Source: Apoderus coryli
Lineage: Eukaryota; Arthropoda; Insecta; Coleoptera; Attelabidae
Direction: 5' to 3'
Assembly (NCBI GenBank): GCA_911728435.2
Contig: OU452216.1
Location: 1,047,981-1,111,980, forward strand
DNA: 64,000 nt
Of this stretch, positions 1 to 64,000 are shown piece after piece. Numbering within the stretch: the stretch's first letter is position 1; every line of letters starts with the position of its first letter. The translations under genes and the position numbers were made by a program. A model generated the notes under the pieces. It saw nothing but the letters and a program-made list of their open reading frames with translations, was not told the origin of the DNA and made no database searches.

Positions 1-190
1 AAGAAGCGCCACCCAAGGAATCAGCATCCCCAGGGGAATAGACGGACTCAAAGTAGGCAGCGAATAGATCCACCAACTCTTGGCCATCGTTGCTAATGCT
101 GGAATTATAGGATACTTGCAATGGTATTTGACCTGAATTCCTATGCCATATGCTTGTAAATAGTCATAGTGTAGAGTCTAGTAACTTAAG
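1..190 (-). pseudogene. LINE fragment (region before the RT domain), window edge
   Basis: Read on the minus strand, this stretch contains an open segment of the type GQELVDLFAAYFESVYSP. That is the conserved patch just upstream of the reverse transcriptase domain in Jockey/CR1-type non-LTR retrotransposons. It runs off the left edge and loses coding character after about 190. It is a remnant with no start or stop of its own. A similar LINE type is seen as broken pieces at 1.5-2.4 kb and 6.0-6.5 kb, but I cannot show they are one family. Confidence 0.5.
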
Positions 191-255
191 ATTGTTGAAG
201 TGGGCAATTATAGATATTTGGCCATATTTTTCTTGAACCTTATTATTCAGTTCTT

Positions 256-437
256 TAATTGGTCGATTTTCTTGGGAATGAGGTTCAGATGAGACTAGTT
301 TTTGAAATAAATATTGTGTATTTATTTCATGTTACATTCTTTTTGGTATACAACGTTTCGACAACATTATGTTGTCTTCTTCAGGCAACAGAACCTTTTT
401 TTCAAATTTCTAGAAAAATATTAAATGTTCTACTATA
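256..437 (-). repeat. left inverted arm with hammerhead-like motif
   Basis: On the minus strand the core CTGAAGA (384-378) is followed by a perfect 6-bp stem (GACAAC, loop ATAAT, GTTGTC) and GAAA (359-356). A two-pair AC/GU stem III and a UA cleavage dinucleotide follow. One extra base lies between the core and stem II, and I see no convincing stem I. It is therefore probably a relic or a hammerhead-derived motif, not an active ribozyme. Confidence 0.4.
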
Positions 438-697
438 CCATAAAACAAAAACATGTACCCAAAGAACTTTTTCAAAAACACGGGTAACCAACAAGACAAT
501 TCACGAGTTTTACAATTAAAATCATAATATTTTAAACAGAATAAAAAACAATAATTTAATAAAATATACTTCACTGAAACCAGTTATTAATATATACTAG
601 AAATGCAAATTATTTCTGTTCAGTATTGGGAATTGTTTAAAATATCTATCACTACATTTAAAAAGTTCTTTGTTTGAGTACATGTTTTTGTTTTATG
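434..697. mobile_element. MITE nested in the left arm region
   Basis: Inverted ends of about 35 bp (CATAAAACAAAAACATGTAC ... and its complement ending at 694) enclose about 190 bp of AT-rich DNA. TA lies on both sides. The interrupted flank (CTAC/CACTG) lines up with the uninterrupted right arm of the enclosing 3.3 kb element, which shows this is a later insertion. No coding potential. Confidence 0.55.
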
Positions 698-829
698 TTA
701 CACTGAACCGAAAAGGTACGTGATATTAATAAAAAAGTGCTTCAAATCAATGAACGTCAACATTAAATTTGAGCCGATGATGGGTGACATTAATACAATG
801 AACGTTCGTACATAAACTCGGTAGCGAAT

Positions 830-1100
830 TCTGTACGTTGAATTAATAAATAAAGAACATAAATTTATGCTCGCTGGTTATTGATCTTACGAATGATGGA
901 CATTAATTTATAACTCCTGTACGTTAAAACGATGTTAACAGGTTGTTAATGTTACGAACGATGAAGATTAGTTTATGTCTCCAATACGTAAAACGGATGT
1001 TAGCTGGTTATTAATGTTACGAACGATGAACATTAATCTATGACTTTTGTACGTTAAACCAATGTTAGCTGATTATTACATTGGGTTATAATAATTGTTT
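830..1100. repeat. 65-bp tandem repeat, ~3.5 to 4 copies
   Basis: The block GGTTATTAATGTTACGAACG and its variants recur at 876, 941, 1006 and 1071, exactly 65 bp apart, with moderate divergence. It lies inside the 3.3 kb element, as tandem repeats often do in the subterminal regions of non-autonomous elements. Confidence 0.6.
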
Positions 1101-1449
1101 TACGTAATTGTGTTCGCCGGAAATTATTATTACGAAAGATTGAGATTATTGTTCTGTATTCAATCAATAATCGCGAGCATATAGGTACATATGTATTATG
1201 TGTACTGCAAAGTGCAGTATGGTTCAAATATACTAGTACCAATGGTTAGAGAATTTAAAAGCCCAAATAAGACTCAAGATTATCTTGCTGTACGTCCATT
1301 GATTTGATGCACCTGCTTTGTAAATAAATTAAATCATATTTGTACGACACTCGAAATCTAAAGGCTTTATTTTTAATTTAGTTAATATTAAATGCTAAAC
1401 ATGTCAGATTCGTCTGTCGTCTGAGGTGAAAAGGGAGAAAAAACTATAT

Positions 1450-2400
1450 TTGGAAACTAAAGTCCGCGGAAATTCTTCTAAACAAATTGGAAATTATTAC
1501 GAGATCTAAACATTTATGCAAGGGAAAATATCACAATACCGTCTTTTATTCATGATGTTGATAATATTAATGATTTTTTTGTGGCCACTTCTACCAACAA
1601 TCCGGACCCAGGAACGATCAATTTTTACTTAGGTAATAAAATTAGGCCTGATATTAACTTTGAATTTACAATGGTGGATCATGGGGAGTACTTGATGCAT
1701 TGCTTGGGATTAAGTCAAATGCTGTAGGCAGTGACATGATCAGTATTGATATGCTAGTAGTAGTAGTTGTCCGTTTATAATGCCCTTTATACAGCATCTA
1801 GTTAATTACTATATAGAAACGAGGAACTTCCCAACATGTTGGAAAGAAGCCAATGTCATTCCAATCCCAAAACTAAAACTCCATCAACATTTAAGGATCT
1901 TATAGACCGATTAATATACTCCTAGCGATCTCCAAGGTTATTGAGAGTGTGATCTGCAATCAAATGAAAACATATTTTGATGGGCATGGGTTGTTGTCAG
2001 AGGTCCAGTCTGGGTTCCGTCAGGGTCACAGTTGCTCCACGACATGACTTAAAATACTGGATGATGCATTGGGGGCGGTAGATCAGGGTCGATTGACTGC
2101 ATTGCTGCTGTTGGACTACGCAAGGGGCATTTGACCGCATTGGTCATGGTTTGTTGCTGGCCATTATGGGTTACCTGGGCTTTGGGGAGTCTGCTGTGTC
2201 TCTACTCGGAACATATGTGAATGATAGAAGTCAGGTTGTCATTTTGGGAACGGCAGTGTCTGAGCCCAGGACATTACGTAGTGCCGCAGGGCATCCAGGA
2301 ATCATTGCCTTTTTTTATGTATCAGGGTTTTTGTTTCGCCTTTTGTGTAACTTTTCCAAGTTCTCAATAAAGTCATTTATTATATTATTATTATTAATCA
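1450..2400 (+). pseudogene. decayed Jockey/CR1-like LINE, RT region and 3' tail
   Basis: Several frames together give typical LINE reverse transcriptase text: CWKEANVIPIPK, then AISKVIESVICNQMKTYF, LLSEVQSGFRQGHSC and LLLAIMGYLGFGESAVSLL. Stops and frameshifts separate them. It ends in AATAAAGTCATTTATTATATT followed by a TTATTATTA run, a CR1/Jockey-like microsatellite tail. No catalytic FADD/YADD box remains, because the RT is cut off before it. It is an old dead copy carried inside the 3.3 kb element. Confidence 0.65.
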
Positions 2401-3348
2401 AAATAACAGGTTTTTAAGCAAACAGTGTGCGCCTTTAGAATATACTTATAGAACCCATAAGTACGGTTGAATTGCAGATTTTCTTCCTTTAAGGTTTATT
2501 ATATGTTCTTCTATTTCTTGAACTGTTTTAGCACAAAATAAAAAAGATTCTTGAGAGTCTTTTATTGTGTACTTTAAATGGCTTATCTCTACACTGGCAC
2601 CTTTGGAACATAGCTTAGCGCATAGCACTAAATATCCATGAAGAGCCCATAAAATTTCTTCCCTCGTATCGGCGGGTTTTCAACATTACAAAGGAATACC
2701 GCACTGTGTTTTTTTTCGTTTTAAACTGACTTTAGTTTTGTACTTTACTAAATGGTACTTATATAAAAGGATTACTACTTACCTTATATTTCTACATTTG
2801 TAGTATTATTTGGGAACAAATTTTAAAAATAGATTTAGGAACACACTTCACTTTTCAACTGTATACATTTACCTAAACAAAACAAAAAGGACGCGTAAAC
2901 AAAAAGTCTATGAGAATGTCATAATGTCAATGTTTTGAGTATTCAGTCTATGGTCCGGGTGCATTGATTTACGCGCGTTATTCAGAATTTAATGGTTAGG
3001 TTCGTAAAATTAATGCTTAGCATCCATTGAATCAACGATGATCGTTTATTAGTTTTTATGTTCGCTGTTCATAGGTGTATGATTTACAAATTATTGTATT
3101 AAAGACGAAGAGCATAAATTAATAAATTTAAAACATTGAAGCAATAAATAGTGACATTATATTGATGAAAAAAACATAAATTTTCGATGTCTTGCATTTA
3201 TTGATTAATGTTTCATCGTACATTGTTTCTATGTATGAAATTATTAATTTATGATCAAAATTCATTGTAACAGTGACCAATTCATAATATTAATGTTCAA
3301 AATATTGATGACAACCATTCATTGGTTTTACGTACAATATTTTTTTCA
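2401..3348. other. non-coding interior of the 3.3 kb element
   Basis: AT-rich DNA with no gene I can defend. The minus strand has a 60-codon open stretch at 2446-2628 (text such as EISHLKYTIKDSQESFLFCA) that looks more protein-like than random. It has no neighbours, splice sites or family I recognise, so I do not call it as a gene. Confidence 0.3.
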
Positions 3349-3639
3349 GTGTAGTAAAACATTTAATATGTTTTTAGAAATTTGAAAAAAAAGTTATGTT
3401 GCCTGAAGAAGACAAAGTAAAGTTCTCAAAACGTTGCATACCAAAAAGAATGTGACATAAAATAAATACACAATATTTATTTCAAAAACTAGTTTCATCT
3501 GAACCTCATTCCCAAGAAAATCGACCAATTAAAAAAATAGATATTTGGAAACTTGTGAAAGTTTAGAAATTATTAAAAATAATTCAAAAGCACTAAACAA
3601 AAATAAGGGACCAATAGTATTTTGCATTCTTTAGTTTGT

Positions 3640-4060
3640 AAGTAATCAATATATTGTGACGTATGTACCGCCCTCTCAATTGTAGCGAGGCGACCAATTA
3701 CAGCGCCTCGCCCTGGTATGTAAGTACCTAGTATACCTATAAGGTGGACGGTGTTTAGTGTTAGTTTAGTTTTAATTATCTCATGAGGATGCTAACAGTG
3801 TGAGCGAAACGCGCGTCGAGAATAAAAAAGTGTTTTGGTGAAGTGGTAAAACGTGTTTTAGTTTAACGCTAGAAATTGTCTGTCAGACCTTTTACTATCA
3901 CCAGACTGCGTTTCGTTGATTCACGACTCATGGGTGGTGATCGGTCAGGAGTTGACAGACAAACACTCGATTTAGATGTGGTATGTATCCCCAGATGGAT
4001 ACGCGTTGTAAAATAATGTGTTTGGCTACATCTACTAGTTAACTGGTGAATAGATATTCA
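3640..4060. repeat. hammerhead-bearing repeat debris
   Basis: Two decayed hammerhead-like motifs face each other. On plus, 3778-3823 reads a CTC stem, an altered core (CATGAGGA where CTGAGGA is expected), GCTAAC/GTGAGC stem II, GAAA, the palindromic stem III ACGCGCGT, C and GAG. On minus, 3934-3980 has a perfect 7-bp stem I (ATCACCA/TGGTGAT), a core mutated to CCCATGA, and GAAACGCAGTC. Both are presumably dead because conserved core bases are changed. Confidence 0.5.
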
Positions 4061-4400
4061 CTATAACGGGTGGACAGGGAGCCACTTACCCCATTAGGTC
4101 CCATTACCCACACAATAGTCGCGTTCATATTCCCCTGTAGTTATTGGGGCTTGTTTAAGAAAACCTATTTTTGGACATTTGCTAATTGCGCCGGCATATA
4201 TTTACACCCCAAACCGATCTGAACTCCTCAAGCTAGTGGAAAGTGCAGGCTGCAGTAAAACCGGGGACTTTTGTCGAACGGACTCTTTCAAAAAGATAAT
4301 AATAATTATGAATTTGCTCTATTTGGTCATATAACATGAGATTAAAGTTGGCTTTCGAATATCTATGTAGTTTACCTGATATTTCAAATATGTATTTCAG

Positions 4401-4467
4401 ATCGAGACAACAAACAACGGCATGATGTTAGATGGAGCTGAGGCTAACATGGTTAGTCCTTCAGATG
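4401..4467 (+). CDS. candidate internal exon of unrecognised host gene
   Basis: A polypyrimidine-AG acceptor (TGTATTTCAG) precedes an open 67-bp block, and GTAAGT follows. It encodes IETTNNGMMLDGAEANMVSP and two more residues, ending in phase 1. The next candidate exon at 5400-5518 begins in the matching phase, which is the main reason to take it seriously. No upstream exon was found between 3540 and 4400. Unknown family. Confidence 0.4.
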
Positions 4468-5399
4468 GTAAGTAATAATTTAACAACAATTTGTTGCGTA
4501 TTGTCTACTTCCGCACTGTGTACGTACCAGAAAAAAAAGTGTTAGATTATCAATTAGATATTGAGGATCAGCAGTTCAAGTTGATCCGCCCGAACCTTCC
4601 ACTGCGATAACCGAAGGCTCTGTTGGGGCTCACACCTATTTATAGTTCACCCAGCTGCTCAATCTTCTTAATGCAGTCTATTATTAGCCAACCGATAGAG
4701 GTAACAACTCCATTAAATCCTATTGGCAACACTAGAAATGCCCGAATTGCACAACGGAAGGCTTTATTGACGAATAAGAGCTTATACTGGCACTAGATAC
4801 CAAATGACCACAAGATGTCATCACATACATCTTGGTGTCGTTCGTGCTAGTATAAGCTCTATTCGTAAATGTTGGAAATTTGAATCACATTGCCTGCCGA
4901 TTAGTAATGTGCAACTTGGATACAAACAACTATCGGTATCGAAAGGATACTTGAGTTCAATGTATCTGATACCTACTTTGGATATGGATACTTATGACAC
5001 AAAGAACATACACATTACCATATTTAAAGAAAAAATATCAAAAATAACTATAATTCTAGTTTCAGCCTAAGATACATTTTGCAGATCCTTTGTAGGAAAG
5101 TACATTTTGCTTTATTTGTTTCAATTAATTTAACATGCAACCACACTGCACTTTTCTTATGTTGCAAAGAACAATTCATCGTTAACTGAAAATATAGCGT
5201 GCCTGACTCCAATTCTATTATACTTTTTGCACTACTGTCGATCACCACTGATGAGTTGTTGTGGATCATCCAAACGGCTCGTCTGCTGGGAGCATGGTAG
5301 TGTGAAGCAAATTTCCAACATAACTTAAAGTCTTGTTACATTATGTAACAAGCAATTGGTATCTATTATTACTTATGAATATATTTTTATTAATTTCAG
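4468..5399. repeat. putative intron filled by a rearranged 336-bp hammerhead unit
   Basis: Pieces of the same 336-bp unit found at 13-14 kb recur here at lower identity. 4698-4800 is in one orientation (AACACTAG, GCCCGAAT, GGAAGGCTTTATT). 4830-4905 and 5233-5360 are in the other (GCTAGTATAAGCTC, GGAAATTTGAATCACATTGC, TTCCAACATAACTTAAAG). About 330 bp of unrelated DNA splits the ribozyme region. The hammerhead at 5243-5285 keeps CACCACTGATGA but GAAA has become CAAA, so it should be inactive. Confidence 0.65.
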
Positions 5400-5518
5400 T
5401 GGAATATCCAGCAAGTCCAGAGATGAGATTTTTGTCGGAGACTTTTGGCGATAACTCGGACACGGCTAGGCCATCCATTTTTGGAATACGTAATAGTAAT
5501 TTCACATTCTTTCATTAG
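5400..5518 (+). CDS. candidate terminal exon of unrecognised host gene
   Basis: The acceptor TAATTTCAG at 5391-5399 is followed by an open frame beginning with the phase left by the 4401-4467 exon. It encodes VEYPASPEMRFLSETFGD, then about 20 more residues ending in FTFFH and a TAG stop at 5516-5518. An internal GTAATAG at about 5490 could instead act as a donor. The pair would give a short serine/aspartate-rich tail. I do not recognise the protein. Confidence 0.4.
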
Positions 5519-6039
5519 GTAGGTGGCTGTGGAAATTAGACATTGTTGTTTTTTTTGGTTATTTTGATTTTCTTTACTTGTTAAAATATTTCCTGAAACA
5601 AAAATTTCGTTATTTGTTGTTTTCAAAATAAGTTGTGTTACATATTGAATTCAATAAAACAAATTTGAATCTAGTTTTAGTTTGATTTTTGCTACCAAAT
5701 AGTAGGCAGCTATAATTCTTGTCTAGTTTGTGAATGCTATAAAAGGGTCCTCTAACCCCAAATAATTTACGTAAATAGCTCTAAAACAGGTTAGTCTATA
5801 AATTCAATTTCATGAATTGCTGTAAAAAATTTATACAGTGCTTTCACATTAAAACTTGTCACCCAGAATAATTCGTCATCTAAAGTAGACACGATTAAAT
5901 TAGAAGACATTCGGAAAATTATTGTATTAAATGCTCAAAGTGAGCCTTATTATTTTTCTAATCAGTAATGCCGGAACTTTCGTAATGTTTTTGGATATAT
6001 CTGTCCATAGGCTCGAGTTATTCTAGTTTTGATGCTATC
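5519..6039. other. no gene seen
   Basis: AT-rich sequence without an open frame that has splice sites or recognisable motifs, and without clear repeats. Confidence 0.5.
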
Positions 6040-6480
6040 AATGTATTCTAGTGGAATTAAATCTGGAGGTCACACTTGAGCACCTGTTTTTCCATATAAC
6101 AATGAGGAATTTGCCTGATACGAAGCTTTTTTGGTGTGATTCCTGTTTGACAAGTAGGGAAATAAGGAGTGTTGGACAATAATAATTATCCTCAGCTACC
6201 AATGGTCGGTTGCAGGAGGATACTTCACAATACAAATTACATAAAACAAGATCGAGCAAATGACCATGTTATGTTGTGTAAGATCAAAGAATGAGATAAA
6301 GTTTTGAATTAATTCAAGATGAGGATTAGTGGTATCAGCTGACAGTTTTACTGCGTAGTGCACATTAAAGTCTCCCATAATCAGTATTCTTGAAGTTAAA
6401 ATGTTTGAAAGGTTTTCAAAGCACTCGAATAATCTGCTATATTGGTGAACATTTACATTCGCTGGGATGTGTAACGGTTT
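6040..6480 (-). pseudogene. LINE apurinic-type endonuclease fragment
   Basis: The minus strand contains ILIMGDFNVHYAV and downstream text in two frames (LELIQNFISFFDLTQHNMV and LDLVLCNLY). GDFN is the diagnostic box of the exonuclease/endonuclease/phosphatase domain of non-LTR retrotransposons. At least one frameshift separates the pieces, and no reverse transcriptase follows. It is a dead 5' fragment. Confidence 0.6.
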
Positions 6481-6539
6481 TGTTACACGCGAGTAGTGGG
6501 TGTTTTATCGAAATGTGAATCATTACTCAAGTAAGTTTG

Positions 6540-9500
6540 AAAATTATTATTTCATTTATTGATCATTTTTGTTATTAAGATGGCAATACTGTGGTCTTAA
6601 TTGTTGATAACGATAGCACAGAATAACAAACAGAATATCCACTCGGAGTTTCCCTCTAAAACAATACATAACCTTAACCTGGGAATAGAATCTGTCAGTT
6701 CATAGGCGTGGTTCGTTCATTACTATTTCAGCCTTCGTCTCGCACAGTAGTGGCGCAGAATATTTTTACATGTTATACTGTGGTGTTGGAATATTAGTGA
6801 ATGTTTAGTAATATTGTTGGATTATTTTAATTGTTATATACAGACTTTTAGCTCTGAGGAGGTATAGTGTTTAGTGTATTTTAGTTATAAAAATAAAACT
6901 TAAGATGGAGTCTTATAAGAAAGCTGGTATTATATGTGCTGCAAGAAACTGTAAGAATTCTCAGTATAATTCAAAGAAGAGTTTTTTTCGGTTCCCAAAG
7001 GATATTGCAAGGTAAGTTTCAATGTACTCATTAAATCTGTATTGTTTTATTAGTATCATTTTATTATTTTATTCATTTCAAGGGCTAGGCAATGGGTAGT
7101 TGCTTGCCATCGAGAAGAGCTGTTAGAGAAAATCGAACAGCTTTATTCTAGTTGCCGGTTATGTGGAGATCATTTTGAGCATAAAATGTTTGCTAACGAT
7201 TTGTGTAATAGGCTGCATGTTCACGCAGTTCCAACTATATTTCCATCTTTGGAAGGTGCTTCAACCTCCAACTTCGATCATAGTTATACCCCTTATGCAG
7301 CCGTACCTGCTTCAGTGAGTTCATATTCACAATCAACAGATTCTACAGAGCCACCGAAGAAATTGAGGATCCTTCAAAACATAAATTTGTTGCCAACAGG
7401 TAAGATTATTCGAAATAGAAAATTTGTGGTTTACTTTTTTGATATGCCATATATTTCAAAAAATATACAAATTACGTTGTCCATAGGGTAAACGCGTGAA
7501 TTTAACTGTCCCTAAGCTATGAAGTGGACTTGAATTCTGACCGATAAGCTTACATAACATAGAAAAAGTGGGGTTAGGTTACGTATTTTTTAACAACCCC
7601 TTACGCATTTTTTGCAAGAAGCAACGAAGAGTCAGCATTTTTGTGAAAATACCGTATTTCGGAGATATGTCAGTCTCGTTGCCTCTACAAGATAGTCAAG
7701 AAAATGATGTCCTTGACGATGATCAGCCACTTTCACCATCCAGCAGCACACAAACTACTCTGGCGTTATCCTATGGAACTCCAAGAAAACAGAAATATCG
7801 AAAAACGATCAACGTCCTACAGCAAGAAAATCAAAAGCTGAGAAGAAGAAACGAAGAGTTGGAAGCACAAATTAAAAATTCAGACTTTGTGTCTCTAGAC
7901 CAATACAAAACTTTGACAAAAAAGTTTTGTCGCTCCCAAGAAGTAGCAAATTTTATTATTACCCAAGTGTCTCAAATCAATAAAAGTAGTAGAGGTCGAA
8001 GGTATTCCTACGAATTTAAATTATTTTGTTTAGAAATGTATTTTACAGGTCCTAAATTGTATAAGACAAAATTAATGAAGACTTTTTGCCTTCCATCTCC
8101 ACAAAGTTTATTGCGTCTTATTAGTGGCATTAAGTCAAACCCAGGGCTGCAGGATGGTTTTTTTAATATACTTAAATTAAAAGTAGACAATTTCGTAGAA
8201 ACAAATAGAGTGTGCACACTTTGTGTAGATGAAATGGCCATCAAAGCAAATTTAATGTACAGTAGATTTACAGACATAATTACCGGATTCGAAGATAGTG
8301 GAAATGGTCATAGAGCTTTTAAACCAGCAACAACCGCCATGGTTCTTATGGCAAGGGGAGTGTACTTGAAATGGAAACAGCCATTAGGCCATTTTTTCTT
8401 TGCTACAAGCTGCCCAGGTGACATTATGAAAGAAATTATAGAAGAAACTATATTTAAGTTAAAGTCAATTGGACTAAATGTTGTTGCTGTTGTATCAGAC
8501 ATGGGATCAAATAATTTGGTTATGGCCAGAAAGTTCAATGTAACCCCTGAAACTCCATTTTTCTATTTGAACGATCAAAAAATAATTTATTTACCTGATG
8601 TCCCACATTTAATTAACGCACTAAGGAATATGTTGCTAAAGTACAATTTTGTTTTTGAAAATAAGGTCATATCTTGGGAACATATAAAACATTTTTATGA
8701 AAATGATAAAAACTATAGTCCTCGTGCAGCACCAAAACTTACGGACTCCCATATATTTCCTAATAATTTCGAGAGAATGAAGGTCCGATATGCTGTTCAG
8801 GTATTCAGTGCTACCGTCTCTGCCGGTATGAGTCTCTTCATCAGATTCGGGGCACTTCCAGCCGAAGCATTAGCGACTGCAGAGTTTGTCGATAGAGTTG
8901 ACAAATTGTTTGATATTCTAAACTCTTCTAGAACATGTGCAAAAAAGCAGTTTAACCGAGCTTTTAAGGGTTTGGATTATCAAATCAATTTCTTGCATGA
9001 ATGTTTAGTTTTCTTTAATTCTGTGCAAGTTTTAAAAAAGAATGGCGAGAATGTGACTAAGAGACTTAAATGCTTGAAATATTTCAAGGTAACAATAAAT
9101 GGTTTAATTGAATTGTGGGATATTCTAAAAGATAATTATAGAAGACTTAATCAAGATGGGCTCGAAAATCATTTCGGTTCCATACGACAACAGAATGGAA
9201 ATTAAATAAACCCCACTGCAACTCAATTTCAAAGAGCGTCGAAAAAACTCATGTATCTTAAGTTACTTCATTCTGGAACTGAAAATTGTGAAGGAGACGC
9301 AGATAAAATGTTATTAAAACTATCTGATGTAACGGAAACGCCAACTGCAGATGAGAATATTGATAATACGAGAAATTTGGAGGAAAAAGAACGTATATTT
9401 ATTTCTGAAACAGATTACCAGAATAACGACATTTTACAACGAAATTTCAGTAGGTATGTTTGCGGATATTTAATTCGAAAATGTTTGTTAATACATAAAT

Positions 9501-10140
9501 GTGATACTTGCTTGAAGTATGGTATGGCCCATCAAGAATTAGATGATTCTACGCTCTATTGTCATTTCCGAGCTTATCAAAACGAACATTCAGATTTTTT
9601 TTGGAAATTTACTAATGCCGCATAATAACTTCATTCAATTTGTTTCAAGTTTAGATTATTTATTTCATAAATATTTTGAAGAAAGTGCACTAGGCAGTGT
9701 CATGCGCGTTTTATATGATAAATGTAAAAATGTTCCTTTTCACCATCCATGCCAAAGTTTTCCGATCGAATATGTTATTAAATTGTATCTAAGAATGAAA
9801 CTATTTTTCACAATAAAATGTATAAATAGAAATTTCAAAACATCAGTCAACCGAAATAAATTAATTATATGGAAAAATCAATAAAATAGTAATAAAAATG
9901 TGTACTAATATTTATTTTATTAAACACCCTAAAGCCGGCCCTGCCAGCTGTAGGCGAGTATGGTCCTGAGCTCTATTCCCGCAAAATGGCGTCTGTTTAT
10001 ACAGCATTTTCAATGGTAGCGGCTCTGTGTCGATATTCTGATTGTTTGTTATTCTGTGACGATAGTGGTGACAATGTTTGTTGTATTTTATAGGCTAATT
10101 AGGCAGTGCTGTTTTAGTCCCAAAAATGGCTACTGAATTC
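6540..10140 (+). mobile_element. P-element-like DNA transposon, defective
   Basis: A three-exon THAP/P-type transposase gene (6905 to about 9884) is flanked by an inverted pair. GATAGCACAGAATAACAAACAGAATATC at 6612-6639 matches, in reverse complement, 10032-10065 except for a four-base gap and a short diverged end. I could not fix the outermost termini or a target duplication, so the coordinates are approximate. The coding region carries one nonsense codon and one frameshift, so this copy is not autonomous. Confidence 0.6.
6905..9884 (+). pseudogene. THAP-domain P-element transposase, interrupted
   Basis: Model: exon 1 6905-7011, exon 2 7083-7399, exon 3 from 7674, all with GT-AG sites and matching phases (2, then 1). 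Exon 1-2 encodes a THAP zinc finger: CAARNC, then SCRLCGDHF (the C-x2-H pair), ending AVPTIF, which is the THAP AVPTF box. Exon 3 starts VSLPLQDSQEND and has a leucine/charged coiled-coil stretch (INVLQQENQKLRRRNEELEA). The P-type transposase core follows (CVDEMAIK, VVAVVSDMGSNN, PDVPHLINALRN, GLENHFGSIRQQNGN). Breaks: an in-frame TAA at 9203-9205 just after the conserved GN, with the same frame resuming to 9625, and a one-base frameshift near 9615 before a further open tail to 9884. The family is DNA-binding by the THAP domain and GTP-dependent in Drosophila P. It could be a domesticated THAP9-like gene, but two lesions argue for a dead transposon. Confidence 0.8.
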
Positions 10141-10364
10141 TGATTGGCTGATGAATTAATTATTTTGGGGATTTATGCAGTTTTGATCTGACAACATCGG
10201 ATCGTTGTTAGATTTAGCCGCTAGTGGTAAATTAGAGGATTGTTTTTGTTCACCTTCTTCTTCTCCAAGCTTTTGCACGAAGCACTTCTTAAAGAAAATT
10301 TTCTAATTCATATCGAATTAAAATTTCTATTTTTATTTATTTATTTTTGGATAAAATAAAAAGG
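10141..10364. other. no gene seen
   Basis: Short AT-rich spacer between the P-like element and the hammerhead fold-back. No motif recognised. Confidence 0.4.
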
Positions 10365-10440
10365 TAATGATAAATCAAACTTCGTCTTCTCCACAAATAA
10401 ATCTCTTTATTTTGTTAAAAATTGTGTCATTAAATTATTC

Positions 10441-10484
10441 AACCATACATGTTTCGAGACATAATATTCTAATCTTCAGTGGTT
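10441..10484 (-). ncRNA. hammerhead ribozyme, left arm (weakened stem II)
   Basis: On the minus strand: stem I AACCA/TGGTT, core CTGAAGA, a stem II in which the G of GAGA is changed to T so only AGA/TCT pairs, then GAAA. Stem III is the palindrome ACATGT, followed by UA as the cleavage dinucleotide. As in the right arm, one U lies between the core and stem II, which differs from the textbook core. Confidence 0.55.
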
Positions 10485-10835
10485 AACATTAGGGGGGAAA
10501 AAAGTTGCGTATTTATAACTGAAAACTATGCAAATTTCAAATATAATGATTACATCAAAATATAAACCAAAAATAAAACCAAAACGTTGGAATGTTACAA
10601 CAAACGTAAATTTATTGATACAGTTAATCAATAATAAATAGGATGATTATAGTGTTATAAATCGATCGAATTCCTAAAAATTAATATAAAAATTTTTTTT
10701 CTACAAATGGTAAGTTGACCGACTTTCAATAAAAAATGTATACTTATGAAAATGTTATTTCCAGAATCAAAAAACCCCCCATTGACAATTAAATAACTTC
10801 TGTATTCAACAAAAAAATTTTACCCCCCTAATGTT

Positions 10836-10879
10836 AACCACTGAAGATGAGAATATTATGTCTCGAAACATGTATGGTT
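10836..10879 (+). ncRNA. hammerhead ribozyme, right arm
   Basis: Stem I AACCA (10836-10840) pairs with TGGTT (10875-10879). The core CTGAAGA is at 10841-10847, stem II GAGA/TCTC has an 8-nt loop, and GAAA is at 10865-10868. Stem III is the loop-free palindrome ACATGT and the cleavage site follows UA. The extra U at 10848 before stem II is the only departure from the consensus. Palindromic stem III without a loop is the form thought to work as a dimer in Penelope elements and retrozymes. Confidence 0.65.
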
Positions 10880-10960
10880 GAATAATTTAATGACACAATT
10901 TTTAACAAAATAAAGAGATTTATTTGTGGAGAAGACGAAGTTTGATTTATCATTAAATGA

Positions 10961-11640
10961 TAAACTCCACGTACAATGGACTATCTCTATAATATAAATA
11001 AAAGGGTATGTTGAAATGATATTGACAAATTATTTTCTTTGATCTTTCTTGTTTTTGAAATCAACATGGAGTCTTGTTGATAAATGCAGACTTTTATTTG
11101 ATTCTGAAATCATCCAAGTGATGATATATTATTCTTTTGTTTTAACCTCTTTAACCTATAATGATTATTTTAATTTAGGTATTGTGAAAATTCAATTCTG
11201 TTGCTGCCTTTTTAATGAGTTTATCGTAAAATAATTTAATGTTAAATACAAATGTACCTTTGATATCTAAGGGAATAAGCACTGGGAATATTTCCAGCTT
11301 ATATGTTTTTGGATTTATCTTTTAAAGAATGTTTACTGCGTAAATTTCTTTTGTGTTTTTACGATTTTCGGGCATATTACGTGGTAGATATTTTGTGGCT
11401 GGAATACAGGCAAGTATTAAATAAATTTGGTATTGTGTGAGACAAAAGTGCTGAATTGATTTTCTTTGGATAGTTGGATAATGGTGAAGCTATCAGATTT
11501 ATGGTGAAAGACTTCTGTTTGGATGAGTTCTACCCTGTTGAAAATGCCAGATAGAACCATATAAAAAAAAATTTAATATGGATTAATACGGTTCATAGTG
11601 TGTATTTGAAACAGCAATTCCAAATTAAAAACATATTTGA
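10961..11640. other. no gene seen
   Basis: AT-rich single-copy-looking sequence. A 61-codon open stretch at 11049-11234 has no features that suggest a gene. The last 80 bp grade into degenerate 110-bp satellite. Confidence 0.4.
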
Positions 11641-13016
11641 AATAATTAGTATGAATCAGGATTGCCCACTAGAACCTGTTTACATCTAGAACGGATTTAA
11701 TATGGTTTTATAAGCAAATCCAAATGCAAAAGCTATTGGGATTAATTTGTAGTTATCAGTTTCTATCAGGATTGCCCAATAGAACCTGTTTACATTTAGA
11801 ACGGATTTAATATGGTTTTATAAGCAAATCCAAATGCAAAAGCTATTGGGATTAATTTGTAGTTATCAGTTTCTATCAGGATTGCCCAATAGAACCTATT
11901 TACATTTAGAACGGATTTAAATGGTTTTATAAGCAAATCCAAATGCAAAAGCTATTGGGATTAATTTGTATTTATCAGATTCTATCAGGATTGCCCAATA
12001 GAACCTGTTTACATTTAGAACGGATTTAATATGGTTTTATAAGCAAATCCAAATGCAAAAGCTATTGGGATTAATTTGTATTTATCAGATTCTATCAGGA
12101 TTGCCCAATAGAACCTGTTTACATTTAGAACGGATTTAATATGGTTTTATAAGCAAATCCAAATGCAAAAGCTATTGGGATTAATTTGTAGTTATCAGTT
12201 TCTATCAGGATTGCCCACTAGAACCTGTTTACATTTAGAACGGTATTAATATGGTTTTATAAGCAAATCCAAATGCAAAAGCTATTGGGATTAATTTGTA
12301 GTTATCAGTTTCTATCAGGATTGCCCAATAGAACCTGTTTATATTTAGAACGGATTTAATATGGTTTTATAAGCAAATCCAAATACAAAAGCCATTGGGA
12401 TTAATTTGTAGTTATCAGTTTCTATCAGGATTGCCCAATAGAACCTGTTTACATTTAGAACGTTTTAATATGGTTTTATAAGCAAATCCAAATGCAAAAG
12501 CTATTGGGATTAATTTGTAGTTATCAGTTTCTATCAGGATTGCCCAATAGAACCTGTTTACATTTAGAACGGATTTAATATGGTTTTATAAGCAAATCCA
12601 AATGCAAAAGCTATTGGGATTAATTTGTAGTTATCAGTTTCTATCAGGATTGCCCAATAGAACCTGTTTACATTTAGAACGGATTTAATATGGTTTTATA
12701 AGCAAATCCAAATGCAAAAGCTATTGGGATTAATTTGTATTTATCAGATATAATCAGGATTGCCCAATAGAACCTGTTTACATTTAGAACGGATTTAATA
12801 TGGTTTTATAAGCAAATCCAAAAGCTATTGGGATTAATTTGTATTTATCAGTTTCTATCAGGATTGCCCAATAGAACCTGTTTACATTTAGAACGGATTT
12901 AATATGGTTTTATAAGCAAATCCAAATGCAAAAGCTATTGGGATTAATTTGTAGTTATCAGTTTCTATAAGGATTGCCCAATAGAACCTGTTTACATTTA
13001 GAACGGATTTAATATG
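11641..13016. repeat. 110-bp satellite array, left block (~12 units)
   Basis: Tandem units of 110 bp (109-111) with the landmark GGATTGCCCAATAGAACCTG at 11659, 11769, 11879, 11988 and onward. They are highly similar, with a few short deletions. The unit also contains GGTTTTATAAGCAAATCC and AAGCTATTGGGATTAATTTG. The block is interrupted at 13016 by the hammerhead array and resumes at 14286. Confidence 0.95.
13005..13016 (+). repeat. 12-bp target-site duplication, left copy
   Basis: GGATTTAATATG at 13005-13016 is repeated at 14286-14297. In an uninterrupted satellite unit it occurs once, so the duplication marks the insertion of 13017-14285. The last G could belong to the insert. Confidence 0.75.
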
Positions 13017-13242
13017 AGAAAGAGATGTTTGTGGCGACACCTAGCGTGAACAGGCAATATGCCGGGTGAAACACAGTTCACTACGATGGCCGGACAAGAA
13101 GTAACAACTCCATTATATCCTATTGCCAACACTAGATGCGCCCGAATCCCCTAGCAGGGAGGCTTTATTTAAGAATTGCTTGTTACATAAAGCAACAAGA
13201 CTTTAAGTTATGTTGGAAATTTATTTCACACTACCATGCTTC

Positions 13243-13284
13243 CACCAGACGGCCGTTTCGTCGATCCACGACTCATCAGTGGTG
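13243..13284 (-). ncRNA. hammerhead ribozyme, unit 1
   Basis: On the minus strand: CACCA / CTGATGA / GTCG-TGGAT-CGAC / GAAA / palindromic ACGGCCGT / C / TGGTG. This fits every conserved core position of a type I hammerhead. It lies in the left (minus) half of the array. Confidence 0.88.
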
Positions 13285-13577
13285 ATCGGCAGGCAGTGTG
13301 ACCCAAATTTCCAACATTTACAAAGAGCTTATACTAGCACGAGAATTGATTGAGAAAGAGATGTTTGTGGCGACACCTAGCGTGAACAGGCAATATGCCG
13401 GGTGAAACACAGTTCACTACGATGGCCGGACAAGAAGTAACAACTCCATTATATCCTATTGCCAACACTAGATGCGCCCGAATCCCCTAGCAGGGAGGCT
13501 TTATTTAAGAATTGCTTGTTACATAAAGCAACAAGACTTTAAGTTATGTTGGAAATTTATTTCACACTACCATGCTT

Positions 13578-13613
13578 CACCAGACGGCCGTTTCGTCGAT
13601 CCACGACTCATCA
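13578..13613 (-). ncRNA. truncated hammerhead at the inversion junction
   Basis: The same sequence as the neighbouring ribozymes from GATGAGTCG onward, but the 5' stem I strand and the first two core bases are replaced by the opposite-orientation unit. It cannot fold as a hammerhead. The break falls inside the ribozyme, which may reflect how the inverted join formed. Confidence 0.8.
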
Positions 13614-13835
13614 TAATAAAGCCTCCCTGCTAGGGGATTCGGGCGCATCTAGTGTTGGCAATAGGATATAATGGAGTTGTTACTTCTTGTCCGGCCATCG
13701 TAGTGAACTGTGTTTCACCCGGCATATTGCCTGTTCACGCTAGGTGTCGCCACAAACATCTCTTTCTCAATCAATTCTCGTGCTAGTATAAGCTCTTTGT
13801 AAATGTTGGAAATTTGGGTCACACTGCCTGCCGAT

Positions 13836-13877
13836 CACCACTGATGAGTCGTGGATCGACGAAACGGCCGTCTGGTG
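13836..13877 (+). ncRNA. hammerhead ribozyme, unit 3
   Basis: Stem I CACCA (13836-13840) / TGGTG (13873-13877); core CTGATGA (13841-13847); stem II GTCG/CGAC with loop TGGAT (13848-13860); GAAA (13861-13864); loop-free palindromic stem III ACGGCCGT (13864-13871). Predicted cleavage is after C13872. A perfect consensus core. The palindrome implies a weak monomer and a strong dimer. Confidence 0.92.
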
Positions 13878-14171
13878 GAAGCATGGTAGTGTGAAATAAA
13901 TTTCCAACATAACTTAAAGTCTTGTTGCTTTATGTAACAAGCAATTCTTAAATAAAGCCTCCCTGCTAGGGGATTCGGGCGCATCTAGTGTTGGCAATAG
14001 GATATAATGGAGTTGTTACTTCTTGTCCGGCCATCGTAGTGAACTGTGTTTCACCCGGCATATTGCCTGTTCACGCTAGGTGTCGCCACAAACATCTCTT
14101 TCTCAATCAATTCTCGTGCTAGTATAAGCTCTTTGTAAATGTTGGAAATTTGGGTCACACTGCCTGCCGAT

Positions 14172-14213
14172 CACCACTGATGAGTCGTGGATCGACGAAA
14201 CGGCCGTCTGGTG
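14172..14213 (+). ncRNA. hammerhead ribozyme, unit 4
   Basis: Identical to the copy at 13836-13877, exactly 336 bp downstream. Cleavage at both sites (after 13872 and 14208) would release a unit-length 336-nt RNA with ends suited to circularisation. Confidence 0.92.
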
Positions 14214-14285
14214 GAAGCATGGTAGTGTGAAATAAATTTCCAACATAACTTAAAGTCTTGTTGCTTTATGTAACAAGCAATTCTT

Positions 14286-15045
14286 GGATTTAATATGGTT
14301 TTATAAGCAAATCCAAATGCAAAAGCTATTGGGATTAATTTGTAGTTATCAGTTTCTATCAGGATTGCCCAATAGAACCTGTTTACATTTAGAACGGATT
14401 TAATATGGTTTTATAAGCAAATCCAAATGCAAAAGCTATTGGGATTAATTTGTATTTATCAGATATAATCAGGATTGCCCAATAGAACCTGTTTACATTT
14501 AGAACGGATTTAATATGGTTTTATAAGCAAATCCAAAAGCTATTGGGATTAATTTGTATTTATCAGATTCTAGCAGGATTACCCAATAGAACCTGTTTAC
14601 ATTTAGAACGGATTTAATATGGTTTTATAAGCAAATCCAAATGCAAAAGCTATTGGGATAAATTTGTAGTTATCAGATTCAATCAGGATTGCCCACTAGA
14701 ACGGATTTAATATGGTTTTATAAGCAAATCCAAATGCAAAAGCTATTGGGATTAATTTGTAGTTATCAGTTTCTATCAGGATTGCCCAATAGAACCTGTT
14801 TACATTTAGAACGGATTTAATATGGTTTTATAAGCAAATCCAAATGCAAAAGCTATTGGGATTAATTTGTAGTTATCAGATTCAATCAGGATTGCCCACT
14901 AGAACCTGTTTACATTTAGAACGGATTTAATATGGTTTTATAAGCAAATCCAAATGCAAAAGCTATTGGGATTCATTTGTAGTTATCAGATTCAATCAGG
15001 ATTGCCCACTAGAACCTGTTTAAATCTAGAACGGATTTAAATGTA
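14286..15045. repeat. 110-bp satellite array, right block (~7 units)
   Basis: The same family as 11641-13016, resuming directly at the right copy of the target duplication. Some units carry internal deletions (for example near 14695). The last unit diverges at about 15045. Confidence 0.93.
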
Positions 15046-16440
15046 AATCCCTGTATATTATTATAAATAAATTATAACTCTTCAATTTTGTTGAAAAACG
15101 TTAAGGTCTATAGTATTATAGAATTACTTACCTCTTCGTCGAATTAATTTTCATTTATTATTATTATTTTTTATATATGTCTAGAATTATTGTTTTAAAA
15201 AACCATAACTTTGGGATTTGTGGAAGCAAAAAACAGTCTGCACTCGGTTACATGTACTTTTTTTCTATTTTAAAATTACATGTCAATATTTATCTCAATG
15301 TTCACCTAAAACAAAATATAAAATATTAATAATACTTAATCGATGAGTAGAAACAAGTACGTTTTATCACTTCACCAAACAATTTTTTTAATGTATAGGC
15401 GCGTTTTGGTAACAATGTTAGCATCTTCAAAAGAGAACTAAAATGCTTGTCAACATCACTTGAAAATAAAATAAAAGTGATTTGAAATGAAGTGGTAAGA
15501 CGTGTGCTTACTTGTCTAATAATTACAATTAATAAAATAGTTTATTCTCACAGTATAGTAGTAGTAGTATAGTAATAACACAAACAACGTCAGTTATATC
15601 AAATGACATAAAAACGGTAGCAAAACATGTTTCGTAAGTAGAAACTGTAATCATTAACATTAGGTACATACAAAAACAAAGATATCAACATCATAATTCA
15701 ATTATGTTTTATTTAGAACATATTAATAGTTCTTTGAGCTAACATATATTTTTTGTCATACATATATTATGTAAAATGATGAATACTAAATTTTTACGCG
15801 AAATTAATAATCATAATATACCTAATTATTTAATTTATATCAGGCAAGTGTCTAGTCTTTTAAAATCACCACACTGGCGTAGGCGTAAAGAAGTTTAAAG
15901 ACGTCTTGTCTTGGGTTTCAATAATAATCGGATTATGGAAATGTTTTAGAAGATATATATTGTGAACTAAATAAGTAGCTATTAAAGTTTTAGGGCTCCA
16001 TAATATATTGCGCGACTAAGTTTAATGAAAATTATTTTTGCAATGTTATCATAAATAAGTGTTTTAGGTCATTTTATACGTAAATAAGTACTTGTTGAAC
16101 CAAATTTGGTAAACCATACTACTGAACATTTCTAAGTTCTGAACTTTTGGCAAAATAAAAAAAAAACATAACTACCTAAAAATCTTACTGGGCTTGCCTG
16201 AAGACAGCAGATACACCACATAGCCACATAGTAAACTTGGTCTACATACGCGATATAAAATGAGTGCCTTAGAGAATCCCGTGAAAAGTGTATAAAACGG
16301 ATAAAAAGTAAACCCAATATTTTTGTCGACTATAAAATACTAATAAAAAAAAAAGATGTTAGGACTTTTTTTATAGAAAAAATTATAACATAAAATTGTT
16401 ATTGAATAATACTAACTTTCCGTTCCTCATGTCTTATTGT
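15046..16440. repeat. AT-rich spacer with one decayed hammerhead-like repeat
   Basis: Mostly unremarkable. On minus at about 15395-15430, GAAGATGCTAACATTGTTACC, AAAACGCGCC and a nearby TTTGGTGAAGTGATAAAACG match the debris at 3781-3860 (GGATGCTAACAGTGTGAGCG, TTTGGTGAAGTGGTAAAACG). It is a second degraded copy of that family. A partly inverted echo (GAAATGAAGTGGTAAGACG) follows at about 15486. No gene is seen in this stretch. Confidence 0.45.
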
Positions 16441-16464
16441 CTAAAATATCTTCACTCTCTACGT

Positions 16465-16775
16465 TTATTTCTTCAGAGGTTTCCGTATTCTCTTTGAATT
16501 AATTTTCATCCCATCTAAAAAAAATTTCAAGTCCATGACTAACTTTTTGTGGAAAAGTTAGACATTGGAATATTAAAATATCAGTTATGAAAATACTGTT
16601 AAGCAGTTCATTACATAAACAATCCTTTTATTTAATTGGTACTTACCACAGCTCTGCCGGGGCGCCCTATTAATATCGGATACCTTTATCCCAATCCAGG
16701 TATTTACTTTTGATAACTGGGTACGCATGGCGAATTCATCAGTCCCTTTTTTAATTAAATAAAATATTGTAATAT
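16465..16775 (-). CDS. candidate last two exons of an unrecognised minus-strand gene
   Basis: Exon A (16647-16775) lies between CATTTTCAG and GTAAGT and is open throughout, with text such as KKGTDEFAMRTQLSKVNTW and IKVSDINRAPRQSC. It ends in phase 1. Exon B (16465-16514), after TTTTTTTTAG, continues in that phase through KINSKRIRKPLKK to TAA. Matching phases, canonical sites and no stops support the pair. The total is only about 59 residues, so the gene must begin upstream (above 16775), where I find only doubtful exons. A start at ATG in 17663-17700 (MVAKNVFDVVSKL) would splice in phase. Family not recognised. Confidence 0.35.
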
Positions 16776-17553
16776 CTGAAAATGCAAAACGAATCAGTTC
16801 CATGTATTGGCTTCAGATATGCCATCTAAATATGCCCAAACAGAAATAAAATTTGAATAAATAGGCCATTCTTACAGCGAGCGGTGTACAATTTTAATAG
16901 CAAAGTAAAAACCAAATGTCACCACAAATATGTTTTATATTAACGCCTTTATAGAGACACGTTTCGAGAGTATAATACACTCATCATTGGCCTGCAGCAA
17001 CCTAATGCTGGAAAACCTAACAATTAAACATTCACATTTCAATGCAGAACCTGTACTGGGGAGCATTTCAGAGTTTAAATGGTAAAACGTAAGTATTTAC
17101 AATACAAACATTGTAATGTCCTCGGACAGGGTTCTTGTTAATTTTCCAGACTGAATAAAAGATATTATAATTAGGTGGATGAGACAGAAATGTACTTGAA
17201 GAATAATATTGAAATATAGAAAGAACAACAAATAAGTCCACAAACAAAACCTTAAATTGCAAACGTATAAGAATCATAGAACAACGGCAGACTTCTTATC
17301 GCACTGAATACAAAATTTGTTTAAAAACATTGCAAATAATAATAAATTAAATTATTGGTGTGGAAATAAAATAAACTTCCTGAATTGGTTTTTTTAACTT
17401 TGTGTCATAAGGAAAATCTGCCTCATGATCATAATGAAACCTATAAAACGGTAGCAAGTGAGAACCCAAAAGTTCTATTTTAGTCATGATATCAATGATA
17501 CTTGAACGTTCAAAATTATACGGTTTTCAAAATACCAAAGCTACCTTCTAAGG

Positions 17554-17593
17554 AGAAACTGTGTTCTTGGTAAGGACCAAGAACACAGTTTCT
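17554..17593. repeat. perfect 18-bp hairpin with 4-nt loop
   Basis: AGAAACTGTGTTCTTGGT (17554-17571), loop AAGG, then the exact reverse complement (17576-17593). There is no T or A tract to suggest a terminator, and no flanking element. Confidence 0.9.
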
Positions 17594-17659
17594 ACAAAAA
17601 TAGCAAGCAAACATTTTATAAACTACTAATTACTAGATGGATAAAGCTAAATAATATGA

Positions 17660-18065
17660 TTTCACTCTTACTTAGTTTTGAAACAACGTCGAAGACATTT
17701 TTTGCAACCATTGAATATTTAATAACTCATTTGTTGCTTTCAGTTGTTCCCTCAAATTATTTAGTCTCATTGGCTTTCGTGAATTTTCTTTCAGAATTTC
17801 CTCTGGGTTTAACATTTTAATTCCGTTTTCCCTTATCTGCGTTTTTTTCGCTTATCTGCGTTTTCAGAGCATCAATATCGTCTAAAACAACATGATTTAT
17901 TTAGATTTACAGACGAATATAAATTTAAAAAGTAATCAATAATAAAAGTAGCAAAAATACCTTCAATATATAAAATACAAAGGTTTGTAAGTTTTTTATA
18001 TCTTCGGTGATCCAATCCAATCCAATCTCCTGTACTATATCATCATCAAGGAATCTGAGATAAGC
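17660..18065 (-). pseudogene. possible decayed upstream exons
   Basis: Minus-strand open pieces flanked by splice-like signals: LDDDIVQEIGLDWITEDI (within 17960-18053) and LRLNN-type coiled-coil text (KPMRLNNLREQLKATNELL, 17670-17800). A 19-bp tandem duplication (ACGCAGATAAG repeated at about 17835-17870) shifts the frame inside the second piece. They could belong with 16465-16775 as one gene, but the phases do not connect cleanly. Confidence 0.25.
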
Positions 18066-19606
18066 ATTTTTATCACATAGTCGTTAACAAAACACAACAC
18101 ACAACACAAAGTTATTTAGTTATTTTATGCTGTTAGATAGTCATAGATGAAAGATATTATAATATTTATTTAGGTTAGCATTTACACTTATTTTATTACA
18201 CAATTGAGATAGAGTAATTAACATATTATTGATAATGAAAAACAAAACATAAACCGACGCCATAACAAAACACGTGTTGTTTGTGTGTGGCCAGTGTTGT
18301 TCGCATGCTTTTTTTTCGTACTAGATTGAAATTGTACCGCAGCAGTGTTGTCATAGGGAATTATCAAATTGTAACATATTTTATTAGACAATTCCAAAAT
18401 CAAGATTATTACAGACTTTGTTGTCTGATTATTATGCATGAGTTTATTCAGTTGACGATAGTTTTTTATTGTTTTCTGGAATATATATATAATGACGACA
18501 TAGAGATTGCAATAGATGTTTTAATTACATTTAGATATTTTGACTTTTTATATAAAGGCAATAACAAAATATGCGCCATAGCAATTAATATAATAATAGA
18601 TAATAGGTATATAAATATACGCTATTATTGTTATAGATAGAGAATAGTAGGTATTAAATAAGCTACCAAAATTGAGTTATGACGACATACATGTTGTATT
18701 CACACACACTTCTGGATGTGATTGTATTAATATTCATGTCTTCAACCATTCTAGAATAATTTTGAAATATACTATGATATAATTCTATACCGTGTCAGAA
18801 GTCAGCTGCAATCGGCAACACTGAACTCTGAACTATTCACAAGCGTCAAGCATAAACCACTATACCTACTTACTAGTTGCCAGATTTACGTCAAATCCGC
18901 AGTTTTGTCGCGATTTTCTTAATAAAATATTCATATATATTTGAGATATTTATTATAAACTAAAATATAAATGGTGATATATTTTACAGGTTGTCCATTA
19001 TTTCAATTTTAGTTTTTTTCTTATTAGTTATTTTTTTATTTATTTAGTTATCATGTCATAGGCAAAACCAGGAGCAAATGTATGTTCATGCCAACGCAAT
19101 TGTGACTCTTTGGATATACTTTGCCATCTTTTCTTATGTAAAAAATGTAATTAAATTTTGAATACCTATCTGTGCGTTAGTAAAAATTACTATGTATATA
19201 ATTATGTATATAGGTAGGTAATATCAAAGATTAATGTCTTTGGTAATAGTGAAGACTATACCTCGGCAACACTGAGTATTAGTAAATGGTCAGCGTTGCC
19301 GGTTGTAACATAATAATTATTATTACAATTTTGCACTAAATCTGGTACTAAATTTGTACTGTAAGATGAATTTAATGAATCTGTACTAGGATTTTTTATA
19401 TACTAAATTGGCCAACAATTGACCTTTTTTTCTTGGTGACGTAACATAATATGTTGTAAAATCTGAGCAGCTATAACATTATAATATTATGTTTAAGCAT
19501 GTTATCGGCAACAGTGGATACGGTAAGAAAATCGTAACTATTTTTTCAAAACACAAAAAACAAAGTAGTAGTTGTCTTTATAAAGACAATGACCTCACCT
19601 ATCTAT
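18066..19606. other. no gene seen
   Basis: AT-rich DNA. A 119-codon plus-strand opening at 18281-18640 is low-complexity I/Y/N-rich and lacks splice or start context. I take it as chance. Confidence 0.4.
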
Positions 19607-20045
19607 AGGGTTATTCTTTCGTAGTGATTGGTCTGAACAAGTGAATGTGATTAAACTGAATGTGATTATACTGAACAGAATATTTGGCGAAACCGAAAGA
19701 TCATCTTTTTTGTGATTGTCTTTCACTTAACCTCGAAAACAACCAAATCTGCTCTGAAAACTGGAAAATTATTTCTTCCATGATATTATTATCCATGTTT
19801 TAAAGTTTTACAATTTATTGGTTTGATTCGAAATCATATGCCAATTATTATCTCTCAATACTTTTAGAGGTTAACTGTTAACTGAACGAACTAACCGGTA
19901 CCTAGAGGTTGATCAGTAAGCGGCAACGGGGGTAGGAATTTTAATCAGTTTGTTAGAAGTGACCGATGTCGAAACAATACGCACAATCGTGAATGAACTG
20001 ACAATTTTCAGATTGTTCACTTAGTTCAGTACGAAAGAATAACCC
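19607..20045. mobile_element. ~440-bp MITE
   Basis: Terminal inverted repeat AGGGTTATTCTTTCGTA at the left and its complement at the right, with further inner similarity (CTGAACAAGTGAA-type versus TGAACTAAGTGAACAATC). TAT occurs on both sides and may be the target duplication. The interior is non-coding. Confidence 0.65.
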
Positions 20046-20139
20046 TTATATTATTAATGTTTAGGTATATATTTTATTTTAATAACTTAAAACGCCGTGT
20101 TGTTTTATGCAATAATTTCTTAAAATAAGGAGCTCAAGA

Positions 20140-22620
20140 AATCTGCATTATTTAGAATAACGGACATGAATGAAATTTTTTATTGAATCCGTATTGAAAC
20201 CAATCGCATCGTGGAAATTCTTTTTCAGCAATTCTATATTAAACGCAATTGAAATAAGCAGTTTTATGCCGCATAAAAACTAATTCAAACTGATAAAACC
20301 AAATTAAACATTTGATTTGGAATACCTTATTGAAACCAATAAATTCCAATTAAAGAATTTCTTATTAATCCATATTGAAACCAATTCGTTTCATGATAAT
20401 TTTTATTCAGTACTTCCATATTAAACGCAATTGAAATAAGCAGTTTTATGCCGCATAAAAACTAATTCAAACTGATAAAACCAAATTAAACATTTGATTT
20501 GAAATACCTTATGGAAACCAATAAATTCCAAATAAAGAATTTCTTATTAATCCATATTGAAACCAATTCGTTTCATGATAATTTTTATTCAGTACTTCCA
20601 TATTAAACGCAATTGAAATAAGCAGTTTTATGCCGCATAAAAACTAATTCAAACTGATAAAACCAAATTAAACATTTGATTTGGAATACCTTATTGAAAC
20701 CAATAAATTCCAATTAAAGAATTTCTTATTAATCCATATTGAAACCAATTGGTTTCATGATAATTTTTATTCAGTACTTCCATATTAAACGCAATTGAAA
20801 TAAGCAGTTTTATGCCGCATAAAAACTAATTCAAACTGATAAAACCAAATTAAACATTTGATTTGGAATACCTTATTGAAACCAATAAATTCCAAATAAA
20901 GAATTTCTTATTAATCCATATTGAAACCAATTCGTTCCATGGTAATTTTTATTCAGTATTTCCATATTAAACGCAATTGAAATAAGCAGTTTTATGCCGC
21001 ATAAAAACTAATTCAAACTGATAAAACCAAATTAAACATTTGATTTGGAATACCTTATGGAAACCAATAAATTCCAAATAAAGAATTTCTTATTAATCCA
21101 TATTGAAACCAATTCGTTCCATGGTAATTTTTATTCAGTACTTCCATATTAAACGCAATTGAAATAAGCAGTTTTATGCCGCAGAAAAGCTAATTCAAAC
21201 TGATAAAACCAAATTAAACATTTGATTTAGAATACCTTATTGAAACCAATAAATTCCCAATAAAGAATTTCTTATTAATCCATATTGAAACCAATTCGTT
21301 CCATGGTAATTTTTATTCAGTACTTCCATATTAAACGCAATTGAAATAAGCAGTTTTATGCCGCATAAAAACTAATTCAAACTGATAAAACCAAATTAAA
21401 CATTTGATTTGGAATACCTTATTGAAACTAATAAATTCCAAATAAAGAATTTCTTATTAATCCATATTGAAACCAATTCGTTCCATGGTAATTTTTATTC
21501 AGTACTTCCATATTAAACGCAATTGAAATAAGCAGTTTTATGCCGCATAAAAACTAATTCAAACTGATAAAACCAAATTAAACATTTGATTTGGAATACC
21601 TTATTGAAACCAATAAATTCCAAATAAAGAATTTCTTATTAATCCATATTGAAACCAATTCGTTCCATGGTAATTTTTATTCAGTACTTCCATATTAAAC
21701 GCAATTGAAATAAGCAGTTTTATGCCGCATAAAAACTAATTCAAACTGATAAAACCAAATTAAACATTTGATTTGGAATACCTTATTGAAACCAATAAAT
21801 TCCAAATAAAGAATTTCTTATTAATCCATATTGAAACCAATTCGTTCCATGGTAATTTTTATTCAGTACTTCCATATTAAACGCAATTGAAATAAGCAGT
21901 TTTATGCCGCATAAAAACTAATTCAAACTGATAAAACCAAATTAAACATTTGATTTGGAATACCTTATTGAAACCAATAAATTCCAAATAAAGAATTTCT
22001 TATTAATCCATATTGAAACCAATTCGTTCCATGGTAATTTTTATTCAGTACTTCCATATTAAACGCAATTGAAATAAGCAGTTTTATGCCGCATAAAAAC
22101 TAATTCAAACTGATAAAACCAAATTAAACATTTGATTTGGAATACCTTATTGAAACCAATAAATTCCAAAAACCAATTCGTTCCATGGTAATTTTTATTC
22201 AGTACTTCCATATTAAACGCAATTGAAATAAGCAGTTTTATGCCGCATAAAAACGAATTCAAACTGATAAAACCAAATTAAACATTTGATTTGGAATACC
22301 TTATTGAAACCAATAAATTCCAAATAAAGAATTTCTTATTAATCCATATTGAAACCAATTCGTTCCATGGTAATTTTTATTCAGTACTTCCATATTAAAC
22401 GCAATTGAAATAAGCAGTTTTATGCCGCATAAAAACTAATTCAAACTGATAAAACCAAATTAAACATTTGATTTGGAATACCTTATTGAAACCAATAAAT
22501 TCCAAATAAAGAATTTCTTATTAATCCATATTGAAACCAATTCGTTCCATGGTAATTTTTATTCAGTACTTCCATATTAAACGCAATTGAAATAAGCAGT
22601 TTTATGCCGCATAAAAACGA
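20140..22620. repeat. 182-bp satellite array (~13.5 units)
   Basis: The landmark CAGTTTTATGCCGCATAAAA occurs at 20259, 20441, 20623 and 20805, every 182 bp. One unit near 22168 has lost about 35 bp. The first units differ more than the later ones. The array stops abruptly at about 22620 where a truncated LINE begins. It is unrelated to the 110-bp satellite. Confidence 0.95.
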
Positions 22621-24103
22621 ATATTTTTCCGGAGATGTGGAAAATAGCTAAAGTTATTCCAATTTTTAAAAAAGGTGATCCACATCTCGTTAGTAACTAC
22701 CGTCCAATTTCCATACTGTGCAATTTTTCAAAGTTATTGGAAATAATATTATACGAAAATATATTTGCCGATATCAAAACCACTATCGATATTGCACAGC
22801 ATGGCTTTATGAAAAACAAATCATGTATTACAAACTTGGCAACATTTTCACAGTACACATGTGAGGCATTGGACCTTCGGGGGCAGGTGGACGCTGTGTA
22901 CACTGATTTTTCCAAAGCGTTCGATCAAATTGACCATTACATTCTTCTTTCAAAGCTTAGGCACATTGGATTCTCACCAGGTCTGTTGAAGTCTTATTTG
23001 TTCGATCGACGGCAATTTGTAAAATATGAAAATTACTCCTCATACAGTTTTACTCCTGCTTCCGGAGTGCCTCAGGGTTCTAACCTAGGACCCTTGCTAT
23101 TTATAATTTTTATAAATGATATTGTTAATAACATCTCCTGTCAAAAGCTCCTGTTTGCAGACGACTTAAAATTGTTCTTTCAAATAAAATCTGTTAATGA
23201 CTGCTTATTCCTTCAGCGAAATTTAAGTAAACTTAGCACTTGGTGTGATATAAACAAATTAAATTTAAATATTAATAAGTGTCATGTAGTAACGTTTTCT
23301 AGAAGGGACACCAGAATCTTGTTTGATTATAGATTAAACAATGTTATATTATCTCGCTTGGATACAATTAAGGATTTGGGTGTGACATTTGATGAGAACT
23401 TCACCTTTATACCACATATTAAACAGCTGGCAACTTCTTGTATCAAGACGTTAGGGTTTTTGTTTAGAAACTGTAAACACTTTACAAATGTTCAAACATT
23501 TAAATTATTGTACTGCGCGTATGTACGTTCTAAATTGGAATACGCGCAAATTGTATGGCATCCAATATATAACTGCCACTCATACACACTCGATTCCATA
23601 CACAAACGATTCCTCAAATATTTAGCTTACCGAGAAGATCATATCTATCCTCCTAGAGGCTCGGATATTGGTATACTTTTAAATAGATTCCACGAACACT
23701 CATTGAGTTGCAGAAGGGAAGTCTTATCCATAAAATTTTTGATCAATCTGTTAAACAATGACATCGACAGTAGTTATTTATTGTCCAAAATAAACTTTCT
23801 TGTGCCACGTCAAGCAACAAGATCCGCGTTGCTGATCTATGCAAACTCATGCAGAACTAATATTGGAAACCAATCACCTATTAACTTTATGTGCCAAAAT
23901 TTCAACCGAATATCCCACTTATGTGACATACATTTCACAAAACTAAATGTAATCATCAACACATACTTTTCTATGTATACCTAGCTTAAAACTGGTTTTT
24001 ACTCGTAAATTTGAATTATTTTTGATATTTGTATATTGTATATTGTTTTCTGTAATTGGGCTCTGCCTGTTGAAAATAAAGTGCTTATTATTATTATTAT
24101 ATG
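22620..24103 (+). mobile_element. 5'-truncated Jockey/CR1-like LINE
   Basis: Starts inside the last satellite unit, mid reverse transcriptase, runs through an intact reading frame to 23984 and a short 3' UTR, and ends in AATAAAGTGCTTATTATTATT. 5' truncation and a microsatellite-like tail are typical of target-primed reverse transcription. No target duplication is recognisable because the right flank is not satellite. Confidence 0.8.
22635..23984 (+). CDS. reverse transcriptase of LINE (partial)
   Basis: About 449 residues. The RT boxes are in order: VIPIFKKGDPHLVSNYRPIS (block 1-2), VYTDFSKAFDQIDH (catalytic D), SGVPQGSNLGPLLFIIFIND (block 4), and KLLFADDLKLF with the FADD catalytic pair. 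The thumb and C-terminal region follow (LGVTFDENFTFIPHI, RSKLEYAQIVWHP). No endonuclease is present, since the 5' part is missing, and the RT frame has no stops. The start given is only the first ATG after the truncation point. The clade assignment (Jockey/CR1 side) rests on the block 4 text and tail type. Confidence 0.85.
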   Translation: MWKIAKVIPIFKKGDPHLVSNYRPISILCNFSKLLEIILYENIFADIKTTIDIAQHGFMKNKSCITNLATFSQYTCEALDLRGQVDAVYTDFSKAFDQIDHYILLSKLRHIGFSPGLLKSYLFDRRQFVKYENYSSYSFTPASGVPQGSNLGPLLFIIFINDIVNNISCQKLLFADDLKLFFQIKSVNDCLFLQRNLSKLSTWCDINKLNLNINKCHVVTFSRRDTRILFDYRLNNVILSRLDTIKDLGVTFDENFTFIPHIKQLATSCIKTLGFLFRNCKHFTNVQTFKLLYCAYVRSKLEYAQIVWHPIYNCHSYTLDSIHKRFLKYLAYREDHIYPPRGSDIGILLNRFHEHSLSCRREVLSIKFLINLLNNDIDSSYLLSKINFLVPRQATRSALLIYANSCRTNIGNQSPINFMCQNFNRISHLCDIHFTKLNVIINTYFSMYT

Positions 24104-24438
24104 CAGGATGTCCAAATTTCTCATATTTTTTTTAAACCTTTGTAGATGGTTGAAAGCGTATAGCTATCCTGTACGAGAAACACTTTTTCTTTCACACAAA
24201 ATGCTCCAATTCATCCCCAAGGCATCGTTGGGAGTGACTCAAATTTTCACGGCAACGCCCATACGACACTGAATATGCCCGTTCTCGTCCCATTCACACG
24301 CGTCGGCCGGAGCGGCGTGTAGAGCGCTTGTTGGTGTGTGTGATATACTCGCACCTATTACTTAATTTTTTTAGTTAAAGTGTATACTACACGGTATTCA
24401 AAATACAATACAGTGAATTTTATTTATAAATAATATTC
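24104..24438. repeat. one-sided GGATGTCC-type repeat, otherwise empty
   Basis: GCAGGATGTCCAAATTTCTC at 24103 resembles the ends of the CAGGGTGTCC fold-back families seen later in the window, but no partner end is found. The rest is spacer up to the poly-T that ends the next LINE. Confidence 0.3.
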
Positions 24439-24555
24439 TTTTTTTTTTATTAATTAAAGTGTCTCGACTACTAGGTCATTGACACGTGCAATAATTTTTT
24501 ACACAAACAAATATTTACATTACAGTGGGTTATATATCATTGTACATTTCTCTTC

Positions 24556-25368
24556 TCATCTTATAATGTTATTAGCATTTTTGAAGATTTCCGAGCACAG
24601 GATTGTCTTGATGTCGCCCTGAATACCATATTCGCTTGGAATGCAGGACGGGACATTCGCATAAAATATGTTGGACTGTAAGGCGATTCTCACATTGGCT
24701 GCACGATGGGGGTGGGTTTTCTTTCTTTCACAGATATTGGTGTGTCCTATTCGTAACCGTCTGAGAATTACCGTGTCTTTACGATTTACTGTTGGGAATT
24801 TTGTGGACCATTGCATTTTCCATTTGGTGAGCGCCTTAGCTTTGAAATAGTTCTTCAGATCGCTCGCGCATTGGATGTTGGTCATGGCCATATTTTCGGT
24901 GGCACACGCTTCTTTGGCACATTGATCGGCCATTTCATTGCCTATATGTGATGACCCATATTATTGTCACAAATTGATGGTTCTTTAGTAGATCTTTCCA
25001 GATTGTATGTATTTGCTGTACAATTGTGTGCTTGGTATGAACATTTTGAATAGCTTCCAGTGATGATAGTGAGAGTCTGTACATATCGCGAATTTGCCAT
25101 TTTGTCTTGGTAAAGTCTTTAGGGTGGTTAATATACCATACAATTCAGCATTGAATATGCTGCAGAATACCGGAAGTTTGCAATTATTCAGCAAGATATT
25201 CGGCGTCGTAACTGCACGTGTAAACGATCTTATTGTACTGTAGTAATTCGGCGAAGGCTTGTTGAAGTAATGTGGGTGGGGTTTCTGATTTGTTGAATTT
25301 AAGGAGATTTGTGTTGGTGTATGGGATTTGCTTAGTCCATGGAGTTTACGGTGAGATAGGAAGAGCAA
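24556..25368 (-). pseudogene. LINE RNase H and C-terminal domain
   Basis: Two frames. 24985-25368 has FNAELYGILTTLKTLP and FAICTDSHYHH (RNase H acidic residues E and D). 24556-24933 has MADQCAKEACATEN (end of RNase H) and RLRIGHTNICERKKTHPH, a relic of the C-terminal region. Together they are the usual order after the RT. The frameshift between them lies near 24950. Confidence 0.7.
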
Positions 25369-26827
25369 GAGTATGTTTTAGGTTTATGTTGTTCAGGGAA
25401 TGAATTTTATCTATGATGTTAGTTGACTGACTGGTATGAGTTGAACGTGACGTAATAGCGAGATGAAGTGGATGTGCGGGATTTGCAGATACTCCTGCGG
25501 AGTAGTTGAGGGGTATAGTATCTCTACGTATCGATAAGGGTAGTTCATCAGCTTCATGGTACAGAGAATCGGTAGGGCTGATTCTGAATGCGTCAAGGCA
25601 TATCCGCAGTGCGCTATTTTGAATAGTATCCAAGCACTTTAAGTTATATTGGGCTGCTGTACCGTAAATTGAGCTACCGTAGTCCAATTTGGAGCGAATG
25701 AGTAATCTGTATGTTCGCAACAAAGTACCCTCCTCAGCTCCCCATTGCGTGTGAGACAAAGATTTTAGTATATTCATGCGACTAATGCATGCCTTCTTCG
25801 TTTTATTTATGTGCTGTTGCCAAGTTAATTTACTATCAAATGTTAAGCCTAGTATTTTGTAACTGCTGACTACCTCGAGATTAATGCCATTTAGTGTGAT
25901 CGTCGGATGGGTTATGTTATGTCTTTTGCTAAAGATCATAACTTTGGATTTAGGGGATGAAAATTGTAAACCTGCCCTAGATAACCAAATATTTAAATTA
26001 TTTATTGATTTTTGATGTAAGCGGCATGTAGTAGTTACATTTTTCCCTGACCTATAAAAAATTAGATCGTCTGCGTATAGACCACATTTGACAGGTGGGG
26101 TAACGTTTAAAGCAATATCATTTATTGCCAATATAAATAGATGTGCGCTTATGACCGAACCTTGTGGTACGCCGTTCTTTAGGTAAATTGGTACTGACTT
26201 CTTGTTATTGGCTACAACTTGTGCGATTCGATCTTTCAGAAAGTTTTGGATAAACCTTAGGCAACGGCCATTTATGTTTGACTTATAGAGCTGTTTAATT
26301 ATAGTGGCATGGCTTACACTATCAAACGCGCTTTTTAGGTCAAGGAACACTGCAATTGTGTCCTGTTTCTGAGTAAACGATCTGGTAATGTCGGATTGTA
26401 GAGCACACAAATTATCTAGAGTACTGCGATTTGGTCTACATCCAGATTGTGTAGCGTTTAAGATTTCATTTATATCTAAGTACCAGAGGAGACGGTTGTT
26501 GATCATTTTGTCAAGAAGTTTGCACATTGTGCAGATTGGGCGAAATGATCTTGTATCGGCAGATACTGCATCAGTTTTCTTAAATGGCAATATGTAGGAT
26601 TTCCGCCATATTGTGGGGAACTGTTCCATTGTCCATATATTATTGAATAGCTCTAAGAGTTTGTGAAGGGTTGTTTGGGTAAGGTTTTTGATAAATATAG
26701 ACGGGATATTATCGGGACCAGCTGCTGAGTTTTTGCATGAAGCGAGAGCTGAGTTTAATTCCTCTATTGAGAAAGGAAGATTAAGAGAGTCTGACCCTAC
26801 ATAATCGCCGTTACCATAACATTGCAT
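25346..26827 (-). pseudogene. LINE reverse transcriptase (YADD), I/R1-like
   Basis: 493 open codons. It contains NSAAGPDNIPSIFIKN, the palm motif VFLDLKSAFDSVSHATI, NGVPQGSVISAHLFILAIND, and CGLYADDLIFY with the catalytic DD. It ends in LRTYRLLIRSKLDYGSSIYG and a tail typical of RNase-H-bearing LINEs. The first codon is simply where the truncated element starts. Frame continuity is lost at about 25360. Confidence 0.8.
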
Positions 26828-27720
26828 GGTGTTTTCAAATTTAAACTAACTTTAGCCGTTTTCGAGAATTTTTCAAAAAACAATTTTTTGGGATTTTAGA
26901 TTTTATTTATTTCTAACATTATTTTTACAGATGTAAAAAAATGAACAGCACTTCCGATACCGTTTACAAATTTTCACTACGACGATTCGTTTTTGAAAAA
27001 CCATCATCAATTCGGTTTTTTCCAATACGGTCCTGGATTTTTTATTGTTAAATTTAAAGCCATTTTCAATTCAAAAGTAGGTGGTATATCACACGTAATT
27101 GCGTAAACAAGTTTTCAGTATTTCTAGTTGTTATTTAAACTTCTTCAAGAAGAATCTCCATAGTTTGGCACTTAACTGACTGAATGCAGAGTAGTAGGTT
27201 TAGCAAAAACATTCTTTCATCGCTACTCACAATTATTTAGTATTATTTGCCAATTTATTTCTATCTCTGTACAACATTTTATTCTGCACGCGGTTTTTTA
27301 AATTTAGTTGAAATTTTTGTGCTTTTTCAAGTTATTAAAAAAGCGCCTTTCTTAGATGCATGTTTTACGCAAAATAAGTGCCAAATTACGGCGATTTTTC
27401 TTGATTAATTTTAAATAACAGCTAAACACACTGACGGCTTGTTTAAACCATTACTTGTGATATATCACCTATTTTATATTGAACCGAATATGGCTTTATA
27501 TTTAATAATAAAACATTTGAAAAAACGAAATTGATGATGGTTTTCAAAAACGAAACGTCGTAGTGACAATTTGTAAACGCTATCTTTATCTCCTCAAAAA
27601 GTAACAATGAGAAAGTGCTTTTCATTTTTTATATCTGTAAAAATAATGTCAGAAATAAATCGCAAAAAACCGTTTTTCAAAATTTCTCGAAAACTCCATT
27701 CAAAAGGTGTTTAAATTGTA
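26828..27720. mobile_element. fold-back element, family A copy 1
   Basis: Arms about 26828-27173 and 27373-27720 are inverted copies (for example TCAAGAAGAATCTCCATAGTTT versus its complement near 27385), around a 200-bp spacer. A second copy is at 41210-42080 and a core piece at 29752-29865. No coding region. Compared with copy 2, the left arm lacks its outermost 20 bp where the LINE abuts. Confidence 0.7.
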
Positions 27721-28300
27721 CATTTTTAGCTCCTACCCTTTCCAAGATTCCAATACTATCCTATTCTTATACTGGACACAGTGTATATTACATAGATATG
27801 AAATGAGACTTCAAAATGCTTTATGTTTATACAGAATGTCCTCAAACTAAAGAATATCATTTCATTCAGAAATTTGCAAAAAGAGCATGCACTTACCTAT
27901 TACAGATTAAAATCGTTAATATTTCCACTTTGAAAGTAAACTGATTGCGGCGTTCCGGCTTCTGGCCGCTCACTGCCGCTGAAAAATCAGGCGAAACAGT
28001 AATGTTATAGCAACTAGGTACTTTCTCTCAACTGTTTTCTATAGGTGTTATTGAAATGATTTTTATTAATACAATCAGCAAATCTGAGAAGAAATTTTTG
28101 ACGGATAATGCCTTCTACAATCTGCAGGAATTTGTTACCACATTGCAAACTTGCATGTATTCAGTTTGTTTCCAATATCGTATGGGCTTTTTCTCGCTGT
28201 GTATACTGGGTACCCTGTATATATAAGTCTTGTTTTTATTTTAACACATTATTATACATATTAAGACTAACAAAGTATTTATTTATTTAAATAATATTTT
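27721..28300. other. no gene seen; partial repeats
   Basis: It contains CAGAATGTCCTCAAACTAAAG at about 27833 and GGGTACCCTGTATATATAAG at about 28208. These look like the two ends of a decayed GGGTGTCC-type element. Nothing else was recognised. Confidence 0.35.
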
Positions 28301-28327
28301 GGTGTAGCAACTGACCAATTCCCACGT

Positions 28328-28503
28328 AATGCAGAGCTAGCAAGAATAGGAACAGAGTTGAGGCTCAATGTGGCGGAAGTTTTAATTCCGGCATTGTCGT
28401 GGATAAATATGTATCAAAAATATTTATCCACGACAATGCCGGAATTAAAACTTCCGACAAATTGAGCCTCAACTCTGTTCCTATTCTTGCTAGCTCTGCA
28501 TTC
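28328..28503. repeat. near-perfect 83-bp palindrome, 10-nt spacer
   Basis: Left arm 28328-28410 and right arm 28421-28503 pair with about three mismatches (GTGGCGG versus TTGTCGG). Each arm encodes the same peptide patch (NAELARIGTELRLN...) in opposite directions, so it arose as an inverted duplication of coding sequence from the psq-type ORF next to it. Confidence 0.9.
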
Positions 28504-28763
28504 ACATTATTATTCGAATAATGCTGTGTCGCTGATGAAGCAGTTACCGGGACTGCACTTGATTTTGCAACTAAATTTTGAATTTTAATGACATTTTTAC
28601 ACCACCCACGCAGTGTCGACTCCGGTACTCCAATGTCCCGTGCCACTGAAGCTTTGCTTTCATTATTATCACGAACGCGACAGATTGCATATAACTTCAT
28701 TTCTGGAGTTATCTTTGTCATTGAGCGTTTACCTTTAACCGGCATTTTAGAGTCCATTATCAC
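28365..28763 (-). pseudogene. psq/pogo-type helix-turn-helix protein, truncated by inversion
   Basis: 132 codons from ATG at 28763. Residues about 18-55 (TPEMKLYAICRVRDNNE then SKASVARDIGVPESTLRGWC) form a Pipsqueak/CENP-B-type HTH as in pogo/Tigger transposases and jerky-like genes. Residues beyond about 90 run into the palindrome, so the normal downstream part (DDE domain) is absent. The C-terminal 25 residues are an artefact of reading through the loop and back arm. It is either a transposon fragment or the first exon of a domesticated gene. No splice donor is evident. DNA-binding is the likely role of the domain. Confidence 0.6.
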
Positions 28764-28799
28764 GTCTTTATTATTATAAAATTATAAACACTACCTAAC

Positions 28800-31160
28800 T
28801 TTACGATAAAACCAACACGAATTTTCGTTTATAGAAATTAGAGCGGTCGCTACGACGTGTTAACACAACGAACTTCGACTACAAACTGACGCGCGCTCAA
28901 AAAGTTTTATAAACCCTTAATATATCTATCTCCGTCACAACAACCGAATAAGGTAAAAATTCACACACGACTTGTAAGTTGTAAGCGGTACTGAGGAATG
29001 AGAAGACGGGCTAGGAACCAGCGTTTTTATACAAGCAGGTACCATTCCGGAATGATATTATTGGTTGGTTGATATTATAATAGTGGGAGTCTTTACTTGG
29101 CCCCTATACAGTTATTTCAGTCTAGTACTAGCCAGTCAGATTTGTTACTGTGTAGATATGCACGATACATTACAAATATCTATAATTAGGATCACGTCAC
29201 ATTAGAATTAATTAATGAAAAAATTCGATATACTTTATTCGATCAGGTTTCCGGAGGAATAAAAAACTGATTTTATAACTGAAAAATATCATAGCAAACA
29301 AACACTACTAAAAAAGAAACTGTCAAATTTAAACACAAAATAAAAAAAAAACATTTCCGGTATGACGCCTGATTTGCGCAGCTTGAGCATATATAAGTTT
29401 CGAGTATGATTTACCCTTACCTCTCCTTATAATTGGAATTGTGATCGTACCTGTAGGAAAAATACCTGGTTTGAATTTTAAATATTTTAAGTCAATTGAC
29501 CTTTTCCCCATTACTGTTTTTTTTTTTATTTTTCATGATTAATTTTGACAGTATTCTAAACCAAAAGGGTTCTCATACTTGAGTCTTCTTGTATACAATT
29601 ATCGGTTTTTTACCAGACCTGTTGGACTTGTATGGTTTTTATTTTTTGAGCATTTTCTAGTATAATGGGACAGTTACCTTAAAATAGACAAAAAGTGGAG
29701 TTAGCTTGTTTTATCAGTGACCCAACGATATGTAGCGGGTGGCCCGTTTTAGCTGTTATTTAAAATTATTCAAGAAAAATCACCATAGTTTGGCACTTAT
29801 TTTGCGTAAAACATTCATCTGAGAAAGGCGTTTTTTTAATATGTTCAAAAAGCACAAAAATATTCTGAAATGAACTCTTATTTCCTTTCAAATCATAAGC
29901 CTTATTTCTATTCCTAATACATTTTTAGGCTGTACCTACTATTTCTTTAATATCATAAATTGGCGTTTTCGTATTATTGAAATATTCCAAATAAAGACAA
30001 TTTACTTCAAATTAAATAGTAATGTAAAAATATAAATATGCTTTCAAACTTTTTCCTAAATAATTCGTAATGGAAAAAGGAATAATACAGAATTTTTGCA
30101 TTTTAATTGATATTCTCCTATCGTTCCAGAGAGGTGATTTTTTTGTGCGTATTTAAAATTCCATGAGGTACATTGTTTCAAATGGTCATTTATTTATGTG
30201 TTAAGAAAAGTGACTGATATTGATGTTCAACTACCGTTGTTTATTTTGAGTTATTACGTCTTCAGTATTTAACTCAAAAATAACTTTTTGTTAAATAAAT
30301 AATATTGGAATAAATAGTAATTATTATTATTCTAACTAAAACATCTATGTAAAAATATTTGCCAACATTCAAAAAGTAGATGTAGCCACGCCTTGAAATA
30401 AAATACTAGTTAACATGTATTGAATCGATAAGGGCCTTATACCAAGGAACGTCTATGTTATGAGATTGAGACAACATTGATGAAATGCAAGAAAAAATAT
30501 TACTTTATGTGGCGCAGATGGAGGTATAACAATCTACAAAATAAACGAACCTCATGCTAACCAGAAATTCTACCTGAAGAAGTCAAATATTGCCAAAACA
30601 TGAAATGAAACATTATTTTGATTATGATTTATTCCGTATGCGTAAAGAATATCTATAAAGACTGACGCAAGATTTAAGAACTACGTGAAAAAATATATAA
30701 ATTTATGTCGCATGGTAAGGCTATGTATACATCGATCTAAAAGATAATCCAATATCACGATAAATAGAAATTGTAGCTAAAGAAAGAAAATACAATCAAA
30801 ACGTTGTAAACGTGGAGCAAAATAATTCACATAATTTTTTTTTATTACCCAGTGATTTAAGATAAAACTTTTTCAACGTTAAATTTGTGTGAAGTTAATT
30901 GACTTGCAAGTTGAGCTGTGTTCTATTTAGAGCCATGCGAGACGAATAGCTAACCAAATAAAAAGTTCAGGCAGGTTTATATATAAAAATATTTTATTAA
31001 AAAATATTAAATCTAATAATAATTAACACAAGCAATATTACAAATAATCTATTAGGTACCTACAAAAGTAGAGTTGTAGTAGACAATTATTAATACTAGG
31101 TATATGATACAAGAACTTAAAAAAATTATTTATTCAAATTTAAAAATCACACCGTTAAAC
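28800..31160. other. intergenic, one repeat fragment
   Basis: 29752-29865 is the core of fold-back family A (ACCATAGTTTGGCACTTATT). The rest shows no gene. The minus-strand AATAAA-type signal at about 31129-31134 lies just past the DHX33 stop and is its likely polyadenylation signal. Confidence 0.45.
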
Positions 31161-31162
31161 AA

Positions 31163-34100
31163 TTAACAAATTTGATAAATTGACGAAGAGCAAGTCCTAC
31201 ATTTAATATTACGTAACTTCACATACTCTGGTGCGACCTCTTCTAACCATTCACCTTCAATAGTTGTTAATCCTCGGAGGTAACATTTACTTGTTTGTAC
31301 CACTTCCGTATATATTACATAGCGAGGCTCCTGACCAAGAAGTTTCGAACTTGGATGGATCATGGCAACTTGCTTTTTATCCAACTGTAAATAAAATAAA
31401 AACAAACTTAAAAAAGCAGAATTGGGCAACGATGCATTTACGTTGGAATTTTGTTGATCCCAAAAGAAGAAAATCGCTAACCAACCTTTGTTTTGGTTTG
31501 AAATGTGCAATGTATAGATACCCAAACGATTAACAAAATATAAAATATCATCTGTCAAATGGTGGATGAGGCAAACTAGAATTTGTAGTTGTTTTGTTTA
31601 TAGGCTAGTTCAATACACATACAATACTTCAAAGATAGAGAAACTAAATATTATTAGTTATATTTCTGAATTTTGAAATATTATTTCAAAAAATATTTAA
31701 AAATAAAAAAAAATTGTTCATACTAGACATCTAGATTCTAGTTAGTTTAAAATCAGACGAACAATAGAATAAATAAATGATAAAAACTTACCGTTACATA
31801 TTGTGTGTCCTCTTGTAACTCAGCGACATTCATAAACAGTCCTGTCAACAAACATTTCCGCAACTGATCGATGTTACTACCACATGACGATAACACAAGA
31901 TTCAGTCTCTTACAGATCTCTTCTAATTGCGACCTAATTTCTCTAACATGCAAAATATTCTTCAAATGAATATAGTTTTCATTACACCAAGTCCGTTTAT
32001 TATTTTCACCAACATTTACAAACGCGTGATATATATTCAATAAGATCAGATCATCACCAAACGGTGAAACGAACTTTTGGCGTGAACTTTCAGCTTGCTC
32101 TCGACTGTTCGGTGCATTATTCAGAATTGATTCACTAGACAATAGTGCAACGATAGTTAAAGCCTCTGCAAGACAACCGTACTCCTGTGCTGACAATAAA
32201 ATTTTACTAAATCGTGGATCTAATGGAAATTGACTCATATTCTTTCCTAAATTAGTCAGTGATATCGTATCAACACTGTCAATAGCTCCAAGCAGCTTTA
32301 GTTGATCAAAGGCAGCATGTATAGCATCTTTGGGTGGCGCATCCATAAAATCGAAATTTAACATGTCAACACCTAAAGCTAACAGTTGAAGTGCAACTGA
32401 CTGTAGATTGACTCGTTGTATCTCTGGGAGAGTATGTTGTTTCATTAGTTCAAATTGAGATTTGGTGTAAATGCGGTAACAGATGCCTTCGGATTCTCGA
32501 CCTGCTCTTCCTGCACGTTGGCATGCTTGTTCCTGGGATATTTCTTGGACTTTTAGTACTTCTAGACCTGTTGCAGGATGCAACGTTCTGAAAATAATCA
32601 AATGAATGATTTTAATTATTTTTGAAGAATAAATAAATGTGTAGCCTATCGTACAAAATTGTGGTTTCAGAAGTCTAAACTACATTACATTTTGTAAAAT
32701 TTGAATTAAACGAATTAAAACATGAAATTGCATAGACACTTACCTTAATTTGCACATTCCACTGTCAATTACATACTTTATACCGCTGATAGTAATGCTA
32801 GTCTCCGCAATATTTGTGGCAATAATAACCCTCCGCGTTCCAGCAGGAGACGGTTCAAATACAGTCATTTGCTGATTGCTGGACTGTGCTGCATGTAATG
32901 TAACTACTTTAACTGGTGGTCCTACAACTTCCGGATCTTTTGCTAAGAGACGGATTTGCTGAGCGCATAACTCAACTTCTTCTTGACCAGTAAGAAATAT
33001 TAGAACGCCATGTCTAGAAAAAATAACAATCCAATGTAGCGAATTTATCACCGATAACTTTCTCGAAAACATATCAACACCTATTAAACTACCTACGTCA
33101 AACTCTTAGATTATAAGTAAAACAAAAGCATTTATTTTGGTAATAAATTCATATTCCAACAAAAAATATTCGAATTGCAGTTGTGAAACAACTCTTGCCA
33201 CATTTAATAAACAAAGCTTCCACAAACATAGGCAGACATGTACATTAAATTAGCTTCATTTTAAGTATTAATATATGATTATTATGTTAAATATATTATC
33301 CAGTCGATTCTCGATGTAAGGAACTTTTTGAATAATGGAATTTTTGGCGGGCGCAAAAATACGCTATTATCTCATAGTTAAAGCGTTTACAATAAAAAAT
33401 TCAGATACTACATGAATAATCGTCAAGTTGTTAGGCATTACAAAATGTGCCCTTCAATAAACCATATTGTCAATTATAATCTGATTATCAAATGTGTTTC
33501 TTTCATGTTGTATATCCGTTCATTTTTAAAACTGGGAGTTTATTGAGTTTCAAAATATCGTCAAAAATATCTAACCATTTATTCTTTTTTCCATTCCCCT
33601 GAATTTAATTATATCGAGAGTCGACTCAATTATACGATGAATTTGTTCCAAGTTAAAGACCCGTCTACGGTAGACATTTGTAATAATATAATAATGTGAA
33701 TGACTTGCTGCATCTGTTTTGCTTATATAATGTAAAGTCGAACCTAACATCAACTGATATCATCAGTTTGCCGTGACGACTAATATAAAGAGGAGTGGAT
33801 TCTACAAAATTCGATTGCCGCCGCATATCAATATTTTTTCAAAATTAAATGACTAACTATAAATTTAAATATCAAAAAATTCATAAACTTACTCGGCAGG
33901 AGCCTCTGAATGTATCTTGAAGAATGTTGCTACACAAGTCGTCTGATAATCTTCATGCTGTTTGATACTATGCATAAGAGTAACTGGATATGTTCTACCT
34001 TCCAAATACACGGCTTGACAGTTATCGAAATACTTTGAAAAATGATCCACATCCATAGTAGCAGACATTATGATAATCTAAAAGAACAAAAACAAAGGAA

Positions 34101-36036
34101 ATGTTAACTGCTTATACAACGAAGGGTATTTCACTGGCCACAATATTTGCTTATTTTTCCCAACGCAAGATTTGAAACACTATCAACCAGCTACACACTT
34201 TTCGAGGATGAGAAATCAACGTGTAATCTCTAAACTAAATAGCAAAAGGGCGAACTTAAACACCAAAGGCATTAGCAGAAACTTCATATTATTGTTGTTG
34301 AGCGAACAACTCTAAACAATAAACATGTTTCCGTTTACTTTAACTCTTGCAAAGATAAAATATGATCAAGGCCTTCTATAATTTTTGATTTTGTGAAAAG
34401 TGCTAAACTTATTAACGAAATCTCTGCAAGCTTTTCGGTCTCTAGACATACTTTCATACAGGTTCATATCGTCCGCGCTACGGTGGAAAATGAGTCTATA
34501 AAAGGATTATTTGGGCACCCAGCCTATTATCTCTGCCATAAAACAAGCCATGTTATACTAACATTTAAAAACTGGATTTCAAATCGGTACAGAACACAGG
34601 TACTTTTTTAATTCAACTATAGGTATCATGTCCACACATAACCTACAAAAAAGTTCAGAGTCTGAATACAACAGCTTAATCGGTAGCAATGAAATTGGAG
34701 ATTATCTACCAGAAATCGACGCAGAAGACAATTAAATGGAATTCTATATCTTTATTCGGGTTTAGAAATTAGAACCTTTCTAGGATAGTTCTCAAACTGT
34801 TTAAGAACAGCGTGGAACTGGTTGCGCGTTAAATAAAAGTTTCGGACCGTTCTATTAGTGTTCAATATTGTGAAAAATTAGAACGCTCATAACGTCACAC
34901 TAATTTAAGTAAAAACATTAGGGGCCACTTCATACATTCTATTATATTAATTAAATTCATAATTTTAAAATTTCGGACTTGGAATTATGAATTTTTATGA
35001 GGTTAGGAATAGTATATTGTGTAGTGACTCCAAATTAAAATAACATGTTTATCGAGAAGCGCATGCTTGTCAAATAATCCGAAAGGATCGATTTTGACAG
35101 TTCTCGAACGATTCTAGTTTAAAGCAGAATACGGTACTTCTGGTTCTAGAACTGTCCTAAATTAGTTCCATAAAACTCGAATAAAGCTAATATAATATAG
35201 GTATAGGTTTTTTATTTAAATAAGTAACCATAAGTTATGTTTGTTGTTCTTTACTTTGTATACTCCAATTTTTTCGATTGTTTAAAACTATGTGTGGCTT
35301 AGGCCCTTGCAAATTAGGTGTCAATATACTCGGGTACCTTGATTTGTTAAAATTCAAATAAAACTTCCAAAACACTTACTTTCAATTCACTTAATCCTTT
35401 TTCTTCTCTAACCCTTTGAGCATTTTTAACCACGCCAAAAAGCACATCCGTGTATACTGTACGTTCATGAGCTTCATCTAATATTACAACGGAATAATCC
35501 ATTAAGAGTTTATCATAAATTGATTCCCTAAGTAACATTCCATCCGTCAAGTATTTGATTTTAGTCTTTTTCGATGTGACATCCTCAAATCTCACAGTAT
35601 AACCAACAAATTCACCCACATCCATTCCATTATCCACTTCTTGAGTAACTCTCAACGCTACACTTATCGCACCTACTCTTCTTGGCTGCGTTATAGCTAT
35701 TTTACAATTTTCGTTGAGTCTGGCACCATAAATGAATTGTGGAATTTGTGTTGTTTTTCCACTGCCAGTCTCACTAAGTATAATTAAAGTCTTGTGTCGG
35801 TTAACCAATTCTATTAGTTGGTGGCGTTTTTCAAATACGGCCAGTTTACGCCTTTGGTCCTCCAAACTGATCTTTGGGTTTTTGCTCGTTTTTTTGTTAT
35901 TCTTTTTGATTCCCTTTTTAACACATTTTTTATTACTCTTGCCGTTTTCTTCTGGTCTCATTTTCTTAGCAGAATCTTTAGATCGAATATTTTTATCACT
36001 TTTTGAAATTACACTATTTTTAGAATCCGGAGCCAT
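31163..36036 (-). CDS. DHX33: DEAH-box RNA helicase DHX33 orthologue
   Basis: Five exons on minus: 36036-35380, 34077-33893, 33013-32744, 32587-31792 and 31384-31163. All have GT-AG borders and compatible phases, giving 709 residues, close to the human protein (about 707). Helicase motifs in order: I SETGSGKTTQIPQ, Ia TQPRRVGAISVA, II DEAHERT, III SATMD, IV VLIFLTGQEEVE, V TNIAETSITISG, VI QRAGRAGRE. The HA2/OB-fold region follows (NIYHAFVNVGENNKRTWCNE, LRKCLLTGLFMNVAELQ, IHPSSKLLGQEPRYVIYTE). The N-terminal 60 residues are lysine-rich, consistent with nucleolar targeting. The family acts in rRNA synthesis and translation initiation and, in vertebrates, as a cytosolic RNA sensor. The start is the first ATG, in good context (AAAATGG). 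No lesion was seen. Confidence 0.95.
34742..35195. mobile_element. MITE-like inverted repeat in DHX33 intron 1
   Basis: TCTTTATTCGGGTTTAGAAA ... TAGGATAGTTCT at 34749-34795 pairs imperfectly with 35125-35185 (AGAACTGTCCTA ... AAACTCGAATAAAGC). About 440 bp in all. TA-rich flanks prevent a firm target-duplication call. Confidence 0.5.
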
Positions 36037-36609
36037 TTTATTTGGAGATTCCCTTTTTTTAATTAAAACACAGTTCAAAGCAACACTAAACACTACACAT
36101 ATAACACAGATTTAAACAAATTAAATTTTTTCAGTCATTCACCGTGCGACTGCCGTTGGTAAATGTTTGCCTACAACTGGCTTCTGCTCACAATACTAAC
36201 ATAGAAGTAAAGTGTGTACGATCTAAGAAACTGACCTGACCTAAGATGGGATAATCAACTGTAATAAACTACCTGGTTAATCCTACTGTGTAGAAAATCA
36301 CCAGGTAAAAAATGCAAATGTACTACAGGTCTGCAATCATATATAAATGGGTTAAAATTATTGCATGCCATAACACAAGTGAACACTTCTACCTGGCCGA
36401 GGCACAAAATTACCTGCTTTCAGAAATTATAATAATAATTACTCTTATGGTAGGCATAGTAGAAATAGGAAATACCTTGATTTATTTTAAAATATTTTTG
36501 TGTACTCAATCAAGTATCTTCAGATTTTTCATGATAGGATTTTCTGGCTCTTTGTCGAATTGTTTTACGAGGGTTGGTATGCATCAGCTTACCGTTTTTA
36601 GCTCTATAT
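36037..36609. promoter_or_regulatory. upstream region of DHX33
   Basis: This is the DHX33 5' flank. I see no TATA box or other element I can assign, and no divergent gene. Confidence 0.3.
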
Positions 36610-37420
36610 ACAGGGTGTTTCAGAAAGACATGGCCACAATTTGTGAGCGAATTGGGGACATCTAATCATGAAAAAAACCTAAGTTGTAATTTTTGGAAAA
36701 GTCCTTATTTACAAAGATACAGGGTGTTAAAGATGACTGCCTGAGGACGATTTCTTTGAAATATTTTCAAATTGAATTAACCAAATGTAGCATATTATTT
36801 ATTCACCTAGTTAAATGTCGTAAACTGACATGGCTTTCTTGTTTTTTCTCGAAAAACTTAAAGGTTTTCGAGAAATTCGAGTTTGAACATTTTAGGACAA
36901 AACTGGTCCTTAGTAAACAGCATTAATAAAATCATTAAAATACAGTTTGCTAACGAAAAGTTTTCCAAAATTTTATTAATGCTTTGTACTAAGGACCAGT
37001 TTTGTCCTAAAATTTTCAAACTCGAATTTCTCGAGAACTTTTAAGTTTTTCGAGAAAAAACAAGAAAGCCTTTTTTATGTAGAAAACTTTATTTAATCAC
37101 ATTTTTGACACAAAATGAATAAAAATCACAAGGAAAAAAGTAGGTTATAATGAAGGCAAGGGTCCCCTCCCGTTTACCCGCCTATGGCCATCCTTTTTTA
37201 TTTAATTTCATGTCAGTTTACGACATTTAACTAGGTGAATAAATATGTTAATTCATCTTTACTCGTTTCGAAAATATTTCAAAAAAATCGTACTCAGGCA
37301 GTTATCTTAAACACCCTGTATCTTTGTAAATAATGAAAAATTACAATTTAGGTTTTTTTCATGATTATATGTCCCCAATTCGCTCACAAATTTTGGCCAT
37401 GCTCTCTGATACACCATGTA
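36610..37420. mobile_element. fold-back element with ACAGGGTGTTTCAG ends
   Basis: The whole 811 bp folds on itself: outer ends ACAGGGTGTTTCAGA / TCTGATACACCATGT, an inner ACAGGGTGTTAAAGATGACT with its partner, and a loop near 36930. A separate ~139-bp insert (about 37072-37210, containing GGGTCCCCTCCCGTTTACCC) interrupts only the right arm. Non-coding. Confidence 0.75.
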
Positions 37421-37524
37421 TATGTAATATTATATTATGTACTTATATTTATGGAGGCTGTTAGTTTAATTAAAATAATTGAATTTTTTAATTTCACCGG
37501 AAATACGTTTCTTCGGTCATTTTG

Positions 37525-37865
37525 TACAGGGTGTCCAGATTTCGTTGTAATCGCAGGGTATAGCTCCGTTATTGTGAAAGTTAGTGGGATGCGGTTTTCT
37601 AATTTTTTGTGAAACTCACGATGCCCTAATCATATTTTGGGTAACACATGTAGTTTTCGAGATACAGGAGCGAAATCAATAAAATCACTTTTGGGACCCT
37701 TCTCGTATCTCAGAAACTTTAACAGATATTGGAAATATATAAACGGTGTTTGATAGATGTTTTATAAGGAGTCCATAGGCGTAAATTTGAGTTAAATTTT
37801 TGTTTTCTTTTTAATGGAACCACGCTCAATATCAAAAAAATTTAGTGTTATGAGGACACCCTGTA
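37525..37865. mobile_element. 341-bp element with perfect 12-bp TIRs
   Basis: TACAGGGTGTCC at 37525-37536 and GGACACCCTGTA at 37854-37865. The interior includes palindromic text about TTTTCGAGATACAGGAGCG but no open frame. It belongs to the GGGTGTCC-end group seen elsewhere in the window. Confidence 0.7.
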
Positions 37866-38103
37866 ATTTTGGTATAGTGTTAGGTTCTGTCGCAATTATA
37901 TTATTAGTGTTTAAAATACCAAAATTCTAAGTAGGTTCAATAAAAATTGCCGTTTTTATGCGTTAATAAACAACAATGTGTAAACTTATATTTCTACAAC
38001 AACAAAGAAATATGTTTTTTGAACCTATATAGTTTTATATTATTTTAAAAACTAATAACATAAGGGATAATTGACTGAATTTCACACTATACCAAAATTA
38101 CAG
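37861..38103. repeat. second inverted repeat abutting the previous element
   Basis: CTGTAATTTTGGTATAGTGT at 37861-37880 is repeated inverted at 38083-38103. It shares the CTGTA end with the 341-bp element. Confidence 0.6.
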
Positions 38104-38800
38104 GTTCTTCAAAAAACCTCATTACAATTTTTCTAGAACGCTCACGATTTTTGATATTTCTAGAAATAAAACTAATAAATTAACTTAAAATAATTTAAGG
38201 GCACATTTTACTTAAGACCAGAGTGGCCAGGGATCCACACCAGAGTCAGATTATTGTTTCTCCCGATATTAGAGAGTCTATATTGTCACTTCCACACTGT
38301 TCGTCGTGTGGATCTTGATGAACATAAGGCCCTTATGGCCGCTTGGCTATCAGACAAAATTTTTATTGACCTTCGCACATAGTGTTTCTGCTCGAGCACC
38401 AGATGACGCAGATGAATTGCCAGAATTTCTAACGGTAATACAGTAGCGTAAAATCCGAGACGTTCTATACATTCATGTATCTAATATGTACGTTTTTTTT
38501 TTTAAAGAAAACTTCTACCAGCAACTAAACTTATAGGAACGCATGATTTAGTCAGAGTCATTGATTCTATAACATTTTTATTTTCTTATTTTAATATTTA
38601 TCGGTAAATTTTTCCATTAATTAAATGTTTTTTCTTATACCTAAATATTTTGCAAAAATAATGCTATCTACCTCTTTTAGGAGAAGAACAGATTTAATCT
38701 TTACAACAATTTCTATTTCATTACCTAAAATTAATGAAATATAATAAATATACCAGTATTACGGCCTTGAATTCCCTAACACTCATTATACTGATAAAAC
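38104..38800. other. no gene seen
   Basis: AT-rich. 38210-38420 has somewhat higher GC and scattered protein-like text, but no consistent frame. Confidence 0.35.
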
Positions 38801-38804
38801 TTTT

Positions 38805-39100
38805 ATTTATGTGGTTCTATCAATAAACCGAACTGTTGCTATTGGGCAGCAGAAAACAAAAGTCACGTTTGGAATGCTGTAGAGACGTCTTCGAGTGATC
38901 GATACCCTTTTTTTAATGCAAAAAGAGCAACTGTAATTGCCGAGTGGTATGTTTCCATCTTGAAAAACTTTTTTTCCCAGAATTGCAACGACGAAAAATT
39001 ACCACAAGAAATGTTTAGTTTCAACAAGATGGTGCCACACATACAGCCAGAGCCTCAATTGAAGTTGTGCGTTGCATTGTTCCTTGGCCCGTGATCTCCT
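38805..39100 (+). pseudogene. mariner/IS630-type transposase fragment
   Basis: Across two frames: AKRATVIAEWYVSILKNFF, then FQQDGATHTARASIE and VPWPVIS. FQQDGA(T)xHTA is the signature around the second catalytic aspartate of IS630/Tc1/mariner-type transposases. It is cut off at 39100 by the BEL LTR, which inserted into it, and is frameshifted. Dead. Confidence 0.65.
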
Positions 39101-39674
39101 TGTTGGAGAATTTGACGTTTTTCACCACCATAAATTCGTAGAAATAATGGACTGTATTTTTAATTATTGTACGGTTTAATATCAATGGATTATTATAAAT
39201 ATTCATGTACAGGTTTTACATAGTATCAAATATTACATTAATCTTCAGGGGTATTAATTTAACAATCTGTGGGGTTTATTCAGAGTTCAATTATCAATTG
39301 TTTTTAATATTAACACCGATGCACTTAAATTTTACATAAGTTTTTAACACACTTTTTAACTACTTTTTACACTATACAAACTAATTTTGGGGGTTTGGGT
39401 GCAAAACTTCATAAATATATACAAAAACAACGTGAGTGAAGAGAGCGAGGGGTTTGTGACTTGTTCAATCTAACATCTTTCTAAATCTAAAATCTAACAA
39501 AGAGAAAAAAGCCAATGCCTTGGTTTTACAAATATTAGTTAAAAAAATAAACAAACCCAGTAATATTGATGACGATATCATCCAGATCTTGGGCAATTGT
39601 AAAGTCATACAAAAAAAATACATTAGCATTTATAAAATAATAATAAAATATGTTGTTCGGGAGTTTCCCGAACA
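39101..39674 (-). repeat. BEL/Pao 3' LTR
   Basis: 574 bp, TG...CA at both borders (TGTTGGAGAATTTGACG to GTTTCCCGAACA). On minus it begins TGTTCGGGAAACTCCCGAAC, a BEL-like start. A purine tract (minus CACCGCGGGGCAGAA) lies directly upstream of it. A second copy begins at 63486. Confidence 0.8.
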
Positions 39675-39714
39675 TTCTGCCCCGCGGTGAAGCGAAAGCT
39701 TTACATACACTTGT

Positions 39715-40392
39715 CTAAGGACTATTGCAAATGCAGGGAGCAAATCTCAAACAGTACGCAACCGATCGTATTAAACGTGAAAATGACGAAAATCTTGAAA
39801 ACACATTTTCCCAATTTTCCTTGTGTCTTAATAGACTGCTAGTAAGTGCGGCTTTTATCTTACGCTCTTCGGGGATATTATTATTTTTTCCTTTCCGAAA
39901 CTGAAAAATATTCAAGTCAAAATCATATAATTGGAGAAATGAGGGACCGTTCCACCAAACATCTGACGTAAGCATTTGATTAGGGGTTAATCCTCGTGTT
40001 ATATAATCAGCGGGATTATTATCTGATTTAATGTGACGCCAATGTGCATTCTCGCAAAGGCTCTGTATTTCTGATACTCTATTTGCTACGAAAACAGACC
40101 ATCTAGAAGGGTGAGAATGAATCCAGTGTAGGGCGATCTTTTAATCTGTCCACAAATTAATGCTAGAGAATTTAAATCTGTTTTGATATATCAACAATAT
40201 TTTTTGTGTCAATTTAGCTAACAACAGGGTTCCACAAAGTTCAAGACGAGGTAAACTGATACTTTTGATTGCTGCAACTCTGCTTTTCGAAGCAACTAAA
40301 TTACATGATACAGTGTGATTTTTGTAAATTGTTTTAAAATATATACAAGCCCCATATGCTGCTAAACTTACATCTGAAAACCCATGAATTTC
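39715..40392 (-). pseudogene. BEL/Pao pol, RNase H region
   Basis: EIHGFSDVSLAAYGACIY, SRVAAIKSISLPRLELCG, then after a stop HWIHSHPSRWSVFVANRV, HIKSDNNPADYITRGL and WWNGPSFL. This order is diagnostic for BEL/Pao. The frame ends at 39715, only 41 bp from the LTR, so the whole integrase domain has been deleted. Confidence 0.8.
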
Positions 40393-40410
40393 CACAGAAA
40401 AAAAAACCTT

Positions 40411-40972
40411 GGTTCAGATAGATAAAAAACGTAAGCACCACAGGGACAGCCAAAACCTTGTCTACCCCTTCTAGAAAAATTTACTGGATAGACATTATGT
40501 CATTTAGAAAATATTCTTGAATAGTTTACATATGCTTCTTAAGAGACAAACACTTTTTGTCATTTAAATAAAAATATATTGTATTCCAGCAAAGTTTATT
40601 AGTAATTTTAGTAATGTAGAAAAATTTACTGGATAGACATTATGTCATTTAGATAATATTCTTGAATAGTTTACATATGCTCCTTGTCTGGGAGAGACAA
40701 ACACTATTTGTCATTTAAATAAAAGTATATTGTATGCTAGCAAAGTTTACTAGTTAGTTTAGTGATGATACTCGTTTAATGTCTATCCAGTAAATTTTTC
40801 TACATTACTAAAATAACTAATAAACTTTGCTAACATACAATATATTTTTATTTAAATGACAAATAGTGTTTGGCTCTCTCTTCTACTAATTTTTTCTAGA
40901 AGGGGTAGACAAGATTTGGGGGTCCCTGTGGTGCTTACGTTTTTTTTATCTGAACCACCATCAGGTTTTTAG
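40411..40972. mobile_element. fold-back element within the TIR element
   Basis: GGTTCAGATAGATAAAAAAC / ACGTAAGCACCACAGGGAC at the left is matched by GTCCCTGTGGTGCTTACGT ... ATCTGAACC at the right. The inner part holds direct and inverted copies of AAAATTTACTGGATAGACAT (about 40483, 40621 and 40775). Non-coding. Confidence 0.75.
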
Positions 40973-41209
40973 TGCGACTCTTATTTATTTATTTTTTTAA
41001 AATAAACTTAAGCCTACTGAAAATCTTGTATTAGGTATAATATAAGCTAGGTATATATAGTCAAACTTCAATCTACACATGTTAAAGTGGGTAGGTATAA
41101 TGCGGCTGAATCCTTTGCCGGAATTCCTGAGAATATTGCTCAGCACAACTAGGGTTGGTTGATCTTGGAAACGGTCGGAGTGACAATGTCGGTTAACTTA
41201 GAGAAAAGT

Positions 41210-42080
41210 TGTACAATTTAAACGCCTTTTAAATGGTGTTTTCAAAAGTAAAGTAAATTTAGCAGTTTTCGAGAATTTCTAAAAATCAATTTTTTGCGAT
41301 ATTAGTTTTTATTGATTTCAGACATTATTTTTACAGATATATAAAAAAATGAAAAGCACTTTCTCATTGTTGCTTTTTGAGGAGACTCGACGTTTCGTTT
41401 TCGAAAAACCATCAACTTCGATTTTTTAAATACGGCCCTTGATTTTCTATTGTTAAATTTAAAGCCATTTTCAATTCAAAAATAGGTGGTTTATACAACT
41501 TTTCAATATTTTTAGTTGATATTTAAACTTATTCAAGAAAAATCGCCATAGTTTGGGACTTAACTGACTGAATGCAGAGTATATACCTAATTAGTAATTT
41601 TTGCAATAAAATTCTTTCGACGTTAATCAAAATTATTTATTATTATTTGCCAATTTATTTCTGTCAGCACATTTTATTCTGTACGCAGTTTTTTAAATTT
41701 AGTTAAAATTTTTGTGCTTTTTGAAATTATTAAAGAAACGCCTTTCTTTCTTTTACGCAAAATAAGTGCCAAACTATGGCGATTTTTCTTGAAGTTTAAA
41801 TAACAGCTAAAAATACTGAAAACTTGTTGAAACCATTCCGTTACATCTATTTTTGTTTTGAAAATGGCTTTAAATTTAACAATAAAAAATCGAGGGCCGT
41901 ATTTAAAAAATCGAAGTTGATGGTTTTTCAAAAACGAAACGTCGTAATGAAAATTTGTAAACGCTATATTTTTCTCATAAAAAAGTAACAATGAGAGCTT
42001 TTAAGTTTTTTATATCACTAAAAATAATGTCAGAAATCAATAAAAACTAAAATCGCAAAAAAATTGCATTTTCTTAAAAA
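41210..42080. mobile_element. fold-back element, family A copy 2
   Basis: The same family as 26828-27720, with arms about 41210-41560 and 41760-42080 and the shared spacer text GACTTAACTGACTGAATGC. It retains the outer ACAATTTAAACGCCTTTTAA lost in copy 1. Confidence 0.7.
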
Positions 42081-42780
42081 AAAATACGGCCTTGTAAAAT
42101 ATAGTTTAGACCTAATTCATTTTCTACTATAAATATTATACATTTCAAGATCTACTAACTAGGTACTAGGTAGTTATCTAATTTGGGGACAAATAAACCT
42201 AAAATGTATTGGCTATTTAAAAAAAAATCGAGTTTTTCCGAAAAACAATGACGCTGAAACAAAAAAAAAAATTATCAAAGAAACTTTAGATTCCTTATGA
42301 GGAAACTAAGTAAAATAACAGATTCTACCGGTACGTACGAGGAATGATAAGACAATTGCAATCCACAACTCCTAATTCACAGACATTGGTAAAATGGTAA
42401 ACAAATAAATACATACCTACCTTTACAAAAGAAAGAAAAAAGTCATACCTAGCTAAAATATTTATGTAACTTCTTTTGAAAAACTGCATTAATTTGCTAA
42501 AAATTAATCCGTCCCTGGCAAATTAAATATATTATCGTGAACCCATCTAAACTATTGTTTAGTTGCTGTTAATGATAAGGAATTTTGCCTCCACCATATT
42601 AAAAATGATTAAATTAGAAAAAGTATTTTAAATTATGATTAAGTAACCACTAAATAATACGTCTGTAGATAGGTATCTATTGCCAAAAGTTATAATATTT
42701 GCTATTGCCATGAAATAACATTGTTTGCATTGGTCGCAAAATTATAAAAGTAAATAATTAAACAATAATAATTTACTTAC
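42081..42780. other. no gene seen
   Basis: AT-rich DNA; nothing beyond homopolymer runs. Confidence 0.4.
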
Positions 42781-42844
42781 CGAGAAAAGTGTCAACGAGC
42801 TCCCCCAGATTCCAGCTAATTAATATTTCTTTTGTTTCCTCCAT
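42781..42844 (-). CDS. candidate first exon, SAM-like N-terminus
   Basis: ATG at 42844, open for 21 codons (MEETKEILISWNLGELVDTF plus one), then G followed by GTAAGT (phase 1). A short acidic start followed by LxxWxLxxLVxxF resembles the beginning of a SAM domain. No second exon was found before the repeats to the left, so this may be a captured or orphan exon carried by the 3.56 kb element. Function unknown. Confidence 0.35.
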
Positions 42845-43953
42845 AGATATTAATAATATATATTTAACAAAACTCAACACGCCAAACTAATCACTAATCA
42901 CTACACTTAATTATGTTGGATGCACATTGGTTAATATCTGTTACTGTATCTGTATAGTCCGTCCTCACCACTTGTAGAAATTGGGAGATCAATACCTAGG
43001 TATATACTATCAATAGATCAAATTTTGAAATTGGAATATCTTCAGATTAGAACACAAAACGCAAAATAACTAAAGCCTAGTTAGAGCGACGCCAAGACTG
43101 TAATCAAAAAATACCAAAATGAAACCCGAAAGCGAGACGCGCTAGGTAGAAGGCGGTACACATAGAAGATGTTGTTGTCGGCAACCGCTCTACAAAGGGT
43201 TTTAGGTACGTCGACTAGCAGCGGGGACAAACACATTAGGTAGAACGGGGAATAACCGTTGGCTGGAATAGAATGACGACTTATGTAGACAACTATAGGT
43301 TCCTATCTCTACCAGATAAAATAATTCGATATTTTGGAGGATAGAAATTTCGTAAATGAGAAGTATTAGGTAAAATAACTATTACACAGATTTAATTAAA
43401 TCAGTGCCTATTTTAGCTATGTACTTAGTTGTTAAAATCTTATTTATACTTAAATATTATAATGCACATACCTAGGTCCATTAATATACTAAAGCAGATA
43501 AATAAAATTTATAGGTAGGTAGGTATATGTTCCTATTAGAACTAATTTAGTTTTGGGTTTCATAAAACGATTTTTGAGAATAGTTAGGTACGTATAGGTA
43601 CCTACCTAATTACCTCATTAAGTATTTTCTTAATAATAATAGCTACACCTCAGTAGGTACGTATGGAAATCTGTAGGTGTACAATACCTAATTCAAGCAG
43701 AATACCGAACTCATTTAGCGCAAATAAAATTGTATATAGGTTCAAATTTGAAATCTTATTTAACTAATGCACATACAAGTCTCGTTTAGATGAGAAGATA
43801 TCAGCTTAGCAGGAAAAATTGTCATTTTTAGATAATGTAGCTACTCATACTTGATAACTACATTTACTACTTTAACAAAAATTTTGCGAAAACTAGCAAA
43901 TTCACCTCTAAATAATATTTTTTATTTGGATAAACTAAGTTTTTTTTTTCTGT
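42845..43953. other. no gene seen
   Basis: AT-rich, with scattered TAGGTAGGTA-type simple repeats (for example 43510-43530 and 43590-43610). It would be the upstream flank of the 42844 exon. Confidence 0.4.
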
Positions 43954-43957
43954 GTCT

Positions 43958-46308
43958 TGCTACGGTTTAAATTAATAAAAGAATATTTATATGATTTTTG
44001 TTTTTATCATTAAACTTATTATTTAAGAAAACACAAAAAAAGAAGAGAGATCGGGTAACGTTTTCAAACCTTGTGACAGCTTTAGCTTAAACCACAGCAA
44101 AGCTCGACTAGGTCAGCCTTCAGGGGGGGTGCGCCACTAACTTTGCGGTAAAGTTAGAAACCTACGATGTTTTGTATGTCACAAAGCTTGAATCCACCAT
44201 ACGATCATTCACCATAATTAAATTCAAAAGATATATATTTATACGAAATTATTTTTCAACACACAATACAAAAAAAATTTGAAATATTTATATTAATAAA
44301 TATCGTTACGAAACAATAAAAGAATAATGAATCTTATCACTGAATTCCTATTCTAAAAATTATAAAAGAAATATTCAGTACAATAAGCAATGTTTGGATC
44401 TCCCAAATACTGATATACGAAATTATTAGGTATATATTAACAAAAATACCTCAGTCATTCAACAATACTAATATTCAATACTAAGTTCTAAAGAAAATAT
44501 ATTACCAATAAAGAGTGAAAATTTTAATCGATATCTATATACTTATTGTTTATATTTATTTCAATAATAATATAAAATAAGACACCCTATACGTGATCAC
44601 GAATAGTTCCCAACACTACTATATAAAATAGTTTTAGAATACATATTTAAATATCACACAATTACGCAAGATAATAACAAAATATATAAACTCTTGATAT
44701 ATGTTTTTTTTGTCATTTAGAATAAACAAATATTTACTATTTAATAATTGAAAGAATAACCAAATGGTACTATTTAACATAAAAAAAAAACAATTATATG
44801 AACATACAGAAGGAAAATTATTATTTTTATTTTATTTTATCAATTATGCGAGATATGAGAAATTCACTTTGCAAATCAGTTAATAGGAAAAATTAATAAA
44901 ATGACGTATTCAACAAATAAATTTTTACAATAAAAACCTGGTCTCGTTCTGATGATCAACCATCCATTTTTACACAAACATTCGACCAGAACCATGAAAA
45001 TTTTTTTTTTTGTCACCATACAACAGCAGTCATAAATCGATGATTGCCAAAAATTGGAGTATAAATCGTTCAAACCAATTTTTATTTATTACTTGATTGT
45101 AATGGACAAACGGAAAAATATCCGAACTCAGGAAGAAAACAGAAGCAGAAGAAAAAGCCCTAAAAATATAAAATCAAGTCCTAAGTACGGGTACGAGGTT
45201 TACTAAAAAGGAAGCACAAGAAAAAAATTAAAGGAAAGTGTAGTTCCCTCACCTTGATGTTGTGTGGCTTAATTGTAATCCAGCGATACCATTTACATGG
45301 CCAACCAGAAATCGGTTACAAAGTTGAGTCTGCATAAGAATTGGAAAAAAAAAGGTATAATTAAATTTTGGTCGATGAAGGAAAAAACTATAGAAGCAAA
45401 AATAGTCAAGGACACTCACCCAACAAGAAATGAAGTGGTTAAATAAAATCCAGACAAAGCTGATTGTTTGATCGCACAATGCACACAATATATCACTTCC
45501 AAACCATCCAGAAATCAAACAATAATTCCGGACAATAACTCTCACAAATCCCACACAAAAATGGCCTCCAATCAAGCTTAGAGAAATTAGAGAACTGTCC
45601 ACTTTAACCACTAGTATACTCCTGCCGCACTCGACTTACAAATGAAGAATAATGACAATGCAAAATTTCACAAAACGCAATGTCAACTTAAGAGTTTCGA
45701 CCAATCAAAATTTCACATGATAGCACGCCAACGATTGTTAAGAGAACTAACACAAATATATTTTATTATGAATAATTAAGGAAAAAAACGATAATTATAT
45801 ACTAAGAACACAATATGCTATAGAAAAACAAATATGAATAATTATTTCATAATTCAAATAATTCTCCCAAACAACAATTATGAATTCTAAATCAAAGAAA
45901 GAATGCCCTCTTTCATTTAAATCTGGGAAGTTAACATAGCGCACAGGAAAAATCAATAAATATGTACTTCTACTACTGTAGGTACCCTTATCAACAAATT
46001 TTGTTTATTTATAAATTTAAATATTTTATGCCTATTTAACAATAGATGGAGCGAGATGTATTATTACCCTTTTAATTAGAACAATTTAAAATTCGAATCA
46101 CGTAATCATTTGTGTTATGGTGCAGGTAAGTATAAACCCGATGGTTACGAGAGCACATACAGGGATAGTCAGAAATTATGTACCTACAAAAATCAATTAA
46201 ACATATTATTTAATTCAAATATACTTGGAACAGTGAATGTTTCCATAGCAACAATTAATTTCCCTTTTTTTCTGAAAATAGAAATGTATACAAATTTTAA
46301 ACGTAACA
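43958..46308 (-). repeat. Gypsy 3' LTR (2,351 bp)
   Basis: TGCTACGGTTTAAATTAATA ... AAACGTAACA on plus, with TG/CA borders. Open stretches inside it (for example 45249-45611) repeat identically in the other LTR and show no protein features. Confidence 0.93.
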
Positions 46309-46322
46309 AATTCCCCCCTTTG
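46309..46322 (-). other. polypurine tract
   Basis: On minus AACAAAGGGGGGAATT directly precedes the 3' LTR. It is the expected second-strand primer site. Confidence 0.75.
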
Positions 46323-46392
46323 TTAAAAAAAAAAAGAATTTTTCAAGGAAAAAAAAAATTCTTTCCAACAAAATTAAATAACAAACTCAAGC

Positions 46393-48873
46393 TTAACTAT
46401 TTGATGGATCGGATTTAAGATCCTTAGCGTTCCATATTCCGCGAATTTTACCATCCAAATCTGTTAGTTCATATGACCAAGGAGAAACACGTTTACTAAT
46501 TCGAAACGGTCCAACAAATTTTGGTGCCAATTTCGAAGTGAAATTCTGAGCTGCATTTGACAACACAAAATTTTTGCGATATACCGATTGTCCTACAATA
46601 AAATTAGGATCTCTACGTCGCAAATTATACGTCCTACTAGCTTTTTCGGATGCGAGTTGAATACGTGCCTGAACGTCTTTGTACAATTTACTAAAAGCAC
46701 TACTTCGAATATTTAAATTATTTTGATCTCGTAATATAGGAAAATTTTCATTCTCATTATCAAAAGCATTATGATTACCACTTAATGACATTTCTCTACC
46801 GAAATTGATAAAATAAGGCGAATTTTCAGTAACTTCATGTTTGGCTGATCGTAAAGCTCCTGCAACTTTTTGTAAATAATTTTCCCATAACCGCTGATTT
46901 TCTTCAACATACGACGATAACATAATTTTTAATGTTTTATTAGTCCGCTCAGTAGGGTTTGCTTGGGCATGAAAGTTCGCCGTAAATCGTATTCTAACAT
47001 TATACGAGGACATTAAATTGCGAAAAATATGACTAGTAAATTGTTTCCCATTATCTACAATTATTGCAGATGGCACTCCAAATACCATAAAAACATTATC
47101 TTCGATATTTTTACAAACTGTTTCAGCATTAGCTGTACGTACCGGAAAAAATAGAGGGTATTTACTAAAATAATCAACTACAACTAATATATACAAATTT
47201 CCATGTACAGATTTAGGCAGAGGACCAACCAAATCCGCCGAAATAACCTCCCAAGGTCTGGACACATATGGTCTACCACACATAAAACCTATTGGTGCCT
47301 TTTGCTCTGGTTTAAACCTACAACAAGTATTACATTTTCTTATATATTGCGCAACATCATATCGCATTTTGGGCCAATAATATCGCGTCGCTAACCTATT
47401 AAAACTTTTATATACACCCAGGTGACCAGAGGTTTCACTATCATGTGCTTCCTGAATAAGCTTAATTCGTTCTGCTTTAGGAATTACCCTTTTCCAAGAA
47501 TCAATATCGGGGTCAGACAAATCAGGGTAGGTACAAGGGACATGCTTATAAAGAACACCGTCAAAACTACGCCAAGATGGATACTTCTCAGGATATTTAC
47601 GAACTCTGTCCAACTGTTTTAAATACCACTTATCATAATTTCTCTCTTCAACCCTATCAGACACAGAATCTATAATTGGAACTGAACGCGACAAACAATC
47701 CGGCACCAAATGATCTCTACCTTTACGATGTACGATTTCGAAATCATGAGCTTGCAAAGCAACAGACCATCTTGCCAATCTCCCACGAGGATCCTTTAAA
47801 TTACTCAGCCATAATAAAGAGTGATGATCAGTAATAACAGTAAATGGAACTCCTTCAATGTATGGCCTAAATTTTTGTATCGCCCACAGAACCGCTAAAC
47901 ATTCACGCTCCGTTGTTGTGTAGTTCCTTTCGGTTTTAGATAAAGAACGGCTAATGTAAGCAATTACCTTCTCACCGTCAGAATGAGGTTGACTAAGAAC
48001 AGCTCCGAGTCCAAATCCAGAAGCATCGCATTGAATGTGGAAGGGCAGACTGTAGTCCGGACAACTAAGAATAGGTGAAGACACTAAACATTGTTTTAGT
48101 GCTCTAAAAGAATTTTCACATTCATCAGACCATACAAACTTACTACTTTTCCGAATTAGGTTCGTAATTGGTGAAACGAGGGTCGAAAAATTTGGTACGA
48201 AACGTCGATACCATCCCGCCATTCCTATTATTCTACGAACTTCAGCAACGTTTTTAGGTCTAGGTAGATTTAATATGGCACTAACCTTGTCAGTATCAGT
48301 ATGCAGACCAAAGCGATCAACGTGATAACCCAAAAATTTCAGTTCATTCTTGCATAGGTTACATTTTTCCTTACTAACGGATAGACCAGCATCCTTAAGA
48401 CGATCAAAAACCTCACGAAGAACAGTCAAATGACTTTCAAAATCTCGAGTGATGACCACAATATCGTCGAGATATACAAATACATTAGGCTCGAGATCCT
48501 TCGAAATAATCCTATCGATAAGTCGCTGAAATGTTGCTGGCGAGTTGGAGAGTCCAAAAGGCATACGTTTAAACTGGAACAACCCACGATTTGGAACAAT
48601 AAAAGCTGTATATTTCTTAGATGAATCTTCCATTGGAATATTCCAAAACGCAGACTTTATATCGATTGTCGATAAGAAACGCGCATCTCTAAGTTTATCC
48701 AAAATTGAAGTTATATTTGGTATGGGGTAAGCATCTTTCTCTGAAACTTTATTTAGAGCTCTATAGTCTACACAAAAACGAAAACTATTATCTTTCTTTT
48801 TAATAAGAACAATAGGGGACGCCCAAGGACTGTCAGATTTTTCGATAATGTCGTCTTCAAGCATTTTATCCAA
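46393..48873 (-). CDS. pol: Gypsy Pol: RT, RNase H, integrase
   Basis: 826 uninterrupted codons. RT: SPWASPIVLIKKKDNSFRFC, FQFKRMPFGLSNSPATFQRL, VYLDDIVVI (YLDD). RNase H: FHIQCDASGFGLGAVL, TERECLAVLWAI, TDHHSLLWL. Integrase: the zinc site H-x-H/C-x2-C (SGHLGVYKSF, CNTCCRF), catalytic D in SADLVGPLPKS, D in IIVDNGKQF, E in NPTERTNKTLK. A GPF-type C-terminal module follows (KFVGPFRISKRVSPWSYEL). It replicates the element in a virus-like particle and inserts the cDNA. The first ATG is internal to the RT: the natural frame enters from the protease, and a one-base deletion near 48889 now separates them. No stops elsewhere. Confidence 0.92.
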   Translation of the reverse strand: MDKMLEDDIIEKSDSPWASPIVLIKKKDNSFRFCVDYRALNKVSEKDAYPIPNITSILDKLRDARFLSTIDIKSAFWNIPMEDSSKKYTAFIVPNRGLFQFKRMPFGLSNSPATFQRLIDRIISKDLEPNVFVYLDDIVVITRDFESHLTVLREVFDRLKDAGLSVSKEKCNLCKNELKFLGYHVDRFGLHTDTDKVSAILNLPRPKNVAEVRRIIGMAGWYRRFVPNFSTLVSPITNLIRKSSKFVWSDECENSFRALKQCLVSSPILSCPDYSLPFHIQCDASGFGLGAVLSQPHSDGEKVIAYISRSLSKTERNYTTTERECLAVLWAIQKFRPYIEGVPFTVITDHHSLLWLSNLKDPRGRLARWSVALQAHDFEIVHRKGRDHLVPDCLSRSVPIIDSVSDRVEERNYDKWYLKQLDRVRKYPEKYPSWRSFDGVLYKHVPCTYPDLSDPDIDSWKRVIPKAERIKLIQEAHDSETSGHLGVYKSFNRLATRYYWPKMRYDVAQYIRKCNTCCRFKPEQKAPIGFMCGRPYVSRPWEVISADLVGPLPKSVHGNLYILVVVDYFSKYPLFFPVRTANAETVCKNIEDNVFMVFGVPSAIIVDNGKQFTSHIFRNLMSSYNVRIRFTANFHAQANPTERTNKTLKIMLSSYVEENQRLWENYLQKVAGALRSAKHEVTENSPYFINFGREMSLSGNHNAFDNENENFPILRDQNNLNIRSSAFSKLYKDVQARIQLASEKASRTYNLRRRDPNFIVGQSVYRKNFVLSNAAQNFTSKLAPKFVGPFRISKRVSPWSYELTDLDGKIRGIWNAKDLKSDPSNS

Positions 48874-49531
48874 TTCCTCGTCGATATGTTTTGCACTACT
48901 GGAGAAACAGGGTAATAACGCTGCTTAATAGGTGTATGAGACGTACGAATTTTATGTGTTGTTAAATTTGTGCATCCTATTCCAGGTGACATACCTTCAA
49001 ATATTTTAGACTTAAAATCTTCCAAAATTTTTAACTGCTTGGAAGTTAAATTCATATCGTGGCTTTCACTGTTCAATACTGCCACTGAATCCGCCTCAAA
49101 TTGCCAAGAATCACTACGCAAATTCGGTATCACACCCATAAGACACCAGAAATCAAATCCCAAAATTAAATTTACAGGAATACTGGGCATAATTAAAATA
49201 TCCAAAACTATGATTTTTCCCTCTAATGAAATCGGAACGGAAACGGTACCTAACACTGGACAAGTATCACCATTAGCAACTCTACAACTATTTACTGAAG
49301 ATGGGCTTAGAATTAAGTTTAAACTCTTCAACTTCTCCCAACCAGGTTTACCTAAAATTGTGCGAGAAGCACCGCTATCCAAAAGACCTAACATATGAAT
49401 ACCTAATATATCTATCTTTAAATAAGGACGCTTATCATTTTCGGCATGAGCTAAAATAAAATCAATAATTGGCTTTTGTGGATAATTAACAGTGGTCGAT
49501 CCAAAATTCTGAGAGTTCGTAAGTCGACCAT
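48768..49531 (-). CDS. Gypsy aspartic protease region
   Basis: LLDSGASRTILG carries the catalytic DSG, and LILGFDFW is the flap/second conserved patch. The frame is shifted by -1 relative to gag, consistent with programmed -1 frameshifting usual in Gypsy. Downstream the text before RT (HTPIKQRYYPVSP) is in this frame, then the frame is lost near 48889 where the RT resumes in another frame. The run of A there suggests a single-base loss or a consensus error. The overlap to 48768 past that point is out of frame with Pol. Confidence 0.75.
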
Positions 49532-50971
49532 CTACCGACTCTCTGGTTCGTTTTCCGAACGAGGATTACATTTAGGACACGTTAAAACAGTATAGTTTGG
49601 TTCGTTACATCGAAAACATCTACGTTGTCTTGGTTTTCTACAAGCATTTGATTTATGTCCAAACTCACGACAATTATAGCACTGAATAGACCGGCCATTA
49701 TTTCGATCATTTCCACGAGTATACCTATCACTAGATGTCGAAAAATTATTATTATTATTTACAAAAGAATGTCTTTGCCTATTATTAGTGATTCCAACCT
49801 CAGATAAATTTGGTTGCAAACGATCTGATGCATTTGAAACATCTACATATGCTAAATCAGGTTCGAGTAATCTAACATTTTTTCTAGAAGGTGGGGGTTT
49901 ATAGTTATCCGCCGTAAATCTCTTTGCCTCAGCTCTAAGAGCTAAATCAAGTAACTCCTCAACTGTTTTCAACTCAGATGACAACGGTAACTGTAACTGA
50001 TAATACGGGATCAGATTTTTACATAATATATTAAGCTTAGAACGCTCCGCAAGTTTAACTGGAAGTCTATCAAACAAATTGTCCATAACCGAAAAATATA
50101 TTCCTACGGACTCGTTTTCACCTTGAGTTCTACTAACTATCTCAGAATACAATCTATCTGCGTAATCAGGCGCTTGAAATTGTTTTCTTAAAAGGCTAAC
50201 TAAAGATGCCCAATTTTGACATTTCTTTCTAACTGAACGGTACCAACTATAAGCCTTTCCTGAAAATAAATCTATTCCCGAACTAAACAATTCCTGATCG
50301 CTAACATTTCTGGCATGTTTAAGTTCTTCTACTCGCTCAAGAAAACTACTTAATGTTAGACCATCAGATTCTCCCGAAAACTTTAAATTCCACTGAGCAC
50401 ATGGTATTGTTTTTCGTTTTTCTGAACCAAAAGTATTTTTATTTGTTGCAGCGGACTCATCCTCAGAAGAATTATCGCTATCACTAGAGCTAACCGTTGT
50501 TACATCAAGTTCCGGTAAATTCAAAGACCTATTCAATTCTTCACGCTTGTAAATTTTAATTCTCTTCTCAAAATCACGTTGCAAATTTAATATGTCAATC
50601 AAAACTTTCGATTTATTCAGTTTATCGCTAGCCTCCACCGGTGCACTGCGATTAATACGACCTAGAGCGTAAGAAAATTTAGTTAATAATTTCCTCTTAA
50701 GATTCTCATTTGAACCGTCAAAATCTGCTAAAAGTTTTTTTATATCATCTAATTTAGATACTAAAGCGGTGTGATCATCCTTGAAGCTAAAAGGATACTC
50801 AGGATAATCGAGAGGGTTATTAGCTTTTTCTAATTTTAAAATGCTTCGTAAAGTCCTACGCAATTCATCCACATTGCCCGTAGTAGATATGCCACGCCAC
50901 GCAAGTTCATATGTAATTTCCTCAACACTCAGACGATTTATTTCATAACCAGCCTTTACAGGGGAAGCCAT
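49532..50971 (-). CDS. gag: Gypsy Gag
   Basis: 479 codons from ATG at 50971. The N-terminal half has charged, helix-rich text (SVEEITYELAWRGI, LRRTLRSILKLEKANN). A capsid-like core follows (FSGESDGLTLSSFLERVEEL, YSWYRSVRKKCQNW, FQAPDYADRLYSEIVSRTQG). It ends with zinc knuckles: CYNCREFGHKSNAC (C-x2-C-x4-H-x4-C) and CFRCNEPNYTVLTC, in which the histidine position is not H. It packages the RNA. It is intact from start to stop, and its 3' end meets the protease in the -1 frame. Confidence 0.9.
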   Translation of the reverse strand: MASPVKAGYEINRLSVEEITYELAWRGISTTGNVDELRRTLRSILKLEKANNPLDYPEYPFSFKDDHTALVSKLDDIKKLLADFDGSNENLKRKLLTKFSYALGRINRSAPVEASDKLNKSKVLIDILNLQRDFEKRIKIYKREELNRSLNLPELDVTTVSSSDSDNSSEDESAATNKNTFGSEKRKTIPCAQWNLKFSGESDGLTLSSFLERVEELKHARNVSDQELFSSGIDLFSGKAYSWYRSVRKKCQNWASLVSLLRKQFQAPDYADRLYSEIVSRTQGENESVGIYFSVMDNLFDRLPVKLAERSKLNILCKNLIPYYQLQLPLSSELKTVEELLDLALRAEAKRFTADNYKPPPSRKNVRLLEPDLAYVDVSNASDRLQPNLSEVGITNNRQRHSFVNNNNNFSTSSDRYTRGNDRNNGRSIQCYNCREFGHKSNACRKPRQRRCFRCNEPNYTVLTCPKCNPRSENEPESR

Positions 50972-51444
50972 AATTATTTAACAATGATTAATAAGTAATT
51001 CTTAATAAAAAAGCAATTAAAAATAATCCCAATATTATTACTTTAATTTATATAAACGTATTTAATTAGAAAACAAAAATAACGCAAAATCGTATTTATA
51101 TTCGAGCTGTGAATATAAAAAAAAATCCGTTTAATTATTTATTTACACACAAATTCCAGTGTAAATAGTTTATCTTTTATATACCCAGAAATATACCAAA
51201 TATTATTAAAAATACTGTTCAGCTATTTTTCCAATATTTATAAACTCAAATAAATATATTTAAAATTTCTAAGGAGATCCAACCACAAATGTATACAATT
51301 GATAAGATAAACTTTCAGAACTAGTGATAAAATTCAGTTTTCAAAAAAAATAATCAAAAAAAACTGCAATGGATTTTAAACAAGCTTTTCTTTAAAAAAA
51401 CTCGCTGTTTCTTAAAAAAACTGGCTGCTTTTCTAAAAAACTGG

Positions 51445-51462
51445 CCCACGTTGGGTACGCCA
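51445..51462 (-). other. primer binding site
   Basis: Three bases inside the 5' LTR, minus reads TGGCGTACCCAACGTGGG. It starts with TGG, as needed to pair with a tRNA CCA end. I do not assign the tRNA. Confidence 0.7.
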
Positions 51463-51465
51463 ATT

Positions 51466-53815
51466 TGCTACGGTTTAAATTAATAAAAGAATATTTATAT
51501 GATTTTTGTTTTTATCATTAAACTTATTATTTAAGAAAACACAAAAAAAGAAGAGAGATCGGGTAACGTTTTCAAACCTTGTGACAGCTTTAGCTTAAAC
51601 CACAGCAAAGCTCGACTAGGTCAGCCTTCAGGGGGGGTGCGCCACTAACTTTGCGGTAAAGTTAGAAACCTACGATGTTTTGTATGTCACAAAGCTTGAA
51701 TCCACCATACGATCATTCACCATAATTAAATTCAAAAGATATATATTTATACGAAATTATTTTTCAACACACAATACAAAAAAAATTTGAAATATTTATA
51801 TTAATAAATATCGTTACGAAACAATAAAAGAATAATGAATCTTATCACTGAATTCCTATTCTAAAAATTATAAAAGAAATATTCAGTACAATAAGCAATG
51901 TTTGGATCTCCCAAATACTGATATACGAAATTATTAGGTATATATTAACAAAAATACCTCAGTCATTCAACAATACTAATATTCAATACTAAGTTCTAAA
52001 GAAAATATATTACCAATAAAGAGTGAAAATTTTAATCGATATCTATATACTTATTGTTTATATTTATTTCAATAATAATATAAAATAAGACACCCTATAC
52101 GTGATCACGAATAGTTCCCAACACTACTATATAAAATAGTTTTAGAATACATATTTAAATATCACACAATTACGCAAGATAATAACAAAATATATAAACT
52201 CTTGATATATGTTTTTTTTGTCATTTAGAATAAACAAATATTTACTATTTAATAATTGAAAGAATAACCAAATGGTACTATTTAACATAAAAAAAAAACA
52301 ATTATATGAACATACAGAAGGAAAATTATTATTTTTATTTTATTTTATCAATTATGCGAGATATGAGAAATTCACTTTGCAAATCAGTTAATAGGAAAAA
52401 TTAATAAAATGACGTATTCAACAAATAAATTTTTACAATAAAAACCTGGTCTCGTTCTGATGATCAACCATCCATTTTTACACAAACATTCGACCAGAAC
52501 CATGAAAATTTTTTTTTTGTCACCATACAACAGCAGTCATAAATCGATGATTGCCAAAAATTGGAGTATAAATCGTTCAAACCAATTTTTATTTATTACT
52601 TGATTGTAATGGACAAACGGAAAAATATCCGAACTCAGGAAGAAAACAGAAGCAGAAGAAAAAGCCCTAAAAATATAAAATCAAGTCCTAAGTACGGGTA
52701 CGAGGTTTACTAAAAAGGAAGCACAAGAAAAAAATTAAAGGAAAGTGTAGTTCCCTCACCTTGATGTTGTGTGGCTTAATTGTAATCCAGCGATACCATT
52801 TACATGGCCAACCAGAAATCGGTTACAAAGTTGAGTCTGCATAAGAATTGGAAAAAAAAAGGTATAATTAAATTTTGGTCGATGAAGGAAAAAACTATAG
52901 AAGCAAAAATAGTCAAGGACACTCACCCAACAAGAAATGAAGTGGTTAAATAAAATCCAGACAAAGCTGATTGTTTGATCGCACAATGCACACAATATAT
53001 CACTTCCAAACCGTCCAGAAATCAAACAATAATTCCGGACAATAACTCTCACAAATCCCACACAAAAATGGCCTCCAATCAAGCTTAGAGAAATTAGAGA
53101 ACTGTCCACTTTAACCACTAGTATACTCCTGCCGCACTCGACTTACAAATGAAGAATAATGACAATGCAAAATTTCACAAAACGCAATGTCAACTTAAGA
53201 GTTTCGACCAATCAAAATTTCACATGATAGCACGCCAACGATTGTTAAGAGAACTAACACAAATATATTTTATTATGAATAATTAAGGAAAAAAACGATA
53301 ATTATATACTAAGAACACAATATGCTATAGAAAAACAAATATGAATAATTATTTCATAATTCAAATAATTCTCCCAAACAACAATTATGAATTCTAAATC
53401 AAAGAAAGAATGCCCTCTTTCATTTAAATCTGGGAAGTTAACATAGCGCACAGGAAAAATCAATAAATATGTACTTCTACTACTGTAGGTACCCTTATCA
53501 ACAAATTTTGTTTATTTATAAATTTAAATATTTTATGCCTATTTAACAATAGATGGAGCGAGATGTATTATTACCCTTTTAATTAGAACAATTTAAAATT
53601 CGAATCACGTAATCATTTGTGTTATGGTGCAGGTAAGTATAAACCCGATGGTTACGAGAGCACATACAGGGATAGTCAGAAATTATGTACCTACAAAAAT
53701 CAATTAAACATATTATTTAATTCAAATATACTTGGAACAGTGAATGTTTCCATAGCAACAATTAATTTCCCTTTTTTTCTGAAAATAGAAATGTATACAA
53801 ATTTTAAACGTAACA
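51466..53815 (-). repeat. Gypsy 5' LTR (2,350 bp)
   Basis: Nearly identical to 43958-46308. It contains candidate splice donors on minus (for example GGTGAGTGTCC near 52925), so the long LTR may hold a spliced leader. Confidence 0.93.
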
Positions 53816-53819
53816 GTCT

Positions 53820-54660
53820 ATTTGAAAAATATCAACTTGGGAGAAGAGATAACGTGGAATTTGTTGACTCGAAAGTTCGCCAATTGTTTCAATAAAGGAT
53901 TTCCACTCTGCTGACAACTCATTATCTAAGAGTTGATCCCAGTTAAGTTCTGCCAACCAAAGTTTTTGCATAAAAATTTTTGCCTTTATTATCACAGAAG
54001 AAATGAGTCCAAGAGTGTCAAATAATTGAGAAATATGGGATAAAACTTCGCGTTTCGTAACAGCGATTTCATTAATCTTTTTCGGTAGGGTAATCAAGAA
54101 AGTGTCAGCTTCAGGTTTCCATAAAATACCTAAAACTGTGCTGACCGTGTTATCAGAAGTAATTTCAATCGTATCTTGGCAGGGAGTTTCTTGAATGGAT
54201 CTGAGAAATTCTTTTGAGTTTGAGCCCCATTTGAGAAGTGTGAAATTTGCGGATCTAAATAATTCAACTAATTACCTATAAATATCTTGCAGTGATTCCA
54301 ATGAATCGCTACCGCATACAATATCATCTACATAGCATTGTCAAAACAATATCAGCGGCAAGGGGTATTTTTGAATATTAATTTCTGCTAATTCATTCAA
54401 TACGCGAGTGGACAAAAATGGTGCGCTATTAGTACCATAAGTTCCTGTTGAGAGTTCTGTACAATTTAAGAGTTTATCTGGCGTATCCCGCTATATATTT
54501 TGTAAAAATCTATGAGGGCTAGGGATTCTTTTGAAAGCGTTTTTCCAAATTTAAAAACCTATTTTTCGCAAATCACCTAATTTAAGGTATTCGTGTGGAA
54601 TTTTAAATGGGAGGTTTACTTGGAAATGTTCATTTTCTAATATTGTTGTATCATTAAAAA
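53820..54660 (-). pseudogene. BEL/Pao pol, RT part
   Basis: Contains YVDDIVCGSDSLESLQ (catalytic YVDD, about 54325), FTLLKWGSNSKEFL, TKREVLSHISQLFDTLGL and IIKAKIFMQKLWLAELNWD. In-frame stops (for example near 54270 and 54590) and a frame change make it a pseudogene. It ends IPRYLFSQVDIFQI at the insertion boundary. Confidence 0.8.
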
Positions 54661-54816
54661 TTCTTAAAAGGATTTCATGTCCGTAAATATATTAAATGAA
54701 AATAGTTTCGTGGCAAAGCGGACTAAAATCTTGGTTTTACCTACACAAGGAATTTTGTTTAATTTAGCAAGGCCCCAGTCTAATTCAATAGAACCAGACC
54801 GAGGCATGGGTCGACA

Positions 54817-54864
54817 GATACTGACGAATTCGTTTCGCTCTTGTTATGAGCTCGTCAGAGTACC
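54817..54864 (-). ncRNA. canonical hammerhead ribozyme, isolated
   Basis: On minus: stem I GGTACT/AGTATC (6 bp, one G-U), core CTGACGA, stem II GCTC-ATAACAA-GAGC, GAAA, a 10-nt loop-free palindromic stem III ACGAATTCGT, then C. Every core position fits, with no extra base. It sits just beyond the broken right end of the BEL element. The sequence is unrelated outside the core to the 336-bp units, so it is another family. Confidence 0.85.
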
Positions 54865-55850
54865 ATAGTCTTTGCCCATCTACAAATATCGGCCTGCAAC
54901 CTCAAACCTGTTTTATTGAACTGAAATGTAGTTTGTTTGTGTCGAATGTAAAGTACTATCACAGTTTAATATACAGTTACTTCACCTCGTGTCGGCACCT
55001 TTGTTATCTCTTTCTTAAACTCAATTCGCCGCCGCTTATAGTTATAGATAGTATCTTATAGTCTATATAGATATAGTATAATATAGTAACGGGCCAGAAT
55101 GTGGCTGGGATTGTGACGAGTCGATGCCGTTTTTAGCGTCTCCTGACCCTTCTTATCTATAGTTATTATTCTATGGTACTATTATATTAATATGTCTACC
55201 AGATTTTTGTCAATAGAATTAATCCGTCCTGTCCTGTCTTTATCTACTCGTAGTTATTATTGTATTAACAAGAATTTTTTGTTGCAAATTTAATTTACTT
55301 TTTGTTTTTGATGTAAGTATTATTTGAATAACCCCATTTAAGATATTATTATACTTGAAATTCTGCTGGATTTACAGTATGTTTTGTTACTTAGTAATAT
55401 GATTATATAATAGTTGTACCTGCTTTTGAACTACAATGTAGTTTGTGTGTATCGATTGTAAAGCATTATTATACTAATATTTTTACCAGATTTTGCCAAC
55501 TGAATAAATTGCTTTAATCCGTCCTGTCTTTACCTACTTATTATTGTATAAACTAGATACATCATATAAACAGGTAAATTTATACCTAAACTAGATCTTG
55601 TAAAGCCTATTATAAAAGATGCCTCAATGGCGTCGCATAATAGGGGTACCGGCAGTAGGTTGTTTATTGTACCTATATTGTCTTTTTAGTGCTGAAAGTT
55701 AATAAGAAAATTTGCTTACTTAAGCATTAAGAATAATTACTAGCAGGGTTGGGTAGGGTTGGGTTTAAAAAGACAAACTTTTTTTTTCGTATTTAGGTAA
55801 ACAGTTTTATTTTAAACTGTTTCAAACATGCTTAAAAGACTAATGCACAT
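54865..55850. repeat. spacer with a ~505-bp direct repeat
   Basis: GAACTGAAATGTAGTTTG... near 54918 and GAACTACAATGTAGTTTG... near 55428 are diverged direct copies. Both are followed after a while by ACCAGATTTTGTC/GCCAA and AATCCGTCCTGTC. They may be remains of the tandem unit that carried the 54.8 kb hammerhead. No gene seen. Confidence 0.5.
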
Positions 55851-56220
55851 ACATGTACAGGGTGTACCCCCGGGAAACAAATCAAACTGTATATAGAAAA
55901 CTATACATAGGAGAATTTTAAACATTTGGCTCTGTAACTACGGCGACGGCGGCAAATCAGGTAAAATAGTTCTAAGTTATTGAGATTACAGTTTTGGATT
56001 CTACGTACAGTTTCAACTCGGCATTGTGTACCTTGTCCTCGAAGTCCTACTGTTGCTGACTTATTCAAGGTTTTATGTGAAAAATTATGTTTGCAGCCTC
56101 TAAAATCATTTTAAAATTTGCTTTAAGGAAACCTTCATCTATTAAATGATATAATGATATTTTCTATCTAAAAAATAGTCATTCTATGAGAACTTTGAAC
56201 TGTTTCGGTAGATATTAATT
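55851..56220. repeat. one-sided TACAGGGTGT repeat
   Basis: TACAGGGTGTACCCCCGGGA at 55856 resembles the end of the GGGTGTCC element group. No matching right end was found before the next element. Confidence 0.4.
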
Positions 56221-57303
56221 CAGGGTGTCCAAATATCACATCAAACATGAAAATGAGAAATCTGTAAAAAGTCAATATTTTTAAAGAGAAAGAAAAATAA
56301 GGGTAAGTTTCTAAAGGTTGTATACCTTTAGGATGTTCAAGTTTTGAATATTTGGCAAATGAGTCAACTGCATACGGTAATTTTATTACAAGTTTTTTTA
56401 AGTTTAAATACATCTAGGAAGCTATGGCGGCAATGAAAATCAAAAATTGTCATTATGATGTTGTCACTTACTTGTTTAAAATTATTACTAACTATGCCGG
56501 GGCATATAAATTTTACACATGAGGATTATGTAAATTAAGTTATTTTTTATGCACAATATGTAATAGTACTAATATCAAGAACACGTGACGTTTGCAAATC
56601 GCTGTCCTCAGAAATGGAAACCATTACAATATGCTGTTAAACAAATAAATGAATGTCCAACAATTTAAAGAAACATACTTTTTTAAAGTAAATGATCGAA
56701 TTTTCGACCTTGGACTTCGAACAATTTAACTCATCTGCAACAATTATTGTTCATGAGTCGTTCTTCTTATTGACTCACGTCTTAAATTTACAAATTCATT
56801 TCGCACTCGCTAATCGATTCGAATTTTCTAAAATTTTCAATAATTTGTTTAACAGCATATTATGTTGATGATTTCCGTTTCCGAGGAAAGGGATTGGAAA
56901 ATGTGGCATATGTTACTGATATTACTATATCACTTTGCCCATTCATAATAAATAAATTTAAATAATCTGCATGTGTATAATTTAACCGATCCGGCATTGT
57001 TATTAATAATTTTAAACTGGTAAGTGACAGCGTAATAATGACATTTTTGATTTTCGTTGCCGTTATATTTACCTAGATATATTTAAACTTAATACTTGTA
57101 ATAAAATTACCGTATGTAATTTAGTCATTTGGCAATATTTCAAATAATAAACATTTCAGAGATATACCACCTTATACAAATTTACCCTTATTTTTTTTTT
57201 GGTTAATTAGATAAAACTATAAAATATTAGGGTTTCTATTTAAAAATATTGACATTTGACAGTTTCCTCATTTTCATGTTTGATGTGATATTTTGCACAC
57301 CCT
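56221..57303. mobile_element. 1.1 kb fold-back element
   Basis: Arms about 56221-56650 and 56846-57303 are inverted copies (CAGGGTGTCCAAATATCACA at the left, complement GAGGGTGTGCAAAATATCAC at the right) round a 195-bp spacer. Arms diverge by small indels. Non-coding. Confidence 0.75.
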
Positions 57304-57587
57304 CTATAAATATTTACGAAAATGTTAAATCCTTATGAAAATATAGGTATTTTATGTGTAAATAGTAGGTACATAAGTTTCTATGCCTCCTACCCATACC
57401 ATTTTTGGCACACCTACCTGAGTTGCAGAGGTCGGTAAGGGTTGAACATTTAGGTATATAATTGCCCAAAAGTTTAGAGAAAACATTTAGTTGGTTCCTA
57501 TAAACTGCAAAGTGTGTTTGGTTATAAGCAGTGTATTTGTGAATTAAAGTTTTAACCGTACCTATTTTGTATTGACCTTTACGTACC

Positions 57588-60500
57588 ATGATGATGACAT
57601 TTTCCCAGGATATGTATCCAGATGAAGATACCGATTTCCAATGGAATCATTATATTGAACCTCAACAAGAGTAAGTTTTCATTAGATTTAATTGTTTATA
57701 AGTAGAACCGACTGGAAATTAATCGGACCTTCAATCAATCAACTACTTTAATTTTAGTGGAAAAAAATAGAAATTATGTCGTTTGCCATCCGACAATTTA
57801 AATTATGGTTTTTTTTTCCATTTCAATGATTTATTCGGTTTTGTGTTGTACTTGAAACACCATTATTTTAAACATTTATATTGATTGAAATAAACACTAC
57901 TACACTAATACTACTTGTATATCCGCATAAATCTTCATAATATATTAAAAAGAACAGCAGGCCTAAAACAGAGCCCTGAGAAAATCCGGATTTCGATTGG
58001 TAGAATCGAATTTGAAAAATTAGAAATCTTATAAAAATATTTTTGGCTTACACTGATTATTTTTCAGTCAATTCTATTTATTTGCCTAAAATTCATAAAA
58101 TTGTTTTGTTGTATTTAAAGAAGTAATTCATCTTAGAGAAGAGCAGCGATGATTATTTAGATGTTAGTTTTGTGGAAAAGATGTTTTGTTAATCTAAGTT
58201 TTTTTTTTATTTCTTCTAAAGGTTGAACAGCGATTTTGATGACAAAGCTCAGAATATAGATATTGAGTCTGCACCTAAAGGTAAGGATATTTAAACTAAC
58301 TTCGTATGTTTTGTATTATGCAATGTTAAATAGAGCTATTTTCCAATTTAATGAAGGTCCATGTCGTTGGTATATAAAAATTAGACACTAATGAAAATTG
58401 GTTTTGAGTTTAGTACTTCTCATAATAATCTTGTTTTAGTACCTTTCTTGTAGGGTTCACGAAAATTATTGAATTTTGTTTTAATTTTCTTTTTAAATAA
58501 ATTGTACTACTTTCTAGCCATAATGCTATGTTTGCTTAAACTGTATTGAATCATCTACAAAATAACCCATTAACCTTGAGTTAGCCAGTGAATAATGTTT
58601 CATTATGCTATATCTCCTTAAACTACATTAAATTAGCTTCAAAATAAGTTATTAATTAATTTAGTTTTAGGAAGTTTAGTTAGACAGCGAGCTTTTCGTT
58701 TTTAATGATTTAAAAAATGTTACACTTTTAATTTTTTTTTAAATAAACTGGACTACATTTTTTTTAACTATTTTGATATGTTTTCTTAAACTGTATTAAA
58801 TAAACCATTATCTTTAGTTGTAGCAGGTTTAGTTAGTGAGACAATAAATTTTTCGTTTTCAAGAATTAAAAATGTTAGATTTTTGGATTTTTATTTTTTT
58901 TTTGCTAAACTGTAATTTATGTGAACTATTATTCTATATTTCTTGAAACTACATACCTTCTATTAAATAAATCAATTATCTTAGTTTTAGCAAGTTTAGT
59001 TAGTGAAAGAATAATTTTTTCGTTTTTAAACTGGACTACATTTGCGCTATTTTGCTACGTTTCCTTAAACTACATCATAATATCTACAAAATAAGCCATT
59101 AATATTGGTTATAGCAGGTTTAGTTGACCAGGGAATAATTTTTTCGATTTCAAGAATTTTAAAATGTTAGATTCTTGTACTTTTAATTTTTGTAGACAAC
59201 CTACTACATTTTAGCTATTTTGCTATATTTCCTTAAATTACCTTAAAATATCGATAAAGCAATCAATTAATCTTAATTTTAGCAAGCTGAATTAACCAGG
59301 GAATAATTTTTCGTTTTCGAGAAGTTTTATATTTTGGACTTTTTTAATTTTTATTTTTTTTTTAAAAAAACTGTACTAAACAATAAAATAGCTACACAAG
59401 AAGCCGTTGCCACTAGGCAATTATTAATTTGATTATTCAAAATTAAATTGAAGCGACTTTTGGTTTTCAGACGGTCTGATCCTTGAGGACGACGATATAT
59501 CCAGTCTGCTGGAACAGTTCGAATCGTACTTCAATGAAACGTGTTCGAATATAGTCAAAGAGGATCCAATGATTGACATTGGTGATATCAAATTGAAATC
59601 ACCAGATTCGCCTGCATTATTTGATAGCAACTCAAACAGTCAGTATGGAATTAAAAAGTCGTCAGCTGTAGCAGTAACTCAAAACGATATTGTTAGTTTC
59701 AGAGAGGAAAATATCGAATCGAAATCGATGGGAGGTGTTGGCGAACAGAAACCGTTATGTAATGGTAAGTTTCGTATTAATTGTGACGGTTTTCAAATGT
59801 TGAAGAAAGTTTTTTTTCTCATTTAATAAAATTACCACCTAGAAGACTTTTTGGCTATTTTGCTTAAACTATATTCAAATATCTTCTATAAATTATGCCA
59901 TTAATATTGATTTTAGCAAGTTTAGTTGGCCAGAGAATAATTTTTCTATTTCGAGAATTTTAAAATGTTATATTCTTGTACTTTTAATTTTTTTTAGACA
60001 AAGTACTACACTTTAGCTATGTTGCTATAATTCCTTAAAAACCACATTAAAATATCGATAGTACAATCCATTAATCTTAGTTTTAACAAGCTGAGTTAAC
60101 CAGAGAATAATTTTTCGTTCTCGAGAAGTTTTAAATTTTTTCACTTTTGAACTTTTATTTTTTTTTTTTTTTTTAATAAACTGTACGACTTTTGGTTTTC
60201 AGACGGTCTGACCCTTCAGAACGACGATCTATTCAGTCTGCTGGAACAATTCGACTCGTACAGTCTACCAGTACTACCACAAAACATATTAGAGAAGAAT
60301 TTTAATGAAACGTGTTTGAATATAGTCAATGATGAGCCAATGATTGACATTGGTGAAACCAAATTCGAATCACCAGATTTGCCTGCTTTATTTGATACCA
60401 ATTCAAATAGTCGGGATGGAATTAAAAAGTCGTCAGTTGTAGCAATAATTCAAAACGATATTATTAGTTTGACAGAGGAAAATAAGGAATCGAAATCGAT

Positions 60501-61735
60501 GGGAGGTGTAAGCGAACAGAAACCGTTATGTAATGGTAAGTTTTTGTATTAATTGTGATGGTTTTCCAATGTTGAGGAAAGTTTTTTTTCTCATTTAATA
60601 AAACTACCACACTTTTTAGCTATTTTGCTTAAACTATATTAAAATAACTTCTATAAAATAAGTCATTCATCTTCGATTTAGCAAGTGTGGCTAGCTAGAG
60701 AATAATTTTGTCGTTTTCAAAAATTTAAAAAAGTTAGAATTTTTTACTTGTAATTTTTTTCAAATGGTTTAATGTTGCATTTACTTTTCAGATAAAATGG
60801 AACCAAAAACGATTGTACCTGAATCAAAATTACTGGCTGTGACCAGTGGCAAGAAACGTAGTACCCAGTTCCAATTGGAGAATGATAGACATACAATTGC
60901 TAAATTAGATGGAAGAGAGATAAATACGGCGAGTGACAAAGTAACGGCAGTGGAATCGGTTCCCAAGAGCAATAAATTAAAAGATTTTGTGAGTTTGGAT
61001 CACACTTACTGCTTGAGACCCAATAGCCAATTGAATGCTCGCAAAGATTCAGGATTTGCGAGTTCTGAAGATGACGATAGTGTCAAGAGTAATAGTAAAT
61101 TAGAGGGAAGGGAGAGAAACACAGCGAGTAGCAATGTTACAGCAATGGAATCGGTTCCCAGGAGCAATAAATTAAAAGATTTAGTGAGATTGGATCATAG
61201 TTACTGCTTGAGACCCAATAGCGAATTGAGTGCTAGAAAAGACTCAGGATTCGCGAGTTCTGAAGATGAGGATAGTGTCAAGATTATTAGTAGTAGTAGT
61301 GCAACCACTTCTCTAAACGCATCAGACTCGACTAGAATAACAAATGATAGTGATACCAGTAAGAAGCAGATACTTGAATCACCTCAACAGCCAATCACGG
61401 TTATACCGGCTATGACCAAAGGCAAGAAACGTAGTAGCCTGTCCCAATTGGAGAATGGTAGACATAAAATTGCTAAATTAGATGGAAGAGAGAGAAACAC
61501 GGCGTGTACCAAAGAAACGGCAATGGAATCGGTCGCCAAGAGCAATAAATTAAGGGATTTATTTTCTGCCTGTTACTGCTTGGAACATAGCAAGTCACAA
61601 TTGCAGAATGATAGACATAAAATTGCTAAATTAGATGGAAGCGAGAGAAACACGGCGCAACACACACGGAGCAGTAATGTTAAGGATTTAGCGAGTTTGG
61701 ATCATAGTTACTGCTTGAGACCCATTAGCGAATAG
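57588..61735 (+). CDS. unrecognised repeat-rich acidic/serine protein, 5 exons
   Basis: Exons 57588-57670, 58222-58280, 59471-59764, 60203-60535 and 60792-61735, with GT-AG borders and phases 2,1,1,1, give 570 residues. The start is the first of three consecutive ATGs. The N-terminus is acidic (MYPDEDTDFQWNHYIEPQQE). Exons 3 and 4 are paralogues (both begin DGL, share SLLEQF, PMIDIG and end EQKPLCN), so residues about 48-145 and 146-256 are tandem copies. Exon 5 has four repeats of 65-80 residues with KLDGRERNTA, SNKLKDL and DHSYCLRP. DSGFAS occurs twice (residues 342-347 and 407-412), matching the DSGxxS phosphodegron bound by beta-TrCP/Slimb. There is no membrane segment or known domain. 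AATAAA at 62125 is a likely poly(A) signal. A nuclear or cell-cycle regulator is only a guess. Confidence 0.75.
58400..60780 (+). repeat. degenerate tandem repeat in the introns
   Basis: Introns 2-4 contain diverged copies of one unit of about 150-200 bp: TTAGTTTTAGCAAGTTTAG, GAATAATTTTTCG, TTTTCAAGAATTTTAAAATG, TTTTTAGCTATTTTGCTA. Copies are seen near 58560, 58780, 58970, 59090, 59270, 59900, 60070 and 60660. The same unit lies before exons 3 and 4, so the exon duplicated together with flanking intron. Confidence 0.7.
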
Positions 61736-62262
61736 AGTGCTAAAAAGGATTCAAGAGACGAGAGTTCTAAAGATGATTGTGTTCAAATCTAATAGTAGTA
61801 GTGGTAGTATGGCGAAAGATCAACCGGTAGTACATGAGGGGCATAAGTTTGCAAGAAATTTGGAATGCAGGAAAATTTTGAATATGTGTGCTCTATCTAC
61901 ATTTCTAAAACGTACTAGTTTTTGGGTGTATTTATATCAAAAACTTCCTATTTCTTGTATATTTTTATATTGAAATATAAATTAAATTAACTACCCAATT
62001 TAGATGTTTTATTTTTACAGATGTGACACTAGTTTTGGTAATATTTGCCAAACATCATTAACTTACTTATTGTTTACAATCTTTGCTTATTTGTTAATTT
62101 TTACATTGTTTTCAACCTTGGTTTAATAAAAAAACCTCACTCACTCTCACTGAATAGGTATTAATTATTTTCGAATAATCATGATGTAAAAAATGATCGA
62201 TGGAACTGGAACTGAAATAAATTTTTTAAAGTTATTAGAAAATGTTTTTATATCGATTTTGC
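61736..62262. other. 3' region of the repeat-rich gene
   Basis: Directly after the stop, the same frame continues as a decayed repeat (SAKKDSRDESSKDD, then stops), so the protein once extended further. AATAAA is at 62125-62130. No further exon is convincing. Confidence 0.5.
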
Positions 62263-62510
62263 TATACCGGGTGTCTCACGACAAACCGACCCCTTGGATT
62301 TCTCAAACAGCATTTTCATAATAAAAAAATCTAATTCCTAATGTTTCGAAAACCACACATTTTTGTAATAGATAACTTTACACAAAATTAGGTTTATTTT
62401 TAGTTCTACATAAGATAGCATTATTAAATTACAGGGGTTTCATGTGAAAAAAAAATACTTTCTACGTTTTTTGTAACTTTTTTTGTGCTTAATATTTGGT
62501 CACCCTGTAA
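62263..62510. mobile_element. short GGGTGTC-end element
   Basis: TACCGGGTGTCTC at the left and GGTCACCCTGTAA at the right form an imperfect inverted pair. About 250 bp, non-coding. The same end style as 37525-37865. Confidence 0.45.
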
Positions 62511-62939
62511 TAATTTAAAATTAAAATATCCACTCAGTATAAGGAAATAGATTCCTTTCTACAAGGAATCCATCTAAAATTAAATAATAAAGGCTTTTTA
62601 ATATGCAAAATTATTAATAATTTTATGCTGCAAACTTAATTTTTGACATAAAATAGTATTACATATCTCAAAATCGAGTAAAGTTAGGTTAGGACACTAA
62701 ACATAGAATATATCTAGGAACAAATAATATCGAGTTTGTCCCATTTAAAATAACAGTGAATATCAACTTCCGGTATAACCGGAAGTACCGCTATCTGAAA
62801 ATATTTTAGTCGAATTGCCCCCATCAACGTTGGTATATAGTAAACTTTCAAAATATTCAGTTGAGTAATTTTGTGGGTATTTGTTAATAAGTTAGAATTT
62901 TGCACCGTTCTCAATTATATAAATAAATACAACTAGTGG
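62511..62939. other. no gene seen
   Basis: AT-rich. A small imperfect hairpin GGTATAACCGGAAGTACC lies at about 62772. A 66-codon minus-strand opening has no supporting feature. Confidence 0.35.
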
Positions 62940-63130
62940 CGTCACAAATATTCTTGTAGCCATTTGGTATCTCGTAAATATTGGAAATTTGAATCACATT
63001 GCCTGCCGATCAACATTGATAACTTGTGGATCAACGAAACGGCCCCTCTGGTGAAAGGACGGTAGTGGGAAGCAAATTTCCAACATAACATAACTAAAAG
63101 TCTTGTTACATTATGTTACAAGCAAGTCGT
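62940..63130 (+). repeat. decayed 336-bp-type hammerhead unit
   Basis: GGAAATTTGAATCACATTGC, CAACGAAACGGCCC, CTCTGGTG and TTCCAACATAAC follow the order of the 13-14 kb units. The core has become TTGATAA and stem III is altered, so it should be inactive. Only about half a unit remains. Confidence 0.7.
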
Positions 63131-63423
63131 AAATAAATAATAATAAACTAAACAGCCATACTATTGTTGTGGGCACTTACCAGATCGTAAAACTTTAATT
63201 TAATTACTTTTAAAAAATGAGAAAAAGACGAAAACACGCAACAAAAGCAAAAATAAATGACAAATTTCCAACCATTTAACTATAATTTATTAATTTAGCA
63301 AAATGAATTTATTTCCATCAAGGTGATAATATGTATAAACGTTTAAATCAATGTAAAACTCTGTCTTAACATTTGTATGAAGTACGACCCTCACATCTGA
63401 CAATACTGTATAAGGTTCCTTAA

Positions 63424-63462
63424 GTCACTGATGATGGACGTGTAGTCCGAAACATGTCTGGC
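63424..63462 (+). ncRNA. hammerhead ribozyme, third family
   Basis: Stem I GTCA/TGGC (one G-U), core CTGATGA (63428-63434), stem II GGAC-GTGTA-GTCC, GAAA (63449-63452), palindromic stem III ACATGT, cleavage after C63458. There is one extra U before stem II. The short stem I makes activity uncertain. It lies 24 bp from the BEL LTR at 63486. Confidence 0.6.
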
Positions 63463-63485
63463 ATTTAAAACAAGGTTTTAACGTA

Positions 63486-64000
63486 TGTTGGAGAATTTGA
63501 CGTTTTTCACCACCATAAATTCGTGTAAATAATGGACTGTATTTTTTATCTATTGTACGGTTTAATATGAATAGATTATTATAAATATCATGTAAAGTTT
63601 TTACATAGTAGTATCAAAGATAGCATTAATCTTTAGGGGTAGTAATTTAACAACCTGGGGGGTTTATTCAGAGTTCAATTTTCAATTGTTTTTTAATATT
63701 AACACCAACGCACTTAAATTTTACATAAGTTTTTAATACACTTTTTAACTACTTTTTACACTATACAAACTAATACTGGGGGATACTCTTACAAACTAAT
63801 TTTGGGGGTTTTTGAGTGCAAAACTTCATAAATATATACAAAAACAACGTGAGTAAAGAGAGCGAGGGGTTCTGTGTCTTATTCAATCTAACATCTTTCC
63901 AAATCTAAAAATCTAACAAAGAGAAAAAAGCCAATGCCTTGGTTTTACACATATTAGTTAAAAAAAAAAATAAACAAACCCAGTAATATTGATGACGATG
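63486..64000 (-). repeat. second BEL LTR copy, runs off the window
   Basis: Matches 39101-39590 throughout, with scattered substitutions and a small insertion near 63780. Because its 3' side (left) is flank, it is either a solo LTR or the 3' LTR of a minus-strand element lying beyond 64000. Confidence 0.8.

What the first reader, a model, noticed from the sequence alone, without database searches (positions are those of the whole stretch)
13017..14285. Retrozyme-like inverted array of self-cleaving 336-bp units inside a satellite
Three complete hammerheads with perfect cores and one truncated one sit in an array of two plus-strand units and ~1.8 minus-strand units. A 12-bp target duplication bounds it. 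Retrozymes described in plants and animals are direct tandem repeats; an inverted dimer-of-dimers inserted as one block is unusual. It may be a template-switch product of Penelope-type retrotransposition of circular RNA.
Basis: partly seen in the sequence, partly recalled or inferred. Interest (0 to 1): 0.9.

Follow-up and report, generated by a model that had tools for sequence, protein, structure and literature searches.

The report
Hammerhead retrozyme copied into both strands
A tiny self-cleaving RNA element of an insect-like genome inserts itself as two mirror-image arms, each apparently copied from an RNA ring from its own fixed starting point on one of the two cut DNA strands, a pattern that larger Penelope jumping genes also leave in that genome.

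Summary
In detail: 13017-14285 is a head-to-head array of 336-bp units (671 bp plus, 597 bp minus) with three complete type I hammerheads and one truncated, flanked by a 12-bp duplication, inside a 110-bp satellite. It is a metazoan non-LTR retrozyme by anatomy. It is not unusual here: of 43 insertions examined in 40 loci of the 428-Mb genome, 33 are two-armed and all 33 are minus-then-plus. Most outer ends lie at two unit positions, A (~335) and B (~153). In 29 of 33, including all 28 with a target duplication of 11 bp or more, one end is A and the other B. Arms share family alleles (119 of 121 comparisons) and run up to 7.9 laps; 1 of 66 inner ends is at the cleavage site. An older subfamily repeats the pattern. 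Penelope-like elements of the genome insert head-to-head too; 7 of 8 fetched have two different fixed ends. Best explanation: both cut strands prime reverse transcription of a circular RNA, each at its own internal site, by a Penelope-type enzyme. No RNA or enzyme was tested.

The parts
13005..13016 (.). target site duplication, left copy (GGATTTAATATG)
   Evidence: exact repeat; satellite phase restored when one copy and the array are removed
13017..13613 (-). left arm: about 1.78 units read on the minus strand; outer end = start site B (unit 153)
13614..13614 (.). inner joint, one base (T) that fits neither arm
13615..14285 (+). right arm: two 336-bp units less one base; outer end = start site A (unit 335)
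14286..14297 (.). target site duplication, right copy
13242..13285 (-). complete type I hammerhead, predicted cleavage after 13248
   Evidence: RF00163 32.3 bits
13575..13621 (-). hammerhead truncated by the inner joint
   Evidence: RF00163 20.7 bits
13835..13878 (+). complete type I hammerhead, predicted cleavage after 13872
   Evidence: RF00163 32.3 bits
14171..14214 (+). complete type I hammerhead, predicted cleavage after 14208
   Evidence: RF00163 32.3 bits
11655..15040 (.). 110-bp satellite that is the insertion target (interrupted by the array)
4687..5361 (.). older relative: minus copy then plus copy (head-to-head), later interrupted, flanked by a 10-bp repeat TCTATTATTA (4677-4686, 5362-5371); right end at site A, left end at neither site
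62974..63137 (+). old single copy of the family (82%), right end near site A
3541..3864 (+). fragment of the Penelope-like family's 3' region (81% to L067)

Best explanation
The array is one insertion of a non-autonomous animal retrozyme. Multimeric transcripts are cut by the hammerhead and closed into a 336-nt circle (inferred from the published family; not shown here). A Penelope-type protein cuts an AT-rich target on both strands, 12 bp apart, and both free 3' ends prime reverse transcription of the circle, one at internal site A and the other at internal site B. Each polymerase runs round the circle for a variable number of laps. The two cDNA 3' ends are then joined, often at 2-3 shared bases, giving head-to-head arms with fixed outer ends, scattered inner ends and a 12-bp duplication. 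Shown: the anatomy, the two recurrent ends, their pairing, allele sharing and the parallel in Penelope elements. Inferred: circular rather than long linear template, and which enzyme acts.
For: 43 insertions in 40 loci (window plus 39 fetched): 33 two-armed, 33/33 minus-then-plus; 29/33 one end A and one end B (15 A-left, 14 B-left; an end within unit 325-12 was called A, within 146-166 B); 28/28 of those with duplications of 11 bp or more (2^-28 if each end were A or B independently at even odds); 32/43 have a duplication scoring 9 or more against 9/334 mismatched pairs; the 32 are 11-16 bp, 18 of them 12, and 88% A+T against 68% in the flanks. Target is symmetric: T at +2 in 24/32 and at +3 in 27/32 nick sides, from the 16 two-armed insertions with exactly 12 bp. 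Arms agree at five family-polymorphic sites in 119/121 comparisons (16 of 18 where the rarer allele is involved); shuffled arms disagree 25 times on average, minimum 13 in 2000 shuffles. Arms reach 7.94 laps; 1/66 inner ends lies within 3 nt of the cleavage site; of the 29 A+B loci, 27 A-arms exceed 77 nt and 24 B-arms exceed 231 nt, the limits of a cleaved linear monomer (counted on the list). Inner overlap of 2 nt or more in 18/33 (BLAST extents). A and B are unpaired and in the same central multiloop of the predicted circle. Older subfamily, 16 loci: 7/7 two-armed are minus-then-plus, 5/7 A+B, 4/4 of those with duplications of 11 bp or more. Penelope elements in the same genome: 18/18 GIY-YIG pairs under 5 kb apart are minus-then-plus (read from the capped list, 150 of 1260 candidates scored); 8/8 fetched have 12- or 14-bp duplications (0/56 mismatched pairs reach that score) and 7/8 have two different recurrent ends about 30-38 nt apart. 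A purified lizard Penelope protein cleaves and extends both strands with two adjacent internal starts (PMC11167929, main text read).
Against: Exceptions: L009 and L020 (one end not at A or B, no duplication of 11 bp), L036 (A/A with palindromic flanks), L015's old copy (198/105), window locus 4687-5361, older L072 and L074, Penelope L060. L021's arms disagree at two sites, so its arms may come from two RNAs. 10/43 insertions are single-armed. The 40 scored places are the best of 1465 candidates, which may favour multi-copy loci; in 14 older loci not chosen for having two arms, 5 were two-armed (flanks of about 500 bp, so a distant arm could be missed). No significant similarity between retrozyme sites A/B and the start sites of the one Penelope family examined (p 0.13-0.75), so the partner family is not identified. 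A long linear multimer is not strictly excluded as template. No RNA data; one genome.
Confidence: 0.83

Rival explanations
1. Template switch or snap-back: one target-primed cDNA turns round at its end and copies itself or an antisense strand, giving an inverted repeat (first reader; self-priming on an antisense template is the published idea for Penelope inverted repeats).
For: Head-to-head inverted repeats are described as the most frequent kind in Penelope elements and were read that way (PMC3846280, passages seen).
Against: Predicts one fixed and one variable outer end. Both outer ends are at recurrent sites, one A and one B, in 29/33, and the scattered ends are in the middle.
Confidence: 0.05
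2. Both target strands prime, but on two independent RNA molecules.
For: L021's arms differ at two polymorphic sites; long unequal arms are easily explained if each has its own circle.
Against: A/A and B/B should then be common; none among 28 insertions with duplications of 11 bp or more, one A/A (L036, palindromic flanks) among all 33. Arms share alleles in 119/121 comparisons, although different circles could be identical in sequence.
Confidence: 0.2
3. Twin priming by a LINE (L1-like 5' inversion) on a linear RNA.
For: Twin priming gives inverted, truncated inserts flanked by target duplications (PMC2837659, abstract in the listing; the minus-then-plus order is recalled); LINE-like reading frames lie in the window (by eye).
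Against: In L1 the second start varies along the RNA (recalled); here it recurs. No poly-A tail at the 56 ends printed. Multi-lap arms need a circular or multimeric template. Penelope elements of this genome show the same pattern of two ends. LINE insertions of this genome were not examined.
Confidence: 0.06
4. DNA-level inverted duplication or assembly artefact.
For: L036 has palindromic flanks and could be such a case.
Against: Arms differ in length, target duplications are present, and two recurrent ends are found at dozens of unrelated sites.
Confidence: 0.01

Closest known systems
Metazoan non-LTR retrozymes (Cervera and de la Pena 2020, PMC7229834; parts 1-4 of 6 read)
   Same: Type I hammerhead, 336-bp tandem unit (published 170-400 nt), 44% GC, no long ORF, target duplication longer than 4 bp.
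   Different: Published arrays are described as tandem; 'inverted', 'opposite' and 'head-to-head' do not occur in its main text (supplement not read). Here all 33 two-armed insertions examined are head-to-head, mostly with paired recurrent ends.
Endonuclease-bearing Penelope-like elements (PMC3846280, passages; PMC11167929, main text)
   Same: Head-to-head inverted repeats, target duplications (8-10 bp in the rotifer cases; 12 or 14 bp in the 8 loci here), AT-rich targets, hammerheads, two internal starts that leave a 30-40-bp 'tail' at one inverted end.
   Different: Penelope elements encode RT and GIY-YIG endonuclease; the retrozyme encodes nothing of 110 aa or more. Its two start sites are 182 and 154 nt apart round the circle rather than 30-40 nt.
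Plant LTR retrozymes (features from PMC7229834 and passages of PMC7761336; PMC4918200 seen only in the listing)
   Same: Hammerhead-bounded non-autonomous element with a circular RNA.
   Different: Type III hammerhead, LTRs and 4-bp duplications.
L1 twin-primed 5' inversions (recalled; PMC2837659 abstract in the listing)
   Same: Both target ends prime on RNA; inverted inserts with target duplications.
   Different: One outcome among several rather than the form of all two-armed copies, no second fixed start site, linear poly-A RNA (recalled).

Membership tests
Metazoan non-LTR retrozyme | type I hammerhead with intact core | tested here: met
   RF00163 32.3 bits x3, below Rfam's cut-off of 34; expected pairing in the alignment
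Metazoan non-LTR retrozyme | short tandem unit (170-400 bp), GC under 50% | tested here: met
   336 bp, 44.3% GC
Metazoan non-LTR retrozyme | non-coding | tested here: met
   no stop-to-stop frame of 110 aa or more between 13017 and 14285
Metazoan non-LTR retrozyme | target duplication longer than 4 bp; dispersed copies | tested here: met
   12 bp here; 32/43 insertions
Metazoan non-LTR retrozyme | expressed as linear and circular RNA; self-cleaves | not testable with these tools
   no RNA data; structure only
Penelope-like mobilisation | head-to-head insert with target duplication in AT-rich DNA | tested here: met
   33/33 two-armed; duplications 88% A+T
Penelope-like mobilisation | two internal RT start sites, one at each end | tested here: met
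   29/33 two-armed retrozyme insertions, 7/8 Penelope loci of the same genome
Penelope-like mobilisation | RT with GIY-YIG present in the genome | tested here: met
   L067 ORFs of 734 and 752 aa with RVT_1 and GIY-YIG
Penelope-like mobilisation | start-site sequence shared with a Penelope family | tested here: not met
   one family compared, p 0.13-0.75; start sites of other families not mapped
L1-type twin priming | poly-A 3' end and variable second start | tested here: not met
   two recurrent ends without poly-A

The most novel reading that the evidence does not exclude
Every two-armed insertion uses one RNA circle with two dedicated start sites, A and B, held together in the circle's central junction; two polymerase units sit on the same circle, one per cut DNA strand, and chase each other round it. 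The Penelope 'tail' would be the same two-site rule on its own RNA, and animal retrozymes would be minimal two-site templates of that machine.
Probability: 0.5. Interest if true: 0.9.

Novelty: new variant of a known kind. Interest (0 to 1): 0.82.

Why it matters
Which enzyme moves animal retrozymes, and whether their circular RNA is the template, was left open: Penelope-like elements were called a strong candidate from co-occurrence, tandem copies and shared hammerheads (PMC7229834). Here the genome itself records where reverse transcription starts, on which strand, for how many laps and how the cDNAs join. It ties retrozymes to Penelope elements by insertion anatomy, gives a rule (one A, one B) that can be tested in vitro with a 336-nt RNA, and speaks against the self-priming model for Penelope inverted repeats.

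Tried and rejected
Rfam at the curated cut-off found no hammerhead; the E-value mode did. The near-exact two-lap right arm (671 bp) looked like a special stop; inner ends elsewhere are scattered, so I treat it as coincidence. I expected inner ends at the hammerhead cleavage site if linear monomers were the template; 1 of 66. Shared start-site sequence between retrozyme and one Penelope family: none significant. Priming microhomology: my null looked wrong because the flank used for it is itself biased (the T at +2/+3 of the target), so I draw nothing from it. Arm lengths are not correlated (Spearman 0.20, p 0.26). Exceptions to the A/B rule are listed in the Against line. Before counting, segments within 120 bp were grouped and groups shorter than 150 bp dropped.

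Literature: eight searches. In their listings and in what I read of seven papers (PMC7229834 parts 1-4; PMC11167929 main text; passages of PMC7761336, PMC3846280, PMC8969392, PMC11722881, PMC8490949) I saw no inverted retrozyme arrays and no one-A-one-B rule. The library lacks most subscription journals, and one relevant paper was not held.

Full report
What is there. The array at 13017-14285 consists of a plus-strand arm of two 336-bp units less one base (13615-14285) and a minus-strand arm of about 1.78 units (13613-13017). The two plus copies are identical over 335 bp and the minus arm differs by one deleted base. Three complete type I hammerheads and one cut by the inner joint are present; 60 resampled windows gave a mean of 0.02 such motifs. 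The unit is 44% GC in a 32% GC window and folds better than its shuffles (z -5.7). The array interrupts a 110-bp satellite; the 12-bp repeat at its ends is a target duplication, because the satellite's spacing is restored when the array and one copy are taken out.

The genome. The window lies in a 428-Mb, 129-contig assembly (C24:1047981-1111980). The best named relative of a helicase-like frame in the window is from a ladybird beetle at 61% (unnamed hits reach 68%), so the host is probably an insect; I do not know the species. Searching with one unit gave 212 matches in the 40 places scored, of 1465 candidates (the list shown was cut short). I fetched 39 further loci with flanks and mapped the stretches onto the circular unit (unit 1 = 13615).

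The rule. Of 43 insertions in those 40 loci, 33 have both orientations, and all 33 are minus-then-plus, that is head-to-head with RNA 3' ends outward. Most outer ends lie at two places: site A, after ...AACAAGCAATTCTT (unit 333-336, 1-3), and site B, after ...CATCTCTTTCTC (unit 149-156), as printed for 28 insertions. In 29 of the 33 one end is A and the other is B, in either order (15 and 14). All 28 two-armed insertions with a duplication of at least 11 bp obey it; L045, with 8 bp, is the 29th. The four exceptions are L009 and L020 (one end elsewhere, no such duplication), L036 (A/A, but its flanks are themselves mirror images) and an old copy in L015 (198/105). Ten insertions have one arm; the outer end is A in seven and B in three. 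Target duplications score 9 or more in 32 of 43 insertions against 9 of 334 mismatched flank pairs. The target is symmetric, with T at +2 in 24 of 32 and at +3 in 27 of 32 sides outside the nicks.

Template. Both arms carry the same family variants: 119 of 121 comparisons at five polymorphic sites agree, with both disagreements in L021; shuffled arms disagree 25 times on average and never fewer than 13 times in 2000 shuffles. Arms are up to 7.94 laps long. Inner ends are scattered, with 1 of 66 within 3 nt of the cleavage site, and in the 29 A+B loci 27 A-arms and 24 B-arms are longer than a cleaved linear monomer could give. This fits copying round a circle. A long uncut linear multimer is not strictly excluded. 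In the predicted circular fold A and B are both unpaired and belong to the same central multiloop; this is a single-sequence prediction, not evidence of contact.

Replication in an older subfamily. Of 16 loci (aligned pieces mostly 76-93% identical), seven are two-armed, all minus-then-plus; five are A+B, among them all four with a duplication of 11 bp or more. Two of the 16 (L068, L069) were picked because both orientations were visible, so the unselected share of two-armed loci is 5 of 14. The other places, 24 of 40, were not fetched. The window itself holds an older head-to-head copy (4687-5361) with a 10-bp repeat, whose left end is at neither site.

Penelope elements. A GIY-YIG search listed 150 scored places of 1260 candidates; by my reading of the list, 18 pairs lie under 5 kb apart and all 18 are minus-then-plus. 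Eight of the 18 were fetched, chosen mainly for small size. L067 has ORFs of 752 and 734 aa with RVT_1 and GIY-YIG in both arms. All eight have duplications of 12 or 14 bp; 0 of 56 mismatched pairs reach that score. In seven of eight, one end lies at GTCAG(TTT) and the other about 30-38 nt further on, after the 'tail' (counted on the ends printed); L060 differs. A purified lizard Penelope protein cleaves and extends both strands, with two adjacent internal starts whose spacing matches the known tail (PMC11167929, main text). Fragments of this Penelope family lie in the window at 3541-3864 and 15360-15443.

Mechanism. The simplest reading is double-sided target-primed reverse transcription of a circular RNA: staggered cuts 12 bp apart leave two 3' ends, one primes at A, the other at B, each copies some laps, and the two cDNA ends are joined, in 18 of 33 cases at 2 or more shared bases. 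The A+B pairing suggests that one RNA serves both strands; that last step is inferred.

What is not shown. No RNA, no cleavage assay, no enzyme assay. The Penelope family that moves this retrozyme is not identified; the start sites of the one family compared do not resemble A or B in sequence. The sample is of one genome, and the young-family loci are the best-scored candidates rather than a random draw.

Novelty. In what I read, retrozymes are described as tandem repeats and Penelope elements as a likely mobiliser (PMC7229834, parts 1-4; PMC11722881, passages; PMC8969392, passages). I saw no report of inverted retrozyme arrays or of the pairing rule (searches; passages). I file it as a new variant of a known kind: a retrozyme by anatomy, inserted in the way Penelope elements are.

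Noticed in passing
54823-54858 (-): A second, unrelated hammerhead-like motif with full core and stems (6, 4 and 4 pairs), single copy, near a Pao/Bel-like frame (by eye); weak Rfam match (HH9, 18.6 bits, cut-off 52).
   Followed up: partly
63424-63465 and about 3782-3830: Minimal Penelope-type hammerhead remnants seen by eye (my scan did not list them); the second lies in a Penelope fragment 81% like L067.
   Followed up: partly
28377-28453: Near-perfect palindrome that scores against several microRNA models, below their cut-offs, on both strands; looks like a short inverted-repeat element.
   Followed up: no
20174-22622: Second satellite, 182-bp period, with a 154-bp variant and a 336-bp step (154+182) that happens to equal the retrozyme length.
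   Followed up: no
46393-50977 with 45249-45635 and 52756-53142: Gypsy-like element (frames by eye) between two stretches whose translations are nearly identical and that look like LTRs.
   Followed up: no
L036 (G000:C5:25945300-25949600): Head-to-head retrozyme with A at both ends inside flanks that are mirror images of each other: a larger palindrome, perhaps a later inverted duplication.
   Followed up: partly
L014 and L034: Two insertions into the same sequence (ATTTTAGGTTAT) of what looks like a dispersed repeat, with A and B in opposite order: the target sequence does not fix which end is A.
   Followed up: partly
unit 85-112 of the retrozyme: 12 of 66 inner ends fall in this 28-nt stretch, which holds a predicted hairpin: a possible stop for the polymerase.
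   Followed up: no
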